The notes under the pieces: generated by a model
Seen by the model: the letters and a program-made list of their open reading frames with translations, nothing else
Databases searched by the model: none
Told to the model about the DNA's origin: nothing
NCBI GenBank assembly: GCA_963921195.1
Contig: OY992538.1
Span: 6,968,330 to 7,032,329, forward strand
Length of the DNA: 64,000 nucleotides
Direction of reading: 5' to 3'
Source: Pegoplata infirma
Lineage: Eukaryota; Arthropoda; Insecta; Diptera; Anthomyiidae
Program-made: the position numbers and the translations under genes
Part shown: positions 1-64,000 of the stretch, piece after piece
Layout of the letters: every line of letters starts with the position of its first letter
Position numbering within the stretch: position 1 is the stretch's first letter

Positions 1-224
1 GAAAATTGAGCGGAGCACTTTTCTAAAATTAAAAAAAAAAAAAAAAATTTAGTTTTGACAAGCAACGATATTAGTTCATATGTTGCTCTTAATGACACAT
101 CTTTATAAAAAATATTATTTTGATCTGTGAGATCTTTATTATATTCTAAGATGTATCCAGAAACAGCGAAAAACTTTTTTTTATCATTTTTCAAAATTTT
201 ATGTATTATCACGAAAAATTACCT

Positions 225-1245
225 TTTTCGAATTTCGTTGATTGCCGGGCAAATTATAGTTCCTTTTGCTCTAAAAACTCTGTATATAAATTTTTAGCCA
301 AATCGGACAATTTTAAGCCGTGCCTCTGGGGGGTTAAAGTTTGCCCCCGATTTTTTTTTTTTTTTTTTATTTGTACGAAAAACTTTAACCTCCGAGCGGC
401 ACTGGTTAAAATTTTAAGATTTGGCTAAAAATTTAAACAGATAGTTTTTATACCAAAATATAATATAATAGGTGTGTTCCAGAACTTTCCGGGTAAAGTT
501 CGGTAAAATGAGAGAAAATAAAAAAACCTCTCACGATACCACAAAAATGCACAAAAGTACGGGAACGCTAAAAACCACATTTCAAGCCCAAAATAATAAA
601 AAATGTAAACAAACCAATAACGCTAAAATATTTTCGTAAGAAAAATTACTTTAATCAAGAAAACAAATTGTAAAAGTTTATTTTAATAAAAAATTATCTT
701 TTTTTGTATTGAAATAACACATTTCCGTGGTTTAGTTTTTTATTTAAATTTCCAATTTAGCTTCACAAAAAAAATCAGCTGTTTTTTCAACATCTGACTG
801 TTACCAATTTACCCGAAAAAAAAGTGCGGGTAAGTTCGGTAAAATGAGAAAGTAATTTATTCTCTCAAAAACTCTCTCATTTACCCAATTTTTGCGTACG
901 GGAACGCTTTTCGGGCTGGTTTGGGTACCCGCGGGCACCCGCGGTAATGTTCTGGAACACACCTAATATAAAATTTTAAAAACGCCCAAAAAAAAAAAAT
1001 TTTTTAAATTTTTTGAAGAGGGACGTCGAAATTTTTTCAGTCAATTTTAAAGCGGAAAGGTTTATCCCACCAAAATACATTTTTTTGTCGTTAATAAGCT
1101 AATCAAGTAAAATAATAATTAAAAAAAATAAAAAAGTTTGGTTTGTATGGAAAAAAATATTTTTTAAACCTTTAACTTCCCAAAGGCACGGGTTAATATT
1201 GTCCGATTGGCTAAAAACTTAAACAGAGTTTTTAGATCAAAACGC
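225..1245. repeat. Fold-back repeat with three related arms, interrupted by a TIR element
   Basis: A segment at 271-342 returns as its reverse complement at about 376-455 and again at about 1160-1240; the shared core includes GGCTAAAAA and TTGTCCGATT. The arms are diverged (about 75-85% by eye), so the element is old. The TIR element at 470-964 sits between the second and third arms and is younger. No coding potential was seen. Confidence 0.6.
470..964. mobile_element. Non-autonomous TIR element, about 495 bp, hAT-like
   Basis: The ends are a perfect 16-bp inverted repeat, AGGTGTGTTCCAGAAC at 470-485 and its complement at 949-964. Flanks AATATAAT (462-469) and AATATAAA (965-972) look like an 8-bp target duplication with one mismatch, which suggests hAT. 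The subterminal motif GTAAAGTTCGGTAAAATGAG recurs inside. There is no transposase ORF, so it would need a helper in trans. Confidence 0.7.
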
Positions 1246-1249
1246 ACCA

Positions 1250-2205
1250 TAATTTGTCAAGCATTACAAACGGAATGATAGATTAATATACCCAATATTA
1301 CTAAGTGAAGGGTATAAAAAAGCATAGCAGGCATTAGCGGCACAACACACAACAGCTAAAATAAACTAAAATTTAGTTGAAGTTATACTCTCCAAAGGTT
1401 CACATCTGGTTTTTGTGGATAAGCACAAAATTTTGCAGACGTTTTCATTAAACATTTATTCTACAATTTTAATTTAATATACAAACAAAATTTTAATAAA
1501 GTTCTAGAAGATTTTACTTATTTTTGTAAAGTAAAAAAACGAAAAATGTGCAACCTAAGGGTAAGTTTTTTAAAGTAGCATAGTGTCTTGAAAGAACATC
1601 CTTTAAAGTTAAATTAAAAAGTAAAAGTGAAAAAAAAACTAAATCATTTTTATTATCTGAAACAATTAAAAAAAAATAGACAATAGAAAACAATATCAGC
1701 CATAAAAGGTGTTTTTCACAAATTTTGATAATGTTTATAATTATGTAATAATCCATTTCTAAGGGTAAAATTAACAATTTATGTCTAAAGACAAGTAGTA
1801 ATTGTTTAAAGTGACATTGTTATCGTAATAACTTAATAAATGCAATAAGCATGCATTTAATTTAGTTTGTTGTAAAAAAAAATTTTAAATTAACATTTAA
1901 CCCATTTACGGAGAGAGGTTTTAAATGGTTTTTGCTTTAAGTGGAGTTGAAACTACACTTAAACCATTTTGTAAGTAAATCAATTGAATATAACAGTTGA
2001 AACAAGAACAAGTATGACAGTTGAAAAAGTACTTTTGGGCAGCTAAAAAAACAGGTAACTCTTATTTTTCCCCCTCATTCCCATATTAAAGTTTCAGGAC
2101 AATCGGTGGGTGCCCTGTGAAAGACCTTCCTTGTGAGACATTTTTTCAATAGAAAAATTCTCGAAAATTGGTTCGATTCCGGACTAGGTATTGATATTAA
2201 TAAAA
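1250..2205. other. AT-rich sequence without recognised genes
   Basis: No convincing ORF, RNA gene or bounded repeat was seen. Short open frames here are composition-driven and have no family signature. Confidence 0.5.
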
Positions 2206-2445
2206 ATTCACATATTAGAAAAATTACAATTACTATTAACAAAAACAAACTGGCATTTAAATTCTACTGATGAAGACAGTTAACTGGAACTGTCCGAAAC
2301 CGGTATAGGAATACCAGAAATGTCTAAAGCTTTTAGAAATTACAATTTTTCTTCTACATTTTTCAACTCAAACCCTTATAACAAATAGAATTAGAGCCCG
2401 TGCTCGATCTGTACTAACAGAAAAATCAACAAATCTCAATAGAAA
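2206..2445 (+). repeat. Dispersed module that precedes a minisatellite array (copy 1)
   Basis: This stretch, with core motifs GAAACCGGTA, ATACCAGAAATGTCTA and TAGAGCCCGTGCTCGATCT, recurs at about 24025-24235 in an intron of PIGG. In both places it is directly followed by a long array of short palindromic repeats, but the two arrays are unrelated in sequence. That is the architecture of elements with conserved ends and a variable internal minisatellite. Confidence 0.65.
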
Positions 2446-4665
2446 AATTCTGACAAATTTTTTCTGTAGAAAAATCCTCAGCTTTTTAGGCATTTTTTTC
2501 TATAGAAAAATTTTTTATTGTGAGACATTTTTTCAATAAAAAATCCTCAGATTCTGAAACATTTTTTCTATAGAAAAATTATTATTTTTTTTATACGAAA
2601 ACTGTCTCGGACTCTGAGCATTTTCGGAGAAAAAAAATCAGAGATTCCGAGAAATTTTTTCTATATAAAAATTCTCAGATGCTGAGATATTTTTTCCTTA
2701 GAAAAAATTGTCAGATTCTTAGATATTTTTTCTCAGATTCTAAGACATTTTGTGTATAGAAAAATTCTCAGGTTCTGAGACAGTTTTTGTAAAGAAAATT
2801 TCACAGATTCTGAAATATTTTTTATACTAAAAAATTCCCCGATTCTCAGATTTTTTTTCTATGCGAATATTCTCCGATTCTTAGATATTTTTTTCTATAG
2901 AAAAAATCTCCGATTTTTAGATATTTTTGTCTATAGAAAAATTCTCTGATACTGAGACATTTTTTCTATAAAACAATTTTCAAATACTGATAATTTTTTT
3001 CTATAAAAAAAAACATGATAGACAAATTTTGCGATTCTGAGATATTTTTCTATGGAAAAATTCTCCGATTCTAAGATATTTTTTCTATAGAAAAAATCTA
3101 CGATGCTGAGATTTTTTTTTCTGTTGGAAAATTCTTAGACATTTCTTCAATTTTTTCTATAGAGAAATTCGCAAATTTGGAGACATTTTTTTCTATAGAA
3201 AAATTCTCTGGCTTTAAAGCATTTTTTCTAAAGAAAAATTCTCGTATTCTAGACATTTTCTCTATACAAAAGTTCTCAGATTCTGAGATTTTTTTTCTTT
3301 ACAATTTTTTTTTAATTCTGAGACATTTTTCTGCACAAGCATTTTTAGATTCTGAGGATTTTTCTATAGACAAAAATTTCTAAAAAAAAAATACCACAGA
3401 ATCTGAAAATTTTTCTATAGAAAAATGTCTCAAAATTGAAAAAAAAAATATTGTAAAAAAAAATCTCAAAATCTGAGAACATTTGAATAGAAAAAATATC
3501 TATAATAAGTGAATTTTTCTTTAGAAAAAATGTTTTAGGGTCAGAGAATTTTTCTATAGAAAAAAATGTCTCAAAATTTGCAAATTACTCTATAGAAAAA
3601 ATGTATCAGAATCTGAGAACTTATCTATAGTAAAATAATCTCAGAATCGGGGATTTTTCCATAGAAAAAAACATCTCAGAATTGAAAAACTTTTCTATCA
3701 TGTTTTTTATAGAAAAAATTTCTCAGTATCTGAAAATTTTTCTATAGAAAAAATGTCTCACAATCAGTGAAAAATTTGTGAATTTTTCTATATAGAGATT
3801 GCAGGTCATTTTTTCATTTTTTCTATAAAGAAAAAATTTCCCAGAATCTGAGAATTTTTCCATAGAAAAAAAATTTCAAAATTGAAGTTTTTTTAAGAAT
3901 TTTTCCATAGAAAAAATATCTCAGAATCGGAACATTTTTCTATCATGTTTTTAAAGAAAAAAAATTCTCAGTATCAGAGAATTTTTCCATAGAAAAAAAT
4001 GTCTCCAAATTTGTGAATTTCTCCATAAAAAAAATGTGTTAGAATCTAAGAATTTTTCAATAAAAAAAATCTCAGAATCGGAGAATTTTTGTATAGAAGA
4101 TTTGGAAAAATTTTCCATAGAAAAAATATCTAAGAATCTGAGATTTTTCTATACAAAAAATTTTCAGACTCTGAGAATTAAAAAATGTCTCAGAATCTGT
4201 GAAATTTTCTACACAAAAAATGTCTCAGAATCTGAGAATTTTTCTATAGAAAAAATATCTTAGAATGTGGGAAAAATTTAAATTTTTAGAATCTGAGGAT
4301 TTTTCTATAAAAAATGTCTTAGTGTCTAAGAATTTTTCTATAGAATTTTTTTATAAAAAAATGTTTCAAAATCTAAGAATTTTTCTATAGAAAAAAATTT
4401 TAGAATCTGTGATTTTTTTATAGAAAATTTTTTTATAGTCGGAAAATTTTTTTATTGAAAAAATGTTCAGAGTCTAAGAATTTTTCTATATAAATAATGT
4501 TCAGAGTCTGAAAATTTTTCTATGGAAACAAGAGAATTTTTCTATAGCAAAAATGGGTTCAGAGAATTTTTCTATAAAAAAAAAAATATATCAGAATTTG
4601 AGAATTTTTCTATAGAAATAATTTCTCAGAATCTGAGAATACTCCTATAGAAAAAATGTTCCGAG
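2446..4665. repeat. 2.2-kb inverted array of a roughly 36-bp palindromic minisatellite
   Basis: The left half (about 2446-3390) is built from diverged copies of TTTTTTCTATAGAAAAATTC joined by TCAGATTCTGAGACA. From about 3400 to 4665 the same unit runs in the opposite orientation (AGAATCTGAGAATTTTTC next to TATAGAAAAAATGTCTC). Each unit is partly palindromic, so the region is symmetrical at both the unit and the array scale. Frames that stay open across it are repeat artefacts. Confidence 0.85.
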
Positions 4666-5111
4666 TCTGAAAAACAATGTTCAGAAATATTTGTTTTCGG
4701 TGCATGATCTATTAGAAGAAGACCCTGTCTTTCTGCGTGATTGTAATGAGTGTCGGCATTTAAATTAAAACCCAAATAAACATATTGGTACATTCGACAT
4801 AACCTAAAAATACAAAATGCTTTAATTCTGCTGCTGGTTGACATACATACGTGAACAGAATTGGATACCATACTGAATAGTATTTGAACAAATACAACAT
4901 ATTTTTGCCCAAAAAAATTACCAACATTTTATACCCGAGGAATTTTTTTTTTCAAAAAATTGTTTTTCAAATAATTATTTTTTACATTGGCAAGACCAAA
5001 TTGAACTCTTTTACTTGTTTTTATTATCATTATTTCAGTATTGTGGGCGTATTAGTAATGTATGTTTTACGTGAAATAATTAATAATACGCACCGTTTTC
5101 TTAAGTTATAA
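4666..5111. other. Intergenic stretch with a short dispersed repeat
   Basis: About 4698-4780 (core CTATTAGAAGAAGACCCTG followed by GTCGGCATTTAAATTAAAA) is shared with 29555-29815. Nothing else was recognised. Confidence 0.45.
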
Positions 5112-5535
5112 TTACACAGTGAAGCAACCAAAATCGGAATGTTATAAAACCAAAAGCAAATGAAAGTTGACACTTTCCAAAACAAAACCCTCAAGGATTT
5201 TTTTATTTTATTGCGAGATTTTTCCACATGCATTTGAAGTTGTTGAACTATTATTATAATTATAATAATTAATTGAAAACTGTATAAGAGGCGTATACTT
5301 AATTTTGTAATTGGCTTTAAATTACAATCATACGCAACGGTGCACACTAGTTCATACCGTAACGTAATTTCGAGCTTAAGTTTGGACGCTGGACTCCACA
5401 TGTCCGATATGAACACTACCAGGGGCTCCTAAAGTACTAGATATTCAGTATACGAAAACTTAAAACAAATCTCGCATTAAACAAAAAAAAGCCTTGAGGG
5501 GTTTGTTATGTAAAATGTCAACTTTCATTTTCTTT
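5112..5535 (+). mobile_element. Fold-back/MITE element, copy A (one end truncated)
   Basis: It starts with ACACAGTG then CAACCAAAATCGGAAT and AAATGAAAGTTGAC, and ends with the complement GTCAACTTTCATTT but lacks the last terminal bases. The same element lies inverted at 6467-6950. A run of ATTATTATAATTATAATAAT sits inside. An open frame on the minus strand here (5030-5416) is contained in the repeat and rejected as a gene. Confidence 0.65.
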
Positions 5536-6466
5536 ATAAATACATACATATATCAACTTAATTCTATAAATGATCAAATAAATTGTGTTGGGTCCTTTAA
5601 ATCGAAATTATCAATCGCAAATATTTTAAAAACAATAGATAATTTACAAACACAGTAAACACCGATGAGTTTAGCGTTTTCGAAATTGGCATTTAAAGAG
5701 TTAATTTTTTTTTTTCTAGAATGTTTCCAAATCAATCATTTTGACATGCAATTGTTTTGGATATGATTTTCAAAAAAGTGCATGTATGCAACTTCATAAG
5801 ATATATGAACAGGTTTTTTTATACTAATTTTTTAAAATCAACAAAAACAGGTTGCTCAGTTTATCAATACCTTAAATTGGAAAACAACAACTACTACAAC
5901 GCTACAACTTCTTCCAAATCAATTGTTAAAACACTTTGTTGTTTAAAAATGTACCAGCTCCTAGCGCCGCGCGTTCTGTTCCAGCAGTAGAGTTTTTTTT
6001 GGCAATCTGTTGGTATATATTTATATAAAAAAAATACTCTTGTTCAACTAACAAGAAGTATATAAATAGCAGGGGGGCACAACAAAAATATGATAACAAA
6101 TGATAACACAGTAATATTTTAATAAAAAAATATTAATTTTTTAGAACGACCAAAATTTGATAAGAATTTTTTTTTGTATCGCTAACAAAACTAATATTTA
6201 ATTTGGTGTATTAGATGGATTTTAGACGTCGACTTTTTTGTTTGTATTTTTTTTTTTTAATTCTCTTTTAAAGTTGCTACACTTTTGGGGTCAACTTCAT
6301 TTTTAGTTAAAATAACTTACAAATGTAGTTGTTTTAACTAACAAAAATATAACTGTCTTTTATATGAAAGTAACAATAACTTACATGAGTGGTTAAAAAA
6401 TATTTAACAAAATATTTTTTTTAAAGAAAAATCAATAATATTTTTAATGACAAAAAATCGAACTTT
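5536..6466. other. Spacer between two inverted element copies
   Basis: AT-rich, with long poly-T/poly-A runs. I see no supported gene or bounded repeat. Together with the inverted copies on each side it would be the loop of a large composite fold-back (5112-6950). Confidence 0.45.
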
Positions 6467-6950
6467 ACGAATCGGGATGGGATGAAACCAAATGCAACTG
6501 AAAGTTGACAATTTCCATAACAAACCTAAATACTAAAACTAAAAACTAAATATGTCTTACTTTAGGAGCACCTGGTAGTGACCTTATTGGACTCATGGGG
6601 TCTAGCGTCCAAATTTTAGCTCGAAATTTCGTTAGCTATAACCGGCATGAATTTCGATGCAAACGCTCCAGTACTTACTAAATAACCGAATTATTAAAAA
6701 TTAACAAATGTGCACCGTTGCGTATGATTGTAGTTTAAAGGCACTTAAAAAATTAAGCATACATCTTATGCAGTTTTAAAGCAATCATTATTATAATTAT
6801 AATAAAAGATCACCAACTCCAAATGCGTGTCAAAAAAAAATCTAGCGCTGAACTAAAAAAAAAGCCTTGAGAGTTTTGTTATGGAATATGTAAACTTTCA
6901 TTTGCTTTTGGTTTCAACCCATTCCGATTTTGGTTGTTGCACTGTGTAAT
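6467..6950 (-). mobile_element. Fold-back/MITE element, copy B (inverted relative to copy A)
   Basis: The right end carries the fuller terminal sequence (CATTCCGATTTTGGTTG, then CACTGTGTAA), and the left end is its complement. The internal landmarks GCACCGTTGCGTATGATTGT and TAGGAGCACCTGGTAGTG match the complement of copy A. Confidence 0.65.
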
Positions 6951-7310
6951 TGTTCACCAACTTTAAATGCATGTAATGTGCTGTTCACACTTACTGTTTT
7001 GTATACCCTCCACACAGTGGGAAAAAGTGAACTTGTTTGTGCAAATTTGCCAACAGGTCGCAATTCTTAACCGATTTTAGCTTTTTTTTTAAATTTTAGC
7101 TAATAAAACTCCACATCGATCTGTCATGGAGGATTTCTTAAAAACGTTTTGGGCATAGTGACATAGTAGGATAACAAATGGCGTTTGAAAAAGTAGTAAA
7201 CAAAAACCATATGGTATTGTTTACGAAATTTTATCACAAATCGAAATGTGAGCGAGATGTTGGAAATAGAATTTCTCTACATTTCAACGTGACAAAAAAT
7301 ACAATGCGTT
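6951..7310. other. Intergenic sequence, partly repeat-derived
   Basis: No gene seen. 7265-7310 resembles a diverged end of the hairpin element at 7704-8004 (shared pattern TTCTCTAC, CGTGACA, AATGCGTT), so this is probably an old copy. Confidence 0.4.
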
Positions 7311-7464
7311 AAGGTACGTACAGACGACGCAATATTATGTACAATATGCAATTATATTGATCGTGTGTGGGTTAGATTGACGATTGTACAATGGTCAATC
7401 TAACCCACACACGATCAATATAATTGCATATTGTACATAATATTGCGTCGTCTGTAGGTACCTT
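7311..7464. mobile_element. 154-bp near-perfect hairpin MITE
   Basis: The two arms, 7311-7381 and 7394-7464, are reverse complements with one mismatch seen, around a 12-nt loop. The terminus is AAGGTACGTACAGACGACGC. A diverged copy occupies about 7515-7665. The near identity of the arms points to recent insertion or arm correction. Confidence 0.85.
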
Positions 7465-7514
7465 TAGACAAAAACAAAACATAAATAAAAATGTGTTGCC
7501 CTTTTTTTACTTAT

Positions 7515-7665
7515 GGCCTCTACAGACGATTCAATATTATGCACAATCTGCATGTATTTTTTTCAGTTCAATATTTTACACAGTATTTTTATGTATGCCA
7601 ATCGTGGGTAAACGTCAAAAATATTGTGCATAATATTGCGTCGTCTGTTGGTACCTTTACTGAAT
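7515..7665. mobile_element. Diverged relative of the 7311-7464 hairpin element
   Basis: It shares the outer TACAGACGA/TCGTCTGT ends and the AATATTATGCACAAT subterminal block, but the interior differs and the arms no longer pair fully. Confidence 0.6.
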
Positions 7666-7703
7666 TTTGTTTAAGAGTCTACGTTTCACGCACGTTTAAA
7701 GTA

Positions 7704-8004
7704 AAGGCTGGGTTAGCCATAAAACGTAACCGTAGCGTAGACTCTATACAATATTCAGTAAGCAAAAATAGTACAGAACATTTTTATTTATGTTTTGTTT
7801 TTTTCCAACGCATGGTATTTTATGTCACGCTAAAACGTAGAGAGAACCTGTTGAAAATAGGTTCTCTCTACGTTTTAGCGTGACATAAAATACCATGCGT
7901 TGGAAAAAAACAAAACATAAATAAAAATGTTCTGTACTATTTTTGCTTACTGAATATTGTATAGAGTCTACGCTACGGTTACGTTTTATGGCTAACCCAG
8001 CCTT
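7704..8004. mobile_element. 301-bp hairpin element with about 146-bp arms
   Basis: Arms 7704-7849 and 7859-8004 are reverse complements with no mismatch noticed, separated by a 9-nt loop. The terminus is AAGGCTGGGTTAGCCATAAA. Arms this long and clean would give an almost perfect double-stranded RNA if transcribed. No clear target duplication was found. Confidence 0.85.
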
Positions 8005-8070
8005 AATTCAGGCTTTACAGTGAGAATGCAGATTGTTTTTTGTCTCTCTTTGCTTTACGTTTGAACTTTA

Positions 8071-8477
8071 AGGCATAATTACTTGAGCGAATACGGTTCG
8101 GAGTCGTGTCAGCTGATGCGTTAGCTTGTATTAAAATAAATAGAAATAGGTACTTAAACGAATACGTGACGGTGCTGTAGCGGCCGAACCTAAAAAATTT
8201 TGATTTTCCGTACGTTTTACGTGTCAGCTGATTTTATTTTTTATTTTGTGTTGAAATTTTTTATTTGTGTGGTAGAATTGACAAATAAATATAAATAAAC
8301 GAAAAAAAAAAAAGTTTTTCTGTAAATATAAATTAAAAAAAAATAACAAATAACCACTTTTTAAAATAAAATTTGTAAATTAATTTGACACGTTGAAACG
8401 GAATCAGTAAGTGCTTGAAAAATACAACAGCCCGTCACGCTACAGCACCGCTACAGTAGCGCTCAAGTGCCTAGGCC
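8071..8477 (+). mobile_element. TIR MITE with a TTTA target duplication (copy 1)
   Basis: The ends AGGCATAATTACTTGAGCG and CGCTCAAGTGCCTAGGCC are imperfect inverted repeats, flanked by TTTA at 8067-8070 and 8478-8481. A shorter member lies inverted at 29978-30150 with the same flanking TTTA. No transposase frame is present. Confidence 0.7.
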
Positions 8478-8481
8478 TTTA

Positions 8482-9261
8482 GTTTGGCATTGCCAGAATT
8501 TTCCAAATATCTTTGGTGATGCCAGATCTACAAAACGGTCGATGGATTACTTTATTACTTTGGTATAATTTGTCCAGTTAAAAAAGAATTTCAACATTTT
8601 TTTTATTAAATATATTTTACGTTTTTATTTTTTGGACTACTTTTTAAACAAATCAAAATGCGCTTTCTTTTTGCTGCATTTTCACTTCTTTTTTCATTAC
8701 TTTTTTGAACATATCGAGCTCGTCGATGATCTGGGGATTGTTTCGTACATTTTGCAAATTTGTTCTAGAGGGATCGCACGTTCAGGGAATTTTAACTGGC
8801 CACCTATATTTACAGATTTTACCACTCCGGGCTTATTTTTTGTGATTATTTGAAAAGAAAAATCTACGCCGACAATCCTCAGATCTTTGACGAGCTCAAC
8901 ATCAAAATTTCGAGATGCTCGAAAAAAACGGAAATACTTGAAAAATGCACATTTGCTGTGGCCAATAGAGAATATTTTATTTTTTTAAATATATTTTTGA
9001 ATAAAAGCATATTTTGTAATTTTATGAGCATATTTTACTAAAAATTTCATATTTTTGATAGAAAAGCATTAAAAATGTTACATAAAGTTTTTGACTAACC
9101 AATTTATCATCCTTTTAACTCGATACAAGTCTTTATAAATCGTTGTCTGAAGCGAATACTAAGAAGTTTTATGGGCATTTCGGATTTTCTGTCAATGTTG
9201 AAGAGCTTTTGGGAAGATATTGTGCATTGGATATCTATTTCTCTTGTTAACAAAATTTCTA
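8482..9261. other. Intergenic, no recognised gene
   Basis: Two modest open frames (8632-8853, 8850-9041) show no family motif and biased AT composition, so neither is called. Confidence 0.4.
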
Positions 9262-9358
9262 CACCTGCGATAAATATGTTATGAGAGAGACAGAACGTGT
9301 GGGATACAAAAACAACAAACAACGTTATTTTTCTCTCATAACATTTATCTCTCAGGTG
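9262..9358. repeat. Short inverted repeat
   Basis: CACCTG-GATAAAT-GTTATGAGAGA at the left pairs with TCTCTCATAACATTTATC and CAGGTG at the right, leaving a loop of about 45 nt. It may be a small MITE. Confidence 0.5.
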
Positions 9359-9956
9359 CAGATTCCGGGTTAGGCAAGTACAAACCACCTCAACTCAACA
9401 TAAATAACACAATATTTTCTAGTTTTGGTGTAGTTATTTTTAATTGTTAAAAAACAACTGTCAGTATTGACATATACAATAATATCACAAAGAGTTAACT
9501 ATAGATTAGCGAAACAAAAAAACTTTGACTAATATTGACATAGTTTTTTTATTTTGCCAAAAAAACATTTTGTATAAATATTCTTTTTTTATTTTGATTA
9601 ACATCAATTTACATGCAAATATTTAAGAAGAAAAAGCTATTTATTAATAAATTACGTACAAAAATAGTGGAATTCAGAGTCTTACTTGACAGCCCTGGTA
9701 ATGGTGGCAAAATACCACTTTTTAAGAAGTACTTTAAATTGCTAAAGGCCAATTGTCACGCTACCATTGGGTCAAACAGTTTTGGATGATTTGTGTAAAA
9801 GGAGTGCATACATTTAGGCTCAAAGAAAATTAAAACTACCCATGATTTTCGACATTTTTAGAAATGTCTCTAAAAATGCAAAAATTATTCGACCCAGTGG
9901 TATAAGAAAACAATAACCTTCTGATTGACAAAAATGAAAAAGGCCTTAAGCTTTTA

Positions 9957-9978
9957 AGAGAGAGAGAGAGAGAGAGAG
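9957..9978. repeat. (AG)11 microsatellite
   Basis: An uninterrupted dinucleotide run of about 22 nt, about 130 bp upstream of the first visible exon of the GGACT-like gene. The rest of 9359-10111 is AT-rich without a recognised exon. Confidence 0.9.
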
Positions 9979-10111
9979 TAAAATATGTATATATTTTGTT
10001 CTGCCTAAAGATATGCTATACATTACATATGCATTTTTTACAAATATTTTAAAAAATATGTTATCGTTACAATTTTCGGCTTTAATGTAATTTTTTTTTA
10101 TGTATTTCCAG

Positions 10112-10677
10112 AAAGCATCTTCAACTTTACATAAACTGTTTTGCTATGGTGGTTTGAAATATGGCCAACCTAGCCACTCTATATTGGCTAACGATGGAAA
10201 TGGTTTTGCCAAATTCTGGTGTCGTGCTACCACCACTGAAAAATTGCCATTAGTTATAGCTACACGCTATAACATTCCCTTTTTGCTTAATAAACCAGGT
10301 CTTGGGTATTATGTGACTGGTGAAATTTACGAAGTCGACGATAAAATGTTGAAAAATTTGGATAATTTGGAAGATTGTGAAGATATCTATGTTAGAGAAA
10401 TGCGTGATATGAATATTGGTGTTGGAGAAGGGTAAGTAAAGTTAAAAAAGTTTTTAAATCAGGAATATTTTAAAAAAATGTCATATTATTTTCTTTGAAA
10501 TTTAGCACGGTGCCATGTTATGTTTACTTGTTGCAAAAGTATCCTGAAAAATTATTGAGTTTGCCGTTCTTATCCAGTTATGAAAATGGACCTGCTCACC
10601 CCTATGTCATGCGGAATAAACGTAATCATAAACATCCTCCCAATGAGGATCTTTCTTATACCACTGCCAAAGTCTAA
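10112..10677 (+). CDS. GGACT-like gamma-glutamylcyclotransferase (AIG2/Tina-1 family), 5' end missing
   Basis: Two exons, 10112-10431 and 10506-10677, join in frame to about 163 codons; the 74-bp intron has GTAAGT and TTTAG ends. The family cleaves gamma-glutamyl amides to 5-oxoproline in the cytosol. Visible signatures are the substrate loop LFCYGGLKYGQP (usual form VYGTLKxGxxN), TRYNIPFLL, GEIYEVDD and LDNLED, whose glutamate (about residue 87 of the visible part) sits where the catalytic acid lies in GGACT. The usual YGTL reads YGGL here. A strong acceptor (TATTTCCAG) precedes codon AAA at 10112, so the start codon must be in an upstream exon that I could not identify; the ATG at 10100 lies inside the acceptor. 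The visible length already covers nearly the whole usual domain (about 150 aa). Confidence 0.82.
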
Positions 10678-11021
10678 ATTATAATAGACTGTAAACTAAA
10701 AAAATATATATTAGCGGTATTCAGAGTTTTACTTACCAGTGTTTCACTTTTTAAAAAAATACTTTTCAAAACACATATTTTTTTTAACAAAAGTGATATT
10801 TTCACCACCGTACCAGTGCAAGTGAACTTCATTTGGAACATCTCTATATTATTTTTTTTTTATTATTTTGAAGCTTTGGTTATTATATATAGTTTTTAGA
10901 ATATTATTTTAAGCTTAATTTTTCTGGCATTTTTCAAAAATTTGGTGATATTAAACGCACATAATCAAGTTTTTATATAACGTGTATATAAAAAAGTTTA
11001 GAAGGTTTCTCAAAACTTTAC

Positions 11022-11027
11022 AATAAA
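11022..11027 (+). terminator. Probable poly(A) signal of the GGACT-like gene
   Basis: AATAAA about 345 bp after the stop codon. Between them, 10708-10870 contains a short dispersed repeat (shared CTTACTT/ACTTTTTAA patterns with 9660-9760). Confidence 0.5.
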
Positions 11028-11113
11028 GTTTTTTTAATGTATTATATTTAAATATAAATATGTGTTATTTTATTTTTTTTTTACTGGGCTATTCATAATG
11101 AGTAAATTAAATC

Positions 11114-11280
11114 TAAAGGCCTATTCACACCTGAGGTTAAATCTCGTTCGAACGAGATTTTAATCATATGGTTCTGTATCATTTTATACACAACCATATG
11201 GTTGTGTATAAAATGATGCAGGCCATATGATCGAAATCTCGACCGAACGAGATTTCACCTCAAGTGTGAATAGGGCTTTA
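11114..11280. mobile_element. 167-bp palindromic MITE
   Basis: The ends TAAAGGCCTATTCACACCTG and its imperfect complement (CAAGTGTGAATAGGGCTTTA) pair along most of the element; the centre is ACAACCATATGGTTGT. It abuts a diverged relative at about 11281-11475 (ATTCACATCTGAG ... CTATGTGAATAAG). Tandem insertion of the same family. Confidence 0.75.
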
Positions 11281-11663
11281 TAGGCAATTCACATCTGAGC
11301 AAAATCTAGTTTAAATGAGATTTTGATTAAAATCTCTGTTATTTTATGAGATTTAAATGAGATTCCCCATATAAAGTAAAATCTCGTTCGTAATGAGATT
11401 TTACTAAAATCTCATAAATTTTCGATAACTTTTAGGAGATTTTATAATATTTCGATAACTATGTGAATAAGGAATTAATTATTTCGACTATATTTCAGAA
11501 CTGAAAATTAAATTAAGGAATTAATTCTTTAGAAGCTCTGTTCACTCATTCATAAAAATTGTCGTCCAAAGAGTTGCCTTGTTTAGTTTATGTTTTAATA
11601 GAAACGGAATGGAATCGAATTTATTGTTAAAATATACTGTTCAAGTAATGGGTAACTTCCCAA

Positions 11664-12164
11664 CACTGTTGCCAAGTTGGAGGTTTTCCCGCTAAATCTA
11701 GCGCTTTTTGTTTGGATTTAGCGGGGGAAAATTGGTTTTAGCGGGAATGGTGCTTTAGCGGGAAAATCTAGCGCTTTTTGTTTTTATTTAGTGGAAAAAA
11801 TTTAGAGGTTTTTTCCAATTTTTCTTTTTTTTTCAATCGAAATCGCCAAGTTTGTCGAATTTTAGCGCTTTTTTTTGTAACTTAGCGGGAAATTTTTATA
11901 TTTTCCCGCTAAATTTTTTTCGGCGGTTTCTGGCACGTTTTTAGTGAAAAGTCAATTTTTGTAGAAAAAAATCATTTGGAGGTTTTTTTTTAAATTTTTG
12001 TTTTTTGTCAATCAAAAATGCCAAGTTTTTCCGTTTTTAGCGCTTTTTTTTCGTAATTTAGCGGGAGAATTTAAAATTTTTCCCGCTAAATTTATTTTTG
12101 GCGGTTTCTAGCGCTTTTTTAGGGAAATTTAGAGGTTTTTGGTTAAAAATAGTTGGCAACAGTG
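11664..12164 (+). mobile_element. hAT MITE, 501 bp, with perfect 8-bp target duplication
   Basis: The ends are CACTGTTGCCAA and TTGGCAACAGTG, flanked on both sides by CTTCCCAA (11656-11663 and 12165-12172). The interior carries repeated TTTAGCGGGAAAA / TTTTCCCGCTAAA and AGCGCTTTTT motifs. A second, inverted copy with its own 8-bp duplication lies in PIGG intron 1 (25205-26300). Confidence 0.92.
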
Positions 12165-12172
12165 CTTCCCAA

Positions 12173-12640
12173 GCGCATATGACACAGCCAGGGCTGCCAT
12201 ACTTCGGGGATTTCAAGCAATTAAAAAAGACAAGAAATCTCATTTGGGAATAGAGGATTTTAAAAAATTATTTTGGGGAAATTCGAATCTATTTAATACC
12301 GCAAGCTTAATTAAATGTAATAAACGATTTTTAGAGAAAACCAATCTTTGTTACGAGATTACAAAACGCATTCAGTTTAACTTGCATTTATCGGCTGTAA
12401 AATGTATATTAACATTGCCAAAAACCGTTTATATATGCGTTTGGGGACTTTTGGGATTTTTTAGTTGTTAAATCTACGAAATAAAATTACAACCCATAAC
12501 ATTTTTTTAAAAAATTTAAGAAACAATTTTTTGTGTAATAAAAAAACCTATTTTATATTGTTTGGGGATTTTTGGGGACAACGGAAAAAAGTACCTGGCA
12601 ACGCTAAACACAGCTGATAACGATTGTAAATATTAAATAT
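12173..12640. other. ORC1 upstream region without recognised coding sequence
   Basis: The open frame at 12139-12471 begins inside the hAT element and has no family signature, so it is not called. The region just before ORC1 is the best place for its promoter. Confidence 0.4.
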
Positions 12641-12650
12641 GTCAAATCTG

Positions 12651-12663
12651 TTTTGGCGCGAAA
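12651..12663. promoter_or_regulatory. E2F-type site upstream of ORC1
   Basis: TTTTGGCGCGAAA is a strong match to the E2F consensus TTTSGCGCSAAA, in otherwise AT-rich DNA, 166 bp before the ORC1 ATG. Drosophila Orc1 is an established E2F target (G1/S expression), so the placement fits conserved cell-cycle control. The transcription start was not located. Confidence 0.75.
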
Positions 12664-12828
12664 TTTGGCCACGCTCAGAATTTTTTGAGGGAACCAAAAC
12701 AAGAGAATACCAAATACCATCTGCTAAAAATAAAAAAAAAAATAGTTAATAACGAAAAACTACAATACTGCATAAAAAAACTGCTTATATTAACAATTTA
12801 TTAAAACTAGTTCAATTAATAAACAAAA

Positions 12829-15800
12829 ATGGTTTTAAAACAAATTGAAACTTCAAGTGCCCCCATAGTTAAATGGATTGGAGCTCACGATCCGCATGTA
12901 AGAGTAGCGCATTTACAACATAAAAATATATTTTTTTATGCCAAGTGTATTATTGGTCCCCTAACTTTAAGCGTGGGTGATTTTGTTTTGGTTTCCAATG
13001 CTGATGCCTCAGATCCCGATTCCATAGACGGGTGTGATATAGCAAAAATCTTGCATCTGTATGAATTGAGAGAAATGTCAGATCGTGATCCATGTCGGGC
13101 CTTAGTTCAATGGTATTCACGTCCTGAGTGTATTCCACATAAACATTTTGATAGCGACGATATATGCGTCGATTTTGGAACTGAGTTGATAGAAGAACAT
13201 CGCCTGTACGACGCTGATATATCATTGGAAACTGTGTATCGCAAGTGTAGTGTTATTTGTGGTTCTCCGGAGACATCAGCTGCAGGCTTATTGGAAAATT
13301 TTAATGCAAAAAGTAAAAGCTGTCCCATGTTTGTGTGTCGCTATAAATTTATTAAAATAAAAGACTCGTATCGTTTGGTTCCCCTACAATTTTCCAATGA
13401 AGAAGTACCAAAGGGATATGGTAGAAGAAAATCGACAACTGTAGAACCCAAAGAAACGAAAGTAACTTCTGCAAAAAAACCACGACGATCTTCTATTGTT
13501 GCAAGCGAAGAATCGCGTAAACGTAGAGCTTCAATGAGTGGAAGCAATTCAGTGGAATTTATTGATCTTGATTACTTTAATACTGAAAATAAAGTGTCAC
13601 CCATTAAAATCATAGGAGGGCGTAGTGTTGTCCGTTTATCAGCTAAAAAGAAAACGCCAAGTGGCAAGACGAAGGGCGAGGATGAAATCAATGCTAACTA
13701 TTTACCCGCCTCGCCATTGGCGGAACAAAATATGAAGGTTACACCTCGCTCCCGAGCATCTGCAGCTAAAAGAAATCTCAACTTAAGTTTGGATAATGAA
13801 GGTGTTGCTGATACCACAACAGATTCGGATTGTCTTAATTATTCCATAGTACAAAATACACCAGATCCTCAACAGCCACCAAATGACATGAAAATCAAAT
13901 TAAGGCTATCGGAAAGGTAAGAGAACAGTATAAAAAAAATTTAAATAATTATAAAATCCACTACATACACTATTTACAAATGAAATTCGAAAAATATCGT
14001 TTGTAATTCGAAGATTCTACTTGTGATTTGAAAATTTCATTTGTATTTCAAAAATTTGTAATTCAAAGAGGAACAACTCTATTTGGCTGGCATTGCTCCA
14101 AATTTATTTATTTTTTTTTTTTTAAGTAGCCATTTTTAAGGAGAATCCAACAAAAAAAATCAAGGATCGGCGAAAAATATTTCGCGAGATATATCGCTAT
14201 AAAGTTTAAAGCGAAATCGCTTATATCTCGGCTTGTAATGGTCCGATCGGAATAAATAGGGTATCGTTGGAAAGGTAATTTTAATACCCATTAAACTTTC
14301 CAAATTTCATTAAAATCGGTTAACCCGATGTGAGCCAAATCAAGTTTTTCTAAAAAATATATATATCTAAAAACAACGCATATATAGTACCATAGTTTTT
14401 TTACATAGTATTAAAACCAAGGAAATAAACTTTAATTTGAAACCAGTCTCGACCCCGTAGCTCTTCTAGGAACAAAGTTATTAAGGTTCAAAGTTAGGAA
14501 GATTTTTATATGAAATTTTTTTTTTTGTCTTAAAAGTTTTTCTGCGTAGCCGGCCTTCGGCCGGTCTTAGGGATTACAAACTCCATGCATTAAACCCACC
14601 CTCTCTGCAAAATAAAGAGATTATGACCGAAATTGTTTTGGACTTAGTCCCCATAATATGAGTGGGGTTTATGACCGGTTAAAATCAGTGCTAAATTCGC
14701 TACTTTATGGGGGGCTCACTCTCTTTGCAAAATGAAGTTTTTTTTTGTTAATATTATAAAGAATTTATTGTATGTATTGCAATTAAATAAAAATAAAATA
14801 AATTAATATACATTAAAAAAATAATACACAATAAAAAAAATCCCGCTTAACTTTGAACCTTAATAACTTCGTTCCTAGAAGAGCTACGGGATCGAGACTG
14901 GTTCCAAATGAAAGCTTATTTCCTTGGCTTCATTACTATGTAATGAACTATGGTACTATGTGTTGTTTTTAGATACATACATTTTAATTTTTTTAACGTT
15001 TTTTTTTTTGAAAAACTTGATTTGACTCGGAACGGGTTAACCGATTTTAATGAAATATGGATAGTTTAATAGGTATTAAAATTACCTTTCCAACGATACC
15101 CTATTTATTCCGATCGGACCATTACAAAGGGAGATATAAGGGATTTCGCTTTTAACTTTAAAGCTATATATCTCGCGAAATATTTCTCGCCGATCCTTGA
15201 TTTTTTTTTGTTGGAATCTGCTTGATGAGATCTATCAATGGTATTAGTTTTAAGACGTTTGGAAAAATGCCAGTAAAGTAGAGTATAGCCAAATTTTTAT
15301 TCGAAAAAGGTCAATTGTAATTCAAAAAATAATAATTGTTATTCGAAAAAGGTCAATTTTTATTTGAAGATTCCTGTCGTAATTCGAAAAATATCAATTC
15401 AGTTAATATTTTTCGAATTACGATTGATCTTTTCCGATTTACAATTCATCTTTTTTTTTTTAAATAAAATTTCATTTGAAATCTTCGAATTACAATTGAT
15501 CCTTTTTGAATTATTTATATTTTTCGAATTTCAGTTTATCTTTTTGGTTTACAATTGAACTATTTCGAAATACAATTGATCTTCTCCGAATTACGATTGT
15601 AATTAGTGCACTGAATTCGAAATCACTTTTATTTCAACTTTATGATATCCGATGAGAAATCGAAAAATCAAAGTAGAAATAAAAAATGCATTTCCATTAT
15701 ACCATTACATTATTTTACAGGCGCCGTTCAACACGTTTAGCTTCCTTGGATGAAGATCCTTTAGCTCTACAAAAAGATGGAGAAACTTTAGCTAAGAGTA

Positions 15801-18197
15801 TCGTACAAAATCCAGTAGATATTTATAATACTCCTACTAAAAAAATGAAAGAAACATCAGAAGGAACACCATCGAATAGAAGAAAAAGTATACTTAAGTC
15901 AGCCACCACAAAAATGGGTGAGTAAACTCTAAAGAAATAGATTAGTCGACATTATTTTAAATATTCGTTTATGTAAAATTCAAACACTTAGCCGAAGGTA
16001 CACCAAAGAGAAGCATTCAGTTATCCAGTATTGTTGAGAAACGTGTGTTTAAAGACGACGATATAATAAGCACTCCAAAACGTTCTAAAGCTAGAAAATC
16101 GCTAATAATCACAGCATCTGTCGAAGATGATGATGATGATGTAATTGTTGAACAAATTACACCAAAAAAATCTACTCAAAAAACTCCCACAAAGGGAAGA
16201 AGAAGTACTACAAAATCCAACACCACTGAAACACCCAGCACTCCGCGCACACCATCACAAAAACTAAAAATGATACGTTCTGGTGAAATAAAACCGACGT
16301 TAGAAAAGCGTGATTCTTTAGCTGGCTCTCAAGAGGGTAAATCAGAATTGCAAATTGCTCGAGAACGTCTACATGTTTCAGTAGTACCAAAATCTTTGCC
16401 CTGCCGTGAAAAGGAATTTGATAATATCTATACATTCATTGAAGGTAAAATACAAGATCAATGTGGTGGATGTATGTATGTTTCAGGTGTTCCAGGTACT
16501 GGTAAAACTGCCACCGTCACTGGTGTCATTAGATCATTACAGAAAAAAGTAGAAGAAGATGAGTTGCCAGCCTTTGATTTTTTAGAAATCAATGGTATGC
16601 GTTTAACAGAACCTCGCCAGGCATATGTTCATATATACCGACAACTAACTGGCAAGACGGTATCCTGGGAGCATGCTCACTCATTGTTAGAAAAGCGTTT
16701 TACTACACCAGCTCATAGAAGAGTCACCACTGTGTTATTGGTAGATGAATTAGATATTTTGTGCAATCGAAGACAAGATGTTGTCTATAATCTTTTGGAT
16801 TGGCCAACAAAGTCTGCTGCACGTTTAGTGGTAGTTACAATTGCTAATACTATGGATTTACCAGAACGTTTGCTAATGGGTAAAGTAACATCACGTTTAG
16901 GTTTGACACGCCTAACATTTCAACCTTATACACATAAACAATTACAAGAAATTGTAATGGGACGTTTAAGTGGTTCCGAGGCATTTAAGGGTGATGCCGT
17001 GCAGTTAGTAGCAAGGTAAGCATAAGTAATATTAAGTTTTGATTAACTGTGTCCCAAAACTATTTACAATTAGATATAACAACACTTTAGTAAATACGAA
17101 CAAGTAAATTTAATTTCGGCTTTGCTGAATCTTGAATATCCTCGGAAATGTCCAATCCATTTTGAGTTAGAACAAGTAAAAACGATAAATTCGACTTGGC
17201 CGAATCTGTGAATACTATCCATAATGCCCTTTGTAATTGTAAAAAAAGAAAAATAATGTGTAATGTAATTTTTTTTAGTGTATTTTTTGTTATGCCCTCC
17301 ACTTAGTGATATAGGATATATATTACTTTGTCATTTCGTTTGTAACTCATTAAAATATCGGTCTGGAAACCCATAAAGTATATATATTATTGATCAGTGA
17401 TCGATTTTAAGACATTCTATTTTTTGACCAAAAAACAAAAAAAAAGCGCGGATTTTTTTACCAAAAATTTTTTCACCGAATTTAACTTGTTTTTGTTTGT
17501 AAAATCGACTTTCAAAAAATGTATAGAAAATTTAAAATAAAACTTTTGTTGAAATAGAACCTTTATTTTTCTTTGGTACGGGCCATAGTTTTTTGAATTC
17601 AAAACGTCTCACTTGTATAGCTTCTTTTTTCTTATATTTAACAAATTCTTTGTTGAACCTACAGAAAAGTTGCTGCTGTTTCTGGAGATGCACGTCGAGC
17701 TTTAGATATTTGCCGTCGTGCTACTGAAATTGCTGATGCTGCAGCCACTAAAGCCGGAGCAAAAGGTATACAATGTGTTAATATGTTGCATGTACAACAA
17801 GCTTTGGCGGAAATGATTGCCAGTGCAAAAGTGCAAGCCATTAAAAAATGTTCCCGTTTAGAACAGATTTTCTTGCAATCTATTGTGTCAGAAGTAAATC
17901 GCACCGGTGTAGAAGAAACTACGTTTATGGGTGTTTATGCTCAAATGGAATCTATTTGCCCTTTTATGGGAGCTTCAACACCAGCACCTGGTAAGTTAGG
18001 CTATGTACATATGTGTTGTAAGTGATTTCCTATTATTTTTTTTTTATTTATACACAGGTCGTGCTTTGCGTATTTGCTCCAAATTAGGTTCTGAACGTCT
18101 AATAATTTGTGAACATTCACGTAATGATATTTTCCAAAAAATTTTACTTAATGTTAGTATGGATGATATACATTATGCTTTAAAAGTTAATAACTAA
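12829..18197 (+). CDS. Orc1: Origin recognition complex subunit 1
   Basis: Five exons, 12829-13916, 15721-15917, 15992-17015, 17665-17990 and 18058-18197, join with consistent phases to 925 codons including the stop, close to the Drosophila protein. ORC1 is the main ATPase subunit of ORC, which binds origins and loads MCM with CDC6 in the nucleus. An N-terminal BAH domain (about residues 25-190) is followed by a long basic, Ser/Thr-rich linker with TP sites (likely CDK targets). The AAA+ core has Walker A GVPGTGKT (594-601), Walker B VDELD (D680, E681), sensor-1 region VTIANTMDLPERLL and sensor-2 GDARRALDICRRATEIA in exon 4. A winged-helix region ends the protein. Introns 1 and 3 are enlarged by repeats. 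All key ATPase residues are present, so I expect a working gene. Start: first ATG, followed closely by the conserved BAH region. Confidence 0.97.
13984..15611. repeat. TTCGAATTACA-type inverted satellite in ORC1 intron 1, split by a fold-back element
   Basis: 13984-14075 and 15300-15611 carry diverged units of TTCGAAAAAGATCAATTG; the orientation flips near 15405. The same inverted array occurs at 21040-21990 and 62038-62410. Here it is interrupted by the fold-back at 14146-15215, which therefore inserted later. Confidence 0.7.
14146..15215. mobile_element. 1.07-kb fold-back transposon in ORC1 intron 1
   Basis: The outer arms (about 14146-14540 and 14845-15215) are long, slightly diverged reverse complements. 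Landmarks are AAGGATCGGCGA, TTTCGCGAGATATA, TGGTCCGATCGGAATAAATA and AAGAGCTACGG near the inner ends. The loop (about 14540-14845) contains ACCCACCCTCTCTGCAAAAT and a TAAAATAAAT-rich part. No ORF; the arms could form a hairpin of about 350 bp in the ORC1 pre-mRNA. Confidence 0.85.
17096..17425. repeat. Dispersed AACAAGTAAA...CGGC repeat in ORC1 intron 3
   Basis: Contains AACAAGTAAA with TTCGACTTGGCCGAATC, then on the other strand the ACTTTATGGG / CGATATTTTAATGAGTTACAAAC block. It is a diverged relative of the fuller copy at 45083-45685. Intron 3 (17016-17664) holds nothing else I can name. Confidence 0.6.
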
Positions 18198-18212
18198 AAT
18201 AATTTTTACCAC

Positions 18213-18218
18213 AATAAA
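18213..18218 (+). terminator. ORC1 poly(A) signal
   Basis: AATAAA 15 bp after the ORC1 stop. The convergent PIGG gene stops at 18421, so the two 3' UTRs probably overlap or abut. Confidence 0.65.
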
Positions 18219-18404
18219 CCAGATAAGATGTAGCATAGTTTTCTGTTTTACAACTCCTATTGTTAACTTTGTTTATAGTTAATCTTTTATAATACATATA
18301 TTATTATTTTTTATTTATTTTACTTATTAGTTTTATTATTCATGAACTTATTAACCGTCATTTTATATCATTATTAACAAAAAAAAATATTTTTTTTTTT
18401 TAAT

Positions 18405-18410
18405 TTTATT
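18405..18410 (-). terminator. PIGG poly(A) signal
   Basis: TTTATT on the + strand reads AATAAA on the minus strand, 10 bp beyond the PIGG stop codon. A second candidate lies near 18306-18321. Confidence 0.5.
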
Positions 18411-18420
18411 TTCATTTTAT

Positions 18421-21400
18421 TTAAAATAGCCTAAAGTACAAATTTGTTACAATAAAATTTAAATAAAATACTAAAAGATGAAAACATTCATAAAACGCTT
18501 TAGGTGCAAATACTGAATATATGAATAGATGATAACGAAAACCTAATAGCAAACACCAATATACCGCCACTGGCATAATGGTAGTGGCTGTAAATAAACT
18601 TATAACTAAATACAAATCTTCTTCAGTACTTTCCAATAGTTGCACATTGGAAATTTGTTCTTTCTCCTGGCGCATAGGCAGGCTATTCTTTTGGGTAACA
18701 AACATATGCCACATAAGGTAGAGGAATGCATTAATGGGAGCACAATATGTATTTAAAATAATTAAAGAACCCACAATTAAAGGATTATAAGAAGTTAATC
18801 CTATATAGCCCGGATTTAAATCTATTGTTGCTAAACTATTAGAATTACCCTGGAATAAGAAAAGAATATACTATTAGAACTGGAACCACACTACAAGTGA
18901 TTCGATTGCAATGCTCACTTGAAAAAAATAAAACATATTTGCTATAAATATTGTTATCACAGTTTTTAAAACCAATACATAACAACGATTATAGACTCGC
19001 TTGTCTTTCAAATGTAAATTATCACACAGTTGATAGGATTTTTCCAAAGTATATACCAAGGCTGGTAAAAGTATCACATTGTGTGGCTTGTGCAACAGTG
19101 ATGATATTAATAAACAACAAGTTAAATTTGTTTTTAGTAGTTCCACTAAATTTCCTTGAGTTTCGTAGCCATACTTTTGACGCTTACAGAAAACATTACG
19201 ATAATGTATAAAAGCTGTCATCACAACACTTGACCAAAAGACGATCAGAACAATAGATGAATGCTGATTCAATTGACGATACAGGAACACACAAGCTAAA
19301 GCTATGAGACAGATAAACACCTCCATTGGTGAATTGTATTTTCTAAGAAGCCACAATAATAAACATAAAGCTAAAAAAAAATTTCAAAATATTTTAACTT
19401 CATTTTTGCGCTCATGGAACAAATTGCACCTTATATAATTCAAAATGGGAGGGGAGTGAACTCAGGCCCGCGAGAAATGTTCGAAAATTAATACTGAAAT
19501 AAAACTAGTTCAAAGTTAAATTCGACTTGGCCAAATCTATGAACTCGGGCCCGCGAGAAATTTTCAAAAATTAATACTGAAATCAACTAAAATCAACTGA
19601 AATAACCAAAAACAAGTTAAAAATTAAATTCAACTTGGCCAAATCTTGAATAAACTTTACAATGCTTATAAGCACGGTGAGCGTCAGCGATGTTTAGGTT
19701 GAACTTTAGTGTCGACGAAAAGTGTAAACGCAGTTCGATTTCTACAAGATTAAATGTCAAGAAACTGTTAACAGCGAAATCGTAGCTGCTCGCATTCGCG
19801 AGATAACGCGAAATTAGTGTTTTTGTATTTTCTAAAATTTTGACATTGAAGTTTTTTTAAATATTTTCACAAACTGAGTATACAGTTTTAATTGAACTTA
19901 TTTAAAGGTCACAAAACAGCAAACATCAAAATCCTATCTTCTTTAGTTCGCGAGATATCGCCAAATTAATTTTTTGATGTTTTTGTTTTCGTTTTTTATC
20001 TTTGGATAGGTTTCTTTAAAATTTCGTAAAAACATGGTATGCAGTTTTACTTGTGCTTGATTAAAGGTCACACACAGCTGTTGACATCAAAATTGTAGGT
20101 GTTAAATTTTGCGAGATATCGCGTAATTATATGATTTTTTTTTATTATTTTGATATATTTTAAAACCATTTCTTTAAAAATGATAAAAAAGTTTTATGCA
20201 GTTTGATTTCAGCATGTTGGAAGAAATTAAAAATGCCCACAAAAATATTATAGCTGTTCACTTTCGCGAGTAATAGCGAAAAGCTGCTTTTTGGGGGTTT
20301 TTCTTGTTTTGATTAATAAAAGAAGTTTCTTTAACATTGTTGAAAAACACAAAATGCAATTTGACTTGCTATTGATTAAAGGTCATAAGGCTGTTAACAT
20401 TTAAATTATAGCTGCTTAAACTACTTTTTATGCATTACTTTGTGTTATCTTTGGTCCGTAAAAACATTTACTTCAATTAACCACAAAAATGTGGTATGCA
20501 TTTTGAATTCAAGGTTATTAAAGGTGACAAAACTGCATGCATAAAAATTATAGATGCCAATTTTCCCGAGAAATTGCCAAATTACTGTTCAAGGTTTTAT
20601 ATTAATTTATTTTTTCTTTAGTGTCTTAAATAAAGGGAAAACATCAAGAAACGACAAATATATTGTATGCAGTTTAAATTTTACGTGGTTGGAGGTTGTA
20701 AAACTGCTCAAATCAATATCTTTACTGCTAATTTACGCGAAAAATAATTTTTTTTAAATTTTGCGATATCTCGCGAAATTAAGAAGATGTGATTTCGATG
20801 TTAACTGTTTTGTGACTTGTAAATAAATACAATTAAAACTGTGTATTCAGTTTTTGAAGATATTTAAAAAACTTCATTGTCAAAATTTTAGAAAATACAA
20901 AAACTCTAATTTCGCGTTTACACTTTTCGTCGACACTAAAGTTCAACCTAAACATCGCTGAGGCTCACCGTGTAAGCATTTAAAACAATTTTTATACAAA
21001 TGATTACTTTTTTAACGTAAGAAATAAAATTTGCAGATGTAATTCGAAAAGAATCGATTAAGTGATTCTTAAAGATTCTACGTATAATTCAAAGATTCTA
21101 ATTGTTATTCCATTTTTAATTAGAAGATTCTAGTTGTAAATCGAAAAAGATCAATTGTAATTCGAAAAATATCTATTGTATTTCGAAAAAGATCAATTGT
21201 AATTAGAAAAATAATAATTTTAATTCGAAATAGATCAATTGTAATTTGAAAAATATCAATTGTAAGTCGAAAAAGATCAATTGTAATTTGAAAAAGATCA
21301 ATTGTAATTCGAAAAAGATTAATTGTAATTCAAAAAAGATCAATTGTTATTCGAAAAGATAAATTGTAATTCGAAAAAGATCAATTGTTATTTGAAATAG

Positions 21401-24400
21401 ATGAATTGTAATTTGAAAAAGATTAATTGTAATTCGAAAAAGATTAATTTTAAGACTGCAATTGTAGTACGAAAAATATCAATGGAAATTCAGTTGATAT
21501 TTATAGAATTCCAATTGGTCTTTTTCGAATAATAATTGATCTATTTTGATTTAAAATTGATTTTTTCCAATTACAATTGATCTTTTTCGAATTACAATTG
21601 ATCTTTTTCGAATTAAAATTGATATTTTACGAATTACAATTGATCTTTTTCAAATACAATTTATCATTTTCGAATTACAATTGATCATTTTAAAATTACA
21701 ATTGATCTTTTTCGGATTATATATGTTTTTTTTTTAATTCAATTGATCTTTTTCGAATTTCATTTGTTTTTTCTTTAAATCCAATTGATTTTTTTCGATA
21801 ACAATTATATTTTTTTTTTTCGAAATTCAAATTGAATTTTCGAATTACAAATGGAATCTTCGAATTACAAGTAGAATCTTCAAATTACAAGTGATCTTTT
21901 TTCGAATTACAGCTGTAAATGGTTTAGAATCTTCGAAATACAAATGGAATCTTTAAACTACAAATGATCTTGATACGAATTACACCTTTAAATGGTGTAT
22001 ACCGATCACATCATCGTGTTTGTAAGTTAAATTCGTATTACACCTTTTTAAAAAAAAAACTCACCTGCTGCAAAAAGCATCGTCAAATATAAATAATTTT
22101 CTTCTTTTGCTAAAATATCACCAAAATCAACCAAATTACGCCATTTATCACCAGTCTGATTCAGGCGTCGACATCCAATTATAGCCAGCATAACCATTAC
22201 TGCGAAACGCATATTCCAAAATTGATTACACAAAATTTGAACAGAATTTTCAACATGCCATATAGTTTTCACATTATTGTAAAAATTTTGCGCTGTTAAA
22301 AATACCAACAAAGATGGTGTCAAATAATACCAAGTCTGATGTTCCTCTTCGATAAAAGATGACGAAGCCAAAGAGAATGTGTGACACAAAAATAGTGCCA
22401 GTAATAGCAATGGTATAGTTAATTTAAAATGAACTTTACGATTGTGCCTCAATGGAGGTATAAAAATATGAAACAGTAATTTTAAAATATCCAAAGCAAA
22501 ATAAATACTGATAGCTATGGGAATTGTAAGAAGTATAGAATTAAAAATATTTTCAGTGCTTAATAAATCAAAAATATGTGTTAGGAAGTTTATACAGCCT
22601 GCTGTACAAAAACTTATGAGAACACTTTTCCATGAAAACTTTTCTGATGGCGGTGTAGATGGTGTGGTCTCAAATAGTATATTCATTAATAAATTTAAGG
22701 CAGTCTGTTTAAATAAATGTTTTTGAGTAATTTGCAGGCATAAAAAATGGTTTTCTTTCTTACCAAAGTTGTTAAAATCAAACCAATAATTATCAATTCA
22801 GTATCGTATCTAACTAAAGAATCTGACAATTGTTTAGAAACTTTTGCAGCCAAACGTATATAATTTTGTTTGGCATTTTCAAAGGATAATGAACTTTTTG
22901 ATTGGCTAGTTATAAAATCTTTATGAGCCATTTTAGCATCCGTAAACCAGGGAAAGTAATCTGTAAATAATAATTTTGTTATTTCAAATTTATGCCAAAA
23001 ATTAATGCAGAATATTTGTATTTTACCTTCTAATTGCCCAAGATTTAATTGAAATTTGGTTTTCAGCTTTTCTATTAAATGTATGGTGTTGTAATAATAA
23101 AAGTACAATTGATCTTCTTTAGAAAAGTCTTCAAAAAAGTCGGGTATCAAACAGCCTATAGATGTTTGGGGAATTTTAACATCTAATAATGCAGCCAAAG
23201 TTGATGTCATATCAATTTGATTATATTCACTATTAAGACTAAATAAATGGATCGTTAAAAATAGTTTTTCAATTTTTGTATGTACGTGCGTATTTACATT
23301 GGGCCATTTTAATTGAGGCAATTCCGATTTTTTAGTGTATCAGAGAGAGAGAGAGAGGTAAGATTCTTCCCTCTCTCTCTCCGATACATTATAAAATCAG
23401 AATTTCGGCAATTAAAATTGCCCTGTCTGAATTGGAACTACCTCTTTTGCTTCGAACAATTTAATTTAAATCCCATTAAAGGCACATATAATTCCTCCTT
23501 ATCACTACCACCATGACTACCGCCGTTACGCATACCATGATCTCCGGTAACTAATAGTAATTGGTTTTTAAAATTCTGTTATAAAAGTGATGAAAACTTA
23601 GTTTAATTTATTAACGAATACTTTTTTTAAATACTTGCCACATTATTTGTTATATATTTAATAACATCATCCATTTCATGCAGTTTTTGAAAAATTTTAT
23701 CACTATGTGATCCTTCTACGTGTCCAATGTGATCCAAACCCAAATAATGTAACACCATTAGATGCCAATCTGTTAATTTAAGTTCTTCCTTTAATACTTT
23801 AGTAACATTTTTATCACCCTAAGAAGAAATTAAACGGATTTGATTTAATACTAAATTTTAATTAATATTTTCTACATTTTAATTGATTAAGCAAATATTT
23901 TTCAAATTTAAAAATAGGATAAAGATATAAAATAGTTTAATATTTTTAGTATATTAAGTAGTAAAATGATATTTTCTTTAAAGAATCTGTAGAAACTATA
24001 AATATTCACATATATAAAAAACAGTTTTCATTAACAAGACAAACCGACATTTAAAATCCTACTGATGATGACACTAACTGGGGTGTTTGAAACCGGTACA
24101 GGAAATACCAGAAATGTCTATAATTTTTAGAAATTCAATTTTTCTTCTGCATTTTTTCAACTTGAACCCTTATAACAAATATAATTAGAGCCCGTGCTCG
24201 ATCTCTACTTACAGAAAAAATCAAATAGGATCGTGGTACTTTTCAATCAAAAGCATTATTTTTTTTTTAATTTTTTATTAAAATATTTTGGTACTTTTTA
24301 TAATAAAGTACTATTTTGGTACTTTTAATAAAAAAATTAATTCTGGTACCTAATTTTTATTAAAAATTATTATGAGTTACTTTTTATATAAAAAGTATTT

Positions 24401-27134
24401 TTTTTAAAACCCCACAATAGTGCTTTGTTATAAAAAGTACCAAAAAAGTACTTTTTAATAAAAAATACAGAAACAGTATATTTTTATAAAAAGTACCTAT
24501 TTTGGCAAATTTTTAATAAAAAAAATATATTAATTGTTTTTTAATCGGATATAACAAAATGTGTAGTAATTTTTAACAAAATAGTACTTATTTTTTATAA
24601 AAATTCTATATACTCTATAGTCGTTTTTTATAAGAATTAAAGCACAGAGTAAGGAAAGTAAATGTAAAAATCCTGGTACATATATAATTTTTATAAAAAA
24701 GTTTTATTTTTGTACTTTTTATAGAAAGTACTTTTATGGTACTTTTTAAAAAAAAGTACTGTTTTTCATGATTCTGTTTATTTAAAAAAAAAAAAAAAAC
24801 ATTTTGGTACTTTTGAAAAAAAAATTCATTAGTGTTGAATAAAGAAATTGCACCCGTAATTTTGTTAGAGGACGCCTTACCCTCGCTATAAATGTAAACA
24901 AATTACACTAAATGAATACAAATGTATCATTTATACTACGACCACAAAAGTTGAGGCGAGGAAAAAATAGAGTGTTTTTAATACTCAGGATCCAAGTGCA
25001 GGACTTTGATCTTTTTCCGACATACAATTTTTTAATATTTTAAACAAAAATAAAAAATTTTCAATGGTTGGTTTAGTTTTTCAAAGAGGAACTTTTTATC
25101 CCAGGTCAGATTTTACCCATTTTCAAACTCAACCAGCATATGACCAGAAGACATATTCATGCCAAACTGCAGAAGTCTACCTCTCGTGTCCCGTACATCA
25201 TTTGCACTGTTGCCAACTATTTTTAACCAAAAACCTCTAAATTTCACGAAAAAAGCGCTAGAAACCGCCAAAAATTAATTTAGCGGGGAAAATTTAAAAT
25301 TTTCCCGCTAAAGCTAAGTCACAGACTAATACAGACTCGACATAAGTGACAGTTGTCAAAAAAGTAGTTCTGAACCATATGGTTAATATTTTCAAATTAT
25401 TCTACGAATTAGGTTAGAAAGAGAAAACTGATATAACGCGCCATAAGAAAAATGGATGCCAGATCGGATTTTGTTGTTTCACTCACTCCTAAGTCGTAGA
25501 AAGTGTTGCCATGTTAGCGTAAAACGGACTAAAAACCGCTGTGTTTTCTCCTAAAATCGCTTAGTTTTCCCCCATTTTTTCCTGTAAAACTCTACTGTCG
25601 AGTCTGTATTTAGTCTGTGGCTAAGTACTCTGTTCGGTTTCACGGGAAAAAATCTGTCAAACTCCATATAAAAAAAAAAAAAATTGGCAACGCGAGGAAT
25701 TAAGGGGAAATTGTTAAAAAAGTTTTCACTAATTTTTATTATACAAGACAATTTAAATTGCCGTGAAAAAGTGACATTTCAGTTTTGTTATGATCGTTTC
25801 TTTCTTATCATTGTCAAAAGTTCTTGATTTTTAAATGTTTTATTGCAATTTGAGGCGTTTAAAGTTTAAGTGAAATTTTCACCGTAAGAAACAGAGTACT
25901 TAGCTTAAATTACAAAAAAAAGCGCTGAAAACCGAAAAACTTGGCATTTTTGATTGACAAAAAAGAAAAAATTTTAAAAAAACCTCCAAATTATTTTTTC
26001 TACGAAAATTTACTTTTCATTAAAAACGCGCAAGAAACGGTCGAAAAAATTTTAGCGGGAAAATACAAAATTCTCCCGCTAAATTAAAAAAAAAGGCGCT
26101 AAAATTCGACAAACTTGGCGTTTTCGATTGAAAAAAAAAGAAAAATTGGAAAAAATCTCTAGATTTGTCCCACTAAATCCAAATAAAAAGCGCTAGGTTT
26201 TCCCGCTAGAGCACCGTTCCCGCTAAAACCAATTTTCCCCCGCTAAATCCAAACAAAAAGCGCTAGATTTAGCGGGAAAACCTCCAACTTGGCAACAGTG
26301 ATCATTTGTTTAATAGAAGTACGAAAAGAAATACATATGTAAAAAACGGTGTTTTTAAGAGGTTGGTTCCGTTCTTTAAGGCGACATTTTTTTGCACCTT
26401 GCCCTATTAATGATCAATAACAAATTGAATATAACCCAAACTGTAGTTGGATGGCAAAAATATATACTCGATGTTAGGCATACGTTTTTATTTTTTGGAT
26501 CTGATCAAGTTTAATAAAAACTTACCTCATAAAAATCATTGACAAAAAACGAGTCTGTATTTTCATTTTTCCTTAGAAATCCATTGGGAAATAATTCAAT
26601 CCATGTTCGATCACCAGCAAAAACTGAATTTTTCCCTTTAACAGCCAAGCGATGCAATAAGGAATCGTCAAGTTTGGAAGTATGTCCCAAATTTAAAACA
26701 ATATCAATAAAATTTGATATTGTACCCGTGGTCATACTTTTTAAACGAGGCATCGTTACGGTTGGTATGTCAACTTTAATATCAATATGATGACAAGCAT
26801 GTTCATACGCAAATGGCATGTTAGTGGCATTAGGAAAATCGGTGCGCCAAGCATCTATTATAAGTAAAATAATTTGATCATATTTTACTGTTGGTGGTTG
26901 TAGTCTACAGAAATTGGAAGAATATGTATAAATGTTTTTATTACAACAAGAATATTTTGTAACATACTTGATTCCATCCAATGTTGTGGGATCAACTTTA
27001 TCATAATGTTGCTGTTCCCGTTTTCCAATTGGATTTTTCGATGCCGGAAAGAAACCAAAAAGGAATAGTAAGGAACCAGCTACAAAAATTGTTAACATAC
27101 AAAATAAATAACCGAATGGATTTTGTTTATCCAT
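18421..27134 (-). CDS. PIGG: GPI ethanolamine phosphate transferase 2 (PIG-G/GPI7)
   Basis: Eight minus-strand exons: 27134-26526, 23818-23639, 23575-23442, 23238-23027, 22960-22764, 22704-22065, 19370-18919 and 18849-18421, joining to about 950 aa (human about 980). The ER-membrane enzyme adds ethanolamine phosphate to the second mannose of GPI anchors. The start has a signal anchor (residues 7-30), followed by the alkaline-phosphatase-like fold: LIIDAWRTDF (about 90-98), the nucleophile region PTVTMPRLKSMTTG, LDHIGH and GDHGM (metal ligands). Family-diagnostic SSFIEEEHQTWYYL (about 560), LNQTG, FYFQ-GNSNS across an exon junction and RYHLFIYSVFAPK (about 910) lie in the multi-pass C-terminal half. 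Phases agree at every junction. The donor of exon 2 is either GC (GCAAGT at 23638) or a weaker GT three bases earlier; both keep frame. The intron 23026-22961 is 66 nt and frame-preserving. Three introns carry transposable elements. Confidence 0.95.
19673..20972. mobile_element. 1.3-kb element with long TIRs and internal tandem repeats, TAAG duplication
   Basis: The ends CACGGTGAGC and GCTCACCGTG are flanked by TAAG (19669-19672, 20973-20976). Inverted similarity extends more than 200 bp inward (AACTTTAGTGTCGACGAAAA, then TTTGTATTTTCTAAAATTTT). The interior has about six diverged units of about 150 bp, each with TTAAAGGTCA and a GCGAGATATCGC-like palindrome. No ORF. It lies in the 2.7-kb PIGG intron 22064-19371. 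The 19440-19670 flank holds a diverged AACAAGTTAAA/CTTGGCCAAATC repeat. Confidence 0.82.
21040..21995. repeat. Inverted TTCGAATTACA satellite in PIGG intron
   Basis: From about 21040 to 21470 the unit TTCGAAAAAGATCAATTG repeats every 21-22 bp in one orientation; from about 21520 to 21995 it runs as the complement CAATTGATCTTTTTCGAA. The outer units change to GATTCTA/TAGAATC variants on each side, so the array is symmetrical. The ends show TGTAATTCG and CGAATTACA. Repeat spacing has no unique spacers, so this is not a CRISPR array. Confidence 0.85.
23287..23437. mobile_element. Small hairpin MITE in PIGG intron 3 (copy 1)
   Basis: Inverted arms contain CAATTTTAATTGCCG, AATCAGAATT and TGTATC with GAGAGAGAGA runs at the centre. 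A cleaner copy lies at 36169-36313. Here it makes up most of the intron between PIGG exons 3 and 4 (23441-23239). Confidence 0.7.
24025..24235 (+). repeat. Dispersed module that precedes a minisatellite array (copy 2)
   Basis: Matches 2206-2445 through GAAACCGGTACAGG, ATACCAGAAATGTCTA and AGAGCCCGTGCTCGATCTCT. It sits in PIGG intron 1, antisense to the gene, and is directly followed by an unrelated array (24236-24840). Confidence 0.65.
24236..24840. repeat. Palindromic minisatellite based on GGTACTTTTTATAAAAAGTACC
   Basis: Diverged copies of TGGTACTTTTT and AAAAAGTACC alternate through the interval. The unit is a near palindrome. No coding potential. 24840-25204 holds nothing recognised. Confidence 0.7.
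25205..26300 (-). mobile_element. hAT MITE copy 2, with 8-bp target duplication and a nested insertion
   Basis: Same CACTGTTGCCAA termini as 11664-12164, in the opposite orientation, flanked by ATCATTTG on both sides (25197-25204, 26301-26308). Removing the nested element at 25312-25905 leaves about 500 bp, the length of copy 1. It lies in PIGG intron 1. Confidence 0.9.
25312..25905. mobile_element. Nested 594-bp element with TAA duplication (PIF/Harbinger-like)
   Basis: The ends AGCTAAG and CTTAGCT interrupt the hAT sequence CCCGCTAAATTAC, whose uninterrupted form is seen in copy 1. TAA is repeated at 25309-25311 and 25906-25908. Inside are further inverted repeats (ACAGACTAATACAGACTCGA with its complement near 25600, and AGTACTCTGTT). 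A 3-bp TWA duplication suggests PIF/Harbinger. Confidence 0.75.
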
Positions 27135-27420
27135 ATTTTTATAATTTGATAGTAGTTCCTTAAAACATGATTTCCTTATCTATTATCTACAGTTAATCAT
27201 CCTAAAATTTTTTACCGGTGTCTGACTAATGGTTGGCAATTCAAATTTGTTTTAATAGAGATGTCACTTTGGCGAATGAAAGTTAAAAGCAAGAGTCCAA
27301 AAACTAATCGCCAGTGATGTCATTTTGGGGATAAGAAAGTACGTACGCAAAACAGCACGAACAGAACAAGCACGACACGAATTTTTTCATACTATTTGAC
27401 AGATAAAGCCGGTGGCCAGC

Positions 27421-28164
27421 CAGAGCTTCGAAGAATGAAATCCTTTTCGAATGAATTCTCCATTCAATTTTCATAGTCAGAGAATGCATTCGATTTCATA
27501 AATCAACATTGAATGCAGTCCTTGGAATTCATTAGATTGAATGAACAAAAATGAATGCATTCGATTTCTTGTTCATTCGATTTAGAAAAATCGAATGCAT
27601 TCGATTTTTTATCATTCCATTGCGAATGCAATAGATTTTTTAAATAGATGGACCAAAACGGAGCCAAATTTTGGTCCATAGTATCGCCGGCTCTCTTTAC
27701 ATACGATGACCCCAATGGGCTCTAATTTTGAATCAAAAAAAATTGGTGTTCCCGAAAATTTAAAAAATGCACATATTAACTGCCTATACGACAAAAAATA
27801 TGAAGAGTGTTGGCGATACTACGGACAAAAAAATTGGCTCCGTTTTGCTCTATCTTGGTAAGTTGTTTTAAGTTTTTTATGCAATGAATGAATAACCCAT
27901 TCGATTTTTTAAATTGAATGAAAAGAAAATCGATTGCATTCGCAAGTGAATGCATTCGATTTTTAAAAGTCGAATGAAAAACAAATCGAATGCATTCGAT
28001 TTTTGAAAGTCGAATGAAAAATAAATCGAATGCATTGGATATTTATAAATCGAATGAGTCTAAAGTGAATTCATTCAATTCGCTAAAATGTGATTGGGGA
28101 ATGCAATCACTAAATTTTCATTCAGAATGACAAATCGAATTAAGGAATGAAATCCTTCCAAGCT
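27421..28164. mobile_element. TIR/fold-back element carrying a protein-like segment (copy 1)
   Basis: Ends are CAGAGCTTCGAAGAATGAAA and an imperfect complement ending CCAAGCTCTG. The subterminal parts are arrays of GAATGCATTCGATTTTT. The centre, about 27700-27860, reads in frame as NFE-KKIGVPEN-KNAH, then EECWRYYGQK, and ends in a donor-like CTTG-GTAAGT; part of it recurs inverted at about 27640-27690. A second copy lies at 28262-28722. 27135-27420 is the PIGG upstream region with nothing else recognised. Confidence 0.65.
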
Positions 28165-28261
28165 CTGTGGCCAGCGACGGTAAGAAAAAAAACTTGATCG
28201 ATTTTTTAAGTAAGCAGAATGATGTTCATGTTATGCCTTTATTTTATTTATTTATTCTGTT

Positions 28262-28722
28262 TAGTAATACTAATGGGCCCTAATTTTGAATACAAAAAAA
28301 TTGGTGTTCCCGAAAATTTTAAAAATGCTCACATAAACTGCCTACACGACAAAAAGTGTGAAGAGTGTTGGCGATACTATGGACAAAAAATTGGTTCCGT
28401 TTTGCTCTATCTTGGTTGTTTTTTTTAAGTTTTTTATGCAGTGAATGAATAAGCCAATCGATTTTTCAAATTGAATGAAACGAAAATCGAGTGCATTCGC
28501 AATGGAATGCATTCGATTTTTATAAGCCGAATGAAAAAAAAATCGAATGCATTCGATTTTTGAAAGTCGAATGAAAAATAAATCGAATGTATTTTATAAA
28601 TCGAATGAGTCTAAAGTGAATTCATTCAATTCGCTAAAATGTGATTGGAGAATGCAATCACTAAATTTTCATTCAGAATGCAAAATCGAATTAAGGAATG
28701 AAATCCTTCGAAGCTCTGGCAA
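28262..28722. mobile_element. Second, 5'-truncated copy of the protein-segment element
   Basis: It starts within the protein-like segment (NFEYKKIGVPENFKNAH, EECWRYYGQK, from about 28277) and continues through GAATGCATTCGATTT units to the terminus GAAGCTCTGG. The left subterminal array is absent. Confidence 0.6.
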
Positions 28723-29337
28723 TAAGTAAAGGTAGAAACAGAACAAGCACGACACGGGGGACGGTTGCCATTGCCGGAGAATATAGGCCCAAAACAATGA
28801 CGGGGGATGGCGACGGCAAAAAATGTCATTTGTTTGTTCAGTGGTGCCAACTTTTAATAAAATTAGAGTAATTTTACGGAAAAAATCGCTTATCACATAG
28901 TCAATGTAATTAAGTCGGCACTACTGTACGTTTGTTACACCATTGTGAATGAAAAAATTAAAAATTGTTGTGAAAATGTGGCAACCCTGGAGTGTGAGAG
29001 GGAGGGAGATTGAGAGAACCCGGAGATAAAATAAAATAAGTTTTAATTTTTTGTCAGTTGTAATTGGATTCATTCGTTGCTGTAATTAGTGGTTAAATAC
29101 AGACACGTGTGTGTGTTTGTTGTACGCTCGTACTAATTGCATCTCACCTGGCACCTGCTTTGGTGGAGTTTCGATTAGTAACAGCATTGTTGCTGTTATT
29201 TTGCGGTATTTCTACTAAATTAATGTGTTATCGTTTGGCGTTTATATGCTGGTGTCGGCCATTTTATAAGTAAATGGTGGACACGTTGTGACGAAAATAA
29301 GATAAATTGGATTTGATAATCACCTCATTGGATGAAT
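28723..29337. other. Intergenic, no recognised gene
   Basis: Includes GAGAGGGAGGGAGA and GTGTGTGTTTGTTG simple sequence. No supported ORF. Confidence 0.4.
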
Positions 29338-29560
29338 ATACTGGTGGGAGAGCACCAATAATAAAACTCAGACGTTAATCACATAATTTTCATGCCTTCC
29401 ATTACAAAGGTAATGGTTGTTTGATGAAATAAATTAGATTTATCACATAATTGGATTGATATACTGGTGGGAGAGCACCAATAATAAAACTCGTCTTTAT
29501 GCCTTTCATTACAAAGTCTTTATGCCTTTCATTACAAAGGTAATGGAAGTTTGGTGCATG
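29338..29560 (+). repeat. Imperfect tandem duplication of about 120 bp
   Basis: TATACTGGTGGGAGAGCACC followed by AATAATAAAACTC occurs at about 29338 and 29459, each followed by CATTACAAAGGTAATGG (itself palindromic). The CTTTATGCCTTTCATTACAAA step is repeated once more in the second unit. Confidence 0.7.
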
Positions 29561-29815
29561 GAGCTATTAGAAGAAGACCCTGCCATTTTGTGTGCTTTTC
29601 ATCACACAAAAGAAAATTTAAAAAATTGTGCCAGTTTTTGGTTTAATTACAACCTATAAAGTGGTTTTGGATAACTTATCAAAGTTTTTGCTCTAAAAAA
29701 CTTAGGTAAATTATCCAAAACCACTTTATAGGTTGTATTATCCCCAAAACGTACACAATTTTTTTATATTTTTTTTTTGTGTGATGAGTGCCGGCATTTA
29801 AATTAAAATCCAAAA
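29561..29815. repeat. Palindromic repeat with inner 29650-29737 hairpin
   Basis: ACAACCTATAAAGTGGTTTT at the left pairs with AAAACCACTTTATAGGTTGT at the right. The outer part (CTATTAGAAGAAGACCCTG, GCCGGCATTTAAATTAAAA) is shared with 4698-4780. Confidence 0.7.
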
Positions 29816-29977
29816 AAAAAAAAAATTTTTTTTGTCGTGCCGGTCACGGTTTTTAACTGTCAAACCGTATGGAAAAAGTCGTGCCGGGCTTGTTCTGTTC
29901 CTACACTAACTTGAAAAAAGCAAGTATCATACGCACTTTAGTTGATCTTTTGCTTGCTATATAAATGGTCGCCTTTA

Positions 29978-30150
29978 AAGGCCCAGGCACTTGAGCGCTA
30001 CTGTAGCGTGACGGGCTGTTGTATCGTTTTAAAGTTCGGCCGCTACACACCGTCACGTATTCGTTTAAGTACCTATTTCTATATATTTTAGTACAAGCTA
30101 ACGTATCAGCTGACACGTCTCCGAACCGTATTCGCTCAAGTAATTATGCC
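29978..30150 (-). mobile_element. TIR MITE with TTTA duplication (copy 2)
   Basis: A short, inverted relative of 8071-8477 (AGGCACTTGAGCGC at the left, TCGCTCAAGTAATTATGCC at the right) with TTTA at 29974-29977 and 30151-30154. It ends only 166 bp before the zinc-finger head ATG, so it could lie in that gene's promoter. Confidence 0.7.
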
Positions 30151-30319
30151 TTTAGCCAAACGCCAAAGCCTTCGTCATGAATATAGTCATAGTTGGCAGC
30201 ACTGTTTTTAGCGATGACATATTCCCGAACAAAAAACCAAAGCAATCACTAAATTTTTCCAAGCCAACTACATTAAAATTTGTACATCATTTTTGTTTGT
30301 GAATTAAAAAAAAAATAAA

Positions 30320-31367
30320 ATGATTCTTTGTGGAAATATTTTTCTTGATGAATTGAGTAAAACATTCAATTTAAAATGTGTACTTTGTAAGAAGAAATCA
30401 AAACGTTATACGGATTTTGTTAATCACATTCGGAAGAAACATAAAGAATTGGATGAAAAAGAAGCCTCACCACCGCCACCACGGGTCATTATAAAGAAAA
30501 TAAAAGATGAGGACAACAGCAGCGTTCAACAAAGTGAAGATGAAGAAAAACCCCAAGTTGAAGTGGAAGTTCAAATTAAAGATGAAATGGATGTGGATGC
30601 TTTGGCAGAATTTACAGATGAAATGAAATATGACGATCAAGAAATGGAAGTAAGATACGAACAAAAAACAAATCATTGATTTTTCATTTTATTTACACTT
30701 GCAATATTTTTTTTGTTTTGTATAGTCTTTTATTGATCCTATATTGGCATTTGATGAAAAAGATAATAGTTTAGATGCATTGGATGCATTCGATTCGGAT
30801 GTTAAAGATGAAGATTATGCTCCAGATGAACCCGATAATGATGATTCCGATGATGAAGATTACCAAGATGAAGAAGCCGAAGCCGTTGGTAACGAGGCTG
30901 ATTCGGATTCTGATGAACCCAGACTTGCTGTAGCAACAGACAAGGTATAGTTTTTTTTATACATTTGTCTACTTTTAGATGAAATTCCTAATTTTTAATT
31001 ATACTTTTTACAGTTTTCTCCCACATTCTATCGTAAAAAACGTTTTGTCAATGATTTCATTGACCTTTACAAAGCCCAGCCCGTTTTGTGGGATATAAAT
31101 GATCCTTTATTTGAAGATAAAAATGCACAAAAAGAAGCTGAAAAAGCGATGATAGCAGGCATGCAAAAGTTTAATATATTTCTTAAAGCATCATCGTTGA
31201 AAAGTGCTATAAATAAAGTGCACAAATATTGTAACATCATAGGAGCCGATTTAGAAAATGGAGATAAAAAAAAGGTTACAACCGTAGCCAAAGCCTATTA
31301 TCAGAAATGTGACTTTCTAAAAGATTTGCTGGCTAAAAAAAATACACAAGGAGACGACAACAAGAAC
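30320..31367 (+). CDS. Common head exons of a MADF-like/C2H2 zinc-finger locus
   Basis: Three exons, 30320-30649, 30726-30944 and 31014-31367, all phase 0 (110 + 73 + 118 codons), with donors GTAAGA, GTATAG and GTAAGT. The product starts with one C2H2-like finger (CVLCKKKSKRYTDFVNHIRKKH), then Pro-rich and strongly acidic sequence with SIM- or transactivation-like character, and in exon 3 a MADF-like helix set beginning FVNDFIDLYKAQPVLWD. There is no stop: the last exon ends in a good donor, so it must splice onward. The only compatible acceptors I find are those of the seven homologous terminal exons downstream (32188-44858). Likely a nuclear DNA-binding factor. The start is the first ATG after a short AT-rich leader. 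Related D. melanogaster genes may be the CG1602/CG1603 type, from memory and unverified. Confidence 0.8.
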
Positions 31368-31710
31368 GTAAGTTTAAAAAAAGTTATTTTTTAACCCTTT
31401 GAGACACGGGTCGGGCCACACCATTTCAACGTACATATTTCTAAAAATTCAAAATTACCCAAAATTTAATTTTATTGCATTCAGAATTGTACAATTATGT
31501 AAAAATTTTCAAATAGTCTACACAAAGTTTAAACATTTCTGATTGGATTCAACTCGGAAACGGTGTAGTAGACAATTACTAAGTTTCTTGTTTTTGCACT
31601 GCTACCAGCAACAAAAAGCAGCAGGAAAATTAATTATAAATCCCTTAATAATTCAAGTTAAAATTAGAAAGTCTCCATAGTGTTTTTGAGTCTCAAGGGT
31701 TAAACTCTTA

Positions 31711-31940
31711 CGGCCGTATTCAAAATGAAAATCGAGTGGCTAACATCGAGTGTCTTAACTTTTTTATTCGTAATTTTTAATAATGGAAAGTAAGGTCCTT
31801 GATGAAAGTCAATCATTTTATCACAATAATGAAGATAAAGGAATATAACATCGATTAAAAGCAAAATTTACTAGAAAACTTGATATAAAAAAGATTGACA
31901 CCCGATATTAGACACTCGTTTTTCATTTTGAATACAGCCG
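31711..31940. mobile_element. 230-bp MITE with TTA duplication (PIF/Harbinger-like)
   Basis: The ends CGGCCGTATTCAAAATGAAA and the complement of CGGCTGTATTCAAAATGAAA are flanked by TTA (31708-31710, 31941-31943). The paralogous intron before cassette 2 (TTACACAT at 33538-33545) lacks it, giving a natural empty site. The remainder of the intron 31368-32187 is duplicated before cassette 2 and otherwise featureless. Confidence 0.88.
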
Positions 31941-32187
31941 TTACACATATCTTAGCAGAAATACATTTTCACTTTTGCATTATATCTGTTTTTATAATCT
32001 CGCGTGACCCATTCTTAATGTAACGTGTATATTTTTGCCAACAATTAAAGTTATGTTGGAACGATGGAATAAAATGATATTTCATTCCAGCGCTCCTAAT
32101 GATTTCTTTACGCCAAAATGTTTTTTTTTAATAGTGACAAATAACTGTTCTATTTTTGTTTTTCTTTATTTTCTAAAAACAAAAAAG

Positions 32188-33129
32188 AATCCGTTATCAT
32201 TAAAAAAATGGGATGATATTACTTCTAAGTTCATCGATATTTATGAAGCATATCCTCTGTTATACAATCCAAAACATCCACTATTTGGAAATACCGAAGC
32301 AAAGGAAAAGGCTCTAGTCGAATTTAACAATGTATTGTTAAGCCAATACTCCATAGACTTTAATGAAGAAGACATGTCTAATGCAATGAAACAAATAAAA
32401 CATTGGTATTATAGAGCAAAGCGAAGCAAAGGGAAACATTCAAATATCAAATTAAGTGATGACGAAGAGAAATATTTCAAGAAGTGCAAATTCATGCCAG
32501 CTGAAAGATCCAGAAAAATTTTTTTCTGTGATAAATGTGATAAAAATTTTTTCACGGATCACAATTTTAAGCTTCATCTATTTAAAGTCCATCAACTAGG
32601 CGACTTGCCATTTCAATGTGATCAATGTGATAAGAAATGTGAATCAAAACATGCTTTGCAAGTACATGTACAGCGTAAACATATTGGAAAAACGTTTCCT
32701 TGTGAATTTTGTGGTAGGAAATTTTCTATACTATCAGAATTAAAGACTCATACGCGAGTACACAGCACTGAAAAGCCTAATGTATGTGAACATTGTGGCA
32801 AATCTTTTAGATTAACACATCAAATGAACGTTCATGTAACACGTATTCATAACAAGATACGGGCCTATAAATGTACGATGTGTCCTAAGGATTTTTTTAA
32901 GAATGTCGATTTAAAAGATCACATAAAAACGCATTTAAATATACGAGATCAGATATGCGATACATGTGGGAAAGGATTTTCAAGTTTACATTCATTAATA
33001 CGTCATCGTCAAATACATTCGGAGGTAAAGAAATATGCTTGCAAATTATGTGATGCTAGATTTCATCAGTTTGTTGGCCTCAATGGTCACATGAAAAGAA
33101 CTCATAACATCGTGAGAAAAGATGCTTAA
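32188..33129 (+). CDS. Terminal exon cassette 1: MADF-like domain + seven C2H2 fingers
   Basis: Acceptor AAG precedes codon AAT at 32188 in phase 0, matching the head donor; 313 codons. The MADF-like part begins WDDITSKFIDIYEAYPLLY and ends WYYRAKRSK. Seven C2H2 fingers follow, then a short basic tail. Finger helices 1-4 read TDHNFKLH, SKHALQVH, ILSELKTH, LTHQMNVH. AATAAA at 33219. The spliced product would be about 614 aa. Frame open upstream of the acceptor (from 32035) is hydrophobic intron sequence. The AAG acceptor is weaker than the CAG of cassettes 3-7. Confidence 0.88.
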   Translation, partial: NPLSLKKWDDITSKFIDIYEAYPLLYNPKHPLFGNTEAKEKALVEFNNVLLSQYSIDFNEEDMSNAMKQIKHWYYRAKRSKGKHSNIKLSDDEEKYFKKCKFMPAERSRKIFFCDKCDKNFFTDHNFKLHLFKVHQLGDLPFQCDQCDKKCESKHALQVHVQRKHIGKTFPCEFCGRKFSILSELKTHTRVHSTEKPNVCEHCGKSFRLTHQMNVHVTRIHNKIRAYKCTMCPKDFFKNVDLKDHIKTHLNIRDQICDTCGKGFSSLHSLIRHRQIHSEVKKYACKLCDARFHQFVGLNGHMKRTHNIVRKDA

Positions 33130-33787
33130 ACCCGTTTTTGTGTGTTATAATCTAATTATAATGTTTTGTATTTTTAAATATTTACCTATAAAGAAATTGA
33201 TTGAATTTGATTAAAAACAAATAAAGCTATTAGATTTATTTCTAAAAACTTAAAATAACCTAAAACTGAAATTTATTACATTCAGAATAGTACAATAATG
33301 TAATTATAAAATTTTTAAAAGTCCATACAAGATTTAAACATTTCTGATTGAATTCAACTCGAAAAGTTTCTTAGTTGTGCTCTGCTAAGCGTGGGATTTT
33401 TAAAAATGCAAATGGTCAAAATATTAAAAAATATTTTTATCAGGAACCCATTAGCAGAAAAACTTATTATAAATCCCCTAATAATTTTAGAAATTGAAAA
33501 ATCTACATAATGTCTTTAAGTCTCAAGGGTTAAATTCTTACACATTTCTATGCAAAATACATGTTCACTTTTGCACTATACTTGTTTTTACTATCACCCG
33601 TGACCCGCTCTTAATATAACGTTTACATTCGTGCGAACAAGTGAAGATATTATGTTGGAACGATGGAATAAAATGATGTTTCATTCCAGCGCTCCTAACG
33701 TTTTCTTTACGCCAACACGTTTTTTTTTATACAGTAACAAATAATTGTTCTATTTTTGTTTTTCTTTATTTTCTTAAAACAAAAAAG
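33130..33787. other. Intron between cassettes 1 and 2, duplicated
   Basis: About 33245-33787 is collinear with 31430-32187 apart from the MITE at 31711-31940. A shared block GGAACGATGGAATAAAATGA followed by TTCATTCCAGCGCTCCTAA lies about 110-130 bp before both acceptors and contains a small inverted repeat. No head-like exon was found. Confidence 0.6.
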
Positions 33788-34729
33788 AATCCATTGACAT
33801 TCAAAAAATGGGATGATATTACTTCTAAATTCATCGATATTTATGAAACATATCCTCTGTTATACAATCCAAAACATCCACTATTTGGCAATATCGAAGC
33901 AAAGGAAAAGGCTCTAATCGAATTTAACAATGTTTTGTTAAGTCAACACTCCATAGACTTTAATGAAGAAGACATGTCTAATGCCATGGAACAATTAAAA
34001 GCTTGGTATTATAAGGCAAAGCGAACCAAAGGAAGACATTCAAATATCAAATTAAGTGTAGACGAAGAGAAATATTTCAAGAAGTGTAAATTCATGCCGG
34101 CAGAACGATTCAAACAAATTCTTTTCTGTGATGAATGTGATAAAAATTTTCTCACGGATCACAATTTTAAGCTTCATCTATTTAAAGTCCATCAAATCGG
34201 AGATTTGCCTTTTCAATGTGATCAATGTGATAAGAAATGTGAATCAAAATATACTTTACAAGTACACGTGCAGCGTGTACATATTGGAAAAAAATTTCCT
34301 TGTGAATTTTGTGATAGAAAATTTTCTATACTATCAGACTTAAAGACTCATACGCTAGTGCACACCACTGAAAAGCCTCATATATGTGAACATTGTGGCA
34401 AATCCTTTAGATTAAAACATCAAATGGGCGTTCATGTTACAGCGATACACACTAAGATACGCGCGTTTAAATGTACCATGTGCCCTAAAGATTTCCTTAG
34501 AAATCGCGACTTGAGCGATCACATAAAAAGTCATTTGAACATACGTGATAAGATATGCGAAACTTGTGGTAAAGGATTTTCAAATATCCATTCGTTAATA
34601 CGCCATCGTCAAATACATTCGGAGGTTAAAAAATATGCTTGCAAATTATGTGATGCTAGATTTCATCAGTTCGTTGGCCTCAATGGTCACATGAAACGAA
34701 CTCATAAAATAGTGAGAAAAGATGCTTAA
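33788..34729 (+). CDS. Terminal exon cassette 2: MADF-like domain + seven C2H2 fingers
   Basis: Same length and layout as cassette 1 (313 codons), with the AAG acceptor before codon AAT at 33788. Closest relative is cassette 1, by recent tandem duplication including the intron. Finger helices 1-4 read TDHNFKLH, SKYTLQVH, ILSDLKTH, LKHQMGVH. AATAAA at 34791. It has no upstream start of its own that would give a sensible N-terminus. Confidence 0.87.
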   Translation, partial: NPLTFKKWDDITSKFIDIYETYPLLYNPKHPLFGNIEAKEKALIEFNNVLLSQHSIDFNEEDMSNAMEQLKAWYYKAKRTKGRHSNIKLSVDEEKYFKKCKFMPAERFKQILFCDECDKNFLTDHNFKLHLFKVHQIGDLPFQCDQCDKKCESKYTLQVHVQRVHIGKKFPCEFCDRKFSILSDLKTHTLVHTTEKPHICEHCGKSFRLKHQMGVHVTAIHTKIRAFKCTMCPKDFLRNRDLSDHIKSHLNIRDKICETCGKGFSNIHSLIRHRQIHSEVKKYACKLCDARFHQFVGLNGHMKRTHKIVRKDA

Positions 34730-36122
34730 ACTTTTTTTTGTGTGTTTGTTACAATCTAATTATAATTTTTTGTATACTTTAATATTTACTAATAAAAAAT
34801 TAATTGATTGAATTTAATTTAAAACAAAAATGTTTGGTGATATTATTAAACAAACTATTAGGTTTGAGAAACAGTTCTGTATGTTAGTTTTGAAATCGAA
34901 TTACACTGTTCGACACCAAAAAACTCCCAGTAAAACATCTAACTGGTCCTTTTTGCTATCGGCCTCCCGATTTCAAATCTCCTATCCAATTTTTAAGCAG
35001 TTTTTGGGGCTCCACTGTTACGTTTCATAACGGCGCTACCACAAAGTAGGAATCGAGTTTTTATAAAATGGACATACTGATTCCTAATCAGCATTCCAAA
35101 TTTATCTATCACTTTTCGCCATGGAGATATTTGTGTTTGAAAATTTTAGTCTAAATTATAAAGAATATTAAGAATTTAAGTTAGTAAAAGTGGAGTTTAA
35201 ATTTTCAAACTCGAATATCTCAAAAACGTTACGCTTTAGAAGAATTTAAAATCTAGTGTCGAAAAAAACTATATCTCGAAAACGTAAAGTGTTAAAAAAA
35301 AATTGGATAACTGTGGCGGTGTTCCTTAAACACACACTATTTGTGACACCACTGCCTTACTAATTAGTATGTATGAGATTTTCATGCACTAAAAATTCGA
35401 AAATATGCTCTAAAAAATACAAAATATGCACTAAAAAAACCTAAAAATATGCACTAAAAAAATGAAATATGTACAATAAAAATCATGTTTTCAAACGAAA
35501 AACTTTAAAAAAGCAAAAATAACGCCGGGCTTAAATAAAACGATTTAAAACTTTATATAAGCAAGATTTTTTTAGAAACTTAGACAATCTATAAAAAAAA
35601 AAATTAAAAGAAAAAAATTTTTTTTCTTATTTACAAAAACAATTTTCATAAAATAGTTTTTGAAAAAATAATTTCAATTTGTGTTTTGCTAATTTATACC
35701 AAAATATGCAAAAATGTGCACTTAAAAGTTGGAAATATGCACAAATTATGCACTTAAAACCAAAACATGCAAAAATATGCATTTTCACCAAAATATGCAA
35801 AAACAAATCGATGCCATTTTAACGTAAATTTCTTAATTCGGAAAAATAATTGGTCGATATCATTTTTATACTCTATCAACAAAAAACATAAATTTGCATG
35901 GAAATCACATCAGTGGCGAAACATAGTTTGTTTACTCACAGAAGGTTTTGTGTGTGACATATGCAGAAAAGCTTTTTTTACATCGTAATATTGGCATAAA
36001 AAATAAAATAAGTGAAAATAAACTATAGTGTGGCATTAAAAATATTGACCAGTACCAAAGAAAACAAAAAGTCTATTGTAACAAAAGTTTTATTTTAAAT
36101 TTCAAATTTTCAATACATTTGC
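34730..36122. other. Spacer after cassette 2 with ATATGCA-rich repeat
   Basis: 35380-35810 has many diverged AATATGCACTAAAAA / AATATGCAAAAA units. The remainder is AT-rich. No head-like exon (acidic or LYKAQP-type) was recognised in 34730-38621, the only gap in the array large enough to hold one. Confidence 0.5.
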
Positions 36123-37912
36123 TGGGTTTAAATCAGACACCGGAAAACTTTTTATTTTTTGTTTTTATGACCGTATTTACATTAGGCAATTTTAATTGCG
36201 GCAATTCTGATTTTATCGTGTATCAGAGAGAGATCTAAAATTCTTCCCTCTCTCTCTGATACACTAGAAAATCAGAATTGCCGCAATTAAAATTGCCTTA
36301 TGTAAATTCGGTCTATCAAATATATTTATCGTAGAAGTTCAAAAAACTTTAAATATTTCAAACAGAAAAATATTATAAAAAGTTATTTATTTAAAAATTT
36401 TCCTCATGATCGAAATAAAAAACAAACAAAAAAAAACGTTTTCCAAAAAAGATATTTATCAAAAGTTCAAAAAATAAAACGTTTTTTTTTTTGGATTGTT
36501 CAATATTTTCAAATTGTTTTGTTATTATGTACTTATTTGAATATTTGTTATTTTCAAAATAATTTGATTAGAAGCAAGAAATTGAAATCTGCCAAGAAAA
36601 TTACGATGGAAATTAATGTTTGCGGCGTAGCAAAAATGAGGAATGCTTTAAACAACATTGGTTTGTAGTTTGTTATGAATGCAACATATTTTTACACAGT
36701 TAAAATATGGTGGAATCTTATGGTATCTTACGGTTTTGCAGTTCTTGTCGAAGCTCTTTGAATATCTGAAAATCTGCAACTAAATAAAAGTTATTTAACA
36801 AGAATTTGGATCCCTAAAGCCCTTTCTGGTCCCTAATTTCTCTTTACTAGTATAAATTCATCCGTTTTTTAAAATATAGATTATTTTTACACTAATTTAA
36901 AGGACTTATGTACATTGAGTAGGTGGTTCGAATTAGAGACTTACTGATGACAATACTTTTGTTGCCCTTACACTCCTCAACATTTCGTTTTTAGCACTTT
37001 TAGCCTTTCTTTTACGTGAATAAAAATAATCGCGACAAACTCAACAAGTATTGCTAGTGGTCTTTAAAGGGTTAGCCTTGGCGATGCGAATATTTTTTAA
37101 TACTCGTTCTCTGCGACCTTATAATAGTAACGCCAAACAAAATTATACCTGTATGACCCCTTCTTGCTTTTTATTGGTGAACAAATTTGCCCTTTGACGA
37201 TTACGCAGTTCTGGGCAAATATATTTAGATTGGGAAGTGACTATTAATCTTTTACTTTATAACAGTGAACCACGGAACCACCTTCTTGGTCCAAATTTTG
37301 CTTGACTGTAAAGATGCTTCTGTCCCTCAAATATTTACATTTAAGGGACAGAAGCATCTTTACATGTTCAGGAATTTGGAGAACTTACAGTAGCTAAGTG
37401 GTTTCAAATAGAGACTTACTAACTACTGTAACATTCTACAATTCATCTTTAATCACATTTACCATATTGTTTACCACGACAAAAAGGTTTTACAAGATCA
37501 CAAACTCATTACTTCATTAACTAGACGTCCTAAATACGTTTCCAATGGTTATCTACTCCAATTTATCGGACCAAAATTGACTCAGATATGATAGATTTAT
37601 GTTTATTTAAATAAACATATTTCCAATTATTTTTTTATACAAAAAAAAAACGTTTTTTTTTGGTTTTATTTATTTTTTTTTTTTTGTACGATAAATATCT
37701 TTTTTAAATTTTATGGAAAACGTTTTTTTTGTATTTTTAAATTTTTATGTTTTGGAAAGAAAAATATATTTTGAACTTGCGATGAATATACAAAACAATA
37801 TTACAGAAAAATATTTTATTTGGAACACAATAATTTTTTTTATTTTTGATGAAAACTTAAAATTTTGTGTTTTCGGTTTTTAAAATCCGGTGTCTGGTTT
37901 AAATAATTTTGT
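36123..37912. mobile_element. Fold-back element of about 1.8 kb
   Basis: Ends TTTAAATCAGACACCGGA and TCCGGTGTCTGGTTTAAA are inverted repeats; inner arms have AACGTTTT and AGATATTTATC on the left with complements near 37680-37740. A separate palindrome, CTTCTGTCCCTCAAATATTT with its complement, lies at about 37317-37365. No ORF. Boundaries are approximate. Confidence 0.6.
36169..36313. mobile_element. 145-bp hairpin MITE (copy 2), nested in the fold-back
   Basis: Arms of about 65 bp: GACCG-ATTTACAT-AGGCAA, TTGCGGCAATTCTGATTTT and TGTATCAGAGAGAGA on the left, with complements on the right. Same family as 23287-23437. Confidence 0.85.
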
Positions 37913-38621
37913 ATGAAAAATTATTCAAAATACTGGGAAATAGTAGACAAGGGTGGTCAAGGGTAGTTAACATGAAAATAGCCTTAAGTTGTTTATTAAA
38001 CAAAATTTCAGTTCTTTTTGATTTCAATTCATTACTTTACAGAAAAAATTTTTTCCCATCATTCCAATAATTTTGGAAAAATTCATAATTGACAGAAAGT
38101 TATCGCAAAACAAAATTACAGAAACAGGACTTGTGCCGATTCACAATATTTCTGTTTCGATTCCAGAGTTATAGAACACCCCTACTGATTTGAAATTGCG
38201 AGGTATATTTAATGTAAAATCAAGTCCTTTTTTGTGGGAGCTGCTTAAAAATAAGTTAAAGGGGAGACCTAAAAGCTGCTAAATTAGCGACTTTTTCAAT
38301 ATTCAAACGCGCATATCTTTGAAACGAACGGTAGGTGATAGAAAAATTAGAACGGTGAACTTGGAGGTCAAAATCTATCTTTTTGCGTGATGGGAGTGCC
38401 AATTTTTCTGAATTTGTTCAACAGTGTAATCAATACCTTAAAATATTGATCCAGCGTGTTTTTATCTTGTTAATAATTGAATAAAGTTGGTTCGGTTCCA
38501 TTCCGTTCGTTTCTTTAACGAAAAAAAATAATTTCAAGCTGTTTTAATCGCCGTTAAATTCCTAATATATGAAAAATAATTATTTTATTTTTATTATCTT
38601 TATTTTCTTAAAACAAAACAG
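37913..38621. other. Spacer before cassette 3
   Basis: No gene recognised. The final 50 bp carry the shared acceptor context (AATAATTATTTTATTTTTAT, CTTTATTTTC, AAAACAAAACAG). Confidence 0.5.
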
Positions 38622-39560
38622 AAACCCTTAACCCTGAATCAATGGGATGACAAAACATCGAATTTCATCGATACTTATGCTAAATTTCCTCTTTTATACG
38701 ATGGGAATCATCCGTTACAAGATAATTTAGGTGAGAGACAAAATGCTATGGTCGAATTCACCAACGCCCTATTAAGTGAGCATAACATAGATCTCAAAGA
38801 TGGCAACCTTTCCGATGCCATAGAACAATTCAAGTCTTGGTATTATATTGCCAGACAACGTCGTGGCAAATCGTATAATAAATTAAATAAAGACGAAGAG
38901 GAATATTTCAAAAAAAGTAAATTTATGCCAGCAAAACGATTAAAGCAAAAATTCACTTGTCCTATTTGCAATAAAAACTTCAACATGGAACACAATTTCA
39001 CGGGTCACATGTACAAATTCCATCAAGTAGGAGAACTACCATTTAAATGTGAACAATGCGGCAAAAAATTTGACATGAAAACTACTCTACAACAGCACAT
39101 CCAAAGAATGCATGTTGTTAGAAAATTCACATGTAATGTATGTTTTAAACTATTTGCTCTGCCGTCTGAACTAAAGTTTCATTACATGGTGCATACGGCT
39201 GAAAAACCACATGTCTGCGAATTATGCGGAAAAGCGTTTAGAATAAAAACTCAGTTGCGCTATCATAAAACAGCAATACACACAAAAATACGTGCTTACA
39301 AATGCACCATGTGTCCCAAGGACTTTTTAAAAAAACGCGATTTGACAGATCATGTAAAAACTCACTTAAATATACGTGATAAAATATGCGAAACATGTGG
39401 CAAAGGATTCTCCAATAGCCATTCGTTAATAAGACATCGTCAAATACATTCGGAAGTTAAGAGATATGCTTGCAAATTGTGTGATGCTAAATTTCATCAA
39501 TTTGTTGGTCTCAATGGTCACATGAAACGAACTCATAACATTGTAAAAAAAGATCCTTAA
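38622..39560 (+). CDS. Terminal exon cassette 3: MADF-like domain + seven C2H2 fingers
   Basis: CAG acceptor before codon AAA at 38622, phase 0; 312 codons. Opens KPLTLNQWDDKTSNFIDTYA. Finger helices 1-4 read MEHNFTGH, MKTTLQQH, LPSELKFH, IKTQLRYH. Fingers 6 and 7 keep SHSLIRHRQIH and FHQFVGLNGHMKRTH. AATAAA at 39657. An internal ATG at 38748 is in frame but would cut the MADF-like domain in half, so the spliced start is preferred. Confidence 0.88.
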   Translation, partial: KPLTLNQWDDKTSNFIDTYAKFPLLYDGNHPLQDNLGERQNAMVEFTNALLSEHNIDLKDGNLSDAIEQFKSWYYIARQRRGKSYNKLNKDEEEYFKKSKFMPAKRLKQKFTCPICNKNFNMEHNFTGHMYKFHQVGELPFKCEQCGKKFDMKTTLQQHIQRMHVVRKFTCNVCFKLFALPSELKFHYMVHTAEKPHVCELCGKAFRIKTQLRYHKTAIHTKIRAYKCTMCPKDFLKKRDLTDHVKTHLNIRDKICETCGKGFSNSHSLIRHRQIHSEVKRYACKLCDAKFHQFVGLNGHMKRTHNIVKKDP

Positions 39561-39883
39561 ATAAAATGCAGTTTTTATTTGAACTTTGCGCGTTTTTTTA
39601 GAATAAGTATATATTATACAATATAATGTCATGATTAAGTAATACAGAAATTTAAAATAAAAAATAATCATTTTCAAACTATAATGTTGTTATTATTTAA
39701 CAATAATTAAATTTTAACAAAATCGATGAAAGTTTTATTAGAATTTCGAAATAACACGTATTGTTCTATTTTTCCAACTACTATTTTAACCACAACAGGG
39801 CATGAGTGTAAATATCTTAAAATATTAAGAGTAATTGTTTTTTTTTTTTTTTGTTTTCTATATTTTCCAAAAATGATGCACAG

Positions 39884-40819
39884 AAACCATTAAAACTGAA
39901 TCAATGGGATGATACCACATCTAAATTTATCGAAACATATGCTAAATTTCATATTCTTTACGATGGAAACCATCCGCAATATGGTAAATTTGAAGATAAG
40001 CAAAACGCTATGATCGAATTTCAGAACATGATATTTATTCAGTACACCATTGATTTTAAAGGAGAAACTCTATCCGAAGCTATAGAACAATTACATACGT
40101 GGTATTATCATAAGAATTGCCGTAAACAAAAATCCGATGCAACGTTGAATAAGGATGAAGAGATTTATTTAAAAATGTGTAAATTCTTGCCAACAAAAAG
40201 ATTGCAAGTCAAGCTTGTATGTGAAATTTGCAATAAGAACTTTTATGCGGATCACAATTACAAGTATCATCTTTTTAGAGAACACAAAGTAGGGGATTTA
40301 CCATTTTCCTGTGAAATGTGTGGAAAAAAGTTTACATCACAATCCACACTACATGGTCATAAAAATAGAGTGCATAGTCTAAAAAAGTTTACATGTGAAT
40401 TTTGTGACAAATCATTTGCTGTACGATCAGAACTTAGAACTCATACTCTGATACATACTGCTGAAAAACCATACGTATGTGAACTATGTGGTAAAGGCTT
40501 TAGATTAAGAAACCATTTGAATATTCATGTCACAGCTATGCACACCAAGATACGGGCTTTCAAGTGCACCATGTGTCCCAAGGATTTCAAAAAGAAACGG
40601 GATTTAACCGATCATATAAAAGCTCATTTAAATATACGTGACAAAATATGCGAAACTTGTGGCAAAGGGTTTTCAAATATCCATTCGTTAATACGCCATC
40701 GTCAAATACATTCGGAGGTCAAAAGATATGCTTGCAAATTATGCGATGCTAGATTTCATCAATTTGTGGGTCTCAATGGTCATATGAAACGAACTCATAA
40801 TATTGCAAAAAAAGTATAG
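39884..40819 (+). CDS. Terminal exon cassette 4: MADF-like domain + seven C2H2 fingers
   Basis: Acceptor CACAG before codon AAA at 39884, phase 0; 311 codons. The intron part is only 323 bp after cassette 3 and has a diverged acceptor tract with a long T run. Finger helices 1-4 read ADHNYKYH, SQSTLHGH, VRSELRTH, LRNHLNIH. AATAAA at 40950. Confidence 0.88.
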   Translation, partial: KPLKLNQWDDTTSKFIETYAKFHILYDGNHPQYGKFEDKQNAMIEFQNMIFIQYTIDFKGETLSEAIEQLHTWYYHKNCRKQKSDATLNKDEEIYLKMCKFLPTKRLQVKLVCEICNKNFYADHNYKYHLFREHKVGDLPFSCEMCGKKFTSQSTLHGHKNRVHSLKKFTCEFCDKSFAVRSELRTHTLIHTAEKPYVCELCGKGFRLRNHLNIHVTAMHTKIRAFKCTMCPKDFKKKRDLTDHIKAHLNIRDKICETCGKGFSNIHSLIRHRQIHSEVKRYACKLCDARFHQFVGLNGHMKRTHNIAKKV

Positions 40820-41145
40820 GTCTGGTTTTAAACAATTCAAAAATAGCAATTATAGTTTTTTCTTTACCGAAACACTAAATCTATCGGATACCAGTTATAA
40901 TCCCCCCAATCGATTGTAAAACTGTAATTATATTTAGTTAGATTTTAAAAATAAATACTTTCATAACTTATAAGGTTTCAATTCCAAAATGTCATTTGTT
41001 TTACTTCACTTCGCTTTTTTGTATGATTTTACTATTTCGTCGGATTTTTGTTGCCGCAAATGACCCTCGCTCGCCGTTAATGTTTAAACTTATAAAAAAA
41101 ATAATTGTTTTATTTTTGCTTTCTTTATTTTTTAAAACAAAACAG

Positions 41146-42090
41146 AAACCATTAACCCTAAATCAAGTGGATGACAAAACATCTAAATTCATCGATACTT
41201 ATGCTAAATTTCCAATACTATACGATGGAAAACATCCACTTTATGGTAAATTTGATGATAAACAAAAAGCTTTGATCGATTTTCGCAATACATTACTAAG
41301 TCAGCACAACATTGATTTTAAAGGAGAATTTCTAACCGATGCCATAGACCAGTTACAAATGTGGTATTATCTGGTCAAACGTCGTCAAGATAAACCGGAT
41401 ACAAAATTGAATAAAGTGGAAGAGAGTTACTTTAGAAAGTGTGATTTTTTGCCGGCAACAAGATTAAAAGTAAAAATTGTCTGTAATATTTGTAACAAAC
41501 AATTTTATACAGATCACATTTACAAGTGTCATCTTTTTAAAGATCATCAAATAGGAGATTCACCATTTCCTTGTGAGCAATGCGGAAAGAAATTCGTTTC
41601 TAAATCGGCTGTGCAATGTCATGTACAAAGAGTACATAGTGAAAAAAAATTTCCATGTGATTTTTGTGGAAAATCATTTGCTGTACCATCCGAACTGAGA
41701 TTACATACTTTAATTCATACCGCTGAGAAACCTCATGTATGTGAACTATGTGGCAAAGGCTTTAGACTAAGAAACAATTTGGGGCTGCATGTAACGCGTA
41801 TGCATACCAAAATACGAGCGTTCAAATGTACGATGTGTCCTAAGGATTTTCTTAAGAACGTCGATTTGAAAGATCACATAAAAACGCATCTAAACATACG
41901 CGACAAGATATGTGAGACATGTGGCAAGGGATTTACAAATTGTCACTCATTAATACGACATCGTCAAATACATTCAGAAGTTAAAAAATTTGCCTGTAAA
42001 TTGTGTGATGCTAAATTTCATCAATTTGTGGGTCTGAATGGTCATATGAAACGCACTCATAATATTGTAAAAAAAGATACAAACAAATGA
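41146..42090 (+). CDS. Terminal exon cassette 5: MADF-like domain + seven C2H2 fingers
   Basis: Acceptor ACAAAACAG before codon AAA at 41146, phase 0; 314 codons. The gap after cassette 4 is 326 bp, too short for separate head exons. Opens KPLTLNQVDDKTSKFIDTYA; the usual Trp is Val. Finger helices 1-4 read TDHIYKCH, SKSAVQCH, VPSELRLH, LRNNLGLH. AATAAA at 42113. Confidence 0.88.
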   Translation, partial: KPLTLNQVDDKTSKFIDTYAKFPILYDGKHPLYGKFDDKQKALIDFRNTLLSQHNIDFKGEFLTDAIDQLQMWYYLVKRRQDKPDTKLNKVEESYFRKCDFLPATRLKVKIVCNICNKQFYTDHIYKCHLFKDHQIGDSPFPCEQCGKKFVSKSAVQCHVQRVHSEKKFPCDFCGKSFAVPSELRLHTLIHTAEKPHVCELCGKGFRLRNNLGLHVTRMHTKIRAFKCTMCPKDFLKNVDLKDHIKTHLNIRDKICETCGKGFTNCHSLIRHRQIHSEVKKFACKLCDAKFHQFVGLNGHMKRTHNIVKKDTNK

Positions 42091-42558
42091 TATTAGAAAT
42101 TATATTGTTCTTAATAAATTATTTTTAAACAAGAATAAATACCTAGATATTATAACATTAAACAAAGCTTTTGAATTGGTTATACCATTATATTTGACCT
42201 AAATGGGAAAAAATACATTTTTGGGGATTTGTCAAAAAAGGGTTCACTTCCGTTTCCCATAATTGGGTAAAGTTGGTTAAAATAAGAGTTACCCAAAAAA
42301 AGTGTCTTAAAAGAGAAAAAAATATACACAATTGAAGAAACGCAAAAGCGCTGGTTTTGGTTCCACTGTAACGTACGGAAACGTACTTAATTTACAATTT
42401 CAAAATATTCGCATATCCTCTTCCGCTATATATTTTCATTCCACAATTTCGTCGGTTTTTCGTTCCCACAAATGAACTTCGCTGTTTATGTTTAAACTTA
42501 TGAAAAATAATTGTTTTATTTTTGCTTTCTTTATTTATTTTTTTTTTCAACAAAACAG

Positions 42559-43500
42559 AAACCATTAACCCTAAATCAAGATAACGATATCACCGTTAAT
42601 TTTATCAATGCGTATGGTAAATTTCCTATACTTTATGATGGAGAGCATCCACTTTATGGCAAGTATGAAGATAAACAAAACGCTCTGATCGAATTCCGTA
42701 ATACATTACTGAGTCAGTACAATATCGATTTTAATGGAGCAATTCTAACCGATGCCATAGATCAGTTACATATGTGGTATTATTTTATCAAACGACGTAA
42801 ACGGGAAACCGGAAAATTAAATAAAGAAGAAAGAAATTATTTCAAAATGTGTAAATATTTGCCTGCAGAAAGATTAAAAGCCAAGATCTTGTGTAATATT
42901 TGCAACAAACCATTCAATACGGATCACATTTACAAATTACATCTTTTTAAGGATCATCAAGTTGGAGATTCACCATTTCCTTGTGAGCATTGCGGAAAGA
43001 TGTTTTTATCAAAATCGACTTTAACCGGGCACGTACAGAGAGCACATAGTGGAAAAAATTTTAATTGTAACTTTTGTGAAAAATCATTTGCTGTACCATC
43101 GGACTTAATGAAGCACACTTTAGTGCATACTGCCGAAAAACCTCATGTGTGTGAACAATGTGGCAAAGGATTTCGATTAAGATACAATTTGAATCTTCAT
43201 GTAACACGTATGCATAACAAGGTACGTGCCTTTAAATGCACAATGTGTCCTAAGGATTTTTTTAAGAATGTCGATTTAAAAGATCACATAAAAACGCATT
43301 TAAATATACGAGATAAGATATGTGAAACATGCGGCAAGGGATTTACAAATTGCCACTCATTGATACGTCATCGTCAAATACATTCAGAAGTAAAAAAATT
43401 TGCCTGTAAATTGTGTGATGCAAAATTTCATCAATTTGTGGGTCTTAATGGTCATATGAAACGCACTCATAATATTGTAAGAAAAAATGCAAACAAGTAA
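42559..43500 (+). CDS. Terminal exon cassette 6: MADF-like domain + seven C2H2 fingers
   Basis: Acceptor ACAAAACAG before codon AAA at 42559, phase 0; 313 codons. Opens KPLTLNQDNDITVNFINAYG. Finger helices 1-4 read TDHIYKLH, SKSTLTGH, VPSDLMKH, LRYNLNLH. AATAAA at 43524. Closest to cassettes 5 and 7. The 468-bp gap before it (42091-42558) has no exon. Confidence 0.88.
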   Translation, partial: KPLTLNQDNDITVNFINAYGKFPILYDGEHPLYGKYEDKQNALIEFRNTLLSQYNIDFNGAILTDAIDQLHMWYYFIKRRKRETGKLNKEERNYFKMCKYLPAERLKAKILCNICNKPFNTDHIYKLHLFKDHQVGDSPFPCEHCGKMFLSKSTLTGHVQRAHSGKNFNCNFCEKSFAVPSDLMKHTLVHTAEKPHVCEQCGKGFRLRYNLNLHVTRMHNKVRAFKCTMCPKDFFKNVDLKDHIKTHLNIRDKICETCGKGFTNCHSLIRHRQIHSEVKKFACKLCDAKFHQFVGLNGHMKRTHNIVRKNANK

Positions 43501-43554
43501 TTTAAGAAATTATACTTCTTTTTAATAAACTATATCAAAATAAATGTGTACCTA

Positions 43555-43700
43555 CAGTGGCTCACAACCGTAAGTCGGACAGTAGATAGTAGATATCAAT
43601 TCGTTAAAGACGAAGTTAACAATACCAAAACTTATGATCAATATAAAAATATGATACGAGGGTCGAACTGGAAATCAACTATCTACTGCCCAAGCCACTG
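43555..43700. mobile_element. 146-bp MITE with TA duplication (Tc1/mariner-like)
   Basis: CAGTGGCT and AGCCACTG ends flanked by TA (43553-43554, 43701-43702); subterminal AGTAGATAGT and ACTATCTACT also pair. It lies between cassettes 6 and 7, just past the cassette 6 poly(A) signal. Confidence 0.78.
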
Positions 43701-43912
43701 TATGTATAAATAAATAATAACAAAGCTTTTTAATTACTTACACAGTTCGGCGAACTAAAAGGTTTTGTCATTCTATGAGCAAATTAAAGGTTAATCTTTT
43801 TTAATTGTGGCTTATCGTTCTAACAAACAATCTTTGACGTTAATTCATATTGTTAAACTTTTTAGAAATAATTGTTTATTTTTACTTTCTTTTTTTTTTT
43901 TAAACAAACCAG

Positions 43913-44858
43913 AAACCATTAACCCTGAATAAAAATAACGATATCACCACTAAATTCATCGATACCTATGCAAAATTTCCTGTACTATACGACGGAAAAC
44001 ATCCACTATATGGTAAATTTGAAGATAAACAAAACGCTATGCTCGAATTTCGTAATACTACTAAGTCAAAACAATATAGACTTTAAAGAAGAAATTATAA
44101 GCGATGGCATAGATCAATTACATAAATGGTATTACTATATTAAGCGTCGGAAACAAAATCCGGAAACAAAACTATATAAAGACGAAGGGACTTATTACAA
44201 AATGTGTAAACAATTTTTGCCTGCAAACCGATTAAAAGCAAAGATTTTGTGTAATATTTGCGACAAAACATTTAATACGGATCACATTTACAAGCTGCAT
44301 CTTTTCAAAGATCATCAAACAGGAGAGTCACCATTTCCGTGTGAGCATTGCGGAAAGAGCTTTTTATCAAAATCGACTCTAAATTGCCACATACAGAGAT
44401 TACACAGTGGAAAAAATTTAACGTGTAACTTTTGTGATAGAACATTTGCTATGCCTTCAGATTTAAGGAAACACGTTTTAGTGCATACAGCTGAAAAGCC
44501 TCATATTTGTGAACTATGTGGCAAAAATTTTCGAATAAAATACAGTTTGAGTCTTCATGTTACTCGTATGCATAACAAGATACGGGCCTTTAAATGTACA
44601 ATGTGTCCTAAGGATTTTTATAAGAACGACGATTTGAAAAATCACATAAAATCGCATCTTAACATACGCGATAAGGTATGTGAAACATGTGGTAAGGGGT
44701 TTACAAATTGTCACTCTTTAATTCGGCATCGTCAAATACATTCAGAAGTAAAAAAATTTGCCTGCAAATTGTGCGATGCGAAATTTCATCAATTTGTGGG
44801 TCTTAATGGTCATATGAAACGCACTCATAATATAGTTAAAAATAATGTTAGTAATTAA
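43913..44858 (+). pseudogene. Terminal exon cassette 7 with a 2-nt frameshift in the MADF-like domain
   Basis: Acceptor AACCAG before codon AAA at 43913 is intact and the reading frame opens KPLTLNKNNDITTKFIDTYA as in cassette 6. Near 44056-44060 the sequence CGTAATACTACTAAG lacks two bases present in cassettes 5 and 6 (CGTAATACATTACTAAG in cassette 5), so the spliced frame runs into a stop (TAA at about 44075) while the downstream frame, with seven intact C2H2 fingers, is shifted. Finger helices 1-4 read TDHIYKLH, SKSTLNCH, MPSDLRKH, IKYSLSLH. AATAAA at 44869. Either a recently broken exon or an assembly error. Confidence 0.8.
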
Positions 44859-45082
44859 GTTGGTTTTAAATAAATGTTTTTCGCAATTAATACTTACATA
44901 TAACAGCAAGTGTGTTTTTTGCGCGTTTGGATTAAGATTTTACAAACAAAATAGATCCACATGCAAAGATAGATTCAATAAGGTTGTTGTCGACACTAAT
45001 GTATTTGCTACTAAGTTTTACAACGTAGCATTCATTGAAACTTTTTAAGTATATAAAGAATGAGAAATAATAAAGCCAATTA

Positions 45083-45685
45083 AAAACAAGTAAAAAAGTT
45101 AAATTCGGCCTTGCCGAATGTAGTGATACCCTCCACAATTTCTAAAAGATTATTGCAAAAACTTTATTTAAAAGAAAATACTTTTGAAAAAAAAAAATTT
45201 GTGAAAAAAAATTTCCGCGAAAAAAAAATCCGCGATTTTTTTTCTTTTTTTGTCTCAAAATATGTTGGTACTTGTTTAAATACCAATTGGTGTTCAATTA
45301 TGTTCACATAAGTCAACCAGCAGCCGAATTAAAGCATTTTGTAATTTTAGGTTATGTTGAATGTACTAAAATTTGTAAGGTGTCCTTACATTTTCGTTCA
45401 TAACTTTTGAACCGCTGTACCGATATCGCTCAAATGCAATACCAAACTTCTCAGGAGAACTTCCAATAAATATGTCAAATTTCAGTCATCTCCGTGTAAT
45501 ATTTTGGCTGTGATCACCATTTCCACAGACAGACGGACAGACGGACATCGCTGGAATGTCTTAAAATCGATCGGGGATCATGAATATATATACTTTATGG
45601 GGTCCCAGACCGATATTTCGATGAGTTACAAACGGAATGACAAACTTATACCCTCTATCACTAGAGTGGAGGGTATAATTAAGCG
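45083..45685 (+). repeat. Fuller copy of a dispersed fly repeat
   Basis: Starts AAAACAAGTAAAAAAGTTAA then TTCGGCCTTGCCGAA and ATACCCTCCAC; ends with CAGACAGACGGACAGACGGA, ATATATATACTTTATGGGGT, TTACAAACGGAATGACAAAC and CTAGAGTGGAGGGTATAA. Diverged relatives occur at 17096-17425 and 19500-19650. The class is common in fly genomes but I do not assign a superfamily. 44859-45082 is the 3' flank of cassette 7. Confidence 0.65.
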
Positions 45686-46734
45686 CGTATAAGTTGCGGC
45701 ATTCTCGTTGATTTTGTTAATCCTTTAACGACCATACATTTTCGGCCGAATCGATTTTGATTTTTTGTTCATTGTGGTGATCTGTCGCCTAATAATACTT
45801 ATGAAACAAAAAATTTGATTCCTAACCCCTCTCATGCCCCCCTTTTTTTCTTGGTAAAAACATTTACCATTTGGCGATTACGCAGTGCTGGACAAAGCTC
45901 TTTGCTAATCGCTATGATTTTTTAAATCTGCATCACTATAATACTAGTAATTTTACAAGAATTTGGCCCTCTTAACCCTCTACTTGACAATTAAAGATAC
46001 TTTGCCCCAAAAATGGAGACCATAGAAAAACAAAAAGTCTATTTTAGCAAAAGTTTTATTTTAAATTTCCCACTCAATTTTTGAAGTCGATTTTAAAAAA
46101 ACAACAAGTAGAAAAGTTAAACTCGACTTACATGGGAAGTCTTCCTGGTGTCACCCTCCGATCTTCATGAAATTTGGATATGTTGTTAAGAACGAAAATT
46201 AATTCGACACGTATTTTTTTTAGCGGCCCAAACTCAGATCAGATTAAAGGTATTAAAAATACCTATCTCGTGGTCCTAACAACAGGCCAAAGAAGTTAAT
46301 ATTTTTCGACTTATTAACAAAAATGTCCAAAAATTTTGGTATTCTACTCAATACGACGAAAAGTTGTGCATGTTTGGATATGTTCTTAGCACACGCAGAT
46401 AGGTTTTCCAAAGACCTTTCATTTGGTATGTAACATGACTAGGTTTCTTTCCATAATATAGGAGATAAATGAAAAATGGCCTTGTCTTCCCCCCTCCTTT
46501 TTACCCCCTAAATATGAATTTGGGCCGCTAAAAAGCATACGTGTCCCTTTATTTTTTTCTGCTCTACAAAATAAAACAAATTCCATAAAGATCCGCGGGT
46601 GACACTAGGGAGACTTCCCTTGTTAGCCGAATCTATGAACACCCTCCACAATGCCCTTTTTAAGTGATAGTAAATAACATTTTTAATTAGAAGTATGTTG
46701 TGTAAAAAAAAACTTTTTTTTAAGTAATTTAAAT
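45686..46734. repeat. Diverged repeat-derived sequence
   Basis: 46098-46665 begins AACAAGTAGAAAAGTTAAAC and ends TTAGCCGAATC-ATGAACACCCTCCAC, with an inverted pair AGTCTTCCTGGTGTCACCC / GGGTGACACTAGGGAGACTT. The remainder has no recognised feature. Confidence 0.5.
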
Positions 46735-47875
46735 TTTTTTTTTTCGATTGTATTTTTTTTTTATGTAAAAATATTTTTGAGTGGCAAAAATACGTTGTAA
46801 AATATTTTTGTGACTTACAAATATTTTTAAAACATGTTTAACGAGTTTTCAACGCGTGAATTTAAGGTGAAGCTAATCTGAAATTCACGGCTAATAACTT
46901 TTGAACCACTGAACCGATTTTGCTGAAATTCAATACGAACCAGACCAGGTAACGAAAATATATATGCCGAATCTTTTTTTGAGTGTAAAATTTTTTTCGA
47001 TTGTATATTTTTTAATGAAAAATATTTTTGAGTGGCAAAAATACGTTGTAAAATATTTTTGTGACTTACCAATGTTTTTAAAAAATGTTTAACGGGTTTT
47101 CAACACGTGAATTTAAGGTGAAACTACCCAGTCAGAAAAATACAATCGCAAAAGCATTGTGGACGGTTGTACGAGCGTTCTGTATACCAACTTCAAAGCG
47201 CCTTCAGATGATCCGAATGATAACATCGATCTACGCTAGGTTTAAAGCGTTTTAAAAGCGATGTAAAAAAAGTGCTTTGAGAACGTTTTTTTTAAAGTCA
47301 TCAAAGCACTTTAAAAACCAAAAGTAGAGAATTTCTGTTTTAGTTCGGGTATAATAATTTGTTTGATGCAAAGTGAAATCCGAAAAAAAAAAATTTTGTA
47401 CTCCAAAAAACTTAGAAAATTTTTCAAAAAAATTTTCGAAACTTAGAAAATTTAAAAAAAAAAAATCTAAAAACATTTTTGATAATATTTTTTTTTACTT
47501 AAAAAATAGTTTCGGAACTTAGAAATTTTTTAAAAAAAAAAAGTCTAAAGAACTCTTAAAACGCTTTTCGAATACGCTCGCAAAGCGTTACAAAAAATCG
47601 CTTTAAGATTGCTTTTTTGTTGTTGTAGTGCTTTCAGAACACTTTTCAAAAACGCTCGCAAAGCGTTTGAAAATAGCGTTTTGAGAACGCTTTTTTTTTT
47701 TTGTTACAGTGCTTTCAGAACGCTTTTTTTTAGAACCGTCGTTAATTTCTGCTTGGGTACTCTGAAATTCACGGTTTTGCTAATAACTATTGAACCCCTA
47801 AACCGATTTTTCTGAAATTCAATACTCCCAGACCAGTGGAACTACAAATATATATGTCAAGCTTTAGCATCCTCA
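46735..47875 (+). repeat. Tandem duplication of about 250 bp, second unit interrupted
   Basis: TTTTGAGTGGCAAAAATACG, TGTGACTTAC and TGAATTTAAGGTGAA at 46770-46870 recur at 47022-47122. The continuation CTGAAATTCACGG...ATTGAACC at 46878 reappears at 47761, after a 631-bp insertion. Confidence 0.75.
47127..47757. mobile_element. 631-bp TIR element with TA duplication
   Basis: Ends CCCAGTCAGAAA and TTTCTGCTTGGG; TA at 47125-47126 and 47758-47759. The interior is built of AAAGCG/CGCTTT and GAACGCTTTTT motifs in both orientations. The tandem unit at 46735-46985 is a natural empty site. Confidence 0.72.
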
Positions 47876-48029
47876 GAATTGCCTTTCGAAAATTGGCGGT
47901 TTTTTTTTATCTCGTAAATTCACGAAAAACCCTTGCAGCCAAATATGGAAAAACTAATAAAAATAAATTGTTTATGGCGTGTTAGTCCTGCTAACGCGGG
48001 TATCCAAATAAATCTTCTATCCTTCACAT

Positions 48030-48502
48030 CAGACCTTCAAAAATTTAATTCACCATTAAATTTTTCATTTCATTAATTTTAATTAACGAATTAATTCATG
48101 CTTGAATTAATTCTTTGAATAATTTAAAAAATAATTCATTTTGTGAATAATTCAAATAATTAATTCTTTATGAATTAATTAATTTTAATTATTTCCTTTG
48201 GAACAAATTATTTTTGAATTGAATTTTTTTTTTTACAAATTTTTGTTTAATTCAGTTTTGAATTTAATTTTTTTTAATACATTTTTAAATGCCCGCGAGC
48301 ACAAAAAAACTTGTAAAAAATTTAATTCAAAAATGAATTAATTTGAAATCAATTAAATAATTAATAAAGAATTAATTCTTTGAATTAAAATTAAATTATG
48401 AATTAAATCAAATATAAATTAATCCATTTACTAAAAAATTAATTCAATTTAATTAAAAAATTAATGTGAATTCACAAAATGAATTAATTCTTCAAGGGTC
48501 TG
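48030..48502. mobile_element. AT-rich MITE
   Basis: CAGACCTTCAA at the left and TTCAAGGGTCTG at the right, with a core of AATTAATTC-like palindromic units. No target duplication found, so the boundary is tentative. Confidence 0.5.
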
Positions 48503-48734
48503 GAGGTAACTGTATTTGTCACTTCGAAAAGTGTCGCGTCTGTTTAGTGTGAAGTTTTAGTGTTTCATTCCATTTTGTTTCAGATCATATTTGCTAGTTT
48601 TGCATTGATATCCTCACACAATAGTAAGTACAATATCAGCTGTTACAAGAAACGTTAGTTAAATTTTCATAATTTTTCTAGTTTTAAACAAATAATCTAA
48701 AATATTTTATTTAAATACATCATTTATCTTCAAG

Positions 48735-51700
48735 ATGAGAACATTTCTTTTAAGGCTCAGTATACATTTAAGACAAAATGAATTGCTTATCAGAAGGCGT
48801 TTTGTAAATTCCGCATGTTGTGTTTATACAACCAGCAGTAACCAAAGCAATTCGTTATGCATCAATGTTGACTCTTTGAATTCTAAAAGAACATTTTGTT
48901 CGGCCCAGACAGCTATAAAAGCGGACAACGAAAAAGCTCACTGTAATATTGGTACCATTGGTCATGTGGACCATGGCAAGACAACTTTGACAGCAGCCAT
49001 TACAAAAGTATTATCCAATAAAGGCTTAGCGGATTTTGTGTCTTATGATCAAATAGATAGAGCACCCGAAGAAAAAGCCAGAGGAATAACTATCAATGCC
49101 TGCCACATAGGTTATGCTACATCGCAAAGAACCTATGCTCATACAGATTGTCCGGGACATGCTGATTACATCAAGGTATATTTGATTTATTTCATACAAT
49201 GGATACACTAATGATTTATTATGTTGTACTATATTAAGAACATGATTTCTGGAGCCTCACAAATGGATGGTGCCATCCTAGTAGTTGCTGCTACTGACGG
49301 CCAAATGCCACAAACTAGAGAACACTTGCTATTGGCCAAACAAGTGGGTATACAAAAAATTATAGTTTTTATTAATAAAGCCGATTTGGTGGATCAAGAG
49401 GTACTCGAATTAGTAGAAATTGAAATGCGTGAAATGTTAACCGATTTTGGGTTCGATGGCCTCAACAGTCCCGTTATATGTGGATCAGCTTTATTGGCAT
49501 TACGTGATGATCCTACGCCGTTTGGTGTGCCTTCCATTGAAAAACTAGTTGATTGCATTGACTCTTATGTACCGACACCGAAGCGTGATATTGACTCGCC
49601 ATTTATATTGCCTATTGATAATGCCTTCACTGTACCTGGACGAGGTACAGTAGTAGTAGGAACAATAAAACGTGGTACAATTGTTAAAAATGCTGAATGT
49701 GATCTTTTGGGTTTTAATCAGAATATTAAAACATCAGTTGGGGATATTCAAATATTTAGAAAAAGCATACCAAAGGTAAATTTAAATAAGAAATGGTAAG
49801 AAATTTGAATAAAAGAACTAAGCATTTGATAACCACATTTTGATTATATTTTTTTTACAAAACTCGGTAAAGGAATATGAACATGATTGCGGAACATTTT
49901 TTTTTTTAAATTTCGCTTAGAGTCGGGGTCGGAACTGTTGTTTTTTAGGTCAATATACACCCTTCAAATCTAATCTTTCGATATTAGTGTCGTAATATCT
50001 TTCGAACGATGGCCACAAAAAAACTGTGTGGAAATCTTTAGTCTGCAATTGTGTTTACCATCGGCAGGTACTACGACACGAAATTCAAAAGTTTAGATTT
50101 GACGGGTCGACTAAATACACAATAAAAAACAATTGCACCTGCGGGGCAATTTCTTTGGGTTTCTATGTTAATAGAAAATTGGACAGAGCAAACTGATTTA
50201 TTTTTTTTTTTAGGAAAAAATATTTATTGAATGCTAGGACATTACTAAAAAAAGTTGTTCTGGTAATAGAATTTATTTGGTACAAGACATTACCCCAACA
50301 CGGTTAACCCCGACGCTAAGCGAAAAAAAATGTTCTCAAAACTTGTTTGCTACGCCCTAGTGAACGTCTTATAATGCTTTTCCTTAAGATGTTTTTTTAA
50401 ACTTTGTAGATAGCTCATTTTCTTGCAAATAAATCATCTTGCAAAGTAGAGACCTTAACATTAAGTTCAAAGTTCCGCAGAGTAAAATTGTAAAAATCAG
50501 CTTTAATAAATGAATGTATGTGTGGAACAAGGTGCTAAAATCCAATTTTTGGAAATCGCGTTTTTTTGCAAAATCGTGCCTTCCTACAATAGTTCGACCT
50601 ATTTGTAAATAAATTTGTTAAAAACTTGATCGTTTTCTGTCATAAAAGTTCAATTTTAACTACTTTTGGGAATATTTTATACTTTTTGCCTTATACTAAC
50701 ATGTGCTTTGCAGTTAAACTAAAGGTCATATATTTAAATTCTTACATGTGAGATGGTTAACGTTGAGAAAACATCCTGGGCTTTAACATGTGCCCATTGG
50801 TTTGGCAAAAAACGCTATATTATCTAATCCATCGATAGTTAAAGTGTAAACTGGAAAAAGGTGCTATATCCATATAAAAACATAATACTGTTTTACGTAA
50901 TACTAAGGGTGGATTTTGATAATCTATCAAATTTTTTAGTTCAAACTTTAAAATTTAATGGTTAGTAACTTATATCATAAATTGTGCAAATTTTTTAACC
51001 CATTATGGGGGAAGTTGTTTAAATAAACCATACAACAGTTATTTGTTGTTTGTTAAATTAACTGATTTTTATTATTTTTATATAAAAATAATCAGTCTTG
51101 CTTAGGCAATTGCCGTGTAAAGTCGTTCTCTTGTTGTGCTAATATTGTATAACGGGTTTCTCTTATTTATTTTTACAAACATAAGAAACAAAAACGTGTC
51201 TTTTTTTTTTTTTTACATAAAGTTAAAATATATATAATTTTAATTGAAAGTTGTTAAAAAAAAAAACTCCGTAATTTCTGCGGGTCGAACCACCCAAAGA
51301 TGAATGGTTCTCATCCCACGAACCATAATCGGTTCAGGGCACTAGGTTCCAATGAAGATATCTCCAATGTAAATAAACGTTTTCGGGGTGATGAATTTAA
51401 CATTGCTCTACCGGAATTCAAACAGTGTGATGACCATATCCCAAGGTATGTAGTGGTATCCCCACGAAACGTAATAGGCAAGGAAGAAACAAACAAACCA
51501 ATATCATCACACAATGTATTCCAAATAGAAAAAGGATTGAATTATATATCGAAAGATTACACAGACGTTGTAGAACTTAAATCAGGTGATCTTTTAATCA
51601 AAACTAACAATCTAAAAGCATCCGAAAAATTCATAAAATCCATGTATGTCGACACAATCCCTGTAACAATTACATACCATAAAGCATTAAATTATGTTCA

Positions 51701-54700
51701 AGGAAAAATTTTCTCCCACAAAATTAAAACTCTTACAGAAGAAGAGCTGACAACAGGACTTAAGTGTCAAAAAGTAGTGGAAGTTAAGAGAATTATGAAA
51801 AAGGTAAATGAAGAAACACTTGAACCAACTGGTGCTGCTATAGTAACATTTGACTTAATAAGACGTCCTGAATACTTAAAAATTGGATGGGAAAGAGTAA
51901 AAGTTAATGAATACATTCCAAATCCTATGCGTTGTAAGAACTGCCAAAAATTGGGACACACAAAAAAACGATGCCAAAATAGCGAACTATGTAAAGAATG
52001 TGGTGAGATGTCCAAACACGAACTATGTGAAAGAAAATATTGCGTAAATTGCAGTGTAGAATCACACACTTCATATGATGCGTCATGTCCAACATTTCTT
52101 AAACACAAGGCAGTAATTAAAATTAAAATTGACAAACGTTGCTCCATAAGGGAAGCTTGGAAAACATACAACTCCAACCCCGAAGCACACAAATTATACA
52201 CAAAAACTAACCCAAAACCAACTTTTGCTAACATTGCAAATGAATCAATCGAAAAAGAAACAACTCAAGCCAAAACCAATAAACAACAAAACAACAACAA
52301 AGAAATAAAAAATATTGAAAACAACAACACTACAACTTCAACTCAAAAAACAGAAAACAACAATACTACAACTTTAACACAAAAAACTGAAAAGCAAATT
52401 ACAAAAAAAGAAACACCAAAACCGTTACCTACAACAAGCAACAAACCAGAAAAAATACCATCAAAACCAACAACATCACAAAATACAGAACATCAACAAG
52501 AAAATAAAAACAACGAAATGGAAATTGACAATGAACCAGAATTTAATTTGATTACACCTAAAAGAGGAAGTCATTTAATCGATCCGGATTCTCCGGGAGC
52601 CGACTTATCCCCATACTCCCGCGCAATTTACACAGATATTAAAAGCCAAATAAATCATACTATAGCTGAAAAGAAAAAACATGCAAAAAAATAATTATTT
52701 GAATATTTTTATTAATAATAAAATCATGAATATTGGTCTTAATATATCTATTATCCAATGGAATGTTCAGGGTTTTCTTAATAATAAATTTGCTTTAGAA
52801 TTATTAGTACATAAACATCAACCAAACATAATTATTCTACAAGAAACTCATATTATACAAAAAAATGAAAAACTATTTCACTTACCAAACTATAGAGTCT
52901 ATCAACACAACAAAGAATATTCTTATGCCAAATCAGGAATTGCAATATTAGTTAAAAGTACCCTCAATGTCATAAGTCATACGACATCTGCTGGGGAGCT
53001 TCTACACCAAACCCTTACCATTCGTGGAACTGAAGACCTGCACATCACCAATATATACAAAGAGTCCAACATCAAAATAAACAACGAACTCATAAACACC
53101 ATTCCTAAATTTAACGCTGGGCATCATCTCATATGCGGTGATCTCAATACACAAAATACCATATGGGGCTCACATTTCACATCACAATCTGGGCATTTAT
53201 GGGAATTTTTTGCAAATGAACGAAACCTCTCATTTATAAACGATGGATCTCCAACACTTTTAAGCACAAAAAATACTTTTACTGCAATAGACGTCACAAT
53301 GGCATCAACCGATCTCGCCTTAAGCTTAAACTGGCAATGTTTCAGTCATGATATGAGTGATCATTTCCCCATATTTATTCAAAACACCAACTTAAGCAAC
53401 AACTATAAAAAATATGTTATAAAATTTAATGATAAACTCGCTGACTGGGTCGAATTTTCTCAGGAGACTAATAATTTGACAAACTTAAAACCAATTTCGG
53501 AAAACATCAACAAGGAAGCTGCCACAATGGGAAAAATAATTCGAACAGCTGCAAACAAAGCAATGCCAGTAAGCAAAGGACCAAAAAATATTAACCATAA
53601 CAAGAGTCCTACATGGTTCAATACAACCATTGCTCAATTAATTAAGGAAAAAAATTCTGCCTGGAAATTATTTAGAAGAAGAGGAAACTTAGCCGATGTC
53701 ATAAACTACAGAAAAACTACTGCAAGAGTTCGAAAAGAATGCAGAGATGCTAAACGTAAAACGTGGGAAAGTTTCCTAAACTCGATAAATCCGTTTACAG
53801 ATTCTAGAATCTTATGGAATAAAGTCAAAAAAATAACATCATCGAGACTGAACAGTTTTCCAACAATTTATCAGGAAAATGAAATCCTTTCTCATCCAAA
53901 ACAGATAGGTGAAGCTTTTGCCAAAAACTGGTGCTCAATAGGCGCCGACAATTCTTTTCATCCAGCGATAATAAGTAAAAAGAACCAACTTAACATTGAT
54001 CTCCTTGAAAACAACCCAAACGAAATTATGAACTTTAACGACCCGGTAAATATATTTGATCTACAAAAAGCTTTAGAAAAATGTAAGGGCTCAACACCTG
54101 GATGGGATAAAATCACATATTCAATGATCAAAAACTCCTCAATTACCTTCAAAAATAGACTATGCAAACTTTTCACCACAATTTTACACAAAGGAATATA
54201 TCCTCATGCATGGAAACAAGCTATTTTAACACCAATACCAAAACAAGGCAAAAATCCAAACAGTACCGAAGGTTACAGGCCAATTTCCTTGCTTCCTGTC
54301 ACATCAAAGGTATTCGATAAAATCCTTTCTCAAAGAATTTGGAAATACTGCAAAAACAGTATTGCAAATGAACAACATGCATATCTTCCTAACAGAGGAG
54401 TCTTCACCTTATGCCACCAAGTCGAAACACATGTGAAAAAAAATATTAGGGAGAAAAAACACTCAGTCATTCTATCAGAAGACTTAGAAAAAGCCTTCGA
54501 TAAAGTAGTAAATTTCACTGTAATACATGAACTGCACAGATGGGGTGTCCCAAAAAATATATTAAAGGTAATAAAATCGTTTCTTTCACATAGAAAAATT
54601 TTTGTAAGAGTAGACGGACATCTCTCCAACTCCTTCATCTTGGAAAATGGGGTACCACAAGGCTCCCCATTATCAGTGGTATTATATACTGCATATGTCA

Positions 54701-57656
54701 ACTCACTAGTTAAAAAACTAAAACAAGTAAATGGTATCGACCATATCTCCATCTACGCCGACAACATATTTGCCATAGCATCAGGGTCACATGACGAAAT
54801 AAACTCAACCCTAAATCAATGTGATTCTGTTATTAACAAATGGACTAGTGATTCTGGAGCAGTAATTCCAATTGACAAATGTGAAGCCATTCATGTTTGT
54901 AAGAAGTACAAATGTAATCTGTCGCCCATAACCATAAGAGAAACACCCATCCCAGTAAAAACAAAAATTAGGATTCTTGGAATCACGTTTACAAAAAACT
55001 TTCTTTGGAATGATCACATACAGACTATTATCAATAGACTTAAAAAAACAAACAACCTGTTGAAAATTATCTGTACAAAGCGCAAAGGCCCTCATATGGA
55101 AACCGGTATTTCCATATGTCGGGCACTCACAGAAGGCCTAATTCAACACTGTATAACAATGTATGGCTGGACAACAAAAACCAACATTAGTAAACTTAAT
55201 GCTACTATAAACAGGTGTTTCCGTACAGCCACCGGCTTACTTCAGGCTACTCCCAACGATGCACTAAAAATAGAAGCAAAAATAACTGACTTTGAATTTT
55301 TATTAAAAAAACAATCTATAAAAATGTTAGCGAAAGGGCTAATAGACACCAATCATGCATTACATAAGCTATTATGGGAATTAATGGATCAGGAAACTTC
55401 AAATTACCCATGTGGACTTCAGAACATCATTCAATATGCCAAAGAAATTGATATGCCACTTCCAACTCGAATAAGCTCATCAAAAATTAGCAACACATCA
55501 AATTCCAACTTAATCACTAATACAACTCTAAACTCTACAAAAAAGGATGAAATGAATTCACAAATGATACAACAATTCTTCTTAAGAGAAAAAGAAAAAT
55601 ACAATGCAAGACTAACAATCTTTACCGATGGATCTTTTTCAAATGGGAACACATCGTATGCTGCAATAGAACAGATGACAAATGGAAACCATAGAATACT
55701 TCATCAATCTATACTACCCTTCCAATCAGGAATTTTTTCGGCTGAATTAGCAGCTATAAAATTTGCAGTATGCTATGCTGCCAAAAGCGGACAACAAGCC
55801 CTTATTTGCACCGACAGTCTCAGCGCAGTTAAATCATTAAAACAAGAAAGCAATAACAGAAAGTACATCTTAAACAACATTGAACTTCAAAACAAAGTTA
55901 TCATTCTCTGGATACCCGGACATCTAGGTATTCCAGGTAATGAATACGCTGACGCCGCTGCAAAAAATGCCATTAATTATCCTTTAATAATTGAAGTACC
56001 ACCACTAGTGCCAGTAATGGTTAATTTTCACAAAAAATTACAAAAAGAACAACAACAACAAATATGGAACAGTTCACACAGCTTTCTTAAATCTCATAAT
56101 AACAGCACAACAAGACCACCATACAACAAACATCTTAGCCGTGAAAACTGTATTATTCTAGCACGAATACGTGTTGGAGCTACGAGATTTAGCACACAAC
56201 ATTTCTATGAAAAAACACAGCCAAGAGGATGTGAACTTTGTTCAGAGGACCTCACAATCAACCATATATTTAAAAGCTGCCCAAATACCTCAACAGATGA
56301 ACCATTAGAAGAAATACTAAATTGTAACAGCAAGGAATCAATTAAAAAAATCAAGAATATTCTTAAATCAGCAAATGTACTAAATGAAATTTAAATTAAC
56401 CATATATAGTGTAATGGCCTAGTAGCCCACACTATTTTAAATCTTTTTGTATTTTATGAATTTATGTTTTTGTAGAATACTTTTTAATAAATAAAATAAA
56501 TATAAAAATAATTACTGCTGGACCCCGTCTAAATTTTGCAGAATTCATCACGCTAAATTTAAATTTTTAAAAAATAACACAAAAAACTTAAAACTACTTG
56601 GCAAATGTATTGAAATTCCTAGTAGATATTGTAACATAGCACCTTATTCCACTAGAACAAAATTTCACATGCATTTTTTTGCTACTTCCGCTCATTTGTT
56701 TTTAATGAAATTTTGTACATAGATGCATGTGGTCCATCTACATCGAGCTGCAAAAAGAAATTTCAAAAAAAATATTTTTTTCGCGACTTATTTAGTTTTA
56801 TGCTTCTCCTGAACAATTTGGTTTTTGGATTTTAGCACCTTGTTCCACACCCACATTCAAATGATATCTCCAACAGTAAAATAGCTATCTACAAAATACA
56901 AAAAAGCTTTGTTTTTTCTAAATTTAAGAAAAATTTAACAATTCAATTTTCATCCAATAAGGAATTAATTCACTTGTAAATAGAGAGAACTAGAGAACTA
57001 TCATCATAAATTGATTCAAAAAGAAGACTACGAAAGGATAACTTAAAACTTTTCAAATAAAAATTGTACTTTTTTATGAATTAATTTTGAAAACAACTAA
57101 TTCATTTGAATCTTTAGTTAAATTCAATGGGAATTTTCTTTAAAAGGCAGTTGCTGGTGAAAACGTTGGTGCTTTATTACGTAGCGTTAAAATATCCAAT
57201 GTAGAACGTGGTATGCTGCTATGCGCCCAAGGATCAGAAGATATATCCAATCATTTTGAAGGATCCATGTATTTATTATCACGAGGTGAAGGTGGTCGCA
57301 CCAAACCAATGCTTTCTAAATATATACAACAGTTATTTAGTGTCACTTGGAATGTTCCAGCACGCATTGACATGAGTAGGTTAAACGTAACTACCGGCTT
57401 ACAATTTTATAAATAATTAACATATCATTCTTATTGTTACAATATATTTCTAGTACCCTCTGACAGTATGTTAATGCCGGGAGAACATGCTAATGTACGC
57501 ATTACTCTATTACGTAAAATGGTAATGACTGTCGGCCAAGCTTTTACGATACGTGAAAATGGTGCCACAGTAGCAACAGGTATGATTTTAGAACGTAAAC
57601 CTTCAATTGATTTACCTAAAAGTAAATTATCCAAAGCAATTGTTAATTATGATTAA
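48735..57656 (+). CDS. TUFM: Mitochondrial elongation factor Tu
   Basis: Four exons, 48735-49175, 49239-49775, 57147-57375 and 57454-57656, join in frame to 469 codons. EF-Tu with GTP delivers aminoacyl-tRNA to the mitochondrial ribosome. The N-terminus (about 60 aa, Arg-rich, few acidic residues) fits an import presequence. GTPase motifs: GHVDHGKTT (76-84), RGITIN (116-121), DCPGH (138-142), NKAD (193-196, usually NKVD or NKCD) and GSAL. Domains II and III follow ([24 protein letters not shown]). The donor at 57376 leaves one base that makes DM-IPSDSML across the junction. Flies have two mEF-Tu paralogs; this one is fairly diverged, and I cannot say which it is. Intron 2 is 7.4 kb and contains an entire LINE in the same orientation. 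AATAAA at 57668. Confidence 0.93.
49911..50323. mobile_element. 413-bp TIR element in mEF-Tu intron 2
   Basis: TTTCGCTTAGAGTCGGGGT at the left pairs with ACCCCGACGCTAAGCGAAA at the right (one mismatch). Inner inverted parts include AAATCTAATCTTTCGATATT and TTTAGATTTGAC. Confidence 0.75.
51092..51125 (+). promoter_or_regulatory. Internal LINE promoter: initiator plus downstream promoter element
   Basis: TCAGTC at 51092-51097 matches the insect initiator TCAKTY with the A (51094) as +1. AGTCG at 51121-51125 matches the DPE consensus RGWYV exactly at +28 to +32. The T at 51092 comes from the target duplication. This is the promoter type of Drosophila I, jockey and other non-LTR elements. Confidence 0.8.
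51300..52694 (+). CDS. LINE ORF1, gag-like nucleic-acid-binding protein
   Basis: 464 aa. A central RRM-like region is followed by zinc knuckles from residue 212: [14 protein letters not shown] (CX2CX4HX4C), then two variant knuckles ([13 protein letters not shown] and [16 protein letters not shown]). The C-terminal third is low-complexity Asn/Thr/Lys. It would bind LINE RNA to form the cytoplasmic RNP. The stop overlaps the ORF2 start by 14 nt in the +1 frame, which suggests reinitiation. Confidence 0.9.
   Translation: MNGSHPTNHNRFRALGSNEDISNVNKRFRGDEFNIALPEFKQCDDHIPRYVVVSPRNVIGKEETNKPISSHNVFQIEKGLNYISKDYTDVVELKSGDLLIKTNNLKASEKFIKSMYVDTIPVTITYHKALNYVQGKIFSHKIKTLTEEELTTGLKCQKVVEVKRIMKKVNEETLEPTGAAIVTFDLIRRPEYLKIGWERVKVNEYIPNPMRCKNCQKLGHTKKRCQNSELCKECGEMSKHELCERKYCVNCSVESHTSYDASCPTFLKHKAVIKIKIDKRCSIREAWKTYNSNPEAHKLYTKTNPKPTFANIANESIEKETTQAKTNKQQNNNKEIKNIENNNTTTSTQKTENNNTTTLTQKTEKQITKKETPKPLPTTSNKPEKIPSKPTTSQNTEHQQENKNNEMEIDNEPEFNLITPKRGSHLIDPDSPGADLSPYSRAIYTDIKSQINHTIAEKKKHAKK
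52681..56394 (+). CDS. LINE ORF2: APE endonuclease, reverse transcriptase, RNase H
   Basis: 1237 aa. Endonuclease: [13 protein letters not shown] (about 55), GDLN (153-156), SDH (226-228). [18 protein letters not shown], motif A DLEKAFD (601-607), [10 protein letters not shown], and motif C YADN at 692-695 where YADD is expected. RNase H has the full acidic set FTDGS (D983), AEL (E1022), TDS (D1045) and ADAAAK (D1091). A C-terminal CELC...H...C knuckle starts at 1184. The motif C change (codon AAC at 54763-54765, one transition from GAC) removes a metal-binding Asp, so RT is probably inactive although the frame is intact. The start could also be the ATG at 52726. Confidence 0.93.
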   Translation: MQKNNYLNIFINNKIMNIGLNISIIQWNVQGFLNNKFALELLVHKHQPNIIILQETHIIQKNEKLFHLPNYRVYQHNKEYSYAKSGIAILVKSTLNVISHTTSAGELLHQTLTIRGTEDLHITNIYKESNIKINNELINTIPKFNAGHHLICGDLNTQNTIWGSHFTSQSGHLWEFFANERNLSFINDGSPTLLSTKNTFTAIDVTMASTDLALSLNWQCFSHDMSDHFPIFIQNTNLSNNYKKYVIKFNDKLADWVEFSQETNNLTNLKPISENINKEAATMGKIIRTAANKAMPVSKGPKNINHNKSPTWFNTTIAQLIKEKNSAWKLFRRRGNLADVINYRKTTARVRKECRDAKRKTWESFLNSINPFTDSRILWNKVKKITSSRLNSFPTIYQENEILSHPKQIGEAFAKNWCSIGADNSFHPAIISKKNQLNIDLLENNPNEIMNFNDPVNIFDLQKALEKCKGSTPGWDKITYSMIKNSSITFKNRLCKLFTTILHKGIYPHAWKQAILTPIPKQGKNPNSTEGYRPISLLPVTSKVFDKILSQRIWKYCKNSIANEQHAYLPNRGVFTLCHQVETHVKKNIREKKHSVILSEDLEKAFDKVVNFTVIHELHRWGVPKNILKVIKSFLSHRKIFVRVDGHLSNSFILENGVPQGSPLSVVLYTAYVNSLVKKLKQVNGIDHISIYADNIFAIASGSHDEINSTLNQCDSVINKWTSDSGAVIPIDKCEAIHVCKKYKCNLSPITIRETPIPVKTKIRILGITFTKNFLWNDHIQTIINRLKKTNNLLKIICTKRKGPHMETGISICRALTEGLIQHCITMYGWTTKTNISKLNATINRCFRTATGLLQATPNDALKIEAKITDFEFLLKKQSIKMLAKGLIDTNHALHKLLWELMDQETSNYPCGLQNIIQYAKEIDMPLPTRISSSKISNTSNSNLITNTTLNSTKKDEMNSQMIQQFFLREKEKYNARLTIFTDGSFSNGNTSYAAIEQMTNGNHRILHQSILPFQSGIFSAELAAIKFAVCYAAKSGQQALICTDSLSAVKSLKQESNNRKYILNNIELQNKVIILWIPGHLGIPGNEYADAAAKNAINYPLIIEVPPLVPVMVNFHKKLQKEQQQQIWNSSHSFLKSHNNSTTRPPYNKHLSRENCIILARIRVGATRFSTQHFYEKTQPRGCELCSEDLTINHIFKSCPNTSTDEPLEEILNCNSKESIKKIKNILKSANVLNEI

Positions 57657-57659
57657 GAA

Positions 57660-58029
57660 AAATCTAAAATAAATTATAAACCAAAAACGATTTTTTTTAT
57701 TGAAAAAACACAAAAATTTAAAAAATTTATTTTTTGTTTAAAAATATATTTGAATGAATAGCTTATTACTACAGTGCAACCTATCGGGATTAAACTTAAA
57801 AAAAAAATCTTTCCACAAGACTAAACTAAAATCTGTCCAGCGTTTAAATAACTTGAAAAATATTTCGTTTATTTTACGAAATAGTTTCGTAAAACAAAAA
57901 ATATATTTCGTTTATTTTACGAAAATTTTTGTAAAACACAAAAATTTATTTCGTTAATTTACGAAAATATTTCATAAAATAAAAAAAAAAAAAAATTATT
58001 TTACGAAAGATTTTCGTGGTGCGAAACCA
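57660..58029. other. mEF-Tu 3' flank
   Basis: Contains a run of diverged TTTCGTTTATTTTACGAAA palindromes (57860-58015). No gene. Confidence 0.5.
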
Positions 58030-58783
58030 CCCAGGCAGAAACTGCCAACCGTTCCAAAGAAAAAGTCTCGGCAAAGCACTTAATTTTTTGTGTAGAAGGT
58101 AGTATGAATTCGAAAAAGTGCTTTGCAAGCGCTTTGCCAATGTTTTTCTATTTAAATCCGTTCAAAGTATAAATTTTTTATTAAAATTTATTAATTTTCA
58201 TAACAATTGGAATATTTTTCATTTCCCTGCAGGATAAGTGGCCGGTCCTTGATAGTTCTCATGATATGTCACTTATACACAATGACCTACATTTTACAAA
58301 CTTGACACCTTTTATATATAAACACCTGTTTCTTTCGTGAGGAAGTGTCTTAAACTCCGGATACATCACCCTTAAACTCCGGATACATAACCGTTTCGGT
58401 TCAATACACCGCTTTTTTTCGGGACTTTTCCAAATTTTTTCCTAAAAGCATTTTTAATAAATTTTTTTATTCCAAAACGCAAAGAAAACTGCAAACAATT
58501 TTTTTCCGGGACTTGGAAAATTGTTCAAAGTTTGTTCAAAATTTTTTTATCCTAATAAATGAGTCAATAAATTTTTTATCCTAATTTAATAAATTTCTTT
58601 ATTCAAATAAACACCAAAAAAAGTTGTGTCTTATGGACTTATGTATACAATTGAGATACGTCCTGTTTTTTTGTTCTAAAAGTGCTATAATAGTACCATA
58701 TTTTTTGTTTTTAAAGCGCTTTGAAAGCGCTTTAAAATAGCAACGGCATACCGTTTACCGTGGTTATCATTTTGGACGCTGGG
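58030..58783. mobile_element. Probable relative of the CCCAG TIR element, with inserted sequence
   Basis: Starts CCCAGGCAGAAACTGCC and ends GACGCTGGG; subterminal AAGTGCTTTGCAAGCGCTTT and GCGCTTTGAAAGCGCTTT resemble the 47127-47757 interior. About 58235-58390 (AAGTGGCCGGTCCTTGATAG) is a different dispersed repeat shared with 63343-63480. Confidence 0.5.
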
Positions 58784-59340
58784 CAGTCACTGTAATTACG
58801 TTTGAAAAGCTTCTTATTTTCGAATCGGATTAAAAGGAAAGAAGTCATGAGCTATTATTTATGGAAATATTTCTCATTATTGCAATAAAATAAACTTGGT
58901 ATTTATTTAAATATTTTTTTTTATTTTATATTTATACATCTTTAACATATTTTTTTTTCATAAAAGATCATTTGAATCATTAAATATTGTATATTTATAT
59001 ATAAAATCCATTTATATATTTTGCCTCTTAATTGTATAAAAGTATTGCCATATATTTATTGTTGTGTTACTACATATTTGCGGAAAAATAAAAAGCGCGA
59101 TTAAATAACATTTCTATTCTATTATTTAAATACTCAAATTATTAAAGAAACCAAATAATGGGAATTAAAAGGGCAATGGCATGATTAACGTTAGTATTTC
59201 CATTTGACGATTTGTCTCAGCGGATCGAAAATTTGTATAAATTGTTTAGTTTTTTAATTTAGTTTAAGACGAATCACATAGTATAGAAACTGGATTTTGA
59301 AAGTCACGTTACCTTGAGTGAAAGAAATCTTTACAAATAT
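58784..59340. other. Intergenic AT-rich stretch
   Basis: No supported feature. Confidence 0.4.
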
Positions 59341-60001
59341 TAGGTCTATTCGATTACCCAAATTTCTTACTATTTTTTACTACAACTGGAAAGTCTTGTT
59401 TACTTTTTGTATTGAAAATTTTCAGCTGTAGTGAAATGAGTAAAAAATAGTAGATTACTTGATTTTGTTTTACTACAAATTGTTTTCGTTCAGTTTAAAT
59501 TCTTTACTGCCATCTATTTTTTTATATTTTCACTCCAGTTGTAAACATTCCGTACTAATAGTAAACAAAACTTTGTAGTAAAAATAGTAGTAGTATCAAA
59601 TTTGGGTAATCGAAGACATTATAGGTCCGTTCAATTACCTTACTACAATCTACTATTTTTCCTAATGTATGTTCTATTACCAACATTTTAAAATAGTTTT
59701 ACTCCAACTGGAACGTTTTGTTTTTGTATTGAACAATTTCAGCCGTAGTAAAAAATAGTAGATTGTATTAAGGTAATCTAATTATTACTATTATGCTTGT
59801 TCGTAAATTTCCAGCTGTAATAAAAATAGTAAAAAATAGTAGATTGATGTAAGGTAAACGAACAGACCTATTTTGTTTACTTTAGGTCTGTTTGTTTATC
59901 CAACTGAAAAGTTTTGTTTAGTTTTTGTATTAAAAATTTCCAGCAGTAGTAAAAGTAGTAAAAAATAGTAGATTGTAGGAAAGGTAAACGAACAGACATT
60001 T
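59341..60001. mobile_element. Cluster of three related MITEs
   Basis: Three adjacent copies, about 59341-59622, 59623-59871 and 59884-60001, each begin near TAGGTCTGTTCG-TTACC and end with the complement (GGTAAACGAACAGACCTA or GGTAATCGAAGACATTA). Inner repeats are AAAAATAGTAGATT. Coordinates between copies are approximate. Confidence 0.65.
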
Positions 60002-62037
60002 AGGCCTCTGTTCTGTCTTTCACAACTTTTCAATTCACATGAAAATTTCCGAATCACATAAAATCAAGTTTAGTGTTTTGTTGATCACGTTTTCATTCGA
60101 ATAATTACAATTTAAAAAATTATAAGGAAAAAAGTGCATTCGTTTTACTTTCACCAAATTTTATTTATGTGAAACAAAACGAAAAAGAAATTCGGATGTG
60201 AAATCTAGAACACCAAAAAAATTCGGAAATTTTCATTTTCACATTTTTTATGTGAATTACTTTTTTTTGGAAAAGCGGCCTTAATGTTTTAAAAATTTAC
60301 AGATGTAGTAAAAAATATAATACAATTGCATTAAGGATCTATTTACTACTATGTGTGTGTGTTTGTTTAATAATTAAATTAATTTCAGACCACCATGTGC
60401 ACGGAGGAATATTTATTACCTTTTACACCAAATCATTTGCTTCAGAGTACACCACTTTTAGAGTACAGTGTTTGCGAATCAGAATGTTTAGAATGATGTT
60501 AAACAACGAAATGAAAATTTTTATTGTTTGAAAGTTTAGAATGTAAAAAAATATTCATTTCTAGAATGACAAACATAGGACTCTGTTCTGTCTTTCACAA
60601 CTTTTCAATTCACATGAAAATTTTCGAATCACATGAAATCAAGATTAGTGTATTGTTGATCACGTTTTCATTCGAAGTTGAAATCGAAAAATTAAAATCA
60701 AAAAAAAATTTTAAAAAAATTGTCAAAAAGCTGCTAACTGTATGAATAAGTTAAATTTAACGAAGGGTAAATTTTGAGTAGTCCAGCTTCAGAGTACAGT
60801 ACGAGTATTTAAAATATTTTGAATTCTAAGATTCCTTTATTCTTTTCTTCTGCGGATAGAATTGAATGATTTTTTTATCCAAAATTTTTAGAATGTTTCT
60901 AAACAACTTTTAAATGCATTAGTGCACATGTCTGCTTTAGCCCACATAAAGTATGTTTAATGATAGGAATTTAAATAACAGGAATGTAAATTGTTTCATT
61001 TTTGTTTTTCTGTTTTACTATACATAACAGGCATTATTTACACCATTTCAAACTTTATATCCAAAACATTCGTTTATGATTTAAAATTTCTGAACTGTAA
61101 ATTCTAGTTAATTTTTATTAAAAAATAAAAATCGACCTATAAAATATTTTACTTTGATTAAGTTTATTCTAGGTTGAGGCCATTTTTCCTTTACTAATTA
61201 AATTTTCAAGAAAATTGGGTTTCTAAATTTATTCCCGTTGCTAGTTTTTGCAAGACTTATCATTTCTTCTTCTTTTGACATCAAAATATTTTATTTTTTT
61301 AACAAAAGTACAACAAATAAAATTTTGTACAGTGGTGAAGAAATATATGAGCAAAAAAATGTTTATGGCTTTTATCGAGAGAACGAAGCCGACATAAAAT
61401 TGTCGGCGACATCGGCTAAAGTCGGCTGCTCTTTAGCCGACTTTAGCCGATGATTTTTTTAATCATGGCTCTATTTTCCTTGTTAGAGCCAGATAGGGCC
61501 TTCCACACATGATGCGATATATTAAGTTTTGTTTTTGGCTGGACTTTTGGTGTAGAATACCAAAATTCGTAAATATCTTTGTACCGGCCTGGTATAAAAT
61601 CCCATATTATGATGTCATCCTAAAAACGACACTCTATTATGGCCTATATACACACATTTATTTATTTTAATCATGAAAATAAGCATGAACGATTTTAAAT
61701 ATAGTTATGAAAAAATATAATTTTTCAATATAAAATTGGAAATGGTGTAATTATTATAAGCTTAAAAATGTTTTAAACATTTCTTTTAAATAGTTAATAA
61801 ATACATAGTAATATTAAATAATACATTACAATTTTTTTCTATAGGTTTACATATTATAATATTGTTTGTTTTCACATATTCACATTTAAAACAGGTATAC
61901 AGGTTTAGTTTTTCAATTTTTTTTTTGTTTTGAAAAAAGGCAACAAGGAGTTTTATGTTCCGATTCCTTATCTCTGTCAATGTGAAAAAAACTTTAGAAT
62001 TTTGTTTTTGCTCTTCGTACAAATGTTCTACACAATT
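60002..62037. other. Intergenic region with a duplicated segment and no clear gene
   Basis: 60005-60110 (CTCTGTTCTGTCTTTCACAA, TTTTGTTGATCACGTTTTCA) recurs at 60580-60675. 61385-61455 has a GC-richer palindromic patch (GTCGGCT, TTTAGCCGAC, TTAGCCGATG) akin to 63778-63915. A small ORF at 60395-60496 is noted under findings. Confidence 0.5.
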
Positions 62038-62412
62038 TACAGATGTAATTCGAAAAAGTTTGATTGTAATTTAGGAAGATTCTACTTGTAACTCGAATAC
62101 TGCATTTGTTATTCGAAGATTCCAATTGTAATTCGTAGAGTGTTTTATCGTTTTTTTTTTTTAACGATAACACATTATTAAAGATTCGATTTGTAATTAA
62201 TCTTTGTTGAATTACAGTTGATATTTTTCAAAGTAAATTTGATCTTTTTCGAATTTCAATTGATCTTTTTCGAATTACAATTGATCTTCTAAAATACAAC
62301 TCATCTATTTTAAATTACAATTGATCTTTTGAAATTTCAAATTACAAATGGAATATTTGAATTACAAGTAGAATCTTCGAATTACAAATGGAATTTCGAA
62401 TTAAAATTAATT
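62038..62412. repeat. Third copy of the inverted TTCGAATTACA satellite
   Basis: Opens GATGTAATTCGAAAAAG like 21040 (CAGATGTAATTCGAAAAG), flips orientation near 62170, and ends GAATTACAAATGGAAT then TTCGAATTAAAATTA. Shorter than the PIGG intron copy but the same outer GATTCTA / TAGAATC variants. 62413-62805 has no recognised gene and probably contains the myosin V 3' UTR at its right end. Confidence 0.75.
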
Positions 62413-62805
62413 TTTTTTAATACATCAGTAAACGGTGTAGTCAGTCACTCACTTTAACAGATACGGTGAATCGCACAGTTAATATTTGTTTTGTTATTGT
62501 TTGAGTTTAACTCGATTTTAACAAAAATTAAGTACATTAATTTAAAGTTTATATAAATTGATAACAAATAACAATAAATAAAAAAAATATTTTATATTGG
62601 AAGCACTATTACACTATTAAACAAAAAATAAATAAATACTGTAAATAAAAAAATAAAGGGAGCATAGTAAATTTCGTTGCATATTTTAAATAAATTAATA
62701 CTAAAAAACTAATAGGTGGCTTGTTTTTAGGAATGTTTTTGTTTGGGTGTATTTTTTTTTTTTTTGTAGAATTGTTTTTGTTGTAATTTCAATCAATATT
62801 TTTTT

Positions 62806-63291
62806 TTAGATTTTCTGCAATAGGTCTTCTAGACCCAAATGTTTCGGTATTTCAATTTCCTCCAACTTAATATCACTGTATTTAAAAACAACTTTGAAAG
62901 GAAAAATAAATTTTTGATCCATGGTAAATTCATTATTTTTTGTCTAAAAATAAATAAAAAAATCAACTAAAAAATCATGTAAAAATTAAAATAATTTCGA
63001 TTTTACCATTGGACGTGCGTTAAGCTTTTCGGTGAGTTTCTCCAAGAATGTATTTGTAATTTCGCCTTCATAATCGTCCAATTTGTAGGATTTCATAACC
63101 TAGAAAAAATGTTTGGTTAACAAATTTTTCATTACTAAATATAATTTTACAGTAGGTACCTTTAATACTTGAGCAGTATTTAAATTTGTACATAGATCGC
63201 AAATACTTTGTACATCCTTTTCACTTTTGCGAGATTGCAATAATTGAGATACTTGATTTAGAGGTGCCAATGGTAACAAGACTTCGTTAGA
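62806..63291 (-). CDS. didum: Myosin V heavy chain, last three exons
   Basis: Minus-strand exons 63291-63160, 63099-63007 and 62943-62806, all phase 0 (44 + 31 + 45 codons, then TAA). They code for the end of the DIL (dilute) cargo-binding domain: PLNQVSQLLQSRKSEKDVQ, ICDLCTNLNTAQVLKVMKSY, KFIFPFKVVFKY, EIPKHLGLEDLLQ. This matches the class V myosin C-terminus (usual pattern QAS-LLQ-RK, ICD-CT-L---Q--K-L--Y, IP--LGL). Myosin V carries organelles and vesicles along actin. The motor, IQ and coiled-coil exons must lie to the right, beyond the window. Confidence 0.9.
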
Positions 63292-64000
63292 CTAAAAATA
63301 AATAATACGATGATTAGCAAACTGTTTTAATCCTGCAGGAAAAGTGACCGGTTCCTGATAGGTCACGTGACATGTCAAACGGACCTAAATGACTTGTCAC
63401 AAACTTGACATGTTTCATATAAAAACGCCAGTCACTTCTGCGAAGAAATGTTTCAATACCGAATATATTACTTGTGAACGTTTTTACATTTTTGGACTTA
63501 AGGACTTAACGAAGCCAAAATTGGATACGACCGATACACCATTGAAATCAACATGCCTTAATCGTTTCCACGACAGTCGGATTTTCGAAAAGCCGAAACG
63601 AATCTGAGTCATCTCCGACCAAGGTCTGTCAACCCAGCAACCCCAGCTTATGTCGAGCTGTTACAACAACATGCCTTAATTATATAGAAATGATGGTCAG
63701 ATCTTGAGGCACAAACATTTTTTGTTTTTTGTAATGTAGTGTTGTTAAAAACTTCAATGCGTTTGGTGCCAGGGAACCAAGCCGATCGGCTCAAAATCGG
63801 CGGCGCGCCGCCGCCGACCCATTTTTGACATCTTACGCCGCCGCCGATTTTGTCGGCTCCCATCGGCTTAAACCAAGCCGCCGAATCAATCGACTCCGTC
63901 AAATCAATCGGCGCGGTGACATTTTTTTTTACATTTTAAGGTGCATATTAGGGTGCGTCAAAAATGTCAACTTTCGATTTTATACCGTCACTCCCCCTAG
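63292..64000. repeat. Myosin V intron with dispersed repeats
   Basis: 63335-63480 (CTGCAGGAAAAGTGACCGGT, TCACAAACTTGACATGTTTC) matches 58230-58380. 63778-63915 is an unusually GC-rich palindromic patch of CGGCGGCG / GCCGCCGCCGA and GCCGATCGGCT units. No exon was recognised in this stretch. Confidence 0.55.

Follow-up and report, generated by a model that had tools for sequence, protein, structure and literature searches.

A 64-kb stretch of the Pegoplata infirma genome, referred to here as the window, contains three coding exons that end without a stop codon, the head, and seven homologous terminal exons (cassettes C1 to C7; all coordinates are those of the window). This arrangement raises the question of whether the head serves all of the terminal exons or only one of them. 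We infer that the head is spliced to one terminal exon at a time in P. infirma, which very probably gives rise to at least six DNA-binding proteins.

The head and the terminal exons

Head exon 1 (30320..30649, forward strand) begins with an ATG and contains a C-X2-C-X12-H-X4-H motif and the start of an acidic linker, and it ends in a phase-0 donor (GTAAGA). The linker continues in head exon 2 (30726..30944, forward strand), both ends of which are in phase 0, and the MADF1 domain is encoded in head exon 3 (31014..31367, forward strand), which is stop-free and ends in AAC before a phase-0 donor, GTAAGT. The three exons form an open reading frame of 301 codons through phase-0 joins. The first-pass annotation had described a C2H2 finger, an acidic stretch and a MADF-like domain that run without an earlier stop to a phase-0 donor at 31368. 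This was borne out for the open exons and the donor, and a Pfam scan placed MADF1 (PF10545) at 32 bits against a cut-off of 22; the C2H2 motif has a fitting spacing but stays below the cut-off (zf-C2H2, 15.1 against 25.2).

The seven terminal exons are homologous, as had been claimed; all lie on the forward strand and in register, with spacings of 1600, 4831, 1262, 1262, 1410 and 1358. C1 (32188..33129; AATAAA at 33220) encodes a MADF2 domain, seven C2H2 fingers and a stop, and its protein is 86% identical to that of C2 (33788..34729; AATAAA at 34791). The next four are C3 (38622..39560; AATAAA at 39656), C4 (39884..40819; AATAAA at 40950), C5 (41146..42090; AATAAA at 42113) and C6 (42559..43500; AATAAA at 43524). 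Each of C1 to C6 is open from its acceptor through the MADF domain and seven fingers to the stop, with PF10545 above the cut-off in all six. Seven finger motifs occur in every cassette, but C7 (43913..44858; AATAAA at 44869) is frameshifted: a 2-nt deletion relative to C5 and C6 near 44059 (placed by eye) leads to a stop 57 codons past the acceptor, the seven fingers are open in another frame, and the Pfam evidence covers its downstream piece. The description of a MADF domain, seven fingers and a stop in each cassette thus applies to C1 to C6 and not to C7, which stops inside its MADF domain; the observation as first described is partly confirmed, C7 being corrected.

These seven exons were also the seven best cassette matches in the assembly (E 2.1e-135 or better), the next being 1.7e-43 at 33% identity among the 126 of 1095 candidates that were scored. 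The signal AATAAA lies at most 131 nt from the stop in all seven, compared with 24% of 3000 random non-coding points, which agrees with the earlier claim that each cassette has its own. With a stop and a nearby AATAAA in each cassette, mutually exclusive internal exons of the Dscam type, where common exons follow the cluster, were rejected.

Evidence for a shared head

Searches of the 1.38-Gb P. infirma assembly with the head returned the three window exons (E 1e-72, 8e-64 and 3e-37) and then a next best match of 2.7e-4, and no second close copy was found genome-wide. Consistent with the absence of head-like exons noted earlier, tblastn of the three head exons found no copy in the six gaps or both flanks (best E 0.83 in the gaps). 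Whole-gene tandem duplicates, each with its own head, were rejected because of this single genomic head and its absence from the gaps. The gaps before C4 to C7 are short, as first reported, with 323, 326, 468 and 412 nt from stop to acceptor respectively; the gap between C2 and C3 is 3.9 kb.

The seven acceptors predicted in the first-pass annotation, at the exon starts from 32188 to 43913, each follow an AG, and the preceding AG is at least 47 nt upstream. The acceptor sequence is AAAAAAG in C1 and C2, rather than ACAG. With C1 left out, the flanks from -45 to -1 have a mean pairwise identity of 0.62; composition shuffles average 0.41, and none of 2000 attained the observed value. The flanks from -105 to -61 do not stand out from such shuffles, 523 of 2000 of which matched their identity. 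Conservation beyond -60 was absent from the two stretches tested (-105 to -61 and -165 to -121). Between the acceptor and the upstream stop there is no in-frame ATG in C2, C3, C4, C6 and C7 (five of seven), and for these cassettes upstream starts in place of splicing were rejected; in-frame ATGs precede the acceptors of C1 and C5, so these two could still be started unspliced.

Part of the intron before C1 (31436..32187, forward strand) matches the region upstream of C2 (33237-33787) in two pieces that are 70% and 86% identical, and a segment at about 31712-31940 is present in the intron of C1 only. This match starts 69 nt past the head donor, leaving the head outside the detectable similarity.

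Blowfly gene models provide the strongest support for one head with many tails, as their identical heads are followed by tails that part at the predicted junction. Isoforms X1, X2 and X6 of Lucilia sericata have 299 identical head residues and differing tails, and isoforms X2 and X5 of L. cuprina have 302 residues in common, the last three of which belong to both tails. Divergence of the isoforms sets in after ...DKQN, a position that corresponds in the alignment to the end of head exon 3. Within each of these two species the isoform records all give the same longest contig, and the models join one head to two or three tails. In a further L. cuprina record (P0008) nearly the same head is joined to the X2 tail, taken up from a later position, and Calliphora and Cochliomyia each have one tail among the proteins found. 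A tree of 33 tails, rooted on a branch of three six-finger rows, places C3 with L. cuprina X5 (100/99), in a lineage that also holds the L. sericata X1 and X2 tails, and C4 to C7 with L. cuprina X2 (99/97); the lineage of C5 includes this tail together with Calliphora X4 and L. sericata X6. The window cassettes therefore represent three tail lineages, two of them common to blowflies, and these groupings suggest that two blowfly tail lineages with one head both sit behind one head here. Among the blowfly proteins retrieved, none corresponded to the C1/C2 lineage.

In muscid relatives the design is not exactly the same. The Stomoxys models P0009 and P0011 are alike as far as residue 216, beyond which they diverge within MADF1 and the tail, and the two Haematobia models have different heads. 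These Haematobia models would fit a very unlikely arrangement in which the cassettes are tandem duplicate genes with their own promoters and first coding exons and the head is used by C1 alone. Related MADF-finger genes, likewise with MADF domains and seven fingers, stand in tandem on P. infirma contig 5. One locus there (L031) differs from the present one in that MADF1, MADF2 and the fingers occupy one frame, with a separate head-like exon between two tail frames; on the three stretches read, the contig 5 genes look like whole-gene duplication. For the window locus, several tails joined to one head in the blowfly models and a C1/C2 match that begins beyond the head donor oppose such separate genes, as does the lack of a head copy in the gaps or elsewhere in the genome, a search that is blind to an unrelated first exon.

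Relationship to Mzfp1, lola and mod(mdg4)

The gene is a relative of Drosophila Mzfp1/CG1603 that is nearer to a seven-finger paralogue group. As in Mzfp1/CG1603, for which the published account gives a C2H2 finger, a linker, MADF1, MADF2 and a C-terminal C2H2 cluster, two MADF domains precede a finger cluster when head exon 3 is joined to any of C1 to C6 by the predicted splice. The published CG1603 model has four exons, as many as the head and a single terminal exon make up here, but it has one set of six C-terminal fingers in place of a tandem series of seven terminal exons, each with seven fingers. The cassettes group apart from the three six-finger relatives, whose separate branch scores 100/100 as the root of the tail tree and which we take, from their similar coordinates, to be CG1603 orthologues. 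Orthology to CG1603/Mzfp1 itself was rejected because of the seven fingers and the grouping outside the six-finger branch. D. melanogaster CG1603/Mzfp1 has an acidic MADF1 and a basic MADF2, whereas the predicted pI here is 8.86 for MADF1 and 6.07-8.97 for MADF2 over six cassettes; the Mzfp1 paper reports that MADF charges differ between fly groups. CP190 binding is a further trait of CG1603/Mzfp1.

The parallel with lola and mod(mdg4) drawn in the first-pass annotation stands for the way of working and not for family membership, since Pfam detected no BTB family in the three head exons at E 0.1. According to the literature, lola combines common N-terminal exons with one of many terminal exons, mostly encoding zinc fingers, in at least 20 isoforms, and the constitutive exons of mod(mdg4) are each time followed by one alternative 3' exon from a set of more than 30. 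Shared 5' exons with a choice among zinc-finger terminal exons are predicted here as in lola, and a constant part with alternative 3' exons as in mod(mdg4); the anatomy of the locus and the blowfly isoform models appear to match this design. On the other hand, the common part of lola has a BTB domain and three of its isoforms lack fingers, whereas the head here has a C2H2 motif and a MADF domain and the tails are copies of one exon.

These two genes also provide a precedent for trans-splicing between a head and tails that are transcribed apart, with a separate promoter for each tail. More than 30 mod(mdg4) isoforms arise in this manner, and in lola trans-splicing occurs together with cis-splicing. 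Such joining would yield the same protein products, and the long gap before C3 might house a promoter. We nevertheless consider it unlikely here. The mod(mdg4) tails have distinct promoters and lie partly on the opposite strand, whereas the cassettes lie in order on one strand with four of the six gaps below 470 nt, and the two flank stretches tested beyond -60 lack the conservation that a duplicated promoter might leave.

Among the matches listed in the open-access literature, most of them judged by title and abstract opening, no description of such an array was found; those listed for terminal-exon zinc-finger arrays concerned lola, mod(mdg4), general splicing and unrelated work.

Divergence of the cassettes and its implications

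Synonymous divergence (dS) is at least 0.44 in all cassette pairs except C1-C2, and dN/dS ranges from 0.03 to 0.42 across MADF2, fingers 1-4 and fingers 5-7 in every computable pair (one pair is saturated in fingers 5-7 and the MADF2 of C7 was left out). The cassettes other than C1/C2 are thus old yet under purifying selection. The least probable of the alternatives is that no more than two of the cassettes are in use and the others are decaying copies. The frameshift in C7 would accord with decay, but six of the seven remain intact despite this divergence, with dN/dS well below 1 and conserved acceptor flanks.

The DNA-contact residues are almost constant in fingers 6-7 and variable in fingers 1-4. 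In fingers 1-4 there are 2.88 distinct residues per contact column compared with 2.32 in other columns, and in fingers 5-7 the values are 1.33 and 1.36. Positive selection at contact residues is not claimed, as the excess in fingers 1-4 is too weak and there is none in fingers 5-7. Identical stretches are shared by C1 and C6 (72 nt over finger 5) and by C2 and C4 (50 nt), and may reflect finger-sized gene conversion between cassettes.

The single genomic head, the conserved acceptors, the lack of upstream ATGs in most cassettes and a C1/C2 match that excludes the head also support the reading of one head with many tails, which would operate as follows. The phase-0 donor at 31368 would be joined to the acceptor at 32188, 33788, 38622, 39884, 41146 or 42559, each choice being closed by the poly(A) site of the cassette itself. 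One-at-a-time splicing would make this a single gene for at least six proteins that have the same N-terminal part and interchangeable tails of MADF2 and seven fingers, in place of the 'up to seven factors' first suggested, the seventh cassette being frameshifted. Exon choice would shift the DNA target chiefly through fingers 1-4 and MADF2, and the head and fingers 6-7 would stay common to all products. The array has likely grown as the terminal exon, together with a short piece of the intron before it, was duplicated in tandem, with gene conversion between cassettes on the scale of single fingers.

If this holds, an Mzfp1-type chromatin factor of a fly has acquired tails in the manner of lola, its last exon having been copied repeatedly. 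The locus would then be a clean natural example of common and variable DNA-contact residues standing side by side, and their gain could be dated across flies. The coupling of splice choice to poly(A) choice would become testable, as would the question of whether the tails bind different sites and, with homologous tails all on a single strand, whether they are joined in cis or in trans. More tentatively, the locus may hold, behind a single effector head, a library of DNA-binding specificities that evolves as terminal exons are added in tandem, as MADF2 and fingers 1-4 diverge around a fixed common anchor of fingers 6-7, and as finger-sized conversion swaps modules between cassettes. The choice of exon could in this way direct one chromatin factor to different targets in this fly and in the blowflies.

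A single head and the terminal exons behind it

The head is made up of three exons (30320-30649, 30726-30944 and 31014-31367), each of them open, a multiple of three in length and bounded by GT/AG ends, which together encode 301 residues. The first-pass annotation had described a head with an open end at a phase-0 donor, and this was borne out, with AAC followed by GTAAGT at the terminus (donor at 31368). A MADF domain (PF10545) was found above the Pfam cut-off in exon 3 (MADF1), the C2H2-type motif of exon 1 fell under the cut-off, and the Pfam scan of exon 2 gave no match. When the entire assembly (1,384,285,496 bases, 813 contigs) was searched in six frames, the head had 18 matches at E <= 1, the top three being the exons themselves (1e-72, 8e-64 and 3e-37) and the fourth reaching only 2.7e-4. 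The reported lack of head copies between the terminal exons also held in a tblastn comparison of the three exons with the six gaps and both flanks (best E 0.83).

Seven homologous blocks, the cassettes C1-C7, lie in register 3' of the head (acceptors at 32188, 33788, 38622, 39884, 41146, 42559 and 43913). The claim that all read to a stop from these acceptors stands for C1 to C6, open for 313, 313, 312, 311, 314 and 313 residues respectively, but not for C7, which stops after 57 codons because of a 2-nt deletion near 44059 relative to C5 and C6 (judged by eye); its fingers are open, but in another frame. Likewise, the MADF domain proposed for every cassette (MADF2) scored above the PF10545 cut-off in Pfam in all six intact cassettes whereas that of C7 is frameshifted, and the seven C2H2 motifs are present in all seven. 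With the C5 protein as assembly query, 119 matches at E <= 1e-15 were found among the 126 of 1095 candidates scored, of which the top seven are the cassettes (E 2.1e-135 or better) and the eighth has an E of 1.7e-43 and 33% identity.

In the 3.9 kb that separate C2 from C3 there are 13 inverted pairs in total, including one at 36169-36313 with 65-nt arms (94% complementary) and a 15 nt spacer. EF-Tu gene frames lie immediately 3' of the array (48696-49799). In the D. palustris model P0075, a related MADF-finger protein is fused with an EF-Tu that matches the frame 3' of the array at 85% identity across 183 residues, and this fusion model hints at a conserved neighbourhood. Two long open frames at 51258-56394 are likely a non-LTR retrotransposon; frame two has endonuclease, reverse transcriptase and RNase H domains, and frame one has no Pfam match. 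MADF and seven-finger frames form a large cluster on contig 5 of the assembly (~201.12-201.50 Mb; stretches L031 and L032 fetched). In L031, a single frame holds MADF1, MADF2 and the fingers, and what by eye is a head-like exon stands apart between the two tail frames, an arrangement suggestive of duplicated whole genes rather than duplicated terminal exons.

Acceptor flanks, constraint and probable exchange

When C1, a recent duplicate of C2, is left aside, the -45 to -1 acceptor flanks have a mean identity of 0.624; 2000 composition shuffles averaged 0.408 (sd 0.016) and never attained that value. Identity was not above the shuffles at -105 to -61 (523/2000 reached) or at -165 to -121 (1955/2000). 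The preceding AG is at least 47 nt from the acceptor in all seven cassettes; gaps of at least 45 nt occur at 15.6% of 371 non-coding AG sites, and since the seven acceptors are duplicates no probability is attached.

Nei-Gojobori estimates put dS at 0.24-0.55 between C1 and C2 and at no less than 0.44 for all other pairs, exceeding 0.7 in 48 of the 54 pair-by-region values. The dN/dS ranges are 0.03-0.12 (fingers 5-7; one pair saturated), 0.11-0.36 (fingers 1-4) and 0.13-0.42 (MADF2; C7 omitted). By these measures the cassettes are old coding exons under constraint. Among 21 cassette pairs (451 nt compared, 2000 codon-column shuffles), C1 and C6 share 72 identical nt over finger 5 and C2 and C4 share 50 (0/2000 each), with weaker tracts in C3-C5 (32 nt, 15/2000) and C6-C7 (53 nt, 19/2000), which suggests gene conversion between cassettes. 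The detectable upstream match of C1 and C2 starts 69 nt beyond the head donor and excludes the head, as expected if the terminal exon was copied on its own. A stretch in the C1 intron (31712-31940; inverted ends by eye) is missing from the otherwise matching C2 intron and probably represents a small mobile element that came in once the duplication had occurred.

Isoforms and tail lineages in related flies

A protein search using the head joined to C1, with scoring over residues 1-420, yielded nine proteins from the calyptrate flies Lucilia, Calliphora, Cochliomyia and Stomoxys, seven of them named as isoforms. Three L. sericata isoforms (X6, X2 and X1; P0004, P0006 and P0007) are letter-identical for 299 residues and then diverge, and L. 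cuprina X5 and X2 (P0001 and P0003) have 302 residues in common, the last three belonging to both tails. The blowfly isoform break coincides with the aligned end of head exon 3. L. cuprina P0008 carries the P0003 tail but lacks its first 40 residues where head and tail meet, which would fit the use of a later acceptor within the MADF2 exon. Of the 17 matches to a profile search, the new ones were more records from Stomoxys, entries from Haematobia and Musca autumnalis, and two further sequences. Stomoxys P0009 and P0011 agree up to residue 216, after which MADF1 and tail differ, and the two Haematobia models differ from the start onward; muscids therefore seem to have copied longer units.

The tail tree comprises 33 tails, including six rows from the profile search and 12 further fly relatives hand-picked among 120 listed of 180 matches, and omitting P0008 (truncated), P0011 (near-duplicate) and P0015 (tail-less). 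One group (98/96) unites C1-C6 and the part of C7 that stays open with the two further sequences and seven blowfly tails; the five muscid tails are its sister. The group has three parts: C1 and C2; C3 together with three blowfly tails, L. cuprina X5 and both X1 and X2 of L. sericata (100/99); and C4-C7, joined by the remaining four blowfly tails and both further sequences (99/97). Thus at least two tail lineages seem to predate the split of Pegoplata infirma from blowflies; the C1/C2 lineage has no blowfly counterpart among the proteins in the tree.

Known relatives and the predicted mode of action

The predicted domain order follows that of Drosophila Mzfp1/CG1603, for which the literature gives an N-terminal C2H2, two MADF domains, six C-terminal fingers and four exons, with six or seven fingers in schizophoran homologues and four paralogues in D. 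melanogaster (PMC11229372, PMC11677238). Seven drosophilid rows entered our tree. Six C-terminal fingers, at positions near the published CG1603 coordinates, occur in three of them and seven fingers in the other four, with which the tree places the present gene. MADF1 here has a pI of 8.86 and is not acidic, unlike the acidic MADF1 of D. melanogaster. For Mzfp1, specific DNA binding is reported to need nothing beyond the finger cluster, both MADF domains to be necessary in vivo and heterochromatin recruitment to depend on MADF2 (PMC11229372); by analogy, these roles may carry over.

The head donor would be joined to one cassette acceptor at a time and the transcript closed by the chosen cassette's own poly(A) site, a way of working like that of lola and mod(mdg4). 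The common part of mod(mdg4) is a BTB region. This is also described for lola, with at least 20 isoforms and both cis and trans splicing (PMC1947980), and mod(mdg4) is reported to have more than 30 isoforms and trans-splicing from independent promoters (PMC12692577). Homologous alternative terminal exons are already known, for example in human capping protein beta (PMC3228551).

Predicted DNA contacts in finger 7 are QVGG in all seven cassettes, and those in finger 6 are NHSR in six, with SHSR in C1. The contact positions of a finger are numbered -1, 2, 3 and 6. Finger 5 has KVDD, KRDD, RRDD or KDDN, and fingers 1-4 are variable, position 6 of each having four different residues among C2-C7. 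With contacts near-constant in fingers 6-7 and variable in fingers 1-4, one portion of the DNA site would be common to all tails and the remainder would differ between them.
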